Origin: Akkermansiaceae bacterium
Lineage (GTDB): Bacteria; Verrucomicrobiota; Verrucomicrobiia; Verrucomicrobiales; Akkermansiaceae
Length of the DNA stretch: 44,935 nt
Direction: 5' to 3'
Assembly: GCA_025362955.1 (NCBI GenBank)
Contig: JANYFB010000136.1
Coordinates: 1 to 44,935 of the forward strand
Positions within the stretch are counted from its first letter, which is position 1. The number at the start of each line of letters is the position of its first letter. Positions 1 to 44,935 of the stretch are shown here, piece by piece. A program made the position numbers and the translations under genes. The notes below the pieces were generated by a model. That model had not been told where the DNA came from. It did not search any database and saw only the letters and a list, made by a program, of their open reading frames with translations.

Positions 1-252
1 GGCAATGACAAACCATTTCGCGGCAATCTGGCGCTCAAACAAACGAATCGCCCTCTCCGCGTGGGCACGAGTGAAACCATCCGTTCCGACCTTTCGCCAC
101 AGCGCGGTCTGGCATTCAAGAATCCCGAGGTTGGAAATCCGCAATGGCGTGGGAACATCCCATATCAAAAAACGTGCGCGGTCCGTGTGGTCATCATTGA
201 TGTAATGACTCAATAGGAAGCTCGTATCCACATAGACAGCTCTTGGCTCCAT
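1..252 (-). CDS. PIN-domain (VapC-like) toxin, partial at window edge
   Basis: The frame opens with an ATG at 252 and runs off the left edge of the window, so only about 84 residues are visible. The start MEPRAVYVDTSFLLSHYIND has the V-D-T-S/D pattern of PIN-domain ribonucleases, in which the early Asp binds the catalytic metal. A conserved Glu follows in the segment SNLGILECQTALWRK, as expected for the second acidic ligand. The gene starts 4 bases after the stop of an upstream Phd/YefM antitoxin, the usual antitoxin-toxin order. By family knowledge the product would cleave RNA until bound by its antitoxin. The C-terminal acidic residues lie outside the window, so activity cannot be judged. 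Confidence 0.8.
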   Translation of the reverse strand, partial: MEPRAVYVDTSFLLSHYINDDHTDRARFLIWDVPTPLRISNLGILECQTALWRKVGTDGFTRAHAERAIRLFERQIAAKWFVIA

Positions 253-256
253 CGGA

Positions 257-526
257 TCAATACCTCTCTTCTTCCCTCATCTCCAAGACCGGATTGCGCT
301 TCAACTGGGGCAAATCCCCCAAAGCTTCGTTCCGTTCACGAATGGCATCGTTCCAATTCATCAAATCTGACGAATCCGAGGTCGGCGCTTGCACAGGGAG
401 GAGCTTCACCACTTGTTTCCCCCGGCGGGTGAGAACCACTCCATTTCCTGTTTCAATCACCTCATCCACTAGCTTTGATAGATGATGCTGCGCTTCACGA
501 ATCGTTGCCGTTTTCATTGTTGACAC
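257..526 (-). CDS. Phd/YefM-family antitoxin
   Basis: This small protein contains MKTATIREAQHHLSKLVDEV followed by VVLTRRGKQVVKLLPV, the classic Phd/YefM N-terminal DNA-binding fold. The C-terminal part is charged and would wrap the toxin. Two starts are possible: a GTG at 526 or an ATG at 517, the latter giving 86 residues. Neither has a good Shine-Dalgarno sequence, and the ATG fits the family start better. It lies 4 bases upstream of the PIN-domain toxin gene, so the pair is a type II toxin-antitoxin operon. By family knowledge the antitoxin neutralises the toxin and represses its own promoter. The frame is complete. Confidence 0.85.
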   Translation of the reverse strand: MSTMKTATIREAQHHLSKLVDEVIETGNGVVLTRRGKQVVKLLPVQAPTSDSSDLMNWNDAIRERNEALGDLPQLKRNPVLEMREEERY

Positions 527-669
527 TTTTGACGCACAAATCCTCCCGCGTCAACCCGCAACTCACGGCTCACCTACGCGATCCCGGAATTCCCGAGCGA
601 CCGGTCCGATGATAGATTTGCGATTCTCGGAAAAAGCATTGGCAGCAATCATTTCCCTCCCCCATCCGT

Positions 670-1590
670 TTGTCCTACCACATCGTCAGCATTGATGCAC
701 CGGATTGCTCCCTTTCCTGCAAGGATGGGCAACTCACCTGCAAGAGTGTGGAAGGAAATCGTCAGGTGCCGCTCGAAGATGTTGGCGCGATCATCATCAC
801 TTCCTTTTCCGCGTCCATCCACGCGAAGCTTTTGCTGGAAGCCGCCAAGTTCGGCATCGGCTTCGTGATTTGCGAGAATTTCAAACCCGCTTCCCTTGTC
901 CTTCCCGCCAACCGCTCCACCGACACGCTGCTCACCCGTTCGCAAGCCTACATCCCCGCCCAGCTCAAGAAACGCCTCTGGCAGAAAACCATCGATGCCA
1001 AGTGCATGAACCAATTTTCCCTCGCGTCGGAGCTGGCTCCCGGAGACGAACGTCTCGCCCGCCTTGAAAAACTGGCCTGCGGCCGCTTCCCATCCAAGGA
1101 GGCGGAATGCGCGAAAGCATTTTGGAGGATCTTCGCCGACCACGTCGCGGAATCCGACGATTTCCGGCGGGGTCGTGACGAAGGTGGGGTGAACAACCTG
1201 CTCAACTACGGCTACGCCGTACTGCTTTCCACCATTCTCCAAAACCTCTTCGCCATCGGACTCGATCCCACTTTCGGCATCGCCCATGTCATCCGGGAAA
1301 ACTCCACCCCACTCGCCTACGACCTCATGGAACCATTCCGTCCCTGCGTCGATTGGCGCGTGGCCCAATGGGTGAGAAACCATCCGGACACCGCCGATTG
1401 GGAGGTCACCCGCGAGTTCCGGCAATGGGTGACGGGTTTCCCTTTAGAAAAGGTCGATTGGTTTGAGCTGAATCTCGACATTCGCGGCGTAATCGAAGGC
1501 GTGATGCGTTCCTTCCGCCAATCCGTCACCACCGCCACTTCCGGCCCTTATCGCCCATGGACCCGAACCATTACAAAATGGGATGGCTGA
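670..1590 (+). CDS. cas1: CRISPR-associated Cas1 integrase, type II-like, without a nearby effector
   Basis: The 306-residue frame has the length of a type II Cas1. Cas1 is the metal-dependent integrase that inserts spacers into CRISPR arrays as a complex with Cas2. The N-terminal beta domain includes VPLEDVGAIIITSFSASIH and GFVICENFKPASLVLPANR. The catalytic helical part has LNYGYAVL, then GLDPTFGIAHV with His206, and YDLMEPFRP with Asp218 and Glu221, matching the conserved metal site. The start is a TTG at 670 and no in-frame ATG precedes it. The stop overlaps the cas2 frame by 34 bases. There is no cas9 remnant in the 143 bases upstream, which separate it from a divergent antitoxin gene. 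The enzyme itself looks intact. Confidence 0.88.
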   Translation: MSYHIVSIDAPDCSLSCKDGQLTCKSVEGNRQVPLEDVGAIIITSFSASIHAKLLLEAAKFGIGFVICENFKPASLVLPANRSTDTLLTRSQAYIPAQLKKRLWQKTIDAKCMNQFSLASELAPGDERLARLEKLACGRFPSKEAECAKAFWRIFADHVAESDDFRRGRDEGGVNNLLNYGYAVLLSTILQNLFAIGLDPTFGIAHVIRENSTPLAYDLMEPFRPCVDWRVAQWVRNHPDTADWEVTREFRQWVTGFPLEKVDWFELNLDIRGVIEGVMRSFRQSVTTATSGPYRPWTRTITKWDG

Positions 1591-2243
1591 TGGTCGCCTT
1601 TGACCTCCCGGTCAAAACGAAGGAAGAACGGAAACGGGCGACCGATTTCCGACATTTCCTGCTGGATGACGGATTTCAGATGATCCAGTTCAGTGTGTAT
1701 GCCCGGCCATGCGTCACCTTCGCACGTCAGGAAACTCACCTCCGCAGAATCCGGCAATCCGTGCCAAATGAAGGGTCTGTCCGGGCGATGTATATTACGA
1801 AAGCCCAATGGGAAAAGGCATTCATCATCCACGGGAAACCCGCGAAGGAGGTGAACGCAGAAGAAATGCCGGAGCAAATCATGCTTTGGTATCGACCGCC
1901 GTTTTCGTCAAAACGGTGGAAATCACTGATAATGAGAGCCGGAGGGCACATCCATGATGTACCCCCCGGTTTTTTAATCGAGGCAAAGCAAGGGCTGCAT
2001 CGGTATTTAGGTATCTGCGACCCTCGTTGGCTGGAAAACGAATGGGGCGGCATTTTGACATACCTGCGATTCACGATTCTTTCCCAATATCAGGCCTCGT
2101 TTTTTGAATGGCCACTCACGGGGCCGCCGTATTGGAAGCATGTTTCGACGTATTTTCCTCGCCGCTATCAGTTTTCTTTCGCAGCCGGTTTCAGCTGCCG
2201 AATATCCGGACACGAAAGGTTGGAAAGACCTTTTCACTCTTGA
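1557..2243 (+). CDS. cas2: Cas2 with an abnormal C-terminal extension
   Basis: The first roughly 110 residues match type II Cas2: MGWLMVAFDLPV (an alternative start at 1578), then GFQMIQFSVYARPC, a ferredoxin-like fold that forms the dimer core of the Cas1-Cas2 integration complex. Family members are about 100-115 residues and end in a hydrophobic strand. Here that strand is PEQIMLW, ending near 1889. The frame nevertheless stays open to 2243, giving 228 residues, and its tail overlaps the start of the DUF1080 gene by about 100 bases. The tail has no recognisable domain and spans a hairpin (1896-1919) and a terminator-like element (1939-1975). Loss of the native stop codon near 1890 is the simplest reading; a genuine fusion is less likely. 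The gene overlaps cas1 and would be co-translated with it. Confidence 0.78.
   Translation: MDPNHYKMGWLMVAFDLPVKTKEERKRATDFRHFLLDDGFQMIQFSVYARPCVTFARQETHLRRIRQSVPNEGSVRAMYITKAQWEKAFIIHGKPAKEVNAEEMPEQIMLWYRPPFSSKRWKSLIMRAGGHIHDVPPGFLIEAKQGLHRYLGICDPRWLENEWGGILTYLRFTILSQYQASFFEWPLTGPPYWKHVSTYFPRRYQFSFAAGFSCRISGHERLERPFHS
1896..1919 (+). other. Hairpin inside the cas2 extension
   Basis: CCGCCGTTTT at 1896-1905 pairs with AAAACGGTGG at 1910-1919 around a 4-base loop, giving ten pairs including one G-T wobble. It lies just after the expected end of Cas2 and 20 bases before a terminator-like hairpin. It may belong to an RNA, such as a tracrRNA tail, or to the old 3' untranslated region of the cas operon. 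Confidence 0.5.
1939..1975 (+). terminator. Rho-independent terminator-like hairpin after cas2 core
   Basis: A stem of 12 pairs in 14 positions starts with CCGGAGGG at 1939 and closes with CCCCCCGG ending at 1969, with a CAT loop. Six T residues follow (1970-1975). It sits inside the over-long cas2 frame, which suggests that the original cas2 stop lay upstream and that this was the operon's terminator. Confidence 0.65.
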
Positions 2244-2787
2244 TCTTTCGAACGCCGCTGTGGCCGGGAAGTGGGTTTTCGATAAGGAGGTGCTGGTGGC
2301 CAAGGATCACGAAACGCTGTGGACCAAGGATTCTTACTCGAATTTCATCCTCGATCTGGAATTCAAGGTGGAGAAGGAAGCGAACAGCGGTGTTTTTCTC
2401 CACTCCAGCAACACCAGCGATGTGTTGGCCGCGCTTGAAATTCAGGTTCACGATTCCACCGACGGCACTGGGCATGGGATGGTCGGCGCGATTTATGATG
2501 CCTGCAAACCTAGCAAAAGCATGGCGAAACCCATCGGCGAGTGGAACCACTTCACCATCACCTGCAAGGACAGTCTCGTGATGGTGATCTTCAACGGTGA
2601 GGAAGTCATCCATGCCGATCTGAATGATTGGAAGGAGGCCCACAAGAACCCGGACGGCACGCCTAACAAATTTGGGACTGCCCTCAAGGACTACGCCCGC
2701 AGCGGGCCTATCGGCTTGCAAGGGCTTCATGGTCAGGCCTTGGCTCCGGTGTATTACCGCAATTTGAAAATCAAGGTGCTGGAGTAA
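2140..2787 (+). CDS. Secreted DUF1080 (3-keto-disaccharide hydrolase family) protein
   Basis: The mature part reads GWKDLF...WTKDSYSNFILDLEFKVEKEANSGVFLHS, then EIQVHD, GAIYD, GEWNHFTITCKDSLVMVIFNGEEV and a C-terminal GPIGLQGLHG...YYRNLKIK. This is the concanavalin-like beta-sandwich pattern of DUF1080, a family greatly expanded in Planctomycetes and Verrucomicrobia and linked to sugar breakdown. I place the start at the ATG at 2140 because it opens directly into a signal peptide (MFRRIFLAAISFLSQPVSAA) and has GGAAG just upstream. The longer frame from 2104 adds 12 residues that do not fit a signal peptide. The protein is about 215 residues, a single domain, probably periplasmic. Its substrate cannot be told from the sequence. 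Confidence 0.85.
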   Translation: MFRRIFLAAISFLSQPVSAAEYPDTKGWKDLFTLDLSNAAVAGKWVFDKEVLVAKDHETLWTKDSYSNFILDLEFKVEKEANSGVFLHSSNTSDVLAALEIQVHDSTDGTGHGMVGAIYDACKPSKSMAKPIGEWNHFTITCKDSLVMVIFNGEEVIHADLNDWKEAHKNPDGTPNKFGTALKDYARSGPIGLQGLHGQALAPVYYRNLKIKVLE

Positions 2788-2926
2788 ATCCCTGTGTTTT
2801 CAATCTACTCGGGAAAGAACCTAGAGGCCAGAACACAGAACTCAGAATCCAGACAAGAGTTTGGCGTAAGAATCTGAAATCTGCTCTCTGGTTTCTATGA
2901 TCTGATTTTTAAATTCTTCCTGAGTC

Positions 2927-2946
2927 GCGTCCATTGGCGTCCATTC
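2927..2946. repeat. Tandem 10-base repeat in intergenic DNA
   Basis: Two direct copies, GCGTCCATTG (2927-2936) and GCGTCCATTC (2937-2946), are followed by GCGG. The surrounding 2788-3018 stretch holds no gene. It also has a low-complexity run of CAGAA-type words at about 2831-2860, resembling dispersed intergenic repeats. Confidence 0.5.
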
Positions 2947-3022
2947 GCGGTTTCTAGGATCAAGGGGTTGCGCTGGCAGGGGTTTTTAGCAATTCTCATC
3001 CGGGTGTGGAAAATTCAAATGG

Positions 3023-3715
3023 ATGACGGCCTTTCTTTTCAGTTGTGACTATGCGACCTGCGCGGTGCCAGAGGCTTACCGGGAGATTTTCCGGGGGGCG
3101 GAGGATGTGGTGAGTTCCATGGCGGGCTGGGAGCCGGGTTCTTTGAATTTGGCGCAAGGATTTGCGATGAAATTTCGGACCCCGCTGGTCCACGGGGACG
3201 TGACTCGGCTGCTCATCGACCTCGGAAATGATGGCGATGCACGCTGGGGTAAATTTTCCTTAAAACTGCCGGAGGCGACGCGGGGGAAGGTGGCGGATCG
3301 GCATGAACGGCCCTATCGGCTGGTGCTGAACCAGCGGATCGCCGAGGATTTGCGGCGTCATGAGGCACTTCTGCATGTGATGATCCACACGGATGCCAAG
3401 ACGGACGGGACTGTGGTGTTAGAATCGCCGGTAGGAGCGGAGTTGGCGGAGAAATTCGCGGGTGCGTGGCGCTCGCGACTGGCAGCGGCGGACGTGGACG
3501 TCCGGCAGGCGACGGGAGTGGCGCTCGGATCTCTAGCAGCCGCTCTCAGCGGAGCCTATCCGCCGGATCGCTATGCCCAAGTGCGGCTCTCGGTGTCTCA
3601 AACTTTTTTCCTGGAAGGGCGGCCGTGGCGTTGGGAAACCCTGAAGAAAGTCCTGCTAGAGTCGCTGGTGCTCGCAGGCGGGGAAGTGGCTGTTAGTGAC
3701 CTAACAATCCCTTAG
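3023..3715 (+). CDS. N-formylglutamate amidohydrolase-like protein, altered metal-site motif
   Basis: The 230-residue protein aligns by eye with the FGase family over its full length. It has FLFSCDYATCAVPEAYREIF at the N terminus, then VTRLLIDLGND, ERPYRLVLN, and LHVMIHTDAKTDGT, where relatives have the second conserved histidine segment. The family hydrolyses N-formylglutamate or related amides with a metal. Relatives normally read C-[DE]-H-[AG]-x-N in the first motif; here His is replaced by Tyr and Asn by Cys, so a key metal or catalytic ligand appears missing. The gene may encode an inactive or changed-function paralogue. Its 3' end overlaps the convergent lipoprotein gene by 23 bases. 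Family membership is fairly likely; enzymatic activity is doubtful. Confidence 0.6.
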   Translation: MTAFLFSCDYATCAVPEAYREIFRGAEDVVSSMAGWEPGSLNLAQGFAMKFRTPLVHGDVTRLLIDLGNDGDARWGKFSLKLPEATRGKVADRHERPYRLVLNQRIAEDLRRHEALLHVMIHTDAKTDGTVVLESPVGAELAEKFAGAWRSRLAAADVDVRQATGVALGSLAAALSGAYPPDRYAQVRLSVSQTFFLEGRPWRWETLKKVLLESLVLAGGEVAVSDLTIP

Positions 3716-4283
3716 ACTGGTCCATGCTCAGAGTCCGTTGCTCTCTCCAGTCGATGATTTCCGGCTGTTGGAAAACTTTCTGGCGGTTGTCGATGGCCGC
3801 GTTGGATGATTTTTTGATCGGTGCGGCACCGGCCTCGTGAGCGGCGCTGGTGGAATAGCTGCCGGTCTTGTAAGGGTCGGGAATCTTCGCAGTGGTTGAG
3901 GTGTCCGGGGCGGTTTTACCTTGGAGGTCGGAAGATTTTTGGAAGCGGCTACCATCGGTATTTCCCGCATAGGATTTGGGCTCGTATGGTTTGTTTCCCC
4001 ACCACGATTTCTTGGCATAATCGCCGGTTTTGTAGTCCTGTTTTTTGAAATTCTTCTGGAAATTAGGGTCTTGGCCTTTGTTCTCATAAGGGCTGCGGCG
4101 ATCCACCTGGGGTTTCCAATTTCCGTCGGCATCTTGTTTGTAGCCGTTGCTTTCCGTCATCCTCTCGCTCAACTTTTTATGAGGGCTTTCGGTCGCGACG
4201 GGTGATTGTTCCGGCTTGGAATCCGCAGTGCAGGCAGCCAGCAACAACACGGGGGATAGCAGAAGCAGATGGAAATTTTTCAT
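3693..4283 (-). CDS. Putative lipoprotein, Lys/Tyr/Gly-rich, function unknown
   Basis: I start at the ATG at 4283 because it gives a lipoprotein signal, MKNFHLLLLSPVLLLAAC, with Cys18 as the lipidation site. The same frame stays open further upstream but has no signal there. The ATG overlaps the stop of the preceding coiled-coil gene as ATGA, so the two are translationally coupled. The mature 179 residues are hydrophilic and repetitive in character, with motifs such as YKTGDYAKKSWWGNKPYEPK and YKTGSYSTS, and probably disordered. No known domain was recognised. Coupling to a periplasmic coiled-coil/TPR protein suggests that the two act together in the envelope. Confidence 0.75.
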   Translation of the reverse strand: MKNFHLLLLSPVLLLAACTADSKPEQSPVATESPHKKLSERMTESNGYKQDADGNWKPQVDRRSPYENKGQDPNFQKNFKKQDYKTGDYAKKSWWGNKPYEPKSYAGNTDGSRFQKSSDLQGKTAPDTSTTAKIPDPYKTGSYSTSAAHEAGAAPIKKSSNAAIDNRQKVFQQPEIIDWREQRTLSMDQSKGLLGH

Positions 4284-6472
4284 GGCTGCTGCGCGAGACG
4301 TTGTTCGAGGTTCGGGTCCGGGACGGCTCCGCGTTCGAGGGCTTGGTTGTAGTAAGTCCGGGCTTCGTCGTGGCGCTTGTCGAGCGAGCAAAGGCGGGCC
4401 AGGTTGTAATAGGGATCGCTGGGATTCGGATCGGCGGTGATGGCGGCCTTGTAGTGGGATTCCGCCTCGCGATTGCGCCCGAGACGATTGCAGATGATGC
4501 CGAGCAGCAGGTGGCTCTTGGCATCGTCCGGGGCCAGATCGACGGCTTTTTTTACATTTTCCTCGGCGGCGGGGAGATCGCCGAGGGTCATGAAGGAAAA
4601 GCCTAACATCCGGTGAGCATAGGGGTTGTTCGCGTCGAGTTCGACGGCGCGGCGGAAGGTATCGACGGCGGCCACGGGGTCCTTGAGGCGGAGATCCACA
4701 ACCCCGAGCTTGCACAGGGCGGGGATGTGGCCGGGGTGTTGCTCGACAATCATTTGGAAAAGTTCGCGAGTGGGCAGGAAGCGTCCGGCGGCGAAGGATT
4801 TCTCGGCAGTGCGCTCGTAGATGGCAATGTCGCGGTTCAGCTCGTCTGTATTTCTACCGACAATCGAACGGTCCTGGGCGAAGGGTGAGACAAATTCTCC
4901 GTCCACTTGTTTATCGGCGATGAGGCGCTGCTCGTCAGTGGTGAGCTGGATTTCCTGACCATCGAAAAGTTTGATGGCTTGCGCGATCCGATCATCCTTG
5001 GTGCCCATGTCCTTGACGGTCTCCACGAGGAGATCGCGGGCTTGGCGGCGGCGTTCTTGGACGCGGAGCTGGCGCTGGATGATGTCGCGCAAGGTGGCTA
5101 CTTCCTCGGGATTGGATGCGACTTGGCCTTTGGCAAGCGCGGATTCCTCACCTTTGAGGCGATTTTCTAACTCTACCAGCCGATTGTCCTGCTCGCGCCG
5201 TTCCTGATGGAGTTTGTTAATCTGGGATTTTGCGATGGCGAGGTCGCGGAGGGCGTCGGTGATGTCATCTTTGGCGCTGTTATTGTCGAGATTGAGGCGA
5301 TCCACTTTTTCATTGGCCTCGCGGAGGTTTTTGGCGAGGCCGATGTTTTGTTGGACCAGATCTTGGATCCGCCCGTCCTCGTTCAGTTTGAGCATGGCGC
5401 TCATTTGATCGCGTTCTTGGAGCAGGGAATCGCGCTCCGTGCGGAGTTGGGCAAAGGCATCGCGGCTTTCCTGAAGTTGGTTGATGAGGCCGGTGATGCG
5501 CTCGTTGGCCTTGCCGAGCTCGGTGTTTTTCTGGGTGAGTTCCTTCTCAAGCGCTTGGAGTTGGGTGCGCTGTCCGGCGACGACTTCGTTGGAAACTTTA
5601 CGCTCGAACTTGAGACTGAAGTCGAGATCGGCATATTTTTGCTGCATTACCTTGAGGTCCGCTTGGAGCACATCGATGTGGGAAAGGGCTTCTGTATGGG
5701 CGCTACGGCTTTGGGTGAGGGCCGTAGCCATGGCCTCGCGTTCTTGTTCGAGACCGGAAATGCGCTGGTTGAGCGCCTTCATTTCATTTTCCACAGGATT
5801 GACCGCGAGCTTGGCGCGGAGGGATTGCACGGTATTCTCTGCAGCGCGGAGTTGATCCTGGGAGAGGTCGCGCTGGCGGGTGAGATCCTGGACGCGTGAG
5901 GCATCGCGGGAGCTTTCCGTACTGGGTGTGGTGCTGATAGATTTTGCGAGATCGCGGAGACGTTTGACCTCAGCCTCGGCCTCGGCGAGACGACGGGTGG
6001 CGAGGGGATCGACTTCCAAGATTCCGGGGGTGAGCGGAATGACATTCTCCGCCGGTTCGACCAAGGTGCCGGATTTGCGGACTCCGCCTTCAAGCTCGGC
6101 AACCACGTTCTGGTTTTTGTGACGTTGTTCCTCCGCCTTCGGGTGTACCCGGATCTCCGCCTCGGAATTTTGGGCGCTGCGTCCGTTGACCATGTCCGGC
6201 TTCCATTCCGGATAGAAATGGTGCACGGCCTCGAACAGTTGCCGGGCTTTTTTCAATTTTTCCGCAGCTCCCACGAAGTCGCCGCTGGCTTCGAGTTGCT
6301 CGCCGGAACGGGCCGCAAGATAGCCTTGAAAGTAAACATCGGACGGATCGAATTGAGCGGACTGGACCGGCGGCGGTGCTTGTCCAAATACCGAGGCGTT
6401 AGCTAACAGGACGGCTGTTCCTACCAGCCGGGCTGCGTGCGGGCGCAAATTTTTCGCAATCCGGTCGAACAT
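4280..6472 (-). CDS. Exported coiled-coil and TPR protein
   Basis: The 730-residue product starts with a probable signal peptide ending near ANASVFGQA (residues 1-31). A short helical repeat follows (about 45-95, including YLAARSGEQLEASGDFVGAAEKLKKARQLFEAV, but no run of known motif). A long coiled coil covers about 155-480 and is rich in E, Q, R and L heptads. The C-terminal 150 residues carry TPR units: GRFLPTRELFQMIVEQHPGH, DPVAAVDTFRRAVELDANNP, GDLPAAEENVKKAVDLAPDD and NREAESHYKAAITADPNPS. TPRs bind proteins, so a scaffold role in the periplasm is an inference. It is the first gene of a two-gene operon with the lipoprotein and is divergent from the amidase gene 116 bases away. Confidence 0.8.
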   Translation of the reverse strand: MFDRIAKNLRPHAARLVGTAVLLANASVFGQAPPPVQSAQFDPSDVYFQGYLAARSGEQLEASGDFVGAAEKLKKARQLFEAVHHFYPEWKPDMVNGRSAQNSEAEIRVHPKAEEQRHKNQNVVAELEGGVRKSGTLVEPAENVIPLTPGILEVDPLATRRLAEAEAEVKRLRDLAKSISTTPSTESSRDASRVQDLTRQRDLSQDQLRAAENTVQSLRAKLAVNPVENEMKALNQRISGLEQEREAMATALTQSRSAHTEALSHIDVLQADLKVMQQKYADLDFSLKFERKVSNEVVAGQRTQLQALEKELTQKNTELGKANERITGLINQLQESRDAFAQLRTERDSLLQERDQMSAMLKLNEDGRIQDLVQQNIGLAKNLREANEKVDRLNLDNNSAKDDITDALRDLAIAKSQINKLHQERREQDNRLVELENRLKGEESALAKGQVASNPEEVATLRDIIQRQLRVQERRRQARDLLVETVKDMGTKDDRIAQAIKLFDGQEIQLTTDEQRLIADKQVDGEFVSPFAQDRSIVGRNTDELNRDIAIYERTAEKSFAAGRFLPTRELFQMIVEQHPGHIPALCKLGVVDLRLKDPVAAVDTFRRAVELDANNPYAHRMLGFSFMTLGDLPAAEENVKKAVDLAPDDAKSHLLLGIICNRLGRNREAESHYKAAITADPNPSDPYYNLARLCSLDKRHDEARTYYNQALERGAVPDPNLEQRLAQQP

Positions 6473-6588
6473 GGGTCAGGGAAACTACGCTGGACTTGGC
6501 TTGGGAGCAAGCGGGATTCCCGAGGTGGAAAATGCGTTGCATCGCGGGTAGTGGTTGAACATCTGTTCCGCCCGGATATGTTGCGGCC

Positions 6589-7881
6589 ATGCTTAAACAT
6601 TCTTGCTTGAACCCTGGATGGATTTTTCCCGGAATTTTACTCATGGGCCTGACCGGTGGGTGTTCGACGTCTCCTTCCGACCCCGCGCAGATTACACACA
6701 GCCATGCTTACATCTCCTATTGGCCGCCGGCGAGCGAGGGAAGTGGGCTGCGCTTGGCGGTTAAGGATCTCATCGACATGAAAGGCTTGGTGACCACCGC
6801 CGGGTCAGAATACATCGCCAAGACAAGTGCTCCAGCCACGCGGGATGCCGAGTGCTTGACCATCGCACGGGAACGCCATGTCGTATTCGTCGGGAAAACG
6901 AATCTCACCGAGTTTGCGGTGACGGTCTCTGGGAAAAATAGCTATTTCGGTACACCGATTAACCGCTGGAATGGAAGGGATAAATACATCCCCGGCGGAT
7001 CATCTAGCGGTTCAGCGGTGGCGGTGGAAACGGGCAGCGCCGATGTGGCGATCGGCACGGATACCTGTGGTTCTATCAGAGTGCCGGCGGCTTGCTGCGG
7101 CGTTTATGGTTTGAAAACGACCTTCGGCCTTGTCTCGACCAAGGGAGTTTTCCCGATTTCCGCCAAGTATCTGGACACCGTAGGCCCTATGGCTGCGGAT
7201 CTACCGCGTCTCGTGGAAGGCATGGATTTGTTGCAGCGGGGCTTTTCAGGCCGTTATTACAATGCCGTCGCTGCCAAGCCATCGGCCCATCAGATTCGCA
7301 TTGGACGGCTTTATGTCGGCGGTACTGACCCCGCGATTGACAAGGCCATCGACGACGCGCTCGCCGCAAAAGGATTTAGGGTTGTCAAACTCGACGATCA
7401 TTTTAAGGCGAAGTGGGACCAAGCAAACATCGATGGAGAGACCATCGCGCTTTCTGATGCCTGGCTCAATGATGAGAAATATACGAACAATCTGCAGATC
7501 GAAAAAACCACCCGCTTGGTTATTGCCAAAGGTAGTCTCGACTACGCGACCAATTACAAGGCGGCCTTAAAACGGAAAACTGCTTGGCAGCGCGAACTCA
7601 GGCGCGTGTTTCAACAGGTGGACATTATTGCCACTCCCACTTTGAAAAGCTTGCCGCCCAAGTTGCCCATTTTTGGTTCGTCGATCGTCTTTGAGTGGTT
7701 GGTGTTCAACTCGCAGAATACTGTCGCCGCCAATTTTGCTGGGAATCCTGCTCTTGCCATGCCCATCCCGATGCCGCCTCAAGGGAAATTTATCCCGCGC
7801 ACAAGCCTCCAGCTCGTCGGAAAACCCTTAGGAGAGGCCGAATTACTCAATGCCGCCCGCTTGATAGAATCTGCGCGTTGA
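6589..7881 (+). CDS. Amidase-signature family enzyme predicted to be a lipoprotein
   Basis: The protein (430 residues) has the amidase signature fold. Lys59 in AVKDLIDMKG, Ser138 in GGSSSGS and Ser162 in TDTCGSIRVPA form the expected Ser-cisSer-Lys triad, with the 24-residue Ser-Ser spacing of the family. The usual TGGSIR is TCGSIR here. These enzymes hydrolyse amide bonds, and the substrate is unknown. The N terminus MLKHSCLNPGWIFPGILLMGLTGGC ends in a lipobox with Cys25, so it is probably a membrane-anchored envelope protein. Many family members are cytoplasmic, so this location is noteworthy. It is a single gene, followed 54 bases later by a TPR gene on the same strand. Confidence 0.88.
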   Translation: MLKHSCLNPGWIFPGILLMGLTGGCSTSPSDPAQITHSHAYISYWPPASEGSGLRLAVKDLIDMKGLVTTAGSEYIAKTSAPATRDAECLTIARERHVVFVGKTNLTEFAVTVSGKNSYFGTPINRWNGRDKYIPGGSSSGSAVAVETGSADVAIGTDTCGSIRVPAACCGVYGLKTTFGLVSTKGVFPISAKYLDTVGPMAADLPRLVEGMDLLQRGFSGRYYNAVAAKPSAHQIRIGRLYVGGTDPAIDKAIDDALAAKGFRVVKLDDHFKAKWDQANIDGETIALSDAWLNDEKYTNNLQIEKTTRLVIAKGSLDYATNYKAALKRKTAWQRELRRVFQQVDIIATPTLKSLPPKLPIFGSSIVFEWLVFNSQNTVAANFAGNPALAMPIPMPPQGKFIPRTSLQLVGKPLGEAELLNAARLIESAR

Positions 7882-7935
7882 CAAGAACACCCTGCGACAC
7901 GATCTGAAAGGCGGTATCCAAAAATCCGCCTCACC

Positions 7936-8706
7936 ATGCGCTCATCATCGTACGTCCTAGCCTTTTGTCTAACTTCCGCACTCCTGCTTGCCAGCCCCCC
8001 TGCCAAGGCGCAGTCCGTTGACGAACTCGTCGCGAAGGGCGACGTCTGCGATGCCAGTTTTCGTGCGAACGACGCGCTGAAGAGTTATCTTCCCGCTGAG
8101 AAGCTCGAGCCGGATAACGTCGATATTCTCGTTAGAATTGCGAGGCAGTACCGCCACTTGATGACTGATGCCGGAAACACCAATGAAAAACTCAGGCTCG
8201 GTGCCATCGCCCTCAGCTACGGTCAAAAGGCCGCAGCACTCGCGCCTAACAATTCCGAGGCGCAACTTTCCCCTGCCATCACTTACGGCAAGATGCTGCC
8301 CTTCGAGGGGAAAAAAGAACAGGTGGACGCCACGCCGCGCATCAAGACTGCGGCGGACCGTGCTCTGAAGCTCGACCCGCGCAATGATACCGCTTGGCAT
8401 GTGTTAGGCCGTTGGCATCAATCGCTCGCCAATGTCAGCGGGGTCAAGCGTGCGGTCGGAGAGGTGCTCTACGGCAAGCTTCCCGTCGGCACCAACGCGC
8501 AGTCGATTGCCTGCTTTGAGAAAGCCATCGCCATCAATCCGCGCCGCCTCCGACATTATATTGAGGAAGGGCGCACCTATGCTCAAATGGGCGATCCCAT
8601 CACCGCCCGCCGCTTTATCGAAAAAGGCATGGCCATGCCGAATCAGGAAAAAGACGATCCTGAGATCAAGCAGCGGGGGAAGGACACCTTGGCGAAGCTG
8701 CCCTGA
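7936..8706 (+). CDS. Exported TPR protein, RMD-like
   Basis: A signal peptide (residues 1-25, ending PPAKA) precedes about 230 residues of TPR-like helices. Examples are AKLEPDNVDILVRIARQYRHLM-type segments, YGQKAAALAPNNSEAQL, AADRALKLDPRNDTAWHVLGRWHQ and SIACFEKAIAINPRRLRHYIEEGRTYAQMGD. The WHVLGRWHQSLANVS segment followed by ALxxFEKA-like repeats resembles the regulator of microtubule dynamics (RMD) type TPR family, which also occurs in bacteria with unknown function. It follows the amidase gene by 54 bases and could share its transcript. It converges on the asparagine synthase gene with a 16-base gap and no visible terminator. Confidence 0.75.
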   Translation: MRSSSYVLAFCLTSALLLASPPAKAQSVDELVAKGDVCDASFRANDALKSYLPAEKLEPDNVDILVRIARQYRHLMTDAGNTNEKLRLGAIALSYGQKAAALAPNNSEAQLSPAITYGKMLPFEGKKEQVDATPRIKTAADRALKLDPRNDTAWHVLGRWHQSLANVSGVKRAVGEVLYGKLPVGTNAQSIACFEKAIAINPRRLRHYIEEGRTYAQMGDPITARRFIEKGMAMPNQEKDDPEIKQRGKDTLAKLP

Positions 8707-8722
8707 GATCAGCGAATTGCCC

Positions 8723-10684
8723 TTAGTCGGCCGACCACACCGGCAGGTCTGCCAGAGACCCGTCAATGAACGTATGATGCCAAAGCTGAGTGGCTACCAC
8801 GGCGGCGAGGCCCATTTCAACAGACAGGCGGGGGAGTGAATTGGCCCGCATTTGGCGGAAGGCTTTGCGCCAATGCTGGACTTGGGCGATGTCGAAATAA
8901 CCGGTGCGGCGGAGGGAATCTTCGCTGAGAAGTTCGCCAACGAATTTCGGCTCCGGGTCGATATGGAAACTGTCGAGTGGGGCGCGGAAAATGACCTTAT
9001 GGCGGCGGGCAATTTCGGGCGGTAGCCAGCGATCCGCGACGAGGCGTAGCAGGTGCTTGTCGCGGAAGCCTCGTAGTTTCCATTTTGGATGGAGTTTGGA
9101 GGTGAAATCGAAGACATCTTCATCGAGAAATGGGTAGCGCACTTCGACCGAGGAATGCATCGCCACGCGGTCGCCTTTGGCTTGAAGGAGATGCCCGGCC
9201 AAGGTGACTTTTGCTCCCACCCAGAGGCCGCGGTTGAGGGGGTGCCAGTGTTTTGCGCGATCCCGGTCTAGGCCGAGGTCGGACCATGGGCTGGAATTTG
9301 CGAGGACTTCTCGCATCGGCTCGGCGTAAAAGCGGAGTTTTGCAAGAGCGAGGACGCCGTAGGAATCAATCCACGCATTCGGGCCACCGACAATTTCCTC
9401 AAGGCCACTCCGGAACCCTGCCGGGTATTGCGGCACTTCGAAATGCTTGAGATACGCGCGGCGGGCGACGTCGCTGAGGCGCATCCCCGGCACCATGTCG
9501 AGAATTCCCAAAATTTTCGCGATCTTATACCATGGGTAGCCAGCCAGCCATTCGTCCGCGCCTTCGCCTGTTAGGACGACTTTTTGCCCGCAGGAATGGA
9601 CGCGGCGGGCAAGCATGAGAAGAGCCGCGCAAGAGGTATCGATCACCGGAGCTTCGGCAGCTTGGATGAGTTGAGGATACATTTCCAGCGCATCGCTGGC
9701 CCGGAAATCTTGGACAATCGGCGGCTTGGTACCGATGTGTTTGGCGGATTGATTCGCCCCGCTGAGTTCGTCGAGGGCGGGATCATCCACACGGACGGTG
9801 TAGGTGTTGATGGCTGGCCCTTTGAGCTTGCAGGCCATGGCCACGATCATGCTGGAGTCCAGCCCACCTGATAGATAGGCGCCCACCGGGACATCGGCAC
9901 GGAGGCGCTTTTCCACCGCGTTGAGTAAAATTTGCTCGAATTCATCCACCAGCTTGCGCGGGTCAGTCTCTGGGTTTTCATCGCCCTGATCCGGGAAATC
10001 CATTTGCCAGTATGTCCGGTCTTGGATCACCGTTGTCCCGTCATTTCCCGGAGTGATTTGTAAATAATGACCCGGTGTTAGCATTTGGATGCCTTCAAAA
10101 CAAGTCACCGGGCCGGGCATCGCGGCGAAGGTGAAAATGTGATCAAGCCCGCGCAGATCGGCCTTGGGGATGAACATTCCCGAGGCAAGGAGACCTTTGA
10201 TTTCCGAGGCGAAAAGCAGCCAATCACCCTGCCGCGTCCAGTAAAGTGGGCTGATTCCGAAGCGGTCGCGGCCTAGATTGAGTTGGTGGCGGCGCACGTC
10301 GTAGAGGGCGATTGCGAATTGCCCTCGCAGCCGCTCAAACATGCCCTCGTGGCTTTCCTCCCACAGATGCGGAATGATTTCCGTATCGCAATGAGTGACG
10401 AGGCGATGGCCGCGTGAGGCGAGTTCCGCGCGTTTTTCTACATAGTCGAAAAGCTCGCCATTGAAGACGACAAAGGCGCTTTGGTCCTCATTGGTCATCG
10501 GCTGTTGGCCGTCCGCCAAGCCGACAATGCTGAGCCGTCGAGAGGCCATTGAGATCCCTGGCCGGTGAAAAAATCCTTCTTCATCCGGGCCTCGGTGAAC
10601 GATTGCGCGGGACATCCGTTCTACCACTCCCTCGGGAACCGATCGCCTGCCCGCCAGATCCATCACGCCTGCTATTCCGCACAT
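8723..10684 (-). CDS. asnB: Asparagine synthase, glutamine-hydrolysing
   Basis: The N terminus MCGIAGVMD exposes Cys2, the nucleophile of class II glutamine amidotransferases. RRLSIVGLADGQQP, NGELFDY and the Asp in CDTEII complete that domain. The C-terminal synthase domain has the ATP pyrophosphatase loop YLSGGLDSSMI (around residue 270), then LTGEGADEWLAGYPWYK and VRYPFLDEDVFDF. The enzyme makes asparagine from aspartate, ATP and glutamine. At 653 residues it matches the AsnB group that also amidates secondary metabolites or cell-envelope precursors. It is divergent from the PKS gene with about 220 bases between starts, so shared control is possible but unproven. The ATG at 10684 is fixed by the need for Cys2. 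Confidence 0.93.
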   Translation of the reverse strand: MCGIAGVMDLAGRRSVPEGVVERMSRAIVHRGPDEEGFFHRPGISMASRRLSIVGLADGQQPMTNEDQSAFVVFNGELFDYVEKRAELASRGHRLVTHCDTEIIPHLWEESHEGMFERLRGQFAIALYDVRRHQLNLGRDRFGISPLYWTRQGDWLLFASEIKGLLASGMFIPKADLRGLDHIFTFAAMPGPVTCFEGIQMLTPGHYLQITPGNDGTTVIQDRTYWQMDFPDQGDENPETDPRKLVDEFEQILLNAVEKRLRADVPVGAYLSGGLDSSMIVAMACKLKGPAINTYTVRVDDPALDELSGANQSAKHIGTKPPIVQDFRASDALEMYPQLIQAAEAPVIDTSCAALLMLARRVHSCGQKVVLTGEGADEWLAGYPWYKIAKILGILDMVPGMRLSDVARRAYLKHFEVPQYPAGFRSGLEEIVGGPNAWIDSYGVLALAKLRFYAEPMREVLANSSPWSDLGLDRDRAKHWHPLNRGLWVGAKVTLAGHLLQAKGDRVAMHSSVEVRYPFLDEDVFDFTSKLHPKWKLRGFRDKHLLRLVADRWLPPEIARRHKVIFRAPLDSFHIDPEPKFVGELLSEDSLRRTGYFDIAQVQHWRKAFRQMRANSLPRLSVEMGLAAVVATQLWHHTFIDGSLADLPVWSAD

Positions 10685-10903
10685 AGGTCATGCAAGTAGT
10701 CGCGGTATCAGCCCGCAAGCAACGGTTATTTCCACAGATGTCTGGGTTGGCTCGGATTCTGCAATAAAATTTGACTTGGTGGCTCTCAGCACGGAGGTGG
10801 GGAGGCGGGCGTGGATCATGGAAAATAGCTCGCAACCCCCTATCCCGAAGTTATCTTGCGCCGACTTCAAGCATTCCCAGCCAGTAGAATCCGTTCCATT
10901 CCC
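10685..10903. promoter_or_regulatory. Divergent intergenic region between asnB and the PKS gene
   Basis: This 219-base gap must hold the promoters of both the asparagine synthase and the PKS cluster. A TTGACT at about 10761 has no convincing -10 box at the right distance, and I see no clear operator or terminator. The first in-frame start of the PKS could be a TTG at 10856, which would shorten the gap. Confidence 0.4.
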
Positions 10904-13900
10904 ATGTCCCGCCTCGAAGACTCGCTCCCATCATCACCGCCATCTCTGCAATCTATCAACCGGGAAGGGAGAAAAGAAGGAATCGCCATCGTGGGGATCG
11001 GCTGCCGTTTTCCCGGAGGCGTGAATGACACTGAGGCTTTTTGGAAATTGCTCGTGGAAGGTCGGGATGCGGTTTGCGAGGTGCCGGCGGATCGCTGGAA
11101 CGTGGAGCGGTTCTATGATGCGGAACCCGGATTGGCCGGAAAGACGGTGGCCAAGCGTGGCGGATTCATCGAAGGAATCGACCAATTCGACCCGCAGTTT
11201 TTCGGCGTTTCCCCTCGCGAGGCACCCTATATCGATCCTCAACAAAGGCTGCTGCTAGAAACGGCATGGGAGGCGATTGAAGACGCGGGGATCATTTTGG
11301 ATTTTGAAAACGGCACGGACATCGGTGTGTTCGTCGGGGTTTCTCACAATGATTACCAAGGACTCCAGCACACCGCTACCGACCGCGCGGGCATCAGTGC
11401 CCATACGCCCACCGGCAGCGCCCATAGCATCGCGGCCAACCGGATTTCCTACTGTCTAAATCTAACCGGCCCCAGCATCGCCATGGATACCGCGTGCTCG
11501 TCCGCCCTTACGGCGGTGCATGTGGCCTGCGAACACATCCTTGCAGGGCGCTGTAAATCCGCGATGGCGGGCGGCGTCACGGTGATGATCACCCCTGACG
11601 GATTCATCGGATTTTCCCAAGCCGGGATGTTGTCGCCCGAGGGAAAATGCAAGGCCTTCGATGCCTCGGCTAACGGCTTCGTGCGCGGCGAGGGTGCGGG
11701 CATGGTGATGATGAAACGCCTCTCCGATGCCATTGCGGACGGGGATCCGATCCACGCGGTGATCATCGGTTCGGCCATCAATCAGGACGGCCACACGAAT
11801 GGAATTTCTCTCCCGAGTCCTGACGCGCAAGCGCGATTGGTGCGGGACGCGTGCGTGGACGCGGGCATCGATCCTTCGCATGTCGGCTACATTGAGGCCC
11901 ACGGCACGGGCACTGCGGTGGGGGATCCCATTGAGGCCCATGCTCTGGCGGAGGCGCTTTGCAGGGAGCGCGCGGCGGATGCTCCACTGGTCATTGGCTC
12001 CGTGAAAACCAACTTGGGGCATTTGGAAACCGCTTCCGGCGTGGCGGGACTTGTCAAGGCGGCGCTGGTGCTCAAGCACGCCCGCATCCCGGCAAGCCTC
12101 CATTTTGAATCCCCCAATCCTAACATTGACTTTCCCGCGCTGAAACTCCGCGTGGCGACGGAGAATGAACCATTTCCGAACACCGGGGCACTTCGCATGG
12201 CAGGTGTGAATTCATTCGGCTTCGGCGGGGCGAACGCGCATGTGATCCTTACGGAATCGCCGAGGCGTGCATCGCCGGTGAATCACGAAATTCTAACTAC
12301 ATCTAACGACCGTTCGTGGCCTTTGGTTCTATCAGCCCGATCTGAAGAGTCTTTGTTAGCCGCCGCGTGGAAATTGAGCGCGTGGATGGACGATCATTCA
12401 AAACTCAATGGCAGCTCGCCGTCGTTAGCGGATCTCACCTTCATGCTCGGGGCGCGTCGTAACCACCATTCCTACCGCCTCTCCTTGACCGCAAGCTCGG
12501 TGGCGGAAGCGGTGCAGGAATTGGGTGCCTACTCATTGGAAAATCCGGGTGTGAAACTTCGCACCGCCTTTTCACCGCGCCGCGAGCAAGCGGCGCGCGT
12601 GGTGTTCGTCATGAGCGGCCAAGGCCCGCAGTGGTGGGGCATGGGGCGCGAACTCATGCGCCATGAACCGGTTTTCCGCCGGATGATCGAAGCGTGTGAA
12701 GAAGCCATGAGACCGTGGGCGAAATTTTCCCTGCTAGATGAACTCTCCCGCTCGGAAGGCGATTCGCAAATGCAGCGGACTGAAATCTCCCAGCCCGCGA
12801 TTTTCGCCATGCAAATGGGTCTGGCGGAACTATGGAAATCCTGGGGCGTGAAGCCTGCTGCGGTCGTAGGCCACAGCGTCGGCGAAGTCGCCGCAGCCTG
12901 CGTGGCGGGAATTCTCACACTGGAACAGGCCGCGAAAATCATCGTCCATCGCGGGCTCTACATGGATGAATGTTCCGCAGCAGGCGGCACCATGTTAGCT
13001 GTGGGGATGAGTCCGGAGGAGGCTCATGCGGTCATCGCCCGCCATGATCGGAATGTCAGCATCGCGGCATTCAACGGCCCGCGGTCGCTTACTCTATCAG
13101 GTCTCAGGACGTCGTTGGAAGCAATCGCTGCCGAGCTCGAGGCGGATGGAATTTTCGCCCGGTTCCTGCAAGTCAGCCACCCTTTCCACCATGCGATGAT
13201 GCAGCCTGCCGCCGATGCGCTCAAGGCAGTGCTTGATGATCTAACACCGAAAACTGAAACGTTGCCGTTTTTCAGCACCGTGACCGGCAAGCGCCTTAAT
13301 GGTACCTCGTGCACGGCGGATCATTGGTCGCGCGGAGTCCGGCAACCGGTGGAATTCGCCCCGGCAATGAGTGCTCTAGCGGATTTTGGCGTGGATGTCC
13401 TGTTGGAAATCGGCGCTCATCCCGCCTTGGTGCGTTCGATTCAGGAATGCCTATCGCCTCATGGCTCGAAGGCCGCCGTCCTCGCCTCGGTCCGCCGCGA
13501 GCGTGAACACGAGTCGATGCTGGAGACGGCGATGGACTTGCATCTAGCAGGAGTGGAGTTGGACTTCGCCGCGCTGACCCCATCTCGCAAGCTGTTGGAT
13601 TTACCGGCCTATTGCTGGGACAAGAGCCGGTGGTGGAATGAAACCGCAGATATGCGCGAAGGGCGTCTCGCGCCGGGTGGTCGCGGATTTTTGGACGTCC
13701 GTTTGTCGCGAGCTACGCCCACGTGGATTGCGCGGCTCGATGGTCGGCACATGGCCTTCCTTAAGGATCACCGGGTGGAAAATCTCATCGTATTTCCTGC
13801 TGCGGGTTTCGTGGAGATGGTGCTTGAAGCGGGGATGCAGTTGTTCGAAGGCAAGCCCTTCGTGGTGGAGGATTTTGAAATTCGCAAGCCGTTGATTCTG

Positions 13901-16900
13901 CCGGACCCGCCATCAGGATTACTGCTGGAAATAAGCTATGAGCCGGGCGAGCGCACGTTTTCCATTCAGAGCCGCTTTGAAAACGGTGCGTCGTGGTCGG
14001 TGCATGTCGTGGGATCGATGCGTGGTGAGCGGACCGAATCCTCATTCGCCACCTCAACGTGGGAGAAATCAACTTTGGATGGGGTGGAACTCGATGCGTT
14101 TTACGGCCACATGAGCGACTTGGGACTGCGCTACGGCGAGGAGTTCCGCCCGATCCGCGAACTCTCGGCAAGTGGCGGAAAATCAGCGGGCCGGGTTTCT
14201 CTATCCGAAACGATTGCAACTCGAGCGGCGGAATATCCGCTGCATCCCGTGCTTTTCGATGGCGCGTTGCAAATTTTTTCCGCCGGTGCATCGACTGTCG
14301 AAGGCCGCACCGCCGGATTGCGTTTGCCCGTCCGCTTTGCTAGAATTCTTTTCCTGCGCTCGCCCGGAGCTTCCAGCCTTGTTAGAGCCGGAGTGAAGGT
14401 GGCCAACGATGAACTCGTCGAGGGCGGCATTGATCTGTATGATGAAACGGGCCGACCCTGTGTCCGCATCGACGGTTTCCGCGCGATCAGCGTGGAGGGC
14501 GGACGCCGCACCGGAAAAACCGGCAAGGGTCGCGATCTCGTCTATCATGTCGCGTGGGAGAAGGCTGCCTCCGAAGCAAAAGTCGTCGCCAAGGAACCCG
14601 TGCCATTGGCCCGTATGATGGAGGTGGCCCGCCAAGCACTTGATGAAGTTTTCGACATGCGCGGACGCGACAATCTCTCCTCCGCCAGCGCTGCGGGCGA
14701 CGAGCTAACAGCTGCACAGGTTGCGAATGGATTGCGCGAGATGGGCGCGGGCAACCAGGTCAATGATTCATTCACGGCGGACTCGCTGGATGTGGCGGAG
14801 TCGATGAGAGCGTCGTTCCGGCAATTGGCGGACAATCTGGTGCAGCACGACCTGCTCATCAAGGACGGCGAAGGTTATCGTCTAACATCGGCCTTCATCA
14901 CTGCCGCTGACTCCGCGACAAGCCTGTTGAGCAGGAGCATCGGAAACTATCCGGGCCATTTGCCGGAGGCGCTTCTCTGTGGATCGACGTGTGCGGAACT
15001 CGGTCCCATCATGCGTGGTGAGAAAGAAGCGGTGCAGGTGCTATTCACCGGCGGCGGCGCAGAACTTCTCGACCAATTTTACGGCGACGGTCTCGTCACC
15101 AGCCCGTGGCTTGCCGCAATCGGTCGGGCGGTCCAGGAAGCTGCTTACCACCTTCCAGCCGGTCGAGGTCTGCGAATTTTGGAAATTGGCGCAGGCACGG
15201 GTGGGCTAGCTTCGCAGCTGCTGCCTCTGCTAGAGAGAGGGCTGCACACCTACGTCTTCAGTGATATTTCCGCAGCGTTCTTCCCGGCTGGGCGGCAAAA
15301 ATTGGCTGCATTTCCCGAGGTGGAGTTCAAACAATTCGACCTCGAAAAACCCGGAGCCGATCAGGATTTTGAGCTAGCCTCATTCGACATCATCCTCGGC
15401 ACCAACGTCGTTCACGCGGTGAGCGATGTGCGTAAAACTTTGCAGAATATCCACGATCTACTTGTTCCCGGCGGGAGCTTGCTGTTCGTCGATGTCGCGA
15501 CTCCGCATTTGTGGTTGAACGCGGTATTCGGTCTAACCGGTGGCTGGTGGCGCTTCACCGATCACGATCTGCGTCCGACCCATCCTTTGTTAGAGCGTCA
15601 GCAGTGGGAAGTCGTGCTGCGTGAATCCGGCTTCAGTGAAACCGATTCCCTCTCCGGTCTTGCCCGCTCGCATGGCGGGGAAAGCCTGATCGGCCTGATG
15701 GCTCGAAAAGCATGGATCGAACCCGCGGCATCCGGACTAGCTGATTTGGAGGCACCTGCGGAAAAGTCTTGGCTTGTCTTCGCGGATGCATCCGGACTGG
15801 GCGACACCCTTGCCGCACGAATTCGCGCCAAAGGCGTCCGTTGCCGCGTCGCCCGCCGGGGACCTTCGTTCACGGCAGATAGAAACGAAGCATTCAGTCT
15901 TAGTGCGGAATCTCCCGATGATTGGAAAAAGTTATTGGAATCCTGCACGGATGAAACACCCGAGCGCTTTGTCTTTCTGTGGAGCCTTGATGAATCCGAA
16001 CCTGACTCCAGCAAAGAGGCCGCCATGTTGGGCACTGACGCTTTGTTCCATCTAACACAAGCGCTCCATGCATTGAATGCGGCTGCGAAATTGAAGATCG
16101 ACGTGGTGACGCGTGGAGCGCAAGCGGTCGGCCTTCGTCAAACAGTGGCGCTGGCGCAAGCTCCGTCCATCGGCCTGATGCGGGTGATCGCCAATGAATA
16201 TCCGAATTTTACGTGCCGGGGAATCGATCTGCCCAGCCTGATGTCAGCCGAGGATGACCTGTTACTTTGGAATGAATTGCAGCAAAAGGACACCGAGCGC
16301 GAAATCGCATTGAGGGGCGAGGCTCGATACTTCCGCCGCATCAATCGCGGTCTCCAACCGCGCGAACAAGTATTAGATCGCTCCGTGCCTCTTCGTTTGG
16401 AATCCCGCGAGCGAGGATTGTTAGATGCACTCCGTCTCGTCCCCTTCGCTTTGCCGCCATGCAGTCCGGGCGAGGTGGTCATTGAGGTCATGGCGGCGGG
16501 CATGAATTTCCGCGACGTGCTTAAGGCCCTGGCGCTTTATCCGGCGGAAACTGCGGATGCCCGGATCTTCGGCGATGAAGTGGCCGGCGTGATCAGGGCT
16601 GTCGGTGAAGGTGTCACCCATGTGGCTCCCGGCGACCGGGTCTTCGGCCTCGCCGTTTTCGGCCTGGCGACCTATTCGATGGCGAGGGCCGGGGACGTCA
16701 GGGCCATCCCTAACGGACTGTCATTCGAGGAAGCGGCGACCTTACCGGTGGTTTTCATGACCTCATGGCACGCGCTGAAAACCGTGGCGAATTTGAAAGC
16801 GGGCGAACGGATTCTGATCCACGCCGGGGCCGGTGGCGTCGGGATGGCGGCGATTCAGATCGCGCATCATCTCGGAGCGGAAGTCATTGCCAGCGCGGGT

Positions 16901-18631
16901 AGCCCGGCGAAACGCGCTCTGTTAGCTGTCCTCGGGGTAAAGCATGTGATCGACTCACGCCGCGCGGACTTCGCCGAGGACGTGATGGAAATCACCGATG
17001 GAAAAGGGGTGGACGTGGTGCTCAACGCGCTCTCCGCCGAAGCCATCCCCATGGGCCTTTCCTGCCTCGCGCAATTCGGCCGCTTTATCGAAATCGGCAA
17101 GCGCGATATCTATCAGAATTCCCGCATTCCATTGTGGCCGCTACGTAAAAACGCCTCGTTCCATGTGGTCGCGATGGATGCCATCTTCAGCGGCGATGAG
17201 GCACAGACCCGCGATCTGTTGGAAAAAGTCGCGTTGTTAGTCGAGCAGAACGAATTGCAACCGCTTCCCTTCCGCTCGTTCCCCGCATGTCGGATTGACG
17301 CGGCGTTTCGCATCATGGCGCAGGGCAAGCACACCGGGAAAGTCATTGTTTCGTTCCCGGAACCTTTCGTCGCGAGACGTGGAGAGCCCTTAGCTCCGGC
17401 CTTTGAGGTGAAAGCGGATGGCTGCTATCTGATCACCGGCGGCTTCGGTGGATTCGGAAAAGTCCTGGCAGAGTGGTTGGTCGATTGTGGTGCGAGACAT
17501 CTCGCGCTCACCGGTCGCAGTGGTGCGTCAGCACCCGAGGCCCAAGAGTTTCTCGTCAAGTTGAAGAATCGTGGCGTGGAGGTAATCGTGATAAAAGCAG
17601 ACGCTGGATCGCCGGAAGATGTGACTAAAGTGTTAGCGGAAATTTCATCCGCCGGCCATCCGCTCAAGGGCGTGTTCCACCTCGCCATGGTAATCGACGA
17701 CGCCCCCATTTCCGTCCTCAATCGCGAACGGATGCGCAGCGTCCTCGCGCCGAAAGCGCATGGTGCATGGCTTCTTCACCAAGGAACCCTCGGCATGGAC
17801 CTCGATTGCTTCGTGATGTTCTCGTCCATTTCGAGTGTCTTCGGAAACTCGGCTCAAGCCAATTATGCGGCGGCGAATGCTTTCCTCGATTCACTCGCCT
17901 ATCATCGCCAGTCCCTCGGCATGCCCGCGCTCGTCATTAACTGGGGCGCACTTGGCGGCGAAGGTTATGTCGCCAGAAACGAACGGGTCGCGGAATACCT
18001 CGCCCGCTCGGGAACCACGCCTCTAACACCGGGAGAGGTCGTGGTGCTAACAGAAAGTTTCCTCAATGCTGGGACCACCCAGGCCTTGGCGTTGCGAGTG
18101 GATTGGTCCAAGTGGCGGCAGTCGTTCCGTGGCAGTCAGGAAAGCCCGTTGCTGGAAAACATTTACGCCGCAGGCGTCGAAGGCCCGGAAAATAGCGGTG
18201 CCAAAAGCGATTGGCGGGTTAAAATCGAAGCCGCAGCTCCAGCAGACCGCATCGACGTCATTGGCCAAGCCGTGCGTGATGTCGTCGGCTCGGTGTTGCG
18301 GGTGAAGCCCGAAGGCCTGCGCTTGGACCAACCTTTAACCGACCTCGGACTCGACTCGCTGATGGCGGTGGAAATTGAAAACTCCATCGAGAGCGGCATC
18401 GGAGTTGCTTTGCCGCCTGCCAGCCTGATGCGCGCCCGAACCATCGGCCAAATCGCCCTTCTCATTTCCGAGCACATGGGCGGCGCCGATGCCACCAGCG
18501 TTTCCAAAACGCTCGCTTTAGCCGCGGTGGAAGAATCTAACATCGAAGTGGACGTGGACGCGCTTTCCGACGACCAAATCGACTTGCTGCTAGGCGACAG
18601 CCCGGAACCTGCCTTGGAAACCCGATTCTAA
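10904..18631 (+). CDS. Type I polyketide synthase, KS-AT-DH-MT-ER-KR-ACP, single fully reducing module
   Basis: Numbering is from the ATG at 10904 (2575 residues); an upstream TTG at 10856 is possible. Domains in order: ketosynthase with Cys198 in DTACSSA, EAHGTGT and TNLGHLE; acyltransferase with Ser658 in GHSVGE and SHPFHHAMM, which suggests malonyl-CoA; dehydratase with His956 in DHRVENLIVFP (Asn where Gly is usual) and Asp1119 in LFDGALQ; C-methyltransferase with LEIGAGTGG near 1425-1433; a structural KR-like segment; enoylreductase with NFRDVL and HAGAGGVG near 1973; ketoreductase with TGGFGGFG at 2178 and Ser2308/Tyr2321, its VIDDAPI suggesting a B-type alcohol; carrier protein with Ser2485 in LGLDSLMA. 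The C-terminal tail has LSDDQIDLLLGD. There is no thioesterase. The architecture matches iterative highly reducing PKSs that make methylated saturated chains. Confidence 0.96.
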   Translation: MSRLEDSLPSSPPSLQSINREGRKEGIAIVGIGCRFPGGVNDTEAFWKLLVEGRDAVCEVPADRWNVERFYDAEPGLAGKTVAKRGGFIEGIDQFDPQFFGVSPREAPYIDPQQRLLLETAWEAIEDAGIILDFENGTDIGVFVGVSHNDYQGLQHTATDRAGISAHTPTGSAHSIAANRISYCLNLTGPSIAMDTACSSALTAVHVACEHILAGRCKSAMAGGVTVMITPDGFIGFSQAGMLSPEGKCKAFDASANGFVRGEGAGMVMMKRLSDAIADGDPIHAVIIGSAINQDGHTNGISLPSPDAQARLVRDACVDAGIDPSHVGYIEAHGTGTAVGDPIEAHALAEALCRERAADAPLVIGSVKTNLGHLETASGVAGLVKAALVLKHARIPASLHFESPNPNIDFPALKLRVATENEPFPNTGALRMAGVNSFGFGGANAHVILTESPRRASPVNHEILTTSNDRSWPLVLSARSEESLLAAAWKLSAWMDDHSKLNGSSPSLADLTFMLGARRNHHSYRLSLTASSVAEAVQELGAYSLENPGVKLRTAFSPRREQAARVVFVMSGQGPQWWGMGRELMRHEPVFRRMIEACEEAMRPWAKFSLLDELSRSEGDSQMQRTEISQPAIFAMQMGLAELWKSWGVKPAAVVGHSVGEVAAACVAGILTLEQAAKIIVHRGLYMDECSAAGGTMLAVGMSPEEAHAVIARHDRNVSIAAFNGPRSLTLSGLRTSLEAIAAELEADGIFARFLQVSHPFHHAMMQPAADALKAVLDDLTPKTETLPFFSTVTGKRLNGTSCTADHWSRGVRQPVEFAPAMSALADFGVDVLLEIGAHPALVRSIQECLSPHGSKAAVLASVRREREHESMLETAMDLHLAGVELDFAALTPSRKLLDLPAYCWDKSRWWNETADMREGRLAPGGRGFLDVRLSRATPTWIARLDGRHMAFLKDHRVENLIVFPAAGFVEMVLEAGMQLFEGKPFVVEDFEIRKPLILPDPPSGLLLEISYEPGERTFSIQSRFENGASWSVHVVGSMRGERTESSFATSTWEKSTLDGVELDAFYGHMSDLGLRYGEEFRPIRELSASGGKSAGRVSLSETIATRAAEYPLHPVLFDGALQIFSAGASTVEGRTAGLRLPVRFARILFLRSPGASSLVRAGVKVANDELVEGGIDLYDETGRPCVRIDGFRAISVEGGRRTGKTGKGRDLVYHVAWEKAASEAKVVAKEPVPLARMMEVARQALDEVFDMRGRDNLSSASAAGDELTAAQVANGLREMGAGNQVNDSFTADSLDVAESMRASFRQLADNLVQHDLLIKDGEGYRLTSAFITAADSATSLLSRSIGNYPGHLPEALLCGSTCAELGPIMRGEKEAVQVLFTGGGAELLDQFYGDGLVTSPWLAAIGRAVQEAAYHLPAGRGLRILEIGAGTGGLASQLLPLLERGLHTYVFSDISAAFFPAGRQKLAAFPEVEFKQFDLEKPGADQDFELASFDIILGTNVVHAVSDVRKTLQNIHDLLVPGGSLLFVDVATPHLWLNAVFGLTGGWWRFTDHDLRPTHPLLERQQWEVVLRESGFSETDSLSGLARSHGGESLIGLMARKAWIEPAASGLADLEAPAEKSWLVFADASGLGDTLAARIRAKGVRCRVARRGPSFTADRNEAFSLSAESPDDWKKLLESCTDETPERFVFLWSLDESEPDSSKEAAMLGTDALFHLTQALHALNAAAKLKIDVVTRGAQAVGLRQTVALAQAPSIGLMRVIANEYPNFTCRGIDLPSLMSAEDDLLLWNELQQKDTEREIALRGEARYFRRINRGLQPREQVLDRSVPLRLESRERGLLDALRLVPFALPPCSPGEVVIEVMAAGMNFRDVLKALALYPAETADARIFGDEVAGVIRAVGEGVTHVAPGDRVFGLAVFGLATYSMARAGDVRAIPNGLSFEEAATLPVVFMTSWHALKTVANLKAGERILIHAGAGGVGMAAIQIAHHLGAEVIASAGSPAKRALLAVLGVKHVIDSRRADFAEDVMEITDGKGVDVVLNALSAEAIPMGLSCLAQFGRFIEIGKRDIYQNSRIPLWPLRKNASFHVVAMDAIFSGDEAQTRDLLEKVALLVEQNELQPLPFRSFPACRIDAAFRIMAQGKHTGKVIVSFPEPFVARRGEPLAPAFEVKADGCYLITGGFGGFGKVLAEWLVDCGARHLALTGRSGASAPEAQEFLVKLKNRGVEVIVIKADAGSPEDVTKVLAEISSAGHPLKGVFHLAMVIDDAPISVLNRERMRSVLAPKAHGAWLLHQGTLGMDLDCFVMFSSISSVFGNSAQANYAAANAFLDSLAYHRQSLGMPALVINWGALGGEGYVARNERVAEYLARSGTTPLTPGEVVVLTESFLNAGTTQALALRVDWSKWRQSFRGSQESPLLENIYAAGVEGPENSGAKSDWRVKIEAAAPADRIDVIGQAVRDVVGSVLRVKPEGLRLDQPLTDLGLDSLMAVEIENSIESGIGVALPPASLMRARTIGQIALLISEHMGGADATSVSKTLALAAVEESNIEVDVDALSDDQIDLLLGDSPEPALETRF

Positions 18632-18637
18632 CCGCGC

Positions 18638-19996
18638 ATGGGCCAAGACCACCGAGCACGGCTGAAGCAATTGTTAGAGAGTGGGGAGATCCGACTCCAC
18701 CCGCTGACTTTTCCGCAACGTGAATTATGGGAGGCGTCGCCCGTACCAGTCGCAGACATCTCTAACAATGTGTGCGCCATGATTCATGTGCGAGGCTTGC
18801 TAACCCAACAAGGCAGCGAGGCGGCCTTGCAAAAAGTGATAGATCGTCAGGAGGTATTCCGGCTTTCGTTCCTTCCCGGCAAGGAGCAACCCATGCAGAT
18901 CACACGGAAAACTAGCAAAATTACTCTGCATTTCCGCCAACTCCCGGCTTCTCAGAATCATCCCGAAGCCATCGAAGAACTCGCGAAGGAAATTTTCCAG
19001 CAACCCTTCGATCTCGTTCAGGGTCCGCTCTATCGGGCGGAGGTGTTTCGGCGTTCCGAGGATGATCATGTGCTGGTGTTAGCGATTCATCATTCGATTG
19101 CGGATGGCTGGACGCTGGGGGTGTTCGTGCAGGACCTTTTTGCGGCTTATTTGCAGGATGTGAAAGGAATTCTAACAGGTCTGCCTGCGGTGCCGCTGTC
19201 CTACACCGCATGGGGTGCTGCGGAGCGTGCCTTTTGGCAGCCAGCGGAATTGGAAAAACGTGGCGCTTATTGGAAATCCAACCTCGCCGACGCACCTCGA
19301 CTTTGGAGTCCGCCATCTGACCCAACTACGATTTCCAGTGTGCTACAACGTTGCGCTTCCCCCATCCCCGCCGCTCTCGGTCGCGCCGTGCGTGAATTGG
19401 CCCGTCGCCACGGTGCCACGCTTTTCAGCACGCTCCTAACAGTATTTCAAATCACCCTTTCCAAATGGACGGGTGCCGACGACATCGTGGTGGGCACTCC
19501 GGTCGCCAATCGGAACAAGCAGGCGGTCCGCGAGACGATGGGCTATTGCTCCGGCATCGTCCCTTTGCGCGGCCTGATTGACCGCACCCGCTCATTTTCC
19601 CGCAGCCTTCAAATGATGCACACCGCGACGGTGGAATCCTTTGCCCATGCAATGCCATTCGTTGAGATTGTTAGGGCAACGGGAGATGCCCCCGCACCGG
19701 GCCGCAATCCGGTGTTCGAAGTGCGTTTCGCCCTGCAAAACCACCCGATTCCCGACATGTCCGTGCCGGGATTTTCTCTTAAACTTAGAATCCATTCCAG
19801 CGGAACGGCACGCTTCGACCTCGCCTGCGAGGTCACCGAAGACGGGGACGCCCTGGAAGTTGAATGGCTATTCCGGCAAAATCTTTTTTCTCTACGAGAC
19901 ATTCAGGAAATCGGGCGCATGTATGTCTCGGTGCTGGCGGACGTTTGTCGTTCTCCGGAAAATCTGATCTCTACCTTCATGACCGTATCGCAATGA
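18638..19996 (+). CDS. Stand-alone NRPS-type condensation domain (acyltransferase)
   Basis: The 452-residue protein is one condensation domain. It starts with the early motif LTFPQRELW, has the catalytic HHSIADGW at 151-158 (His152 and Asp156), WTGADDIVVGTPVANRN, and GYCSGIVPLRG where NRPS enzymes have the VNTLPLR segment. Condensation enzymes form an amide or ester between a carrier-bound acyl group and an acceptor. It begins 6 bases after the PKS, which lacks a thioesterase, so the likely role is to release the polyketide onto an amine or alcohol. The acceptor is unknown because no adenylation or second carrier domain is present. The last 4 bases overlap the desaturase start (ATGA). It is complete, with the catalytic motif intact. 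Confidence 0.9.
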   Translation: MGQDHRARLKQLLESGEIRLHPLTFPQRELWEASPVPVADISNNVCAMIHVRGLLTQQGSEAALQKVIDRQEVFRLSFLPGKEQPMQITRKTSKITLHFRQLPASQNHPEAIEELAKEIFQQPFDLVQGPLYRAEVFRRSEDDHVLVLAIHHSIADGWTLGVFVQDLFAAYLQDVKGILTGLPAVPLSYTAWGAAERAFWQPAELEKRGAYWKSNLADAPRLWSPPSDPTTISSVLQRCASPIPAALGRAVRELARRHGATLFSTLLTVFQITLSKWTGADDIVVGTPVANRNKQAVRETMGYCSGIVPLRGLIDRTRSFSRSLQMMHTATVESFAHAMPFVEIVRATGDAPAPGRNPVFEVRFALQNHPIPDMSVPGFSLKLRIHSSGTARFDLACEVTEDGDALEVEWLFRQNLFSLRDIQEIGRMYVSVLADVCRSPENLISTFMTVSQ

Positions 19997-20940
19997 GTTC
20001 CATAGAAATGTTAGATGGCCCGCAGGAGGTTCATTGGGTGAGCCGCTCGGCTTTCCAAATCGTGAGTATATCGATTTTGTGCACCGAGATCGCGTTGTTT
20101 CTCGTCTTGAATCGTGGGGTGTCGCTGTGGTTTGCACTGCCTTTCGTTCTGATCGCCAGCCATCTAATGCACGGCGCGGCGGTAGGCTTTCACGAGGCGT
20201 CGCACGGTCTCCTCCGGCGGAATCGGCGCTTCAATGAGTTTGACGGCGTCCTCATCGGCGTCATGAGTTTCATGAGTTTCAGCCTCTATCGCGCCGCACA
20301 TCAATCACACCATGCCCACTTCACTACCGAACGCGACGAAGAATTGTGGCCATTTGTTTTCACCACTACCCCGCGATGGGCGAGGATACTTGCGGCTTTC
20401 CTGGAACTCACCTGCGGTTTGATCTTCACGCCCGCACTTTTTCTGCGAACCTTCTTGCGCAAGGGCTCACCGATCCGCAGTCGGAAAGTCCGCCGCCGTA
20501 TTTGGATGGAGCTTGGACTGATCGTGGTGGTTTGGACGGGAATTCTAACCGCAGTCTATCACTTTCAGATCTGGCATTATTTCCTATGGATGTATTTGGT
20601 GCCCACGGTCATCGCCGGCAATCTCCAAAGCTGGCGGAAATACATCGAGCACGTCGGACTAACAGGCAGCACTGTGAACAGCGGCACACGCAGCATCGTG
20701 GCGAGGGGATGGAGCGGGCGGTTGATCGCATTCACACTTCTCCACGAGCCTTATCACGGTTTGCATCACATGCATGTGGGATTGCCTCATGCCGAATTGC
20801 CGAGACTTGCTGCAGAACTTGCTCCGCGTCATGAGGACGAGATCCATCCTTTCCCCAGCTACGGCCATGCCCTGCATCATCTCATCAAAAACCTCGCCGA
20901 CCCGCGGGTGGGGGCGCAGTGGAAAACTTCTAACAATTGA
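19993..20940 (+). CDS. Membrane fatty-acid desaturase/hydroxylase family protein
   Basis: The ATG at 19993 overlaps the condensation gene stop as ATGA and gives 315 residues; the upstream in-frame extension is not needed. Three histidine boxes bind the di-iron centre: HEASH (67-71), HQSHHAH (103-109) and HEPYHGLHHMH (251-261). Hydrophobic segments around 19-60, 78-95, 140-160 and 180-215 would span the membrane. By family knowledge the enzyme introduces a double bond or hydroxyl into an acyl chain or lipid using oxygen. Its position in the PKS operon suggests that it acts on the polyketide chain or its lipid conjugate. Desaturase and hydroxylase cannot be told apart here. Confidence 0.9.
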   Translation: MSSIEMLDGPQEVHWVSRSAFQIVSISILCTEIALFLVLNRGVSLWFALPFVLIASHLMHGAAVGFHEASHGLLRRNRRFNEFDGVLIGVMSFMSFSLYRAAHQSHHAHFTTERDEELWPFVFTTTPRWARILAAFLELTCGLIFTPALFLRTFLRKGSPIRSRKVRRRIWMELGLIVVVWTGILTAVYHFQIWHYFLWMYLVPTVIAGNLQSWRKYIEHVGLTGSTVNSGTRSIVARGWSGRLIAFTLLHEPYHGLHHMHVGLPHAELPRLAAELAPRHEDEIHPFPSYGHALHHLIKNLADPRVGAQWKTSNN

Positions 20941-20942
20941 TC

Positions 20943-21662
20943 ATGATGCGCTCCACCCCGACCTCCGATTCCTTTTCCAAGGATTGTATCTTTGAGGTGA
21001 AGGGTTTAAAAAAGGAATACGACGATGGCAAAGTGCAAGCGCTTCGAGGTGTGGATTTTCGCATTCATCAGGGGGAATTCGTAGCGATCACCGGCCCCAG
21101 CGGTTGTGGGAAAACAACTCTGCTTCAAATGCTTGGCGCGCTTGATTTCCCTAGCTCGGGAAACTTGCTCTACCGTGGAAATTCGCTCCCCGGCCTGCCC
21201 GATCCCGCTGCCTACCGTGCCCGCGAGATCGGAATCATTTTCCAAGCCTTCCACCTCCTGCCAACTTTCACCGCGAAAGAAAACGTCCAGTTGCCGATGT
21301 TCGAAACTGATAGGCCCCGCCCGGATAGACAAAGCCGCGCCATCGAATTGCTGAAACTCGTGGGACTGGAGCATCGCCTGGATCATTTTCCCGCAAAGCT
21401 TTCAGGCGGGGAAAGGCAGCGCGTCGCCATCGCCCGCAGTCTCGCCAATGGCCCATCCGTCCTGCTCGCCGACGAGCCGACGGGCAATCTTGACAGCGAA
21501 AACGCCCACCACATTCTCGACCTCATCATCCGTCTTTCCACGGAGCAGAACATGACCTTGGTGCTTATCACTCACGATCCGAGCATCGCACGCCGCGCCT
21601 CGCGGACTATTGAAATGATGGACGGGCACATCGTGTCCGACCAGCAGGCAGCCCCGATCTAA
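20943..21662 (+). CDS. ABC transporter ATPase, LolD/MacB type
   Basis: The ATPase has Walker A GPSGCGKT at residues 51-58, the Q-loop [18 protein letters not shown], signature [13 protein letters not shown], Walker B VLLADEP with TGNLDS, and the switch His in LITHD. The HLLPxxTAxENV pattern and TGNLD are typical of the LolD/MacB/FtsE group, which drive lipoprotein extraction or mechanotransmission rather than classical pore transport. The start is most likely the ATG at 20943, just after the desaturase stop; a TTG at 20937 and an ATG at 20946 are alternatives. It precedes its probable permease by 7 bases. I infer that it powers export of the cluster's lipid product. Confidence 0.93.
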
Positions 21663-21669
21663 CAACGTC

Positions 21670-22785
21670 ATGACCTTTTTCACCATCATCGTGCGCGGAC
21701 TCTGGCGGCGCCCCGTCCGCACCGGCCTCACGTTGGTGGGCATCTCTATCGGCATCGCCGCCGTCGTCGCGCTCGTCGGCATTTCCCGGGGATTCGAGCA
21801 AAGCTGGGCAATGGGAATGAAAGCCCGCGGCACAGACATCGTGGTAAGCAACATGGGCAGCGCCCTCGCCCCCAAGCCATTCAGCTCGTCCGTCCGGGAC
21901 CACATCGCCAGCATTCCGGGAGTTGCCGCCACCTGTGCGATTTTCGTCGATCTAACGAGCATTGAGGACTCATCCATGATGGTCGTCTCCGCCCGTGAAT
22001 GGGGAGGGTTTTCCTGGAAGAATCTCAAACTACTGTCCGGCCGGATGCCTAACGATTCGATGGAATCCGCCGTGGTCCTTGGTCAGAACGCTGCGGAAGT
22101 GCTTAAGAAAAAAATCGGCGATACCGTCCAAATTGAGGCCAAAGAATTATCCGTCGTAGGAATCGTCGATGGCGGTGCCCTGGTAGAAAACGGTTCGGTA
22201 ATCCTATCACTGCCTCTCTATCAGGAAATCTCGGGAAATGAAGGCAAGATTAACATCATCGATATCCGCGCCACTCCCGGTATGACCGCAGAAGAAGTGA
22301 AAAGTCTCTGTGCAAAAATCAACACTCTTATTCCCGAGGCTCGTGCCATGCCTGCTGGTGATAATGTCGGCAACAGCCAGGCCTACCGCTTCATCAGTGC
22401 CATGAGCTGGGGCACTTCGCTGTTGGCGGTCATTGTCGGCGTGCTTGGAGTCATGAACACGATGCTCATGACCGTTTTTGAACGGAAACAGGAAATTTGC
22501 ATCCTGCTAGCTATCGGCTGGAAGCGCAGCCGCATCATCCGGATGGTCCTATTAGAATCCGCCATGCTGGGATTTCTCGGCGGCATCGGTGGCGTCATCA
22601 TCGGAACCGTCGGGGTAAAAATTTTGGAAACCCTGCCCGCCATCCATGGCCTGCTTGAACCCGACCTGAGCGCTCGGCTTATGGTGATTTCCGTGGCCAT
22701 CGCCGTGATCGTCGGTGTGTTGAGTGGCCTCTATCCTGCATGGCGAAGCTCCCGACTCACGCCTAGCTTGGCCATGCAGGGTTAA
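21670..22785 (+). CDS. ABC transporter permease, LolC/MacB (FtsX) type
   Basis: The 371-residue protein has the MacB/LolC layout. There is one N-terminal membrane segment (about 15-35, VGISIGIAAVVALVGI), a large periplasmic domain of roughly 220 residues, and three C-terminal segments, including SLLAVIVGVLGVMNTMLMTVFER, SAMLGFLGGIGGVIIGTVGV and MVISVAIAVIVGVLSGLYPAW. The ERKQEICILLAIGWKRSRIIRMVL segment is the cytoplasmic coupling helix that meets the ATPase, and PAWRSSRLTPSLAMQG is the typical end. It pairs with the LolD-like ATPase 7 bases upstream. Only one permease gene is present, so a homodimer of MacB type is expected. It probably lifts a lipid from the inner membrane, by inference from the neighbouring genes. 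Confidence 0.92.
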   Translation: MTFFTIIVRGLWRRPVRTGLTLVGISIGIAAVVALVGISRGFEQSWAMGMKARGTDIVVSNMGSALAPKPFSSSVRDHIASIPGVAATCAIFVDLTSIEDSSMMVVSAREWGGFSWKNLKLLSGRMPNDSMESAVVLGQNAAEVLKKKIGDTVQIEAKELSVVGIVDGGALVENGSVILSLPLYQEISGNEGKINIIDIRATPGMTAEEVKSLCAKINTLIPEARAMPAGDNVGNSQAYRFISAMSWGTSLLAVIVGVLGVMNTMLMTVFERKQEICILLAIGWKRSRIIRMVLLESAMLGFLGGIGGVIIGTVGVKILETLPAIHGLLEPDLSARLMVISVAIAVIVGVLSGLYPAWRSSRLTPSLAMQG

Positions 22786-22808
22786 AAATCTCTTTCTAAA
22801 TCAATTGC

Positions 22809-23600
22809 ATGAAAACAATCCTGATCCTCGCCGCCGCCGTCAGCTCGTTTACATTTACCGCGCGGGCGGCCGAACCTGCGCCTTCCGCGAAAGACCTGGC
22901 CGCCTCACTCAGTGCCCTTCAACAAGACGGCTCGGCCTTCGTTCGGCTCAAGATGGCCGTCAAGCCCGCAGGAGGTGGCCCGAAGACTGCCTTCCAACTT
23001 CAAATCAAACAACGCCGCACCAAGTCATCCACTGAGGTCGTCTATCAGGTGATTTGGCCCAAAGACCGCGCAGGTGAAGCCGTCTTGCTACGGCAATCGG
23101 GAAATGATGGAGGTAGCGGTTCGCAATTCCTGCCACCTAACACCCTCCGGCCTCTCGGTCAAATGAAGGATTCCCTTTTTGGCAGCGATCTGTCGTATGC
23201 GGATGTCCTCGAAAATTTCTTCGCCTGGGAAAATCAAACCATCGTCGGCACCGAAGTCGTGGACCGCGTGAACTGTCAAATCCTCGAATCCAAGCCCGGA
23301 AAAGACCAACACTCTGGGTATTCTGGAGTCCGCTCGTGGATCGACCTCCGCCGCCTTGTTCCCTTGCGAATCGAGAAATATTCTGCCACCAGCGCGTTAG
23401 TTAGACGGATAGACACTACGGATGTTGCCAAGGATGATATGGGCCGATCCATCCCAGCCAACCTTACCATTCAAAGCCCGCAAAAAGGTTCTGCCACGTC
23501 CCTCGAAGGCTCGAAGATCAAGCATGGCGTCACCTACAAGGACAGCGAATTCACCCCCGAGGGCATCAAGGAAATCACGCCTCCACCATCGGCTCCCTAA
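22809..23600 (+). CDS. Periplasmic LolA-like outer membrane lipoprotein-sorting protein
   Basis: A signal peptide (residues 1-20, ending FTARA) precedes a domain with VYQVIWPKDRAGEAVLLRQ, LPPNTLRPLGQMKDSLFGSDLSYADVLENFFAWENQTIVGTEVVDRVNCQILESKPGKD, VRSWIDLRRLVPLRIEKY and KHGVTYKDSEFTPEGI. The SLFGSDLSYAD...E and RSWIDLRRLVPLRIE patterns are those of the LolA-like lipoprotein-sorting family often encoded beside lipid exporters. LolA folds are half-open beta barrels that carry lipids through the periplasm. It is the last gene of the PKS operon, 23 bases after the permease. I infer a chaperone for the exported polyketide lipid. It is 263 residues and complete. Confidence 0.88.
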   Translation: MKTILILAAAVSSFTFTARAAEPAPSAKDLAASLSALQQDGSAFVRLKMAVKPAGGGPKTAFQLQIKQRRTKSSTEVVYQVIWPKDRAGEAVLLRQSGNDGGSGSQFLPPNTLRPLGQMKDSLFGSDLSYADVLENFFAWENQTIVGTEVVDRVNCQILESKPGKDQHSGYSGVRSWIDLRRLVPLRIEKYSATSALVRRIDTTDVAKDDMGRSIPANLTIQSPQKGSATSLEGSKIKHGVTYKDSEFTPEGIKEITPPPSAP

Positions 23601-24086
23601 CCGCTAAATCTACATGGGGTGGGGGGACAAAGCCTGACAAGCAACGCATTTCCGCTAGGGCCAAGAGAATAAGACATTTTTTGTCATTTCGCAGAATCCG
23701 TAAGGGATTTCCGATCTCACTTTCGCAAGCGCCCGCAAGCTGGAGAACTCGCAGCGACAGTTTGTTCATGTCCGCCAATGTGAGCAGTCGAGCAATCGGG
23801 ATGGGATGATAGGGAAACGGAGGATCGGCATTTGCGTCCCACGCAACATAATTAACCGGACTCACGGGAAATGGAGGACTTGCCTTTCTGCGACCCCTAG
23901 GAGCGTTCCCAGCCGGATTTCTATTGTAGGTGCAGAAAGCCTTCCGGTCTCCAGGAAAGCCTGGCAACCAGAGAATCGCCTGATCCGCAGGAAACAACGG
24001 GTGAGTCGCGGTAGGACCGTCCATCATAGAGAGTTAATTATCACAAATTTCATCATGATGCAAGCGGGTTGAAAATCGTGGGCGGC
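23601..24086. other. Intergenic stretch with only a doubtful ORF
   Basis: This 486-base stretch lies between the LolA-like gene and the convergent iron permease gene. A 150-codon frame on the - strand (24027-23575) overlaps the 3' end of the LolA-like gene. Its proline-rich N-terminal half looks untypical of a protein, and the part from MNKLSLRVLQLAGACESE onward resembles nothing I recognise. I see no clear terminator, RNA gene or repeat array. Confidence 0.4.
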
Positions 24087-24485
24087 TTACCGCGCAGCGA
24101 TGCCCTTACGTTTCCGGCCCTTCTCCGCCAGGTTCACGAATTCCGCCCTCACCTGATCGAGTTCCTCCTCGGTGTGATCCTCCAAATCCAAAAGGGCATT
24201 GTTTGCCTTCGACTGCACTCGGATCAATTCGTCGAGCTTAATTTGAATGGCTTGGGAGTCCCGGTTTTGGGAATTCTGGATGAGGAAAACCATGAGAAAT
24301 GTAATGATAGTAGTGCTGGTATTAATAACCAATTGCCACGTATCGCTATAACGAAAAAGGGGCCCGCTGCATGCCCAAATTATGATAATCAAAAGTGCGG
24401 CTCCAAAGCTCACAGGACGCCCCGCATAACTGGAGGTTGTTTTGGCAAACTTTGAAAACCAAGGAGTTTTTTTATGATCTTTCAT
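24087..24485 (-). CDS. Low-affinity iron permease family protein
   Basis: The 132-residue protein has two hydrophobic segments: AALLIIIIWACSGPLF (about 29-45) and INTSTTIITFLMVFLIQNSQNRDSQAIQIKLDELI (about 53-88). The second is the hallmark of the low-affinity iron permease family. The polar C terminus follows with EDHTEEELDQVRAEF. In bacteria this family is widespread and small, and true iron transport is not well established for such short members. It starts 15 bases after the UbiB-like gene stop on the same strand, so the two probably form an operon. The function should be read as a small inner-membrane protein of that family. Confidence 0.88.
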   Translation of the reverse strand: MKDHKKTPWFSKFAKTTSSYAGRPVSFGAALLIIIIWACSGPLFRYSDTWQLVINTSTTIITFLMVFLIQNSQNRDSQAIQIKLDELIRVQSKANNALLDLEDHTEEELDQVRAEFVNLAEKGRKRKGIAAR

Positions 24486-24500
24486 GGTAATATAACTTAG

Positions 24501-26135
24501 TTATTCATCCTTCCAGTAAATCTGAAACATGAGGCACGAGGCTCCTAAAATGGCGACTAGAAAGAAAACCATCGCGAGACCCGGATAGCCGAAGATTCTG
24601 TAAGTGGTTTCCACTCTCGCCAGCATTGATGATCCGATGATAAACGCGGCCAATATAAGCCCAGTGGTGATGCGGTTCGCCACCTTTTGCAATCCTTGGA
24701 TCATTTTGTGTTCGTTGTCCGAATCCACCTTGACGCTGAATTTGTTATCAGCCACCAGATCTAGAATTCGGTTCATCCGCGATGGTAGCTGGCCAAGGAA
24801 ATCCTTTGTCTCAGTAAGTATGCCAAGAAGATTGGCGGAGGTAAGCGACTCTTTCATCCGCTTGCTGGTGATTTCGGTCAGGTGACGACGGATCGATTCA
24901 TTGGGTTCAAATCCCGGTGATAGTATAACGCCGACTCTGTCGAGGTTCATCAGAGTTTTACCTAACATGCTAATTTCTGCTGGAATGCGGATACCCGCTG
25001 CCGCGCAAGCCTGCATAACCAGCAAGACCAAAGCACCGACTTGCATGTTTTCCATACTCCGTGCTTTTACCGATCCCACGATTTCTTCAATGGCGTTAAT
25101 GAAAATTTTTCGGTCAACCGCCCCCTCCCTAGGTTCCCCTATCCTCATTGCGGCTTCTGCGGTTTGTACACCATCCCCATCCGCAATGCCTGCCAACAGG
25201 TGCATCAGTTGATCTCGCATCCTCTGGTTGAGCCTCCCGACCATGCCGAGATCAAGGATGGCGATATCCCGCTCGGGCGTCAGAAGTAAATTTCCGGGAT
25301 GGGGATCTGCGTGGAAAAATCCATCGACTAATATTTGCTTCAAATAAGCACGAAATAGCTCTTCGGCTAACACATCACCGTCAAGATCGACTAGAACCGG
25401 GCCGGCCAACGAAGTGATCTTCGTGCCTGCTAGGTATTCCATGGTTAGAACTTGGGACGTGGAGTAGTCGTCAACGACCATGGGAATCCGTAGGCGATGG
25501 AACTCCTGTAAGTTTTTCCGAATTTCACCCAAGTGAAGCGCTTCTTTCTGATAGTCCAACTCGCGCATCAGGGTGCCCCTGAAATGTTCTACGATCCGCG
25601 CGGTTTCATATAGCCGACCGAACTCGGTGTGCTCATCGAGAAATCCTGCAATCTCCGCAAGGCTGTTTAAATCCTCAACGATCTGTGTGCGAATACCAGG
25701 TCTCTGCACTTTCACCGCCACGACTTTTCCTCCCCGCAGGGTGGCTAGGTGGACTTGTCCGAGCGAGGCTGAGCCAAGCGGTTTTTTCTCAAAATTCTCA
25801 AACGCTTTCGAGATTCTAACACCTAGTTGGTCTTGAACAATTTTCTCGATATCCTCATAAGGAACGGGTTCCACCTTGTCTTGCAATCGAGCAAGCGCCT
25901 CAAGATAAGATGGGGGTAACAGGTCTGCGCGGGTAGATAACAGTTGCCCAATTTTGATAAAGGTTGGCCCAAGACTTTCCAAATCCTTCGCCAAATCAAC
26001 ACCGTCTTCCTTGGGTCCGTTAGTATCGGAATTTTCATCAAATCCCGATTGTTTGAGAATATCCGAATGAGCATGGCGGTAAAACAACAGCGCAACATCC
26101 TTGTAACGCTTCAGATGCGTAGGTGAAATCTTCAT
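24501..26135 (-). CDS. ABC1/UbiB-family atypical kinase-like protein
   Basis: From the ATG at 26135 the protein is 544 residues, normal for the family. The open frame upstream to 26360 has no family similarity. The ABC1 core shows LGPTFIKIGQLLSTRADLLP (the KxGQ motif), PLGSASLGQVHLA (Ala-rich nucleotide loop), VAVKVQRPGI with the catalytic Lys, DGFFHADPHPGNLLL and the DLGMVG metal motif. Two hydrophobic segments at the C terminus (LILAAFIIGSSMLA and GLAMVFFLVAILGASCLMFQIYW) anchor it in the membrane. Relatives support ubiquinone synthesis or lipid handling through ATPase activity. No ubiquinone genes are nearby, so the exact role is open. It is cotranscribed with the iron permease gene. Confidence 0.9.
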   Translation of the reverse strand: MKISPTHLKRYKDVALLFYRHAHSDILKQSGFDENSDTNGPKEDGVDLAKDLESLGPTFIKIGQLLSTRADLLPPSYLEALARLQDKVEPVPYEDIEKIVQDQLGVRISKAFENFEKKPLGSASLGQVHLATLRGGKVVAVKVQRPGIRTQIVEDLNSLAEIAGFLDEHTEFGRLYETARIVEHFRGTLMRELDYQKEALHLGEIRKNLQEFHRLRIPMVVDDYSTSQVLTMEYLAGTKITSLAGPVLVDLDGDVLAEELFRAYLKQILVDGFFHADPHPGNLLLTPERDIAILDLGMVGRLNQRMRDQLMHLLAGIADGDGVQTAEAAMRIGEPREGAVDRKIFINAIEEIVGSVKARSMENMQVGALVLLVMQACAAAGIRIPAEISMLGKTLMNLDRVGVILSPGFEPNESIRRHLTEITSKRMKESLTSANLLGILTETKDFLGQLPSRMNRILDLVADNKFSVKVDSDNEHKMIQGLQKVANRITTGLILAAFIIGSSMLARVETTYRIFGYPGLAMVFFLVAILGASCLMFQIYWKDE

Positions 26136-26475
26136 TTTCTTACGATGTTTCGTTTGTGAACGATCAAGTGTGAATTGCGACAATCCAGATTTAGAACTTT
26201 TATGGATAGGTTTGAAATGCGTTTTGCATTTATTGTGCCAAGGCCAACTTGCGCCGCGCTCCTCGTCTTCTATGCCACTTTCAAAGCAGGGAGTTTCAAG
26301 TACACGAAACTGTGTGGTGCAATGTGCATGTTGCGGGCAATACGAGATTGCAATTCGCACCCTGTTTGAAGCCGCGATCCATGAAGCTGCGCGCTTTCCC
26401 TATTGGAACGGCGACTGCAAACGACGATCAGAGACATTAACAATTTCACTTTAGCCCTTAACTCAATCAATCCCT
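26136..26475. promoter_or_regulatory. Divergent intergenic region between the UbiB-like gene and ku
   Basis: This 340-base gap holds no convincing gene; small frames on both strands are short and unrecognised. It must carry the promoters of both the UbiB-like operon and the ku-ligD operon. I see no clear -35/-10 pair or operator. The part near ku is relatively AT-rich. Confidence 0.4.
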
Positions 26476-27378
26476 ATGGCCCGCTCAATTTGGAAAGGTG
26501 CGATTGCATTCGGCCTGGTTAATATTCCCGTCTCGTTGACGAGCGCAGAAAGCAGACCTGATATTCATTTCCACATGGTGGACAGCAAAAACCACTCGCG
26601 CATCCGCTACGAACGAGTGAATGCAGACACTGGCGAGGAAGTGCCATGGGATCGCCTCGTGAAGGGGTATGAACATGAAGGCGGACAATTCATTCTCCTC
26701 ACCGACGAAGATCTAGGCGCGGTTCAGCCGAAGCTAACTAAAACTATTGAAATTTCCGAGTTCGTTTCCCTCGCCGATATTGACCCGCTTCTTTTCGACA
26801 AACCCTATTATCTGGAACCTGACAAACGCGGACTCAAGGCATACGCCTTGCTTCGCGAGGCTCTGAGAAAAAGCGGTAAAGCGGGCATTTCCCGCGTCGT
26901 CATCCGCACCCGCGAATATCTATCTGCGATGTTCGTCCGCGATGATGTCCTGATTCTCATGTTGCTGCGGTTTCCACAGGAAATCCAGGCTTCTTCCAAG
27001 CTTGATCTGCCCTCATCCAGCGATAGCAAATGGGAGCCGGTAAAAAAGGAGATGGATCTGGCCACACGTTTGATAGACGAAATGACCGCCAAATGGACGC
27101 CGGATGACTATCATGATGAATACCGCGATGCCTTGATGGATTTCATTGAAAAGAAGATCGCGGGTGGCGAGACCGTTGATGATGTGAAGCAATCGGATGA
27201 TGGCCGGGAAGAAGGAAAAGTTTTGGATCTGGCGGATTACCTCGAGCGGAGCATCAAACAGCCCGTCGGTCCTGCCAAGAAATCTCCCGCTGTGAAACCC
27301 CAAACACGCGCCAAGAGCGCCTCCACAAAAAATGCCGCCAAAAAATCCGCGAGCAAAAAAGGCCGCCGCACCGCTTGA
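26476..27378 (+). CDS. ku: Ku homodimer protein for non-homologous end joining
   Basis: The start MARSIWKGAIAFGLVNIPVSL is the signature opening of bacterial Ku. RIRYERVNADTGEEV, KGYEHEGGQFILLTDEDL and PLLFDKPYYLEPDKRGLKAYALLREAL follow in the expected order. Ku forms a ring that binds broken DNA ends and recruits LigD. The C-terminal tail (about 255-300) is lysine-rich (KKSPAVKPQTRAKSASTKNAAKKSASKKGRR), like the extended tails that aid DNA binding in some species. The 3' end overlaps ligD by 47 bases in another frame, so the two are cotranslated. The protein is complete at 300 residues. Confidence 0.97.
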   Translation: MARSIWKGAIAFGLVNIPVSLTSAESRPDIHFHMVDSKNHSRIRYERVNADTGEEVPWDRLVKGYEHEGGQFILLTDEDLGAVQPKLTKTIEISEFVSLADIDPLLFDKPYYLEPDKRGLKAYALLREALRKSGKAGISRVVIRTREYLSAMFVRDDVLILMLLRFPQEIQASSKLDLPSSSDSKWEPVKKEMDLATRLIDEMTAKWTPDDYHDEYRDALMDFIEKKIAGGETVDDVKQSDDGREEGKVLDLADYLERSIKQPVGPAKKSPAVKPQTRAKSASTKNAAKKSASKKGRRTA

Positions 27379-29668
27379 AAAATATAACTCCAAGCGGGAC
27401 TTCAAACGAACGCCTGAACCGGATGCGAAGCTGGCTACCAGGGCCGGGAAATCCTTTGTCGTCCAAGAACACCACGCCCGTTCTCATCATTTTGATTTTC
27501 GCTTGGAAATCGACAACGTGCTCGTGAGCTGGGCCGTCCCCAAAGGGATTCCAGAGGATCTTGCGGCCAAGCGTCTTGCAGTGCATGTGGAGGATCACCC
27601 AATAGAATATGGAACCTTTGAAGGGATTATTCCGGAAGGGAATTATGGAGCCGGAACGGTATCAATTTGGGACAAAGGCGAATGGGAACCCATGGAAAAA
27701 ACATGGCGCAAGGATTTCGCTGCCGGGACTCTCAAATTTCATCTGAAAGGCAATCGTTTGAGCGGCCCCTTTATCCTCGCTCGGATGAAAGAAGAGCCTA
27801 ACTGGATGTTGAAAATGCTCAACCCGGCCACCCATCCCTCGCCGATCTCAAAACCGAACCATGAAATTGCAGCATTCATTTCTCCCCAACTTGCCCGCTC
27901 TGTGCCATGCGTCCCTACCGGCGAGGAGTGGGTTCATGAGATCAAATTGGACGGCTATCGCTTAATCGCCGTCCAGCGTAAACAGGAGTTGAAGTTATAT
28001 ACGCGCAACCAGATCGACTGGACGGATCGCTTCCACCTACTTGCCAAACAACTGGCGAAACTAACGGTAAAGGATTTTGTGCTTGATGGCGAGGCCGTGG
28101 TATTCGATGAAAAAGGCCGTTCTCGGTTTGGCGAATTACAGGAGGCTCTGCGTGCCGGGACTGGGGAAAAAATCGCATTTGTCGCATTCGATCTTCTTCA
28201 TTTCGATGGCATCAATTTACGCGAGTTGCGTCTGTCCACCCGCTTGGAACGTTTGGCGGAACTTGTCGTCAGCGAATCAGGCCCGCTGCGGCGATCCAAA
28301 GTCTGGCCCGCTGAAATGGGCCCTGAACTTTTCAAACAGGCGTGTAAGAACGAACTCGAAGGAATCATTAGCAAAACCGCTGCGGGACGGTATCTCGAAC
28401 GCGCTAGAAAGGATTGGGCCAAGTCCAAATGCCGCGCACGCCAAGAGTTTATCATCTGCGGTTACACCGCCCCCAAAGGAGCCTTGCCCGCTTTTGGAGC
28501 ACTTGTCCTCGCTTCGTTTGAAAACGGAAAGCTGATTCCAAGGGGCAAAGTTGGAACTGGATTTTCGGACGCCGCGCGAACGAAATTGTTAGTGAAATTC
28601 AAAGAGATGCACACGACGAAAAGCCCGTTCCAATCCAAGGAACCCGCAGTGACGTGGTTGCTTCCATCTTTGGTTGCGGAGATCGAATTCGCGGAGATCA
28701 CCCGCGACGGATCTATTCGCCAAGGCAGCTTCATTGCCCTTCGCGAAGACAAGGTCGCATCCGAAGTGCACTTGGACGGCCTGCAAGTCGCGAGCGCAGG
28801 GTTAGACAAACTGAAAGCGGCAAGTATAACGATCAGTCACCCGGAACGTTTAGTCTATCCGATGGATCAGATCACTAAAATGGAAGTCGCCCGCCATTAT
28901 GAACGGGTGGGGGAATGGATGCTTCCCTATGTGGCTAACAGGCCACTGGCAGTCCTGCGGGCTCCTGATGGAATCACCGGACAGATGTTTTTCCAGAAGT
29001 CGTTTCCCGCGCATCTTCCCGCGCATGTTTTCCAAAAGGAACTGAGCGACGGGACCACCATCTTTTCTGTCAAAGACACAAAAGGTCTAGTGGCATTGGC
29101 ACAATTCGGGGTGATAGAATTCCATCCTTGGGGTTCCCGATTTCCCAATCCTGAGCATCCGGACTTTCTCACATGGGATCTCGATCCTGATTCCGCAGTC
29201 CCTTGGACGGAAGTGCTGGGTGCTGCCCTTCTGCTGCGCGATTATCTAGCAGATATGGGATTGTCCACCGTGGTTAAAACCTCCGGGGGAAAAGGACTTC
29301 ATATCGTGCTTCACCTCAAGCGGACCCACGATTGGCCTGTGATGCGCGACTTTAGCAAATTGGTGGCACAAGCCATCGCCACTTATAATCCAAAGCGCTT
29401 TGTTGTCACCGCCACCAAGGCAAAACGAACTGGGAAAATTTTTATCGACTGGATGCGCAACGGTCGAGGGGCCACTTGCGTCGCGCCATGGAGCTTGCGG
29501 AGTCGTCCAGGAGCACCCGTATCAATGCCCGTCAACTGGGCGGACCTGCGTGACATCGCTGCCAGCGGATTTACGATACACGAAGCTCTTACGCCGCCAT
29601 CCGAATGGCTGGATTTACAAGCTCACTCGATCACAACGTCGATCCTGCGGCGTTTCGGACGGGAATAG
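27332..29668 (+). CDS. ligD: DNA ligase D with phosphoesterase, ligase and polymerase domains
   Basis: The 778-residue protein carries three domains in the order phosphoesterase, ligase, polymerase. The 3'-phosphoesterase domain (about 15-165) has FVVQEHHARSHHFDFRLE, with its metal-binding His and Asp, and EGNYGAGTVSIWDKGEW. The ATP-dependent ligase domain (about 185-480) has the adenylated Lys205 in EIKLDGYRL, LDGEAVVFD and ELEGIISK. The primase-polymerase domain (about 500-775) has TWDLDPD, the metal Asps, and TSGGKGLH. LigD processes, fills and seals ends held by Ku. The start at 27332 lies inside the ku tail; homology begins at EKYNSKRDF near residue 16, so a slightly later start cannot be excluded. 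The gene is intact. Confidence 0.97.
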   Translation: MPPKNPRAKKAAAPLEKYNSKRDFKRTPEPDAKLATRAGKSFVVQEHHARSHHFDFRLEIDNVLVSWAVPKGIPEDLAAKRLAVHVEDHPIEYGTFEGIIPEGNYGAGTVSIWDKGEWEPMEKTWRKDFAAGTLKFHLKGNRLSGPFILARMKEEPNWMLKMLNPATHPSPISKPNHEIAAFISPQLARSVPCVPTGEEWVHEIKLDGYRLIAVQRKQELKLYTRNQIDWTDRFHLLAKQLAKLTVKDFVLDGEAVVFDEKGRSRFGELQEALRAGTGEKIAFVAFDLLHFDGINLRELRLSTRLERLAELVVSESGPLRRSKVWPAEMGPELFKQACKNELEGIISKTAAGRYLERARKDWAKSKCRARQEFIICGYTAPKGALPAFGALVLASFENGKLIPRGKVGTGFSDAARTKLLVKFKEMHTTKSPFQSKEPAVTWLLPSLVAEIEFAEITRDGSIRQGSFIALREDKVASEVHLDGLQVASAGLDKLKAASITISHPERLVYPMDQITKMEVARHYERVGEWMLPYVANRPLAVLRAPDGITGQMFFQKSFPAHLPAHVFQKELSDGTTIFSVKDTKGLVALAQFGVIEFHPWGSRFPNPEHPDFLTWDLDPDSAVPWTEVLGAALLLRDYLADMGLSTVVKTSGGKGLHIVLHLKRTHDWPVMRDFSKLVAQAIATYNPKRFVVTATKAKRTGKIFIDWMRNGRGATCVAPWSLRSRPGAPVSMPVNWADLRDIAASGFTIHEALTPPSEWLDLQAHSITTSILRRFGRE

Positions 29669-29793
29669 GATCAAAAGTTCGCGGCTATGAAAACCAAATC
29701 AGTTACCGATGAATGTAACATTGTTCAATCTGCAGTCGTGAAGATGCACGAGAATTGAGGCGATGGAACACTAACAGGTATAAGCTACACATT

Positions 29794-30300
29794 ATGGACC
29801 AAGAAATTGAACGTTATCTCAACGACCATCTAGCAGGATCATCTGGCGCTGTTTTGGTGATTGACCATTTGATCACTACCTTTGAAGCGCCTGAAGCGGT
29901 GGTTTTTTTCGAGGATCTAAAAAAAGCGGTCGAGGTTGATCGGGCGCTTCTGGAACATTTGCTGGCGTCCTCGCAGATGCAGTCGAGCAGCATTCATCAA
30001 GCGGCTGGAAAGCTCGCGGCGCGGGTAGGTTTCCTCAAGCTCATGTGGGAGGGGTTGGAACCCGGCAAGCTCGGTCTATTCGAAGCGTTGGAAATGTTGG
30101 CACTTGGGGTGCAGGGCAAGCGGCTCCTTTGGTCGGCGTTGGGAGAGATATCATGCTGGTTTCCTGAATGGAAGGATATCGACTTTGCAGGACTGGAACT
30201 AGAGGCCATCCGGCAGCGGGATGGCGTCGAAGAGTGGCGGATTGAAGCCGCACGAGATGTCCTGGCATCCGTAGAGCGGCGTAGCCGCTCCATACAGTGA
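29794..30300 (+). CDS. Unrecognised helical protein next to ligD
   Basis: I do not recognise this protein. From the ATG at 29794 (MDQEIERYLNDHLAGSSGAV) it is 168 residues; the frame opens 13 codons earlier without a better start. It has no signal peptide or membrane segment and appears almost wholly alpha-helical. Acidic and histidine residues at helix positions (NDHLAGS, VIDHLITTFEAPE, EVDRALLEHLLASS) faintly recall ferritin-like or hemerythrin-like bundles, but no full metal motif can be shown. It follows ligD by 125 bases on the same strand and converges on the YihY gene with a 2-base gap. A link to end joining is only positional. Confidence 0.65.
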   Translation: MDQEIERYLNDHLAGSSGAVLVIDHLITTFEAPEAVVFFEDLKKAVEVDRALLEHLLASSQMQSSSIHQAAGKLAARVGFLKLMWEGLEPGKLGLFEALEMLALGVQGKRLLWSALGEISCWFPEWKDIDFAGLELEAIRQRDGVEEWRIEAARDVLASVERRSRSIQ

Positions 30301-30302
30301 AT

Positions 30303-31169
30303 TCACCTATCAGACGGGCGGACATCCCTCAATCGCTTGTGCGCTTCGGTAAATTCTGCCCCGAATAGCAGGATCATACTGGAGTAATAAAGCCACAACA
30401 ACATCACCACGAAAGACCCGGCAGAACCGTAACTGGAGGTGGTGGCCGCCCGACTTAGATACCAGCCGATGGCGTATTTGCCGATGATGAACAGAAAAGT
30501 GGTGAACAAGGCTCCGACCCAGACATCCCGCCACTGGATCGGAGCATCGGGCAGGATTTTGAAAATCGCCGAGAACAATAGGACCGTGACTAGAAATGAT
30601 AGTATCCCGCTGCTCGTGATCCATGCCGCAAGCGGCAGACCCGTACTTTCGCCTAGGTGCGCGGCCATTGCTTGCAAAACCGTGCTTAGGACCATGGAAG
30701 CCAATAACAAAAATCCAGTTACCAGCACCATCGAAAACGACATGAGCCGATCCCTAACAATTCCCTTGAATCCTCTGTTGGGTTTTTCGCCTGTATCCCA
30801 GATTTTGTTCAGGGCCGCTTGAAGTTCGCCGAACACTCCGGCCGCCCCGACCAGAAGAAGGGTAATACCGAAAATCGACATCATCCAAGTATCCGCCGGT
30901 TTGCGGGCGTTGGCCACCATATCTTGGACGACGAATGCAGCGCTTGGTCCCATGGTCCGCCGCAGTTCGCCACCGAGAACCCCGCGGACTGCATCATCTC
31001 CAAAAAACGCGCCGGTGATCGCTACTGCGATCAATAACAGCGGAGCGAGTGAAAACGCGGAGTAGTAAGCCAGTGCCGCGCTCATGCGCGTTCCGTCGTG
31101 CTTGATAAAACCATTTACCGACTCTTTTAGGAGCCGGCCTACTGCAAGTAGTAGCGATTTTACTAACAC
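30303..31169 (-). CDS. YihY/BrkB family inner-membrane protein
   Basis: The 288-residue protein has the family pattern FIKHDGTRMSAALAYYSAFSLAPLLLIAVAITGAFFG, then SIFGITLLLVGAAGVFGELQAALNKIWD, VTGFLLLASMVLSTVL, ILSFLVTVLLFSAIFKILPD, WRDVWVGALFTTFLFIIGKYAIGWYLSR and YGSAGSFVVMLLWLYYSSMILLFGAEFTEAH. That makes about six membrane helices. The family was once named ribonuclease BN in error; its function is uncertain, possibly transport. The start is a GTG at 31169. It is convergent with the helical gene next to ligD. There is no partner gene on its strand within 260 bases upstream. Confidence 0.93.
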   Translation of the reverse strand: MLVKSLLLAVGRLLKESVNGFIKHDGTRMSAALAYYSAFSLAPLLLIAVAITGAFFGDDAVRGVLGGELRRTMGPSAAFVVQDMVANARKPADTWMMSIFGITLLLVGAAGVFGELQAALNKIWDTGEKPNRGFKGIVRDRLMSFSMVLVTGFLLLASMVLSTVLQAMAAHLGESTGLPLAAWITSSGILSFLVTVLLFSAIFKILPDAPIQWRDVWVGALFTTFLFIIGKYAIGWYLSRAATTSSYGSAGSFVVMLLWLYYSSMILLFGAEFTEAHKRLRDVRPSDR

Positions 31170-31436
31170 TGTTTAAATAGAATATTTGGATAAATGCCGA
31201 GCTGATCTTAGCGTTTCATATACCGCTTTTCAAATTTTTCCGATGCCTTGTGTTGTTTGAAAATAGAAGAATCCCTGAGTGAAAAGACTGTGCAGAATGC
31301 AAGAACCTGAGTGCAATTCGCGAGTTTACAAAGACAATTTGTAGTCAGAAATCTCATGCTCACTTAAAGCGACTCTATTTAACGTGCAGACTCGCCGTTA
31401 CCAGGTAGCAATTTGTAAAATCCCCACTGTTTGCAT
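31170..31436. other. AT-rich intergenic DNA, no feature recognised
   Basis: This 267-base stretch between the YkuD gene end and the YihY gene start is markedly more AT-rich than its flanks. I see no gene, RNA or clear terminator in it. It must contain the promoter for the YihY gene. Confidence 0.35.
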
Positions 31437-32162
31437 TTAAGGCAGTTTCCAAATCGAGCGGTATTGATGATATTCGGCTTTCGGCAGGAGCACATAGAGC
31501 GGGTGGCGCGAAGGATCGATTTGGGCGATCAACCACTGCAATTTGGGTTTTTCCATGGTCGTGCAACCAGCGGTAGGGCGGGTGCCGCCGCCGCGCCAGA
31601 TGTGGAAGAAGATGGACGAACCTGCATTCGGGACTGCGTTCGGCGGGGCATTGTGGGCGATGAACAGTTTAAGGGAATGCGCCGGATCATTCTGTTTCAT
31701 CTGTTGTTTTTTCTCCCAAGGAGTTGTCGGTTCATGTTCTAGAACGATGTGGCGGTTATATTGCGGTGAGGCTGGATCTTCGACCCAAAGATCTCGGGTA
31801 GTGACCTGGCAGTAGGGCAGGGCAGCATGTTTTGAAATACCAGACTCGTATCCCCATGCACCGCCGATGGCAAAAACTCCGGCAGGGGAGCGGTTGTCGC
31901 CCTCCTTCTTGGTGACTGCGCCGGTTGGAACGGGATGAAGACCCTTGCCCCAGACGAGGCCGCTTTTTCCGAGCCGGGCTGGCCAGGCTTTGCTCACCGG
32001 CTTCCAAGCGCTTTCCGTTTTTTCGTAGAGAATGAGGGTGACGGTGGAATCATCCCAGCTCTCGGAAATGCCAACAAGGCATTGGGTGGAATTCGCCGGC
32101 ACCTCGAAGGCAGCGGCGGGAATAATCGCGAAGAGGGCGAGGAGGACGGGTTTAATATTCAT
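31437..32162 (-). CDS. YkuD-type L,D-transpeptidase-like protein
   Basis: A signal peptide (residues 1-19, ending PAAAF) leads into a catalytic domain. It has GLHPVPTGAVTKKEGDNRSPAGVFAIGGAWGYE, where the family has its PTP/G-F-x-I strand, LFIAHNAPP, and the active-site block FFHIWRGGGTRPTAGCT with His187 and Cys200. YkuD enzymes use that Cys to form 3-3 peptidoglycan cross-links or attach proteins to the wall. The usual HG-x(14)-S-HGC-R arrangement is modified, as in the subgroup of secreted YkuD proteins with this GC-T ending, so the substrate may differ. It is the last gene of the - strand block, 63 bases after the DUF3108 gene. Confidence 0.82.
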   Translation of the reverse strand: MNIKPVLLALFAIIPAAAFEVPANSTQCLVGISESWDDSTVTLILYEKTESAWKPVSKAWPARLGKSGLVWGKGLHPVPTGAVTKKEGDNRSPAGVFAIGGAWGYESGISKHAALPYCQVTTRDLWVEDPASPQYNRHIVLEHEPTTPWEKKQQMKQNDPAHSLKLFIAHNAPPNAVPNAGSSIFFHIWRGGGTRPTAGCTTMEKPKLQWLIAQIDPSRHPLYVLLPKAEYHQYRSIWKLP

Positions 32163-32225
32163 TGGCAGGATTGATAAGCGGGTTGGCCTTGTTAGGCAAC
32201 TTCCAGGATCACGGAATTCCTCATC

Positions 32226-33032
32226 TTACGGCTTACTCTGAGCGGTGAGAGTGGCCCTGACATCGCCGATGAAAACAGCAGCTCGAAGCTCAATAGGTAT
32301 GCGGTCTGCATCGTCGCTGAGCCAGAGAGTGGCGTCCTGTTTCAGCTTTTTGTAAGGCAAAAGTTCGAGGGTCTTGCGGTCGATTTTCCTCATGCCGACG
32401 TTAAGGCGGATGGTATCGCGACCATTGTGAATTTCGCGGCATTGGACATTCACGCGGAGCAAGTAGGGCGTGTCAAATGGATGGATAACGAGCGTGATGT
32501 GATCTCCGGCGGCGAGCTTCTGGCTGCGGACGTGAAGCATCGCGGAGAAAATGTCGAAGACGGGAGCGTAAGTGAAAGTGTGGGTTGTTAGTTTAACATT
32601 TCCAGTCTTGAGGAGCTTGGCGGCTTCCTCGCTTTCGACATGCGCGGGCTCATGGCGGACGGTGGTGACGACTTTTTCCTTTTTGTCCGTTTCTATTGCA
32701 TGGAAGTAGTGTGGCCGCCAAGTAGTAGGATCCATCTCCGACCAAAAGTTAGACTGATAGGGGAAAAGCGCTGCGGCGGCTCCATGGCTTGCGGCGGAGG
32801 AGCGGACAACGTAAGCCCCGCTCTTATGCACCTCTGGCGGTGCGAACTCCAAGCGGACAGTGCCCGCGTTGATCGTTCCATTCCAACTCACTTGGAGGTC
32901 GAGCACCATGGGAACGGGTTTTAAAAACGGGCCCGGTTCTGGAGATGTTAGTTCACCCTGCCATGTGGGTGCGGCTTGAAGCAGGGGGAGCATGAGGAGT
33001 GAAATACAAATCAGGCAGCGGCGTTTTAACAT
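32226..33032 (-). CDS. DUF3108 periplasmic protein
   Basis: I start at the ATG at 33032 because it opens a signal peptide (MLKRRCLICISLLMLPLLQAA); the frame extends 12 codons further without a better signal. The mature protein is beta-rich, with LQVSWNGTINAGTVRLE, HYFHAIETDKKEKVVTTVRHE, APVFDIFSAMLHVRSQKLAAGDHITLVIHPFDTPYLLRVNVQ and LWLSDDADRIPIELRA. The order of strands, the D-x-F-S-x-L-x-x-x-R segment and the closing SDDxxRxPI...GxVxA are those of DUF3108. The family is periplasmic with unknown function, and some members resemble lipoprotein carriers. It lies 86 bases downstream of the pilus-type operon and may be transcribed with it. Confidence 0.82.
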   Translation of the reverse strand: MLKRRCLICISLLMLPLLQAAPTWQGELTSPEPGPFLKPVPMVLDLQVSWNGTINAGTVRLEFAPPEVHKSGAYVVRSSAASHGAAAALFPYQSNFWSEMDPTTWRPHYFHAIETDKKEKVVTTVRHEPAHVESEEAAKLLKTGNVKLTTHTFTYAPVFDIFSAMLHVRSQKLAAGDHITLVIHPFDTPYLLRVNVQCREIHNGRDTIRLNVGMRKIDRKTLELLPYKKLKQDATLWLSDDADRIPIELRAAVFIGDVRATLTAQSKP

Positions 33033-33118
33033 GGGCCATGCGACGACCGGGAGGCTGTCTCTATTCATGGCGGGAGAGAGTGTTAGAGCAACTGGCAGGA
33101 ATACCTATTTCACAGCAA

Positions 33119-33592
33119 TCATCGGTTTACAGGGACAGGTTCCGCTCGCGGCGGGAGGACTCCGGGACCGTTGTCAAAACTTGTATCCGGACGATCTTCT
33201 GTCACGGGCATGGGCCGGAAAGACTCCGAGTGGGTATCCACGCGAAAACCTAGTTGCATCACGTCGCGGTTGGTTTCTGCGATTTGATTCAGTAAATCGC
33301 GGTTCTGATTTTGTAAGCTTTCCATTTTTGCAATGAGTGCCTCATAGAATTTTTTCTGCGAGGCATCAGTGGCCGGAGCAGGTACCGGAGCCTTGGACGC
33401 TTGGGCCAGGAGGTTGCTTGGCATGATCGGAGGTGCAGCGGTAGGGATGACGGAATGAAGTGGTGCGGAAATGGGAAATCCAAGGCGGATCACGGAGGAA
33501 AATTGCCGGAGTGACCACCAATGGCTGAAGCCTGCGGCGGACATCGCGGCTAAGGCGGTGCAGCAGATCATAGGAACGGTCGTTGGTTTCAT
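33119..33592 (-). CDS. Unrecognised membrane-anchored protein at the end of the pilus-type operon
   Basis: I do not recognise this 157-residue protein. A hydrophobic segment at residues 6-24 (VPMICCTALAAMSAAGFSH) would act as an anchor or signal. A proline/alanine-rich linker follows, then a helical stretch with coiled-coil potential (KKFYEALIAKMESLQNQNRDLLNQIAETNRDVMQL, about 78-113), and a polar tail. Its ATG overlaps the previous stop as ATGA, tying it to the operon. The short coiled coil suggests oligomerisation or contact with another envelope component. There is a gap of 86 bases before the DUF3108 gene. Confidence 0.7.
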   Translation of the reverse strand: MKPTTVPMICCTALAAMSAAGFSHWWSLRQFSSVIRLGFPISAPLHSVIPTAAPPIMPSNLLAQASKAPVPAPATDASQKKFYEALIAKMESLQNQNRDLLNQIAETNRDVMQLGFRVDTHSESFRPMPVTEDRPDTSFDNGPGVLPPRAEPVPVNR

Positions 33593-34377
33593 TTCTTGTG
33601 GACGGGTAAAATTACGGGTTTGACGGGCTCAATTCCTTGAGGCGGCGATTCCGGTTTCGGCAAGGAAATGAGGAGTTGCTGTAGGCTGTCGATGGCGGTT
33701 CCCAGTTGCTTGGACTCTTCGTCCAACCGTTGGATAGAGTTAGAAAGGATGGCACCGACGGTGGCAGTCTGTTGATAGCCAAGGGCGTTGTCGTAGCCGG
33801 GTTCGGAAATGGAAAATACCTGAGCCCCGTCCGCATCCGGGACGAGAAGGTGGGGCCGGATGTTCAGGGTGATTTTTGAACCGGGAGCAAGTTCCACTTC
33901 ACGGGTAAACGGCGGGGCGGTTTCAGAAGCATCAAGACGCCATCCGGCAGGCGCTTGAGCCAGCGGCTTGGCAGGGAAGGGCGCGAGCAATTTCACTTTT
34001 GAGGGGTCGATGGTACCTTTGCCGACATGCAATTTCTCAACCCGCACGGCAAGTCCATTCTCTGGTTTGGGAGATTGTTCATCGGGCGAAATTGCAACTG
34101 AATCTTTGTCCGCTGGTTCCTGCGTTTGATTCGATGGCTCCGGAGGCTTTCCAGGGACAGGAGAAGAAGGTCCTTGCTTGCTCTCGGCTGAAATGGAGTT
34201 CGCAGCTTCGGGTTCTAACACGACAGAGATTTCCGCAGGCTTGCTCTTGTCGCGGGTGTTGAAGTCGTGGATGGCGTCAAGGACAGGATCCGGCGTAGGC
34301 TCCTCAACCACATTTTGGGCGTGGACAACGAGCGCACCAAGGATGCCCATGGCTATGACGGGCAAGTGGAGTTTCAT
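33589..34377 (-). CDS. Unrecognised exported protein of the pilus-type operon
   Basis: I do not recognise this 262-residue protein. It begins with a signal peptide (MKLHLPVIAMGILGALVVHA, residues 1-20). An acidic, proline-rich region that looks disordered follows, including PDPVLDAIHDFNTRDKSKPAEISVVLEPEAANS. A folded part starts near 110 (VRVEKLHVGKGTIDPSKVKLLAPFPAKPL), with beta-strand pattern to about 200 (REVELAPGSKITLNIRPHLLVPDADGAQVFSISEPGYDNALGYQQTATVG). A helical tail ends in LDEESKQLGTAIDSLQQLLISLPKPE. Both ends overlap their neighbours by 4 bases (ATGA), so it is translated as part of the operon. Confidence 0.72.
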   Translation of the reverse strand: MKLHLPVIAMGILGALVVHAQNVVEEPTPDPVLDAIHDFNTRDKSKPAEISVVLEPEAANSISAESKQGPSSPVPGKPPEPSNQTQEPADKDSVAISPDEQSPKPENGLAVRVEKLHVGKGTIDPSKVKLLAPFPAKPLAQAPAGWRLDASETAPPFTREVELAPGSKITLNIRPHLLVPDADGAQVFSISEPGYDNALGYQQTATVGAILSNSIQRLDEESKQLGTAIDSLQQLLISLPKPESPPQGIEPVKPVILPVHKK

Positions 34378-35150
34378 TTACCTGCGGTGGGTTGAATTTT
34401 AATCGACTCGTTCGTGTTTAGTCCGGCAGGTCGGGGTGAATCTGCGGCATCTTGTTGGTTGGTCGGAAGCGTGGGGCTGTCGGCACGCAAGGCACCTGCG
34501 GGAATGGAGCGCTCTATCAGGTGGTTCCATGAATCGAGCAGAACGGAGCCTTCCGCACGCAAATTCCTGGATTTTTCCTGATAGTCGGCGAGCCGCACAA
34601 GGAGTTCGCGGGCCTCAGCGACTTCCGCAGCCGTCCAACGGATGTTGCGGCTCTGATAGAGGACGGGGACGTCCAGATCGATTTTGGCAAGGTGTCCGCC
34701 GGGGGCCTCGGCGGTAAGGATGTGTTGGATACGGAGGTTGGTTTGCTCGAATGCGGCGACGGGTGACGCAGATGCTCGCATTGGAACGGGATGGATAGCG
34801 CCTTTTTCGCCGGGTAGCCGGTCTTGATCTGGCATTAATGGGGCCGATTTCGCAGAAGCGGTGACCGCCGCGACCAGTTTAGGGAAAAGGGGATTTTCCG
34901 CATCACTCGGAAGTGGACTCTGTGAAGCCATAATGACGGGCTTCGTGATATACATAAGGCAGAACAGGGCGGCGATGGCAGTGCTGGTGAACAGCAGCAA
35001 AGGATAAATCCGTTGGACAGAGCAGTTCGAGACGCGACGGTTTGCCGTGGAATAGGGACCCGCCGGGGTATTCAGAGTGGAAGGGATCGACGGCATCGCG
35101 CTGTCGTTCGCCTTGCTGATGCTGGGGTTTTGGGCGGGAAGTGGCTTCAT
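34374..35150 (-). CDS. Unrecognised membrane protein of the pilus-type operon
   Basis: I do not recognise this 258-residue protein. A short cytoplasmic stretch precedes one membrane segment at about residues 49-70 (YPLLLFTSTAIAALFCLMYITK). The rest is periplasmic, with a helical region AAEVAEARELLVRLADYQEKSRNLRAEGSVLLDSWNHLIERSIPAG near 170-215. The topology of one N-terminal helix and a periplasmic helical domain is shared by alignment-complex subunits, but no family can be named. The ATG at 35150 overlaps the previous stop as ATGA, and its stop overlaps the next start likewise. Confidence 0.7.
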   Translation of the reverse strand: MKPLPAQNPSISKANDSAMPSIPSTLNTPAGPYSTANRRVSNCSVQRIYPLLLFTSTAIAALFCLMYITKPVIMASQSPLPSDAENPLFPKLVAAVTASAKSAPLMPDQDRLPGEKGAIHPVPMRASASPVAAFEQTNLRIQHILTAEAPGGHLAKIDLDVPVLYQSRNIRWTAAEVAEARELLVRLADYQEKSRNLRAEGSVLLDSWNHLIERSIPAGALRADSPTLPTNQQDAADSPRPAGLNTNESIKIQPTAGK

Positions 35151-35617
35151 GGATTCTTCAGAGGTTGATCCGAAACTGGAACGATAGCGGCGGTAGGCTG
35201 CGCTGCGACGGAATAGCTAACAATAGTTTGGTCGGACACGCCGGGAAAGGTAGTGATGGTCATGGATTCGCGTGAGAGTCGCAAGTGCCGAAACGTGCCC
35301 CCCACGTTGCTAATCGCTTGGAGTCCCGGAATCACTTCTAGGGCTCCTGCCCCTCCTTGGCGTTGGTGTCCGATCCCATCTGAACGATAAATGTCAAACG
35401 TGGTATGTGCGTCCTCATCACCTTCCGCAGTGACCCGGATGTGCACTCCATCGGTAAACACGCTAAAGGCAATTGGCTTCATGGGAACCGGCGTCACCTG
35501 TTGGCCCGTCAATTTGAAATGGGCTTGCAGCAGGAAATCGCCAACGTGCTTGAACTCGGTGGCCTGAACCACCGATGAAAATGCGTATATGGAGATTATT
35601 ATTAGTAAGCGGGTCAT
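35147..35617 (-). CDS. Unrecognised small exported protein after the prepilin gene
   Basis: I choose the ATG at 35617 (MTRLLIIISIYAFSSVVQA) because it overlaps the prepilin stop as ATGA and opens a signal peptide of about 19 residues; an upstream ATG at 35632 adds five residues. The mature part has about 137 residues and a beta-strand pattern: FKHVGDFLLQAHFKLTGQQ, IAFSVFTDGVHIRVTAEGD, HTTFDIYRSDG, GGTFRHLRLSRESMTITTFPG and QTIVSYSVAAQ. No known domain was recognised. Its place directly after the prepilin suggests a partner of the fibre or secretin, by position only. Confidence 0.7.
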   Translation of the reverse strand: MTRLLIIISIYAFSSVVQATEFKHVGDFLLQAHFKLTGQQVTPVPMKPIAFSVFTDGVHIRVTAEGDEDAHTTFDIYRSDGIGHQRQGGAGALEVIPGLQAISNVGGTFRHLRLSRESMTITTFPGVSDQTIVSYSVAAQPTAAIVPVSDQPLKNP

Positions 35618-36024
35618 TGCCCAACATCCCACAGGGAGTCCTTGGTGCTGCCGGAAGGGTCATAAGCGACTCCTGTCCCGGCATTGATAATAGGGGGAGA
35701 TACGGTTACAATAATGCTAAGAGTAGTTCCGCTCAACGATGTGACCGTAGGCATCACGGTCACATTGTTAGGCATGTAGGGAAGGATGAGTGCGCTGGTT
35801 AGGCTGGCAACGGACACGGTGGGATTGTCCGCAAGGTACATCCGTTGGGCGGCATACACCGAACGGAGTGTTTCGGAAGCCTTGCGGCCCAACTTCCAAT
35901 CATCCATTCTTCTAGATGAGACAAATCCAATTCTGATGAGAACCAGTAGGACCATGATGACGATAGTCATTTCCAAGAGCGTAAAACCCCGTTTGAGACG
36001 GTAAGGTAAACGAGTGGATTTCAT
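35614..36024 (-). CDS. Type IV prepilin-like protein (pilin or pseudopilin)
   Basis: The N terminus RLKRGFTLLEMTIVIMVLLVLIRIGF is the prepilin pattern: a short basic leader, cleavage before Phe14 by a prepilin peptidase, Glu at position 5 of the mature protein, and a long hydrophobic helix. The remaining 100 residues have YAAQRMYLADNP, typical after the helix in type II pseudopilins, then a Val/Thr/Ser-rich, probably beta-rich part. It is 136 residues, in the range of minor pilins and GspG/H-like subunits. No prepilin peptidase gene is in the window. It overlaps the genes on either side by 4 bases (ATGA) and is the only prepilin in the operon. Confidence 0.85.
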   Translation of the reverse strand: MKSTRLPYRLKRGFTLLEMTIVIMVLLVLIRIGFVSSRRMDDWKLGRKASETLRSVYAAQRMYLADNPTVSVASLTSALILPYMPNNVTVMPTVTSLSGTTLSIIVTVSPPIINAGTGVAYDPSGSTKDSLWDVGQ

Positions 36025-36494
36025 GGCAACGATCTATTAGCGGATTCAGGGGCTTTTGCAAAGTCAGAAATCACGATGTTTCCGGTTCTGAAAAGTTTGA
36101 CGGTATCCTTGAAATTGCGTCGGAATTCCGGGTCTTCGGTAAGTCCTTTGAGATAAAGTAAGGCAAAGAAGAGGCTGATTGAAATCACAATGAGGGAGAA
36201 AACCCACCAAGTGACCGATTTCGTCTTGGGAGCGATGAACGGTGCATACCAGACCGTCCGATCAACGATCTGGGTGGTGTACATCTGGCTATTTTCCCGT
36301 AATTGCGCGATCATGTTATCAGCGGCTTTGCTACTACTCGCGATAAACAGGTGCTTGTAACGTACTCCGGGGACGTCTGGAATCTCCACCGTGCGGATAC
36401 CCTTCGGAAGGCATTCCGGTGGCCGAAGGGTTTTGATATGCATTTCATATACATATTTTTCCCGCAGCCAGCGGTCGAAGCGGGTGAGTTGCAT
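36021..36494 (-). CDS. Unrecognised single-pass membrane protein between PilC-like and prepilin genes
   Basis: I do not recognise this 157-residue protein. The N-terminal 90 residues are soluble (FDRWLREKYVYEMHIKTLRPPECLPKGIRTVEIPDVPGVRYKHLFIASSSKAADNMIAQLRENSQMYTTQIVDRTVWYAPFI). One membrane segment follows at about 93-115 (TWWVFSLIVISISLFFALLYL), then a basic/acidic tail. The topology looks like a cytoplasmic domain tethered to the membrane, possibly near the PilB/PilC motor. It starts 48 bases after the PilC-like stop and overlaps the prepilin start by 4 bases (ATGA). Its upstream region contains CTAACA. Confidence 0.7.
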   Translation of the reverse strand: MQLTRFDRWLREKYVYEMHIKTLRPPECLPKGIRTVEIPDVPGVRYKHLFIASSSKAADNMIAQLRENSQMYTTQIVDRTVWYAPFIAPKTKSVTWWVFSLIVISISLFFALLYLKGLTEDPEFRRNFKDTVKLFRTGNIVISDFAKAPESANRSLP

Positions 36495-36541
36495 GGTTGT
36501 GTTAGGTTGTTGAATTCAATTGATAGAAAACGATTGGCAGA

Positions 36542-37705
36542 TCAAGCGCCCGATTGCATCATTTTCGGCCCCATGAGGAAGATGGGGAGGAAAGTTCCGA
36601 TGAATACGGCTGCGATGAGAACGACCGCCATGAGTAGCACCACCAAGCTGATGACAGCGGCGAAGGTGCTCATGTGATTCTGCAAATCCTCTTCATACAT
36701 TTCACAAAGCATTCCCAGTTGTGCGTCAAGCGAGGCGGACTTCTCCCCGATGGATAGCATGTGAGTGACTTGTGCGTCCACCGAGGTGTATTTCGCGAAT
36801 GCGGTCGATAGCGGGACTCCCGAGTGCTCATACTTGTCGGCTGCGTTGCGGAGTTCCTCATAGAACGGCGTGTTCTTGACACTGTTGGCCGATACGCGGA
36901 TGGATTTTGCAAGGTTGATTCCATTGGAATGAAGCAACTGGATTGTTGATAGGAATGTCACTTGGCGGAGACTCATGACCAGAAGCCGGAGCAGACGCCA
37001 TTTTGACATGACAAATCCGAGGAGCAGGTTCCGCACATGGACTGAGCGGAAGATGATCACGGCGATGCTAATAACACCGATGACAAAGATCGGCCAAACC
37101 TGTTGCGTAAAATGGCTGACCTTGAATGAAATTGCGGTCATGCCATCGGGTTTCGCACCCACGCCATTTAACATTTCCTCAACCTGAGGGACAATTTTTA
37201 CTTGGGAAACGATAAATGCGCCCATTAGAACACAGATGATGCAGCAGGGAGTGATCGTTGCCTTCTTGATTTGCTTTTGGAAAAACAGGGAACTTTTCAG
37301 ACGACTGGCAAGTGCTTGGAACGCGTGGTGAAGTTGTCCTGCATCCGATCCTGCCTGGATGAGGCCAATGATTGTTTCGTTAAAACGGTTCGTCCGGCGA
37401 AACGCTTCGTGAACATTGATGCCCTTGTTGAGGTCTTCGCGGATGTGGGCGAGGGTATCGGAAACATCTTTGTTAGGCAGACCTTGCCCGTAGTATTTGA
37501 GTGCGTCTGCCGTGTTGATCTGAGCGCGCAACATTGAGCTGACACCGCGGAATAGATCGACCTGATCCTTCTTCTTGAACTCCCGAATCCTTGTGACTTT
37601 CCCTAGCCCGGAGATAGGACCTTTTTTGCCGACAGAAGCAGAGCCTTTCGCCGGGGCGGCTGAAGCTTGTGGAGGCGGGCTCGTTGCAGTGGTCGTGTTA
37701 GTCAT
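36542..37705 (-). CDS. PilC/GspF-family inner-membrane platform protein
   Basis: The 387-residue protein has the two-copy GspF domain. The first copy shows FKKKDQVDLFRGVSSMLRAQINTADALKYY...AGSDAGQLHHAFQALASRL. The second shows VTFLSTIQLLHSNGINLAKSIRVSANSVKNTPFYEEL...LSIGEKSASLDAQLGMLCEMYEEDLQ. Membrane segments lie near 150-170, 200-220 and 355-380 (VISLVVLLMAVVLIAAVFIGTFLPIF). It forms the rotor-like platform on which the ATPase drives pilin assembly. The N-terminal 45 residues are low-complexity Ala/Thr/Gly. It overlaps the ATPase gene by 8 bases. Confidence 0.93.
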   Translation of the reverse strand: MTNTTTATSPPPQASAAPAKGSASVGKKGPISGLGKVTRIREFKKKDQVDLFRGVSSMLRAQINTADALKYYGQGLPNKDVSDTLAHIREDLNKGINVHEAFRRTNRFNETIIGLIQAGSDAGQLHHAFQALASRLKSSLFFQKQIKKATITPCCIICVLMGAFIVSQVKIVPQVEEMLNGVGAKPDGMTAISFKVSHFTQQVWPIFVIGVISIAVIIFRSVHVRNLLLGFVMSKWRLLRLLVMSLRQVTFLSTIQLLHSNGINLAKSIRVSANSVKNTPFYEELRNAADKYEHSGVPLSTAFAKYTSVDAQVTHMLSIGEKSASLDAQLGMLCEMYEEDLQNHMSTFAAVISLVVLLMAVVLIAAVFIGTFLPIFLMGPKMMQSGA

Positions 37706-39395
37706 CTGTATATGTCATGTCGATGACCTTGCTGACGGCAATAAGGTCGGTTTTTCCGTCCCGGAGCAGCCGCAAGCCACTCCGTCGCAGACTTGGGAGA
37801 ACGCCTTCTTCAGCGACTTTCATTTCAAGTTCGTAGGGCGTCATCTCGCCTTTCGCGAGCATATCGGAAATTTTCGGAGTAATGGGAATGATCTCCAGGA
37901 TGGCAGTCCGACCGCTATAGCCTGTGCTGCGGCATTCCTGGCAGCCGCCGGATTTTGAAGTGAAAACCGGAATGTTTGCCCAAGAATCGTCGAGACTGAA
38001 AGTTTTCCGGTCCATTTCCTCAATGCCCGTGGAGGGCTCCTTGCAGTAGGGGCAGAGAAGTTTGACTAGCCGCTGGGCACAGGCGGCTTTCAAGGTTTGT
38101 GCGATTTTCCAGCGCTCCAGACCGAGTTGTTCGAAACGCTCGATGATCTGTGAGGCCCGCGCGGTGTGAATTGTTGTTAGAACCTTGTGACCCGTCACGG
38201 CGGCTTCAATGGCAAGTTCCGCAGATTCAATATCCCGGACCTCACCCATTAGAATGATATCGGGGTCGGATCGCATGAAGGAGGCGATCATGGGTTTGAA
38301 TTCCTTCGGACTCTTCAAGTCACAATGAGTGATGCCGGGCACCTCGTCTTCCACCGGGTTTTCTAGTGTTAGAATATTAACATCCGGGCGGTTGAGCTCC
38401 CGCAGGATGGCATTCAGAGTTGTGGATTTCCCGGAACCCGTGGGACCGGACATGACAATGATGCCAGCCGGGATTTTCATCACCTTGTTCAGGGCGAACA
38501 TCGTCTCATCATCGAATGCAAGTGTTCCTTTGCCAAGGGTTACATTGATATTGCTCTTGTCTAGCAAGCGCATCGTGACGTGGTATCCTCGATAGGTGCG
38601 GTGGCGCTCGTACCGGATATCGATAGGGCGGTGAAAATAGGAAATCGTGAAACGTCCGGAGATGCCCGGAGCCGTGTTGCGGATCTCGGTAGGGAGGCGC
38701 ATCAGGTTGAGTAGGAAGGCGTCCAACCGGTCCTTTAGTTTCATCGGAATTTCCACCCTTGCGCCGATGTCTCCGTCCACCCGGAAACAATAGTAAAATG
38801 TCTCCTTCTCCACCTTGAAATGAACGTCGGATGTACGGGTTCTAACAGCGTCTGACATGATTGAAGCGACGAGCTGGGCCATCGGCTCGGCATAGTCCGT
38901 AGTCACGTCAAAGTCATGGATTCCATCGTCCAAATCTTCTACATCAATGGCCTCAAGCTCGGACTTGCTGGGGCCGTTGTTAGTCGCGATAGATTCAATC
39001 GCCCGGCTGATTTCCGTAGCCAGCGTGACGATCTTGACAATCTCTAAGTTAGGGAATCGCGGTGCCAAGTACTCTTCCGGAAGAGAACTCCAGGGATTCG
39101 CAATCGCCACAATCAGTTTATCGTCACTAGTGAGGCAGAGCGGGGCAAAAAATCCACGGGTCATCACCGTGGAATCGCAAGTGGCATGAAGTGTGCCATC
39201 GCAAAATTCAGCGACTTTCGGGAAAAAGGGCAGTCCGTTGATTTTCGCGATGGCAGCCATGAAACTATAACGGGTGACACGGTTAGGAACCTGATCTTGA
39301 CCAAGTTCTGCATAGCTGGGGTCGTGCCCTGCCAGCTCGCCCATGATCCGGCGGCTGATGAGTTCATTAAATGAGATTCCGTCGAACTCGATCAT
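37698..39395 (-). CDS. PilB/GspE-family assembly ATPase
   Basis: The 565-residue ATPase has Walker A GPTGSGKS at 317-324, an Asp box (ILTLENPVEDEVPGITH), Walker B IILMGEVRD and the His box TTIHTARA. A zinc-binding tetracysteine unit is formed by LLCPYCKE and GGCQECRSTGYSGR, which is typical of extension ATPases rather than PilT. The N-terminal 150 residues are the family's variable N1 domain that contacts other parts of the machine. It powers assembly of the prepilin fibre. The ATG lies in a 4-base overlap with the upstream unknown gene. No retraction ATPase (PilT) gene is in the window, consistent with a secretion-type or non-retracting system, though it may be elsewhere. Confidence 0.95.
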   Translation of the reverse strand: MIEFDGISFNELISRRIMGELAGHDPSYAELGQDQVPNRVTRYSFMAAIAKINGLPFFPKVAEFCDGTLHATCDSTVMTRGFFAPLCLTSDDKLIVAIANPWSSLPEEYLAPRFPNLEIVKIVTLATEISRAIESIATNNGPSKSELEAIDVEDLDDGIHDFDVTTDYAEPMAQLVASIMSDAVRTRTSDVHFKVEKETFYYCFRVDGDIGARVEIPMKLKDRLDAFLLNLMRLPTEIRNTAPGISGRFTISYFHRPIDIRYERHRTYRGYHVTMRLLDKSNINVTLGKGTLAFDDETMFALNKVMKIPAGIIVMSGPTGSGKSTTLNAILRELNRPDVNILTLENPVEDEVPGITHCDLKSPKEFKPMIASFMRSDPDIILMGEVRDIESAELAIEAAVTGHKVLTTIHTARASQIIERFEQLGLERWKIAQTLKAACAQRLVKLLCPYCKEPSTGIEEMDRKTFSLDDSWANIPVFTSKSGGCQECRSTGYSGRTAILEIIPITPKISDMLAKGEMTPYELEMKVAEEGVLPSLRRSGLRLLRDGKTDLIAVSKVIDMTYTDD

Positions 39396-39976
39396 AGCTC
39401 GAAGTGTTTGCGGGTTAGGAAAGTCCAGCTTTCGTAATCGAGTCGGGCTATGGTGACGAATGGACGAATTCCAAATCGTCTAAAAACGGCAGCTCGGATT
39501 TCTTCAGCCAAGATGGATGATGCCACTGGATTAGCCGAGGCGGTACCTAGCGCATCGGTATCTTCTGCATAAATCACAGGTGAAAGCAAAATTCGGGCGA
39601 TTTTATGGATTTGATCAAACGACTCATAAAATGCAGAGGGAGCAATCAATCTTCCTGCAAAAGGGACAAACGGCGCATATGGCGTTTGGGTGGCGGCGAT
39701 TTTGTTTCCAAGTTCGAGGATGGCCGGGCCGATATGTTCTTCGCCATGACCTTGGATGCGTGCAAGCACTTCGATAAGGTCAGAAGGTTGTCCCAAAGCG
39801 TGTGCTTCGCGGGCGGTGGCGATCCCTTGGGAGATTTCTGATGGGGTGGCGACCCGAGCTTGCTGGAGCGCGGCAGCAGTTTGTTGAAGGCAAATCTCCG
39901 CAAAGTCCCAGATATCGGCTCCCTTGGCCTGAATTAAGGGTTCTTGAACCGCCAGAAATGGTGAGGCTGATGACAT
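39392..39976 (-). CDS. Unrecognised protein between secretin and assembly ATPase genes
   Basis: I do not recognise this 194-residue protein. It has no signal peptide and no membrane segment, so it is probably cytoplasmic. It is helical in the first 110 residues (QQTAAALQQARVATPSEISQGIATAREAHALGQPSDLIEVLARIQGHGEEHIGPAILELGNKIAA), then has mixed structure ending in IARLDYESWTFLTRKHFEL. It lies 82 bases after the secretin gene and overlaps the ATPase start by 4 bases. Co-translation suggests a partner of the ATPase N-terminal domain, by position only. Confidence 0.68.
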   Translation of the reverse strand: MSSASPFLAVQEPLIQAKGADIWDFAEICLQQTAAALQQARVATPSEISQGIATAREAHALGQPSDLIEVLARIQGHGEEHIGPAILELGNKIAATQTPYAPFVPFAGRLIAPSAFYESFDQIHKIARILLSPVIYAEDTDALGTASANPVASSILAEEIRAAVFRRFGIRPFVTIARLDYESWTFLTRKHFEL

Positions 39977-40058
39977 GGCGGTTATGTAAAGTTAAACAGT
40001 TTAATATGAAGAATTGTGTTGATCCGGTAAATAACTGGTCACTCCTATCAGCATAGGT

Positions 40059-41816
40059 TCAGCGTTTTCCTGCGGCGCTAAAGTGAGTTTGGGTGCGGGT
40101 AGGAGCAGATTTCTCTTGGATCGCGGGCTGCTCTGGAACTTCTTGGGGTAGTATCTCATCGGCACGAGGATAGTAAGGGGCTTGTGTAGGTCGTAGAGCG
40201 CGAATGGCTCTCTTCATGTTAGGTTCGTAGGCGGGACCGGGGTTGTCCTCGTCGATCCAGTCGTGGTCGCAGCCAAGCGCGGTGCTAGCACGAACCCGGC
40301 TTCCGGCAGCTTGGCTTGCGCTCCGACTCGTCGGATCGTAAGACTTGGGAGTGACAATGAAGACAAGGCTGGTCTTTTCCTTGGTGGCTTCCTTGCTTTT
40401 AAAGAAAAAGTTGATGATTGGGATATCTCCCAGGATCGGAACTTTTGTTTTATCCGTGTTTTGGGCTGCCGCATAAAATCCACCGACGACGAGCGAGTGG
40501 CCATCTGGCACTCGGGCAATGGATTCCAGCATGGATTCCGTAACGCGGGGATATTTATTTCCGTTCGCACCTATGATTTGTTCGATGATCTGGGCGGACC
40601 GCGGGCGCATCTTCATACGGATCGTCCCATCAGGCAGGAGGGTGGGAGTGACCACCATGGAGATGCCGATTTCGCGATGCTTGTCCGGATCCTGGTCGAT
40701 GCTTTTATCCGCGGTATCAATTTTATATCGAACTTCATCGGTCATGATAGCAGGCGTCGTCGCGGTGCCGGCGGTGGTAGTGGTGGTGATGATTGGAATC
40801 CGGTCGATGATAGAGATGGTAGCTTGCTCATTATCTTCAGTGATCAATGTAGGGTTGGAGACCTGGCTAGCGAGTCCACCATCCGAAAGTGCGCGAAGGA
40901 CGCCTGAAAGCTGGACAGGGCTGAGAACAAGATTGTCACCAGTGATACCAGTGGTTGAGGTTGTGGGCAAACCAAAGATTGAGTTAAGGTCCTTGGAGAT
41001 ATTGATTGATGTGCCATCCTTGCCAAGAGAAGTTGACCAGTTAACACCCGTGCGTTCGCCAGCAGTACTGTTTACTCGTAGAATTTTGGTTTCAACGATG
41101 ATTTGACCCTTGGCTTTATCGATACCATGCAATAGGTCGCGTGCTTGTTCAATGCGGTGGGCTGAATCAATGATGATGATCGTGTTTGTTTTAGGTTCGA
41201 AGTTTACAATGCCCGTGCCCGGACTAAGCATGGGTTTGATCAATTCCTTGATTTGTTCCATATCCGTCGGGCGGAGATAGCGGAGTTGATAGTGGAATTC
41301 AATACTTGGCAGTTGGCTGAGTTGTGCTTGGGTGAGTGCATAAATGGTGCTGCCTTTGACGTGGAGGGACAACCCGTACATAAATGCAAGTTCCTCCATC
41401 TGTTGGAGCGGATTTCCATCGTTAAGATGGCCTGTTACGCGGAACTCGGGACCTGCAATCTTTGAATTATGAAAATATTGGCGGCCGGCTGATTTTGCTA
41501 GAAATTGGAAGATATCATTGAGCTCCGCATCCTTGATGATATAGCCCTCGTCCGATTTTTTCATTTCTTGCTTCTGTTGTTCAAGCGGAGGGAAGGGTTG
41601 TGCGGCTCCCGCAGCTCCGGTTGCGGATGGAATCTCAGCGGATTCCACCACGGTCGCCGGTGCTTCGACTTGGGTATTTCCTGCGGATGGGAGGTCAGGG
41701 ATTTGCGCTCCCGCGGCTGCCACTGGCTCGATCACAGGATCGACTTGGGCCTGCAAGTGAAGCAATCCAGCCGCGAGAATGGCGGCGGAGATGGTGAGGA
41801 TTTTGGCAGCTTTCAT
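40059..41816 (-). CDS. Secretin (PilQ/GspD family) outer-membrane channel
   Basis: A signal peptide (residues 1-23) and a Pro/Ala-rich linker precede an N-domain (KDAELNDIFQFLAKSAGRQYFHNSKI...VTGHLNDGNPLQQMEELAFMYGLSLHVKGSTIYAL). A ring-building domain follows (FHYQLRYLRPTDMEQIKELIKPMLSPGTGIVNFEPKTNTIIIIDSAHRIEQARDLLHGIDKAKGQIIVETKIL). The secretin core ends in VPILGDIPIINFFFKSKEATKEKTSLVFIVTP, the family's best-known motif. The C-terminal 85 residues are polar and lack a recognisable pilotin-binding S-domain. Secretins form the outer-membrane gate for the fibre or secreted substrate. The layout recalls Amuc_1098 of Akkermansia. It is 585 residues and complete. Confidence 0.94.
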   Translation of the reverse strand: MKAAKILTISAAILAAGLLHLQAQVDPVIEPVAAAGAQIPDLPSAGNTQVEAPATVVESAEIPSATGAAGAAQPFPPLEQQKQEMKKSDEGYIIKDAELNDIFQFLAKSAGRQYFHNSKIAGPEFRVTGHLNDGNPLQQMEELAFMYGLSLHVKGSTIYALTQAQLSQLPSIEFHYQLRYLRPTDMEQIKELIKPMLSPGTGIVNFEPKTNTIIIIDSAHRIEQARDLLHGIDKAKGQIIVETKILRVNSTAGERTGVNWSTSLGKDGTSINISKDLNSIFGLPTTSTTGITGDNLVLSPVQLSGVLRALSDGGLASQVSNPTLITEDNEQATISIIDRIPIITTTTTAGTATTPAIMTDEVRYKIDTADKSIDQDPDKHREIGISMVVTPTLLPDGTIRMKMRPRSAQIIEQIIGANGNKYPRVTESMLESIARVPDGHSLVVGGFYAAAQNTDKTKVPILGDIPIINFFFKSKEATKEKTSLVFIVTPKSYDPTSRSASQAAGSRVRASTALGCDHDWIDEDNPGPAYEPNMKRAIRALRPTQAPYYPRADEILPQEVPEQPAIQEKSAPTRTQTHFSAAGKR

Positions 41817-41848
41817 GGTGATTTCAGTAGGGCGGTTTTGTAAAAGTT

Positions 41849-42511
41849 TCAGGGCACGGGATTGCCGGCTTCGAGTTCTATCGGAGCGTTCGGTCGATCC
41901 GGCGTCATGCCCGGAGCAGTGATTCCATGATGTCCCGGAGTCATGCCGATAGGGAGCATGTCGAGTTTGCGTGAGGCGATCTCGCCGGTATCGAGATTAC
42001 GAAATTCAATCTGCCGAGAAGTGACATCGGTAACCTCCACGCGGATTTGTTTGCCTCGGAAACTGAGCGGGAGCTGGTCACCTTGTTTCACGGAGCGAGT
42101 TCCCACCAGAAATCGCCTTTCGCCCGGCATGATTGTGGTGACGACAATTTTCTGGACGATTTCAGAAAATTGGATGGCCAAAACTGGGGCAATATGATGG
42201 GCCTTTTGTGCCACAGGAGCCTTGATGACGGGCTTGGCGTCCGGATCCTGCGCTTGGCCGAAGGGATCTCGGACGCGACTGCGGATCAGGAAAATTGAGT
42301 TGAGGGATTCTACATAGGCATTCAGTTCGGAAGTGCCTACGAAGCGGGACGGAGTCGCGCTAGCAGGGCCTGCCTCTTTGGGTAAGGAGGCTGGAACTTT
42401 TGCCTCCGGCAGGCCGGAACCCGGTGCCATGGGAGCGGAATCTACCACGGGCTGGGCCATAGCAGAGGATGCCATCAGCGCTCCAAGCAAGATGTAATTC
42501 AGTTTTCCCAT
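41849..42511 (-). CDS. PilP/GspC-like periplasmic protein
   Basis: A signal peptide (residues 1-19, ending SSAMA) precedes a proline-rich linker and then FLIRSRVRDPFGQ, close to the RDPF motif of PilP-like proteins. A beta domain follows (PVLAIQFSEIVQKIVVTTIMPGERRFLVGTRSVKQGDQLPLSFRGKQIRVEVTDVTSRQIEFRNLDTGEIASRKL), which resembles the homology region of GspC and PilP that docks to secretin N-domains. The tail is rich in Pro, Gly and Met. Its place just before the secretin gene supports this role. The call rests on position and short motifs; overall similarity is weak. It overlaps the PilO-like gene by 13 bases. Confidence 0.65.
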   Translation of the reverse strand: MGKLNYILLGALMASSAMAQPVVDSAPMAPGSGLPEAKVPASLPKEAGPASATPSRFVGTSELNAYVESLNSIFLIRSRVRDPFGQAQDPDAKPVIKAPVAQKAHHIAPVLAIQFSEIVQKIVVTTIMPGERRFLVGTRSVKQGDQLPLSFRGKQIRVEVTDVTSRQIEFRNLDTGEIASRKLDMLPIGMTPGHHGITAPGMTPDRPNAPIELEAGNPVP

Positions 42512-43035
42512 GCGTTGTAAGTGACCTGAAAGTTTAAGAGGGAGGAGGTGTTCGAACTCGGATCGATGCGCAGTTCTTGCAGTTGCAGTTGGGGCATCCG
42601 CGTCTCCAGTTCGAGGAAGGCTCGTTGCATCGTGCGGAAGGTTCCCCGGAATGCGATGCGGATCTGAGAGGATCCCTGAGCGGAGATGGATCCAAATCCG
42701 CCTTTGCCGCTCGGACGCTCGAAGGCAGTCTGTTGGATTTCCTTGCTCGAAAGATGCTCCGAAATTTCACGGAGATTGGTGGTGACCGCGCTGGCGGTTT
42801 CTTGTGAGAGCTGTGTTTTCCAGCGGTTTATGTGATCGCGTTGGCGTCCGACTTGTGCCTCGATTTCAAACCCCGACAAACGTCCTGCTTCGTATGATTT
42901 GAATGTTGTTTTCTTGTTTTCAAATGACTCATCCATCTTGGATTTCATCATAAAAAAGATCCCCACGACCAACGCTGCGGCGATGGTGGGAATGATAATC
43001 CCAAACAAAACAATCGGTTGGCGATAGAGATGCAT
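42499..43035 (-). CDS. PilO/GspM-like inner-membrane protein
   Basis: One membrane segment at about residues 8-30 (IVLFGIIIPTIAAALVVGIFFMM) is followed by a coiled stretch (SKMDESFENKKTTFKSYEAGRLSGFEIEAQVGRQRDHINRWKTQL). A ferredoxin-like part comes next, with the strand-helix-strand RIAFRGTFRTMQRAFLELETRMPQLQLQELRID and a final strand LLNFQVTYNAW. This is the build of PilO, GspM and Akkermansia Amuc_1100, which align the platform with the secretin. Gene order (after a PilM/N-like gene, before PilP-like and secretin) supports the call. It is 178 residues and starts 3 bases after the previous stop. Confidence 0.72.
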   Translation of the reverse strand: MHLYRQPIVLFGIIIPTIAAALVVGIFFMMKSKMDESFENKKTTFKSYEAGRLSGFEIEAQVGRQRDHINRWKTQLSQETASAVTTNLREISEHLSSKEIQQTAFERPSGKGGFGSISAQGSSQIRIAFRGTFRTMQRAFLELETRMPQLQLQELRIDPSSNTSSLLNFQVTYNAWEN

Positions 43036-43038
43036 GAT

Positions 43039-44805
43039 TCAGGGGGCTTTGGTGACGTTAATCGCCAGTGGATCGGTGGCCTCGAAGCGTTGGGTAATGG
43101 TGAGGTTGAAAGTGAAGGGATAGGTTGATTCATCCGCAGCACTGGCTTCATCTACCGGGATGGGCTTGTAGCCACTATTCTCCTGGGTGCGGACATTTAC
43201 GACCAGGTTACGGTTGCCTATGTTAGGGTTGAACGAGCTGTTTCCTGTAATGCGGGCGATCTCGCTAAAATGGGCGGAAATGCCTTCCCGTGTATTGAGG
43301 ATATTCAAATAATTTAAAGCCTCGTCACGAGCGTAGCCGGTGATTTCCCACTCTTTGACAAACCCTGCTGTTTCTTTGCCAGGTGTGTTGTCCGGTTTCG
43401 CGGTATGCACGTAGCTTTTTACTAGCATGCCGCCGTTCTCTGGGAACATGCGGGAGAGTGATTCCATCGTAGCCCACGCCTTGGACCGATCTTCTAGCAG
43501 ATTATTCCAGTATTCTGCCTTCTGTTTTTCGATGCCGAGTTTCCCGATTCGTCCTTTGGCCGTTACCGCATCGGATGGATCAAAGGCCCATTCGGGGCGG
43601 CGGATGATATCAATCACGCCAAAGCCTAAGTACGCAATATAAAGCGCCGCGATCCCAATCACTGCGACACGACCCATGCGGAAAACTTTAAGCAGCCGCA
43701 TCTCTGAGCGAGCCGGAAATATTTCGATAATATCCTTTGGCGTGGGAAGGAAATCTTGCATTGCCCACTTTTCCTCGATGAGGGTCGAGCGACTTACACT
43801 ATCAGAAATTGCGAGGTCGGTGGGGGATGTGGAGACTGCCAGTTCCGGGCACCAATCTGGAATTCCCTCTGCGGGTTTTTGCTCGATCACCTCAACCTTG
43901 CTCGATGTGAAGGAGGCTTTGAGGTCGGTATGCAATGCCGTATCGATATCGGCACCCAGACGAACGAGGAAAAGGTCTGGATCGATGAATTCCAAGGACG
44001 CGTTCGTTGTGGCAAGGGCGTTTCGGAAATTTGTCGGACGGCGCATTCCACGGTGTTGGAGTGTCCTGATGAGCCTGAGGTCTGAATACTCATTGAAAAA
44101 CGCCAGCGTTGTGAACCATGGGTATTGTAAGATAGCTACGAACGGCTTGCCGGGCGTCGCCTCTATCGACTGGTTTAGTCCCATGATGACCACCAACGGG
44201 GCACTTAACGCATGAGTGATAATGGGGAAATTCTCGCCTTCGCCTATTTCGCGTAGTGTTGCAACAAGCGGGGCGTATTGTTTCGACAAGGTGATGGTCG
44301 AGCCGATCACGGGGCTACCGGCGGCGGGGTAGGGGATCACTCTCCATGAAGCCTGGTCGGCGAGAATGGAAGAATCTGCCAGAATTGAACCCGGATCGGA
44401 AATCGCTGTTTCCCTGATGTCCGGGAGAGAGGCCGGATTGTCGAGTTCAGGCTTCAGTTCGGTTGTCGCGAATTCATCGGCTATATGCAGAATGACGCCG
44501 AGGGAGGTCGCACCGTTTGAACGTGCGTAGCGCAGGGCTTCCGCTACGGTGGAAGCCAGTCGTGCCGGATCGTGAAGGATCGCTTCGGTAAGTGGAGGGC
44601 CGGCGTGCCACTGCGCTTTCTTCCGATCATAATAGAAAGTGGTGATGACGTCACCACTCGTGCGGACATGCAATTGTAGATTGAGACTGATCGCATCTTG
44701 GTACCACGCTGGATTCCTCGCGCGAGTCGTGTTACGCAGAATGGAGCACGCTTGCCCATACTGCTGGAAGGCGTTGAGCGCTGCCGGATGTTGGAACTTG
44801 GCCAA
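43039..44805 (-). CDS. PilM/PilN or GspL-like assembly protein, first gene of the operon
   Basis: The 588-residue protein has a large N-terminal cytoplasmic part (1-370), one membrane segment near 376-398 (VAVIGIAALYIAYLGFGVIDII), and a periplasmic C-terminal domain ending in FTFNLTITQRFEATDPLAI. That topology matches GspL or a PilM-PilN fusion. A direct actin-like ATP motif is not obvious, so the N-terminal domain is divergent. The periplasmic part includes EWEITGYARDEALNYLNILNTREGISAHFSEIARITG, like the PilN/PilO strand-helix pattern. The start is a TTG at 44805, since no in-frame ATG is near; an ATT further upstream cannot be excluded. It leads an operon of at least 13 genes. Confidence 0.72.
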   Translation of the reverse strand: MAKFQHPAALNAFQQYGQACSILRNTTRARNPAWYQDAISLNLQLHVRTSGDVITTFYYDRKKAQWHAGPPLTEAILHDPARLASTVAEALRYARSNGATSLGVILHIADEFATTELKPELDNPASLPDIRETAISDPGSILADSSILADQASWRVIPYPAAGSPVIGSTITLSKQYAPLVATLREIGEGENFPIITHALSAPLVVIMGLNQSIEATPGKPFVAILQYPWFTTLAFFNEYSDLRLIRTLQHRGMRRPTNFRNALATTNASLEFIDPDLFLVRLGADIDTALHTDLKASFTSSKVEVIEQKPAEGIPDWCPELAVSTSPTDLAISDSVSRSTLIEEKWAMQDFLPTPKDIIEIFPARSEMRLLKVFRMGRVAVIGIAALYIAYLGFGVIDIIRRPEWAFDPSDAVTAKGRIGKLGIEKQKAEYWNNLLEDRSKAWATMESLSRMFPENGGMLVKSYVHTAKPDNTPGKETAGFVKEWEITGYARDEALNYLNILNTREGISAHFSEIARITGNSSFNPNIGNRNLVVNVRTQENSGYKPIPVDEASAADESTYPFTFNLTITQRFEATDPLAINVTKAP

Positions 44806-44866
44806 AGGACTGAAAGGTAAAGAAATGCATGGCGGACTGGGGGGGTATCCGGGGGAAAACGGGGAA

Positions 44867-44910
44867 TTTCAAAAAAGTAAACGGCTCGCCCGCCATAGGC
44901 AGGCGAGCCG
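44867..44910 (-). terminator. Rho-independent terminator for a gene beyond the right edge
   Basis: CGGCTCGCC (44882-44890) pairs with GGCGAGCCG (44902-44910), with an inner GCC/GGC extension around an ATA loop. Read on the - strand the stem is followed by TTTACTTTTTT (complement of 44870-44880). It would end a - strand transcript entering from the right, which separates the pilus-type operon from that neighbour. The operon's own promoter should lie in 44806-44866. Confidence 0.75.
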
Positions 44911-44935
44911 TGGAATCGGGAATCTGGGCGGCGAC

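Follow-up and report, generated by a model that had tools for sequence, protein, structure and literature searches.

A conserved Verrucomicrobiota gene cluster predicted to make a polyketide lipid and to export it with a LolA-fold carrier

Fungal highly reducing polyketide synthases (PKSs) of the LovB type carry a condensation domain behind the series KS-AT-DH-MT-ER-KR-ACP. In mycobacteria, export of the PKS-derived lipid made by the PDIM locus requires DrrABC together with the lipoprotein LppX (PMC11539658). The aryl polyene (ApeL/ApeM/ApeN) and flexirubin (LolA2/LolB2) systems are presumed to deliver their products to the outer membrane by means of a LolA-like protein (PMC8253772, PMC11885536). 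The enacyloxin pathway uses a stand-alone condensation protein, Bamb_5915, to free the carrier-bound polyketide, this protein being recruited by a short motif at the C terminus of the carrier subunit (PMC9113145). With regard to amidation, the trichostatin hydroxyamidotransferase TsnB9, which has the asparagine-synthase fold, and a relative of it use ATP and take a free carboxylic acid as substrate, which for TsnB9 is a polyketide acid (PMC13418202).

The locus described here was found on a contig of an Akkermansiaceae bacterium (GCA_025362955.1, JANYFB010000136.1), of which the whole stretch of 44,935 nucleotides analysed is referred to as the window. By the tests made, its cluster belongs to none of the PDIM, aryl polyene and flexirubin systems; it shares with them the principle of a polyketide lipid with a LolA-family carrier. 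These three systems are precedents in principle for a dedicated Lol-like route. As the initial annotation had supposed, no account of this gene set as a described pathway was found in the open-access literature; the cluster is apparently undescribed, yet its enzymes are of known families and its principle has precedents.

Six intact open reading frames occupy positions 10904–23600 of the plus strand, in the order and at the coordinates of the initial annotation, and Pfam agrees with it on every family. They encode a type I PKS with the single module KS-AT-DH-MT-ER-KR-ACP and no thioesterase (10904–18631, by Pfam domains), a stand-alone condensation-domain protein with an HHxxxDG motif (18638–19996; PF00668, 243.8 bits), a membrane protein of the fatty acid desaturase/hydroxylase family with three His boxes (19993–20940; PF00487), a LolD/MacB-type ABC ATPase (20937–21662; PF00005; TIGR02211, 234 bits), a type VII ABC permease specified by a single gene (21670–22785; PF12704 (MacB_PCD) and PF02687 (FtsX)) and a secreted LolA-fold periplasmic protein (22809–23600; PF17131, 85.8 bits). 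Successive genes are separated by 6, −4, −4, 7 and 23 bases. The small gaps first reported thus stand, as does one ATGA overlap, that of the condensation and desaturase genes; the overlap of the desaturase and ATPase genes is TTGA, the ATPase gene starting at this TTG or a few codons downstream.

The extent first given to the cluster holds for these six genes but was too short, as it missed further genes between 6589 and 10684. These encode an amidase-signature lipoprotein (6589–7881, plus strand; PF01425, 204.6 bits), a secreted TPR protein (7936–8706, plus strand; Pfam TPR) and an asparagine-synthase-type amidotransferase (8723–10684, minus strand, divergent to the PKS gene; TIGR01536, 396.8 bits). 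Neither a thioesterase nor an adenylation domain was found in the cluster with Pfam, and promoter and terminator scans at both cluster ends gave nothing above chance. The GC content of 0.575, compared with 0.567 on the other contigs of the genome, gives no compositional sign of recent foreign DNA. Elsewhere in the window, at 670–2240, a cas1 gene (306 aa) adjoins a long cas2 gene (228 aa), with no CRISPR-like direct repeats in positions 1–3100. Overlapping genes for Ku (26476–27378) and a three-domain LigD (27332–29668) form a bacterial NHEJ pair, and genes like those of type II secretion or type IV pili (T2SS F, T2SS E ATPase and secretin) lie at 36542–41816.

Among 84,980 named genomes of bacteria and archaea, a profile of the condensation protein picked out 64 loci at 44–75% identity, all of them in Verrucomicrobiota; beyond these, identity falls to 32% or less, in other phyla. 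The PKS gene lies directly upstream of the condensation gene in 46 of the 47 loci with at least 7.6 kb of upstream sequence. Where at least 5 kb was available downstream (45 loci), the desaturase gene was found in 43 loci, the ATPase and permease genes in 41 each and the LolA-like gene in 38. All six genes are present in the same order in 30 of the 38 loci having both flanks, which bears out the compact, conserved cluster that had been proposed and excludes a chance juxtaposition. As the order is conserved, and in Verrucomicrobiota only, these genes form a real cluster. Its transporter genes and desaturase gene are not universal, since the former are absent from some loci (L090, L101, L131, L138) and the latter from others (L099, L131). 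At L090 there is only a weak ATPase match in a wrong-looking frame, 3' of the desaturase gene (L090:12428–13578), with no permease after it, and the transporter of this locus is decayed or mis-assembled.

In a 388-genome sample of the phylum, close orthologs were confined to the window's own order, and the scan of named genomes also returned carriers labelled Chthoniobacter and Spartobacteria. Cultured carriers include Brevifollis gellanilyticus NBRC 108608 and Verrucomicrobium sp. BvORR034 and BvORR106; locus L117 is from Brevifollis gellanilyticus, and L112 and L149 are from Verrucomicrobium sp. Among 99 related genomes the PKS–condensation pair has a patchy distribution, being present in 20 when the window's own genome is counted. 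One genome (G092) has two such pairs (G092:C262, G092:C140), one of them with the full cluster.

With moderate confidence, this cluster can be read as a dedicated line for the synthesis, conjugation, amidation and export of a methyl-branched polyketide lipid. The description of the PKS as fully reducing and C-methylating was upheld, as its 46 orthologs keep the Cys-His-His of the KS, the GHSxG of the AT, the His and Asp of the DH and the motifs of the methyltransferase, ER and KR domains; the ACP serine is kept in 45 of the 46, the exception being one truncated sequence. The methyltransferase domain has a SAM motif, and the AT carries HPFH, which we take to be of the malonyl type, so that SAM would be the source of the methyl branches. 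Among solved structures, the PKS is closest to mycocerosic acid synthase (MAS), an iterative lipid synthase. Its single module would build a chain from malonyl-CoA, reduce it and methylate it with SAM, with the repeated use of the module, the chain length and the branching all predicted.

The domain order and the condensation domain that follows it are as in the LovB type; LovB is among the PDB matches, and its condensation domain is a distant match. This cluster departs from the LovB type in having the condensation domain on a protein of its own and ER motifs that are intact in cis, and in coming from a bacterium. The locus also resembles that for mycobacterial PDIM/PGL (MAS, PapA5, DrrABC, MmpL7, LppX) in combining a type I PKS of the lipid-making kind, a condensation-superfamily acyltransferase that stands alone, an ABC transporter and a LolA-fold carrier. 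It differs in that methylmalonyl loading gives way to a methyltransferase domain and an AT motif of the malonyl type, and in that the condensation protein is of the NRPS type and not a PapA (PapA5 model, 19.8 bits vs. a cut-off of 396).

This condensation protein is presumed to be a chain-releasing acyltransferase, and H151, H152, D156 and G157 of its HHxxxDG motif are invariant in 19 sequences. It was also considered as an NRPS fragment, a candidate that was rejected, since it is a stand-alone open reading frame throughout the clade and is 26–28% identical to the NRPS condensation domains of the genome. NRPS-like genes with condensation domains occur on other contigs of the same genome (G000:C209, with L002 and L003; G000:C162, with L004).

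Because the PKS has no thioesterase, its chain would be handed to the condensation protein, probably by way of the conserved PKS tail. The ACP is followed by a variable Ala/Pro-rich linker and then by this tail, an acidic segment that is conserved (VDxDALSDxxIxxLLG) and resembles a C-terminal docking motif. The condensation protein would then transfer the acyl chain onto a free amine or alcohol, both the docking and the nature of this acceptor being predictions. A stand-alone condensation protein recruited through a short C-terminal motif is also what is seen for enacyloxin; unlike there, no beta-hairpin docking domain is evident before the condensation domain here, and the parallel is therefore functional only.

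The three His boxes of the desaturase-family protein (HExxH, HxxHH and HEPxHGxHH) have histidines that are invariant in 20 sequences, and a comparison with solved structures found no relative. This protein, which may be a hydroxylase, would act as a membrane di-iron desaturase/hydroxylase that alters the chain.

Turning to export, the LolA-like protein has a confident model (pLDDT 91.0) that matches LolA-superfamily structures with Z scores of 22–27 over 220–231 residues and LolA and LolB proper with Z scores of about 9–14; LppX is among its weaker structural matches. Together with a separate LolC/E-like permease encoded elsewhere in the genome, this fold sustains the earlier view of a LolA-like carrier with an ABC transporter of its own. 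The LolC/MacB-like assignment of the permease held as regards the type VII family, but MacB and HrtB are as close to the permease as LolC is. When whole models were compared (pLDDT of the permease model, 82.7), HrtB, LolE/LolC and MacB matched about equally, and by sequence MacB came ahead of LolC in the PDB and NCBIfam comparisons. As HrtB and MacB match as well, the name LolC is too specific. The transporter and the LolA-like protein are nevertheless a dedicated pair, given the other LolC/E-like permease of the genome and the absence of a MacA-type adaptor or TolC gene among the Pfam-identified genes of the window.

When this pair is set beside the known transport systems, the Lol sorting system is matched in the LolA fold, whereas the ATPase falls below the cut-off of the LolD model (TIGR02211, 234 vs. 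307.75 bits) and that of the LolC/E model is also missed (TIGR02212, 44.4 vs. 362.45 bits). A housekeeping Lol operon was rejected on these scores and on the presence of the other LolC/E-like permease. The pair also differs from MacAB-TolC, as the ATPase and permease are separate genes and not one fused chain, and no adaptor family occurs among the window genes scanned. PDIM/PGL has a type V permease, in contrast to the type VII permease of this cluster, which has no RND pump, and the LolA-like protein here is of another subfamily. The aryl polyene and flexirubin clusters resemble this one as acyl or polyketide lipid clusters with a LolA-like carrier gene of their own; they use, however, dissociated FAS-like enzymes (ketosynthases, ACPs, dehydratases) and a LolB-like protein, and the aryl polyene system has an RND transporter where a LolD/MacB-type ABC transporter is found here along with a multidomain type I PKS.

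It is proposed that the ATPase and the permease, which presumably works as a homodimer, would withdraw the lipid from the inner membrane for transfer to the LolA-fold carrier, and that this carrier would cross the periplasm with it and deliver it to the outer membrane or the surface, with the direction of transport, the cargo and the outer-membrane destination all predicted. The fit of the permease to HrtB and MacB, which is as good as that to LolC/E, makes export of a diffusible compound possible. The product would then be a specialised metabolite, for example an antibiotic or a signal, secreted by the MacB-type transporter and only shielded in the periplasm by the LolA-fold protein, and nothing would stay in the outer membrane. 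We consider this rather unlikely, though it is the alternative to be taken most seriously. The better scores of the permease to MacB than to LolC are in line with it, as is the patchy distribution noted above, which is also seen with specialised metabolites, and an amidotransferase with an external amidase would suit the masking and unmasking of such a compound; the lack of a MacA-type adaptor or TolC gene among the Pfam-identified genes of the window argues against it, however, as do the resemblance of the PKS to lipid synthases and the presence of the LolA-like gene at almost every locus with the transporter.

Far less probable is a second alternative, in which the cargo of the transporter and LolA-like protein is a lipoprotein, such as the amidase of the cluster, and the polyketide acylates that protein. 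Lipoproteins are indeed what LolA and LolD families act on, the amidase is predicted to be one and a similar idea has been raised for the aryl polyene cluster (PMC8253772), but the transporter and LolA-like genes are kept in genomes that have no amidase, for example G085 and G059.

The preferred reading, that of a polyketide lipid which is also amidated, draws on the genes that lie upstream of the PKS. The amidase, TPR and amidotransferase genes recur in relatives with long flanks; two genomes (G019 and G029) have those for the amidase and the TPR protein directly 3' of the LolA-like gene instead. A divergent amidotransferase gene lies beside the PKS gene in 22 of the 40 loci with 10 kb available upstream, and a TPR gene adjoins the cluster in many loci. 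Among the 99 related genomes, amidotransferase orthologs (at least 67%) occur in 15 and amidase orthologs in the identical 15, both being absent from the other 84; the chance of identical sets would be 5e-18 if the genomes were independent, a figure that their kinship makes overstated. The condensation gene is present in 14 of these 15 genomes, and in the remaining one (G027) a 4.8-kb contig ends in the N terminus of a PKS that is divergent to the amidotransferase. The carriers are scattered over one genus and two others. As the amidase is still kept where it is on a separate contig (G030) or about 40 kb from the amidotransferase (G074), the co-occurrence is not mere hitch-hiking. Six genomes (G048, G054, G057, G059, G066 and G085) have the PKS and condensation genes without the amidotransferase and amidase, and represent a second variant of the cluster.

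The amidotransferase has an MCGIAG N terminus (Cys glutaminase) and an SGGLDSS motif. Its score exceeds the cut-off of the asparagine synthase model (396.8 vs. 267.1 bits for TIGR01536) and it could therefore make asparagine; that its distribution follows the PKS cluster argues for a substrate from the pathway rather than aspartate. Like TsnB9 it is of the asparagine-synthase type, and in the PDB a hydroxyamidotransferase (7ylz) matches it best, but unlike in the trichostatin system, genes for the amide oxygenase TsnB6/7 were not seen beside it. That the amidotransferase, amidase and TPR genes are housekeeping neighbours, the pathway consisting of the six plus-strand genes only, is the least probable of the alternatives, since the pass in the NCBI asparagine synthase model and the TPR paralogs also present in genomes without the cluster are set against orthologs of both enzymes shared by the same 15 genomes, all PKS-bearing, and by none of the other 84, and against the divergent placement beside the PKS gene.

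In the proposed amidation of the polyketide lipid, the amidotransferase would, in the genomes that have it, place glutamine nitrogen onto a carboxyl group of the product, its putative substrate, in the cytoplasm. The amidase orthologs have an N-terminal lipoprotein signal with a lipobox cysteine, and the TPR and LolA-like proteins have ordinary signal peptides (all read by eye). The lipoprotein amidase, which in its distribution coincides with the amidotransferase, may serve the maturation of the product by hydrolysing or transferring this amide once it is outside the cytoplasm.

The leftover open reading frames of the loci were clustered to look for further partners, and the clusters obtained were mostly wrong-frame or wrong-strand shadows of known genes. 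An alpha/beta-hydrolase lipoprotein family lies beside the cluster in some loci (L112:16495–19425, L093:12255–13853) and was not seen in the window; in Verrucomicrobium-type loci it is preceded by a weakly methyltransferase-like protein.

The PKS and condensation trees are in broad agreement. Two groups, both picked after the trees were seen, depart from this: L110/L117, with a condensation gene that is out of step with the PKS tree (AU p 0.007), and L132, with a transporter that is out of step with its PKS–condensation clade (AU p 5e-36). These departures reject in part the inheritance of the whole cluster as one strictly vertical block. This suggests that acyl-chain or acceptor parts have been exchanged under a constant frame of export and amidation.

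In the literature searched, the polyketides of Verrucomicrobiota come from invertebrate symbionts. It is a tentative proposal, and one we would not yet call likely, that the cluster represents a new envelope-lipid pathway of this phylum, in which a LolA-fold carrier and a MacB-type transporter would ferry a polyketide lipid rather than a lipoprotein, and in which an amide mask added in the cytoplasm would be removed or transferred outside it by a lipoprotein amidase. On the main reading, a lipid-like polyketide pathway would be spread across the phylum, cultured members included. The cluster also offers a compact test case of whether non-protein lipids are among the cargo of LolA-family proteins; this specialisation, according to the authors of the flexirubin study, remains to be tested (PMC11885536). 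The exact co-occurrence of the amidotransferase and the external amidase makes the proposed two-compartment maturation step directly testable.
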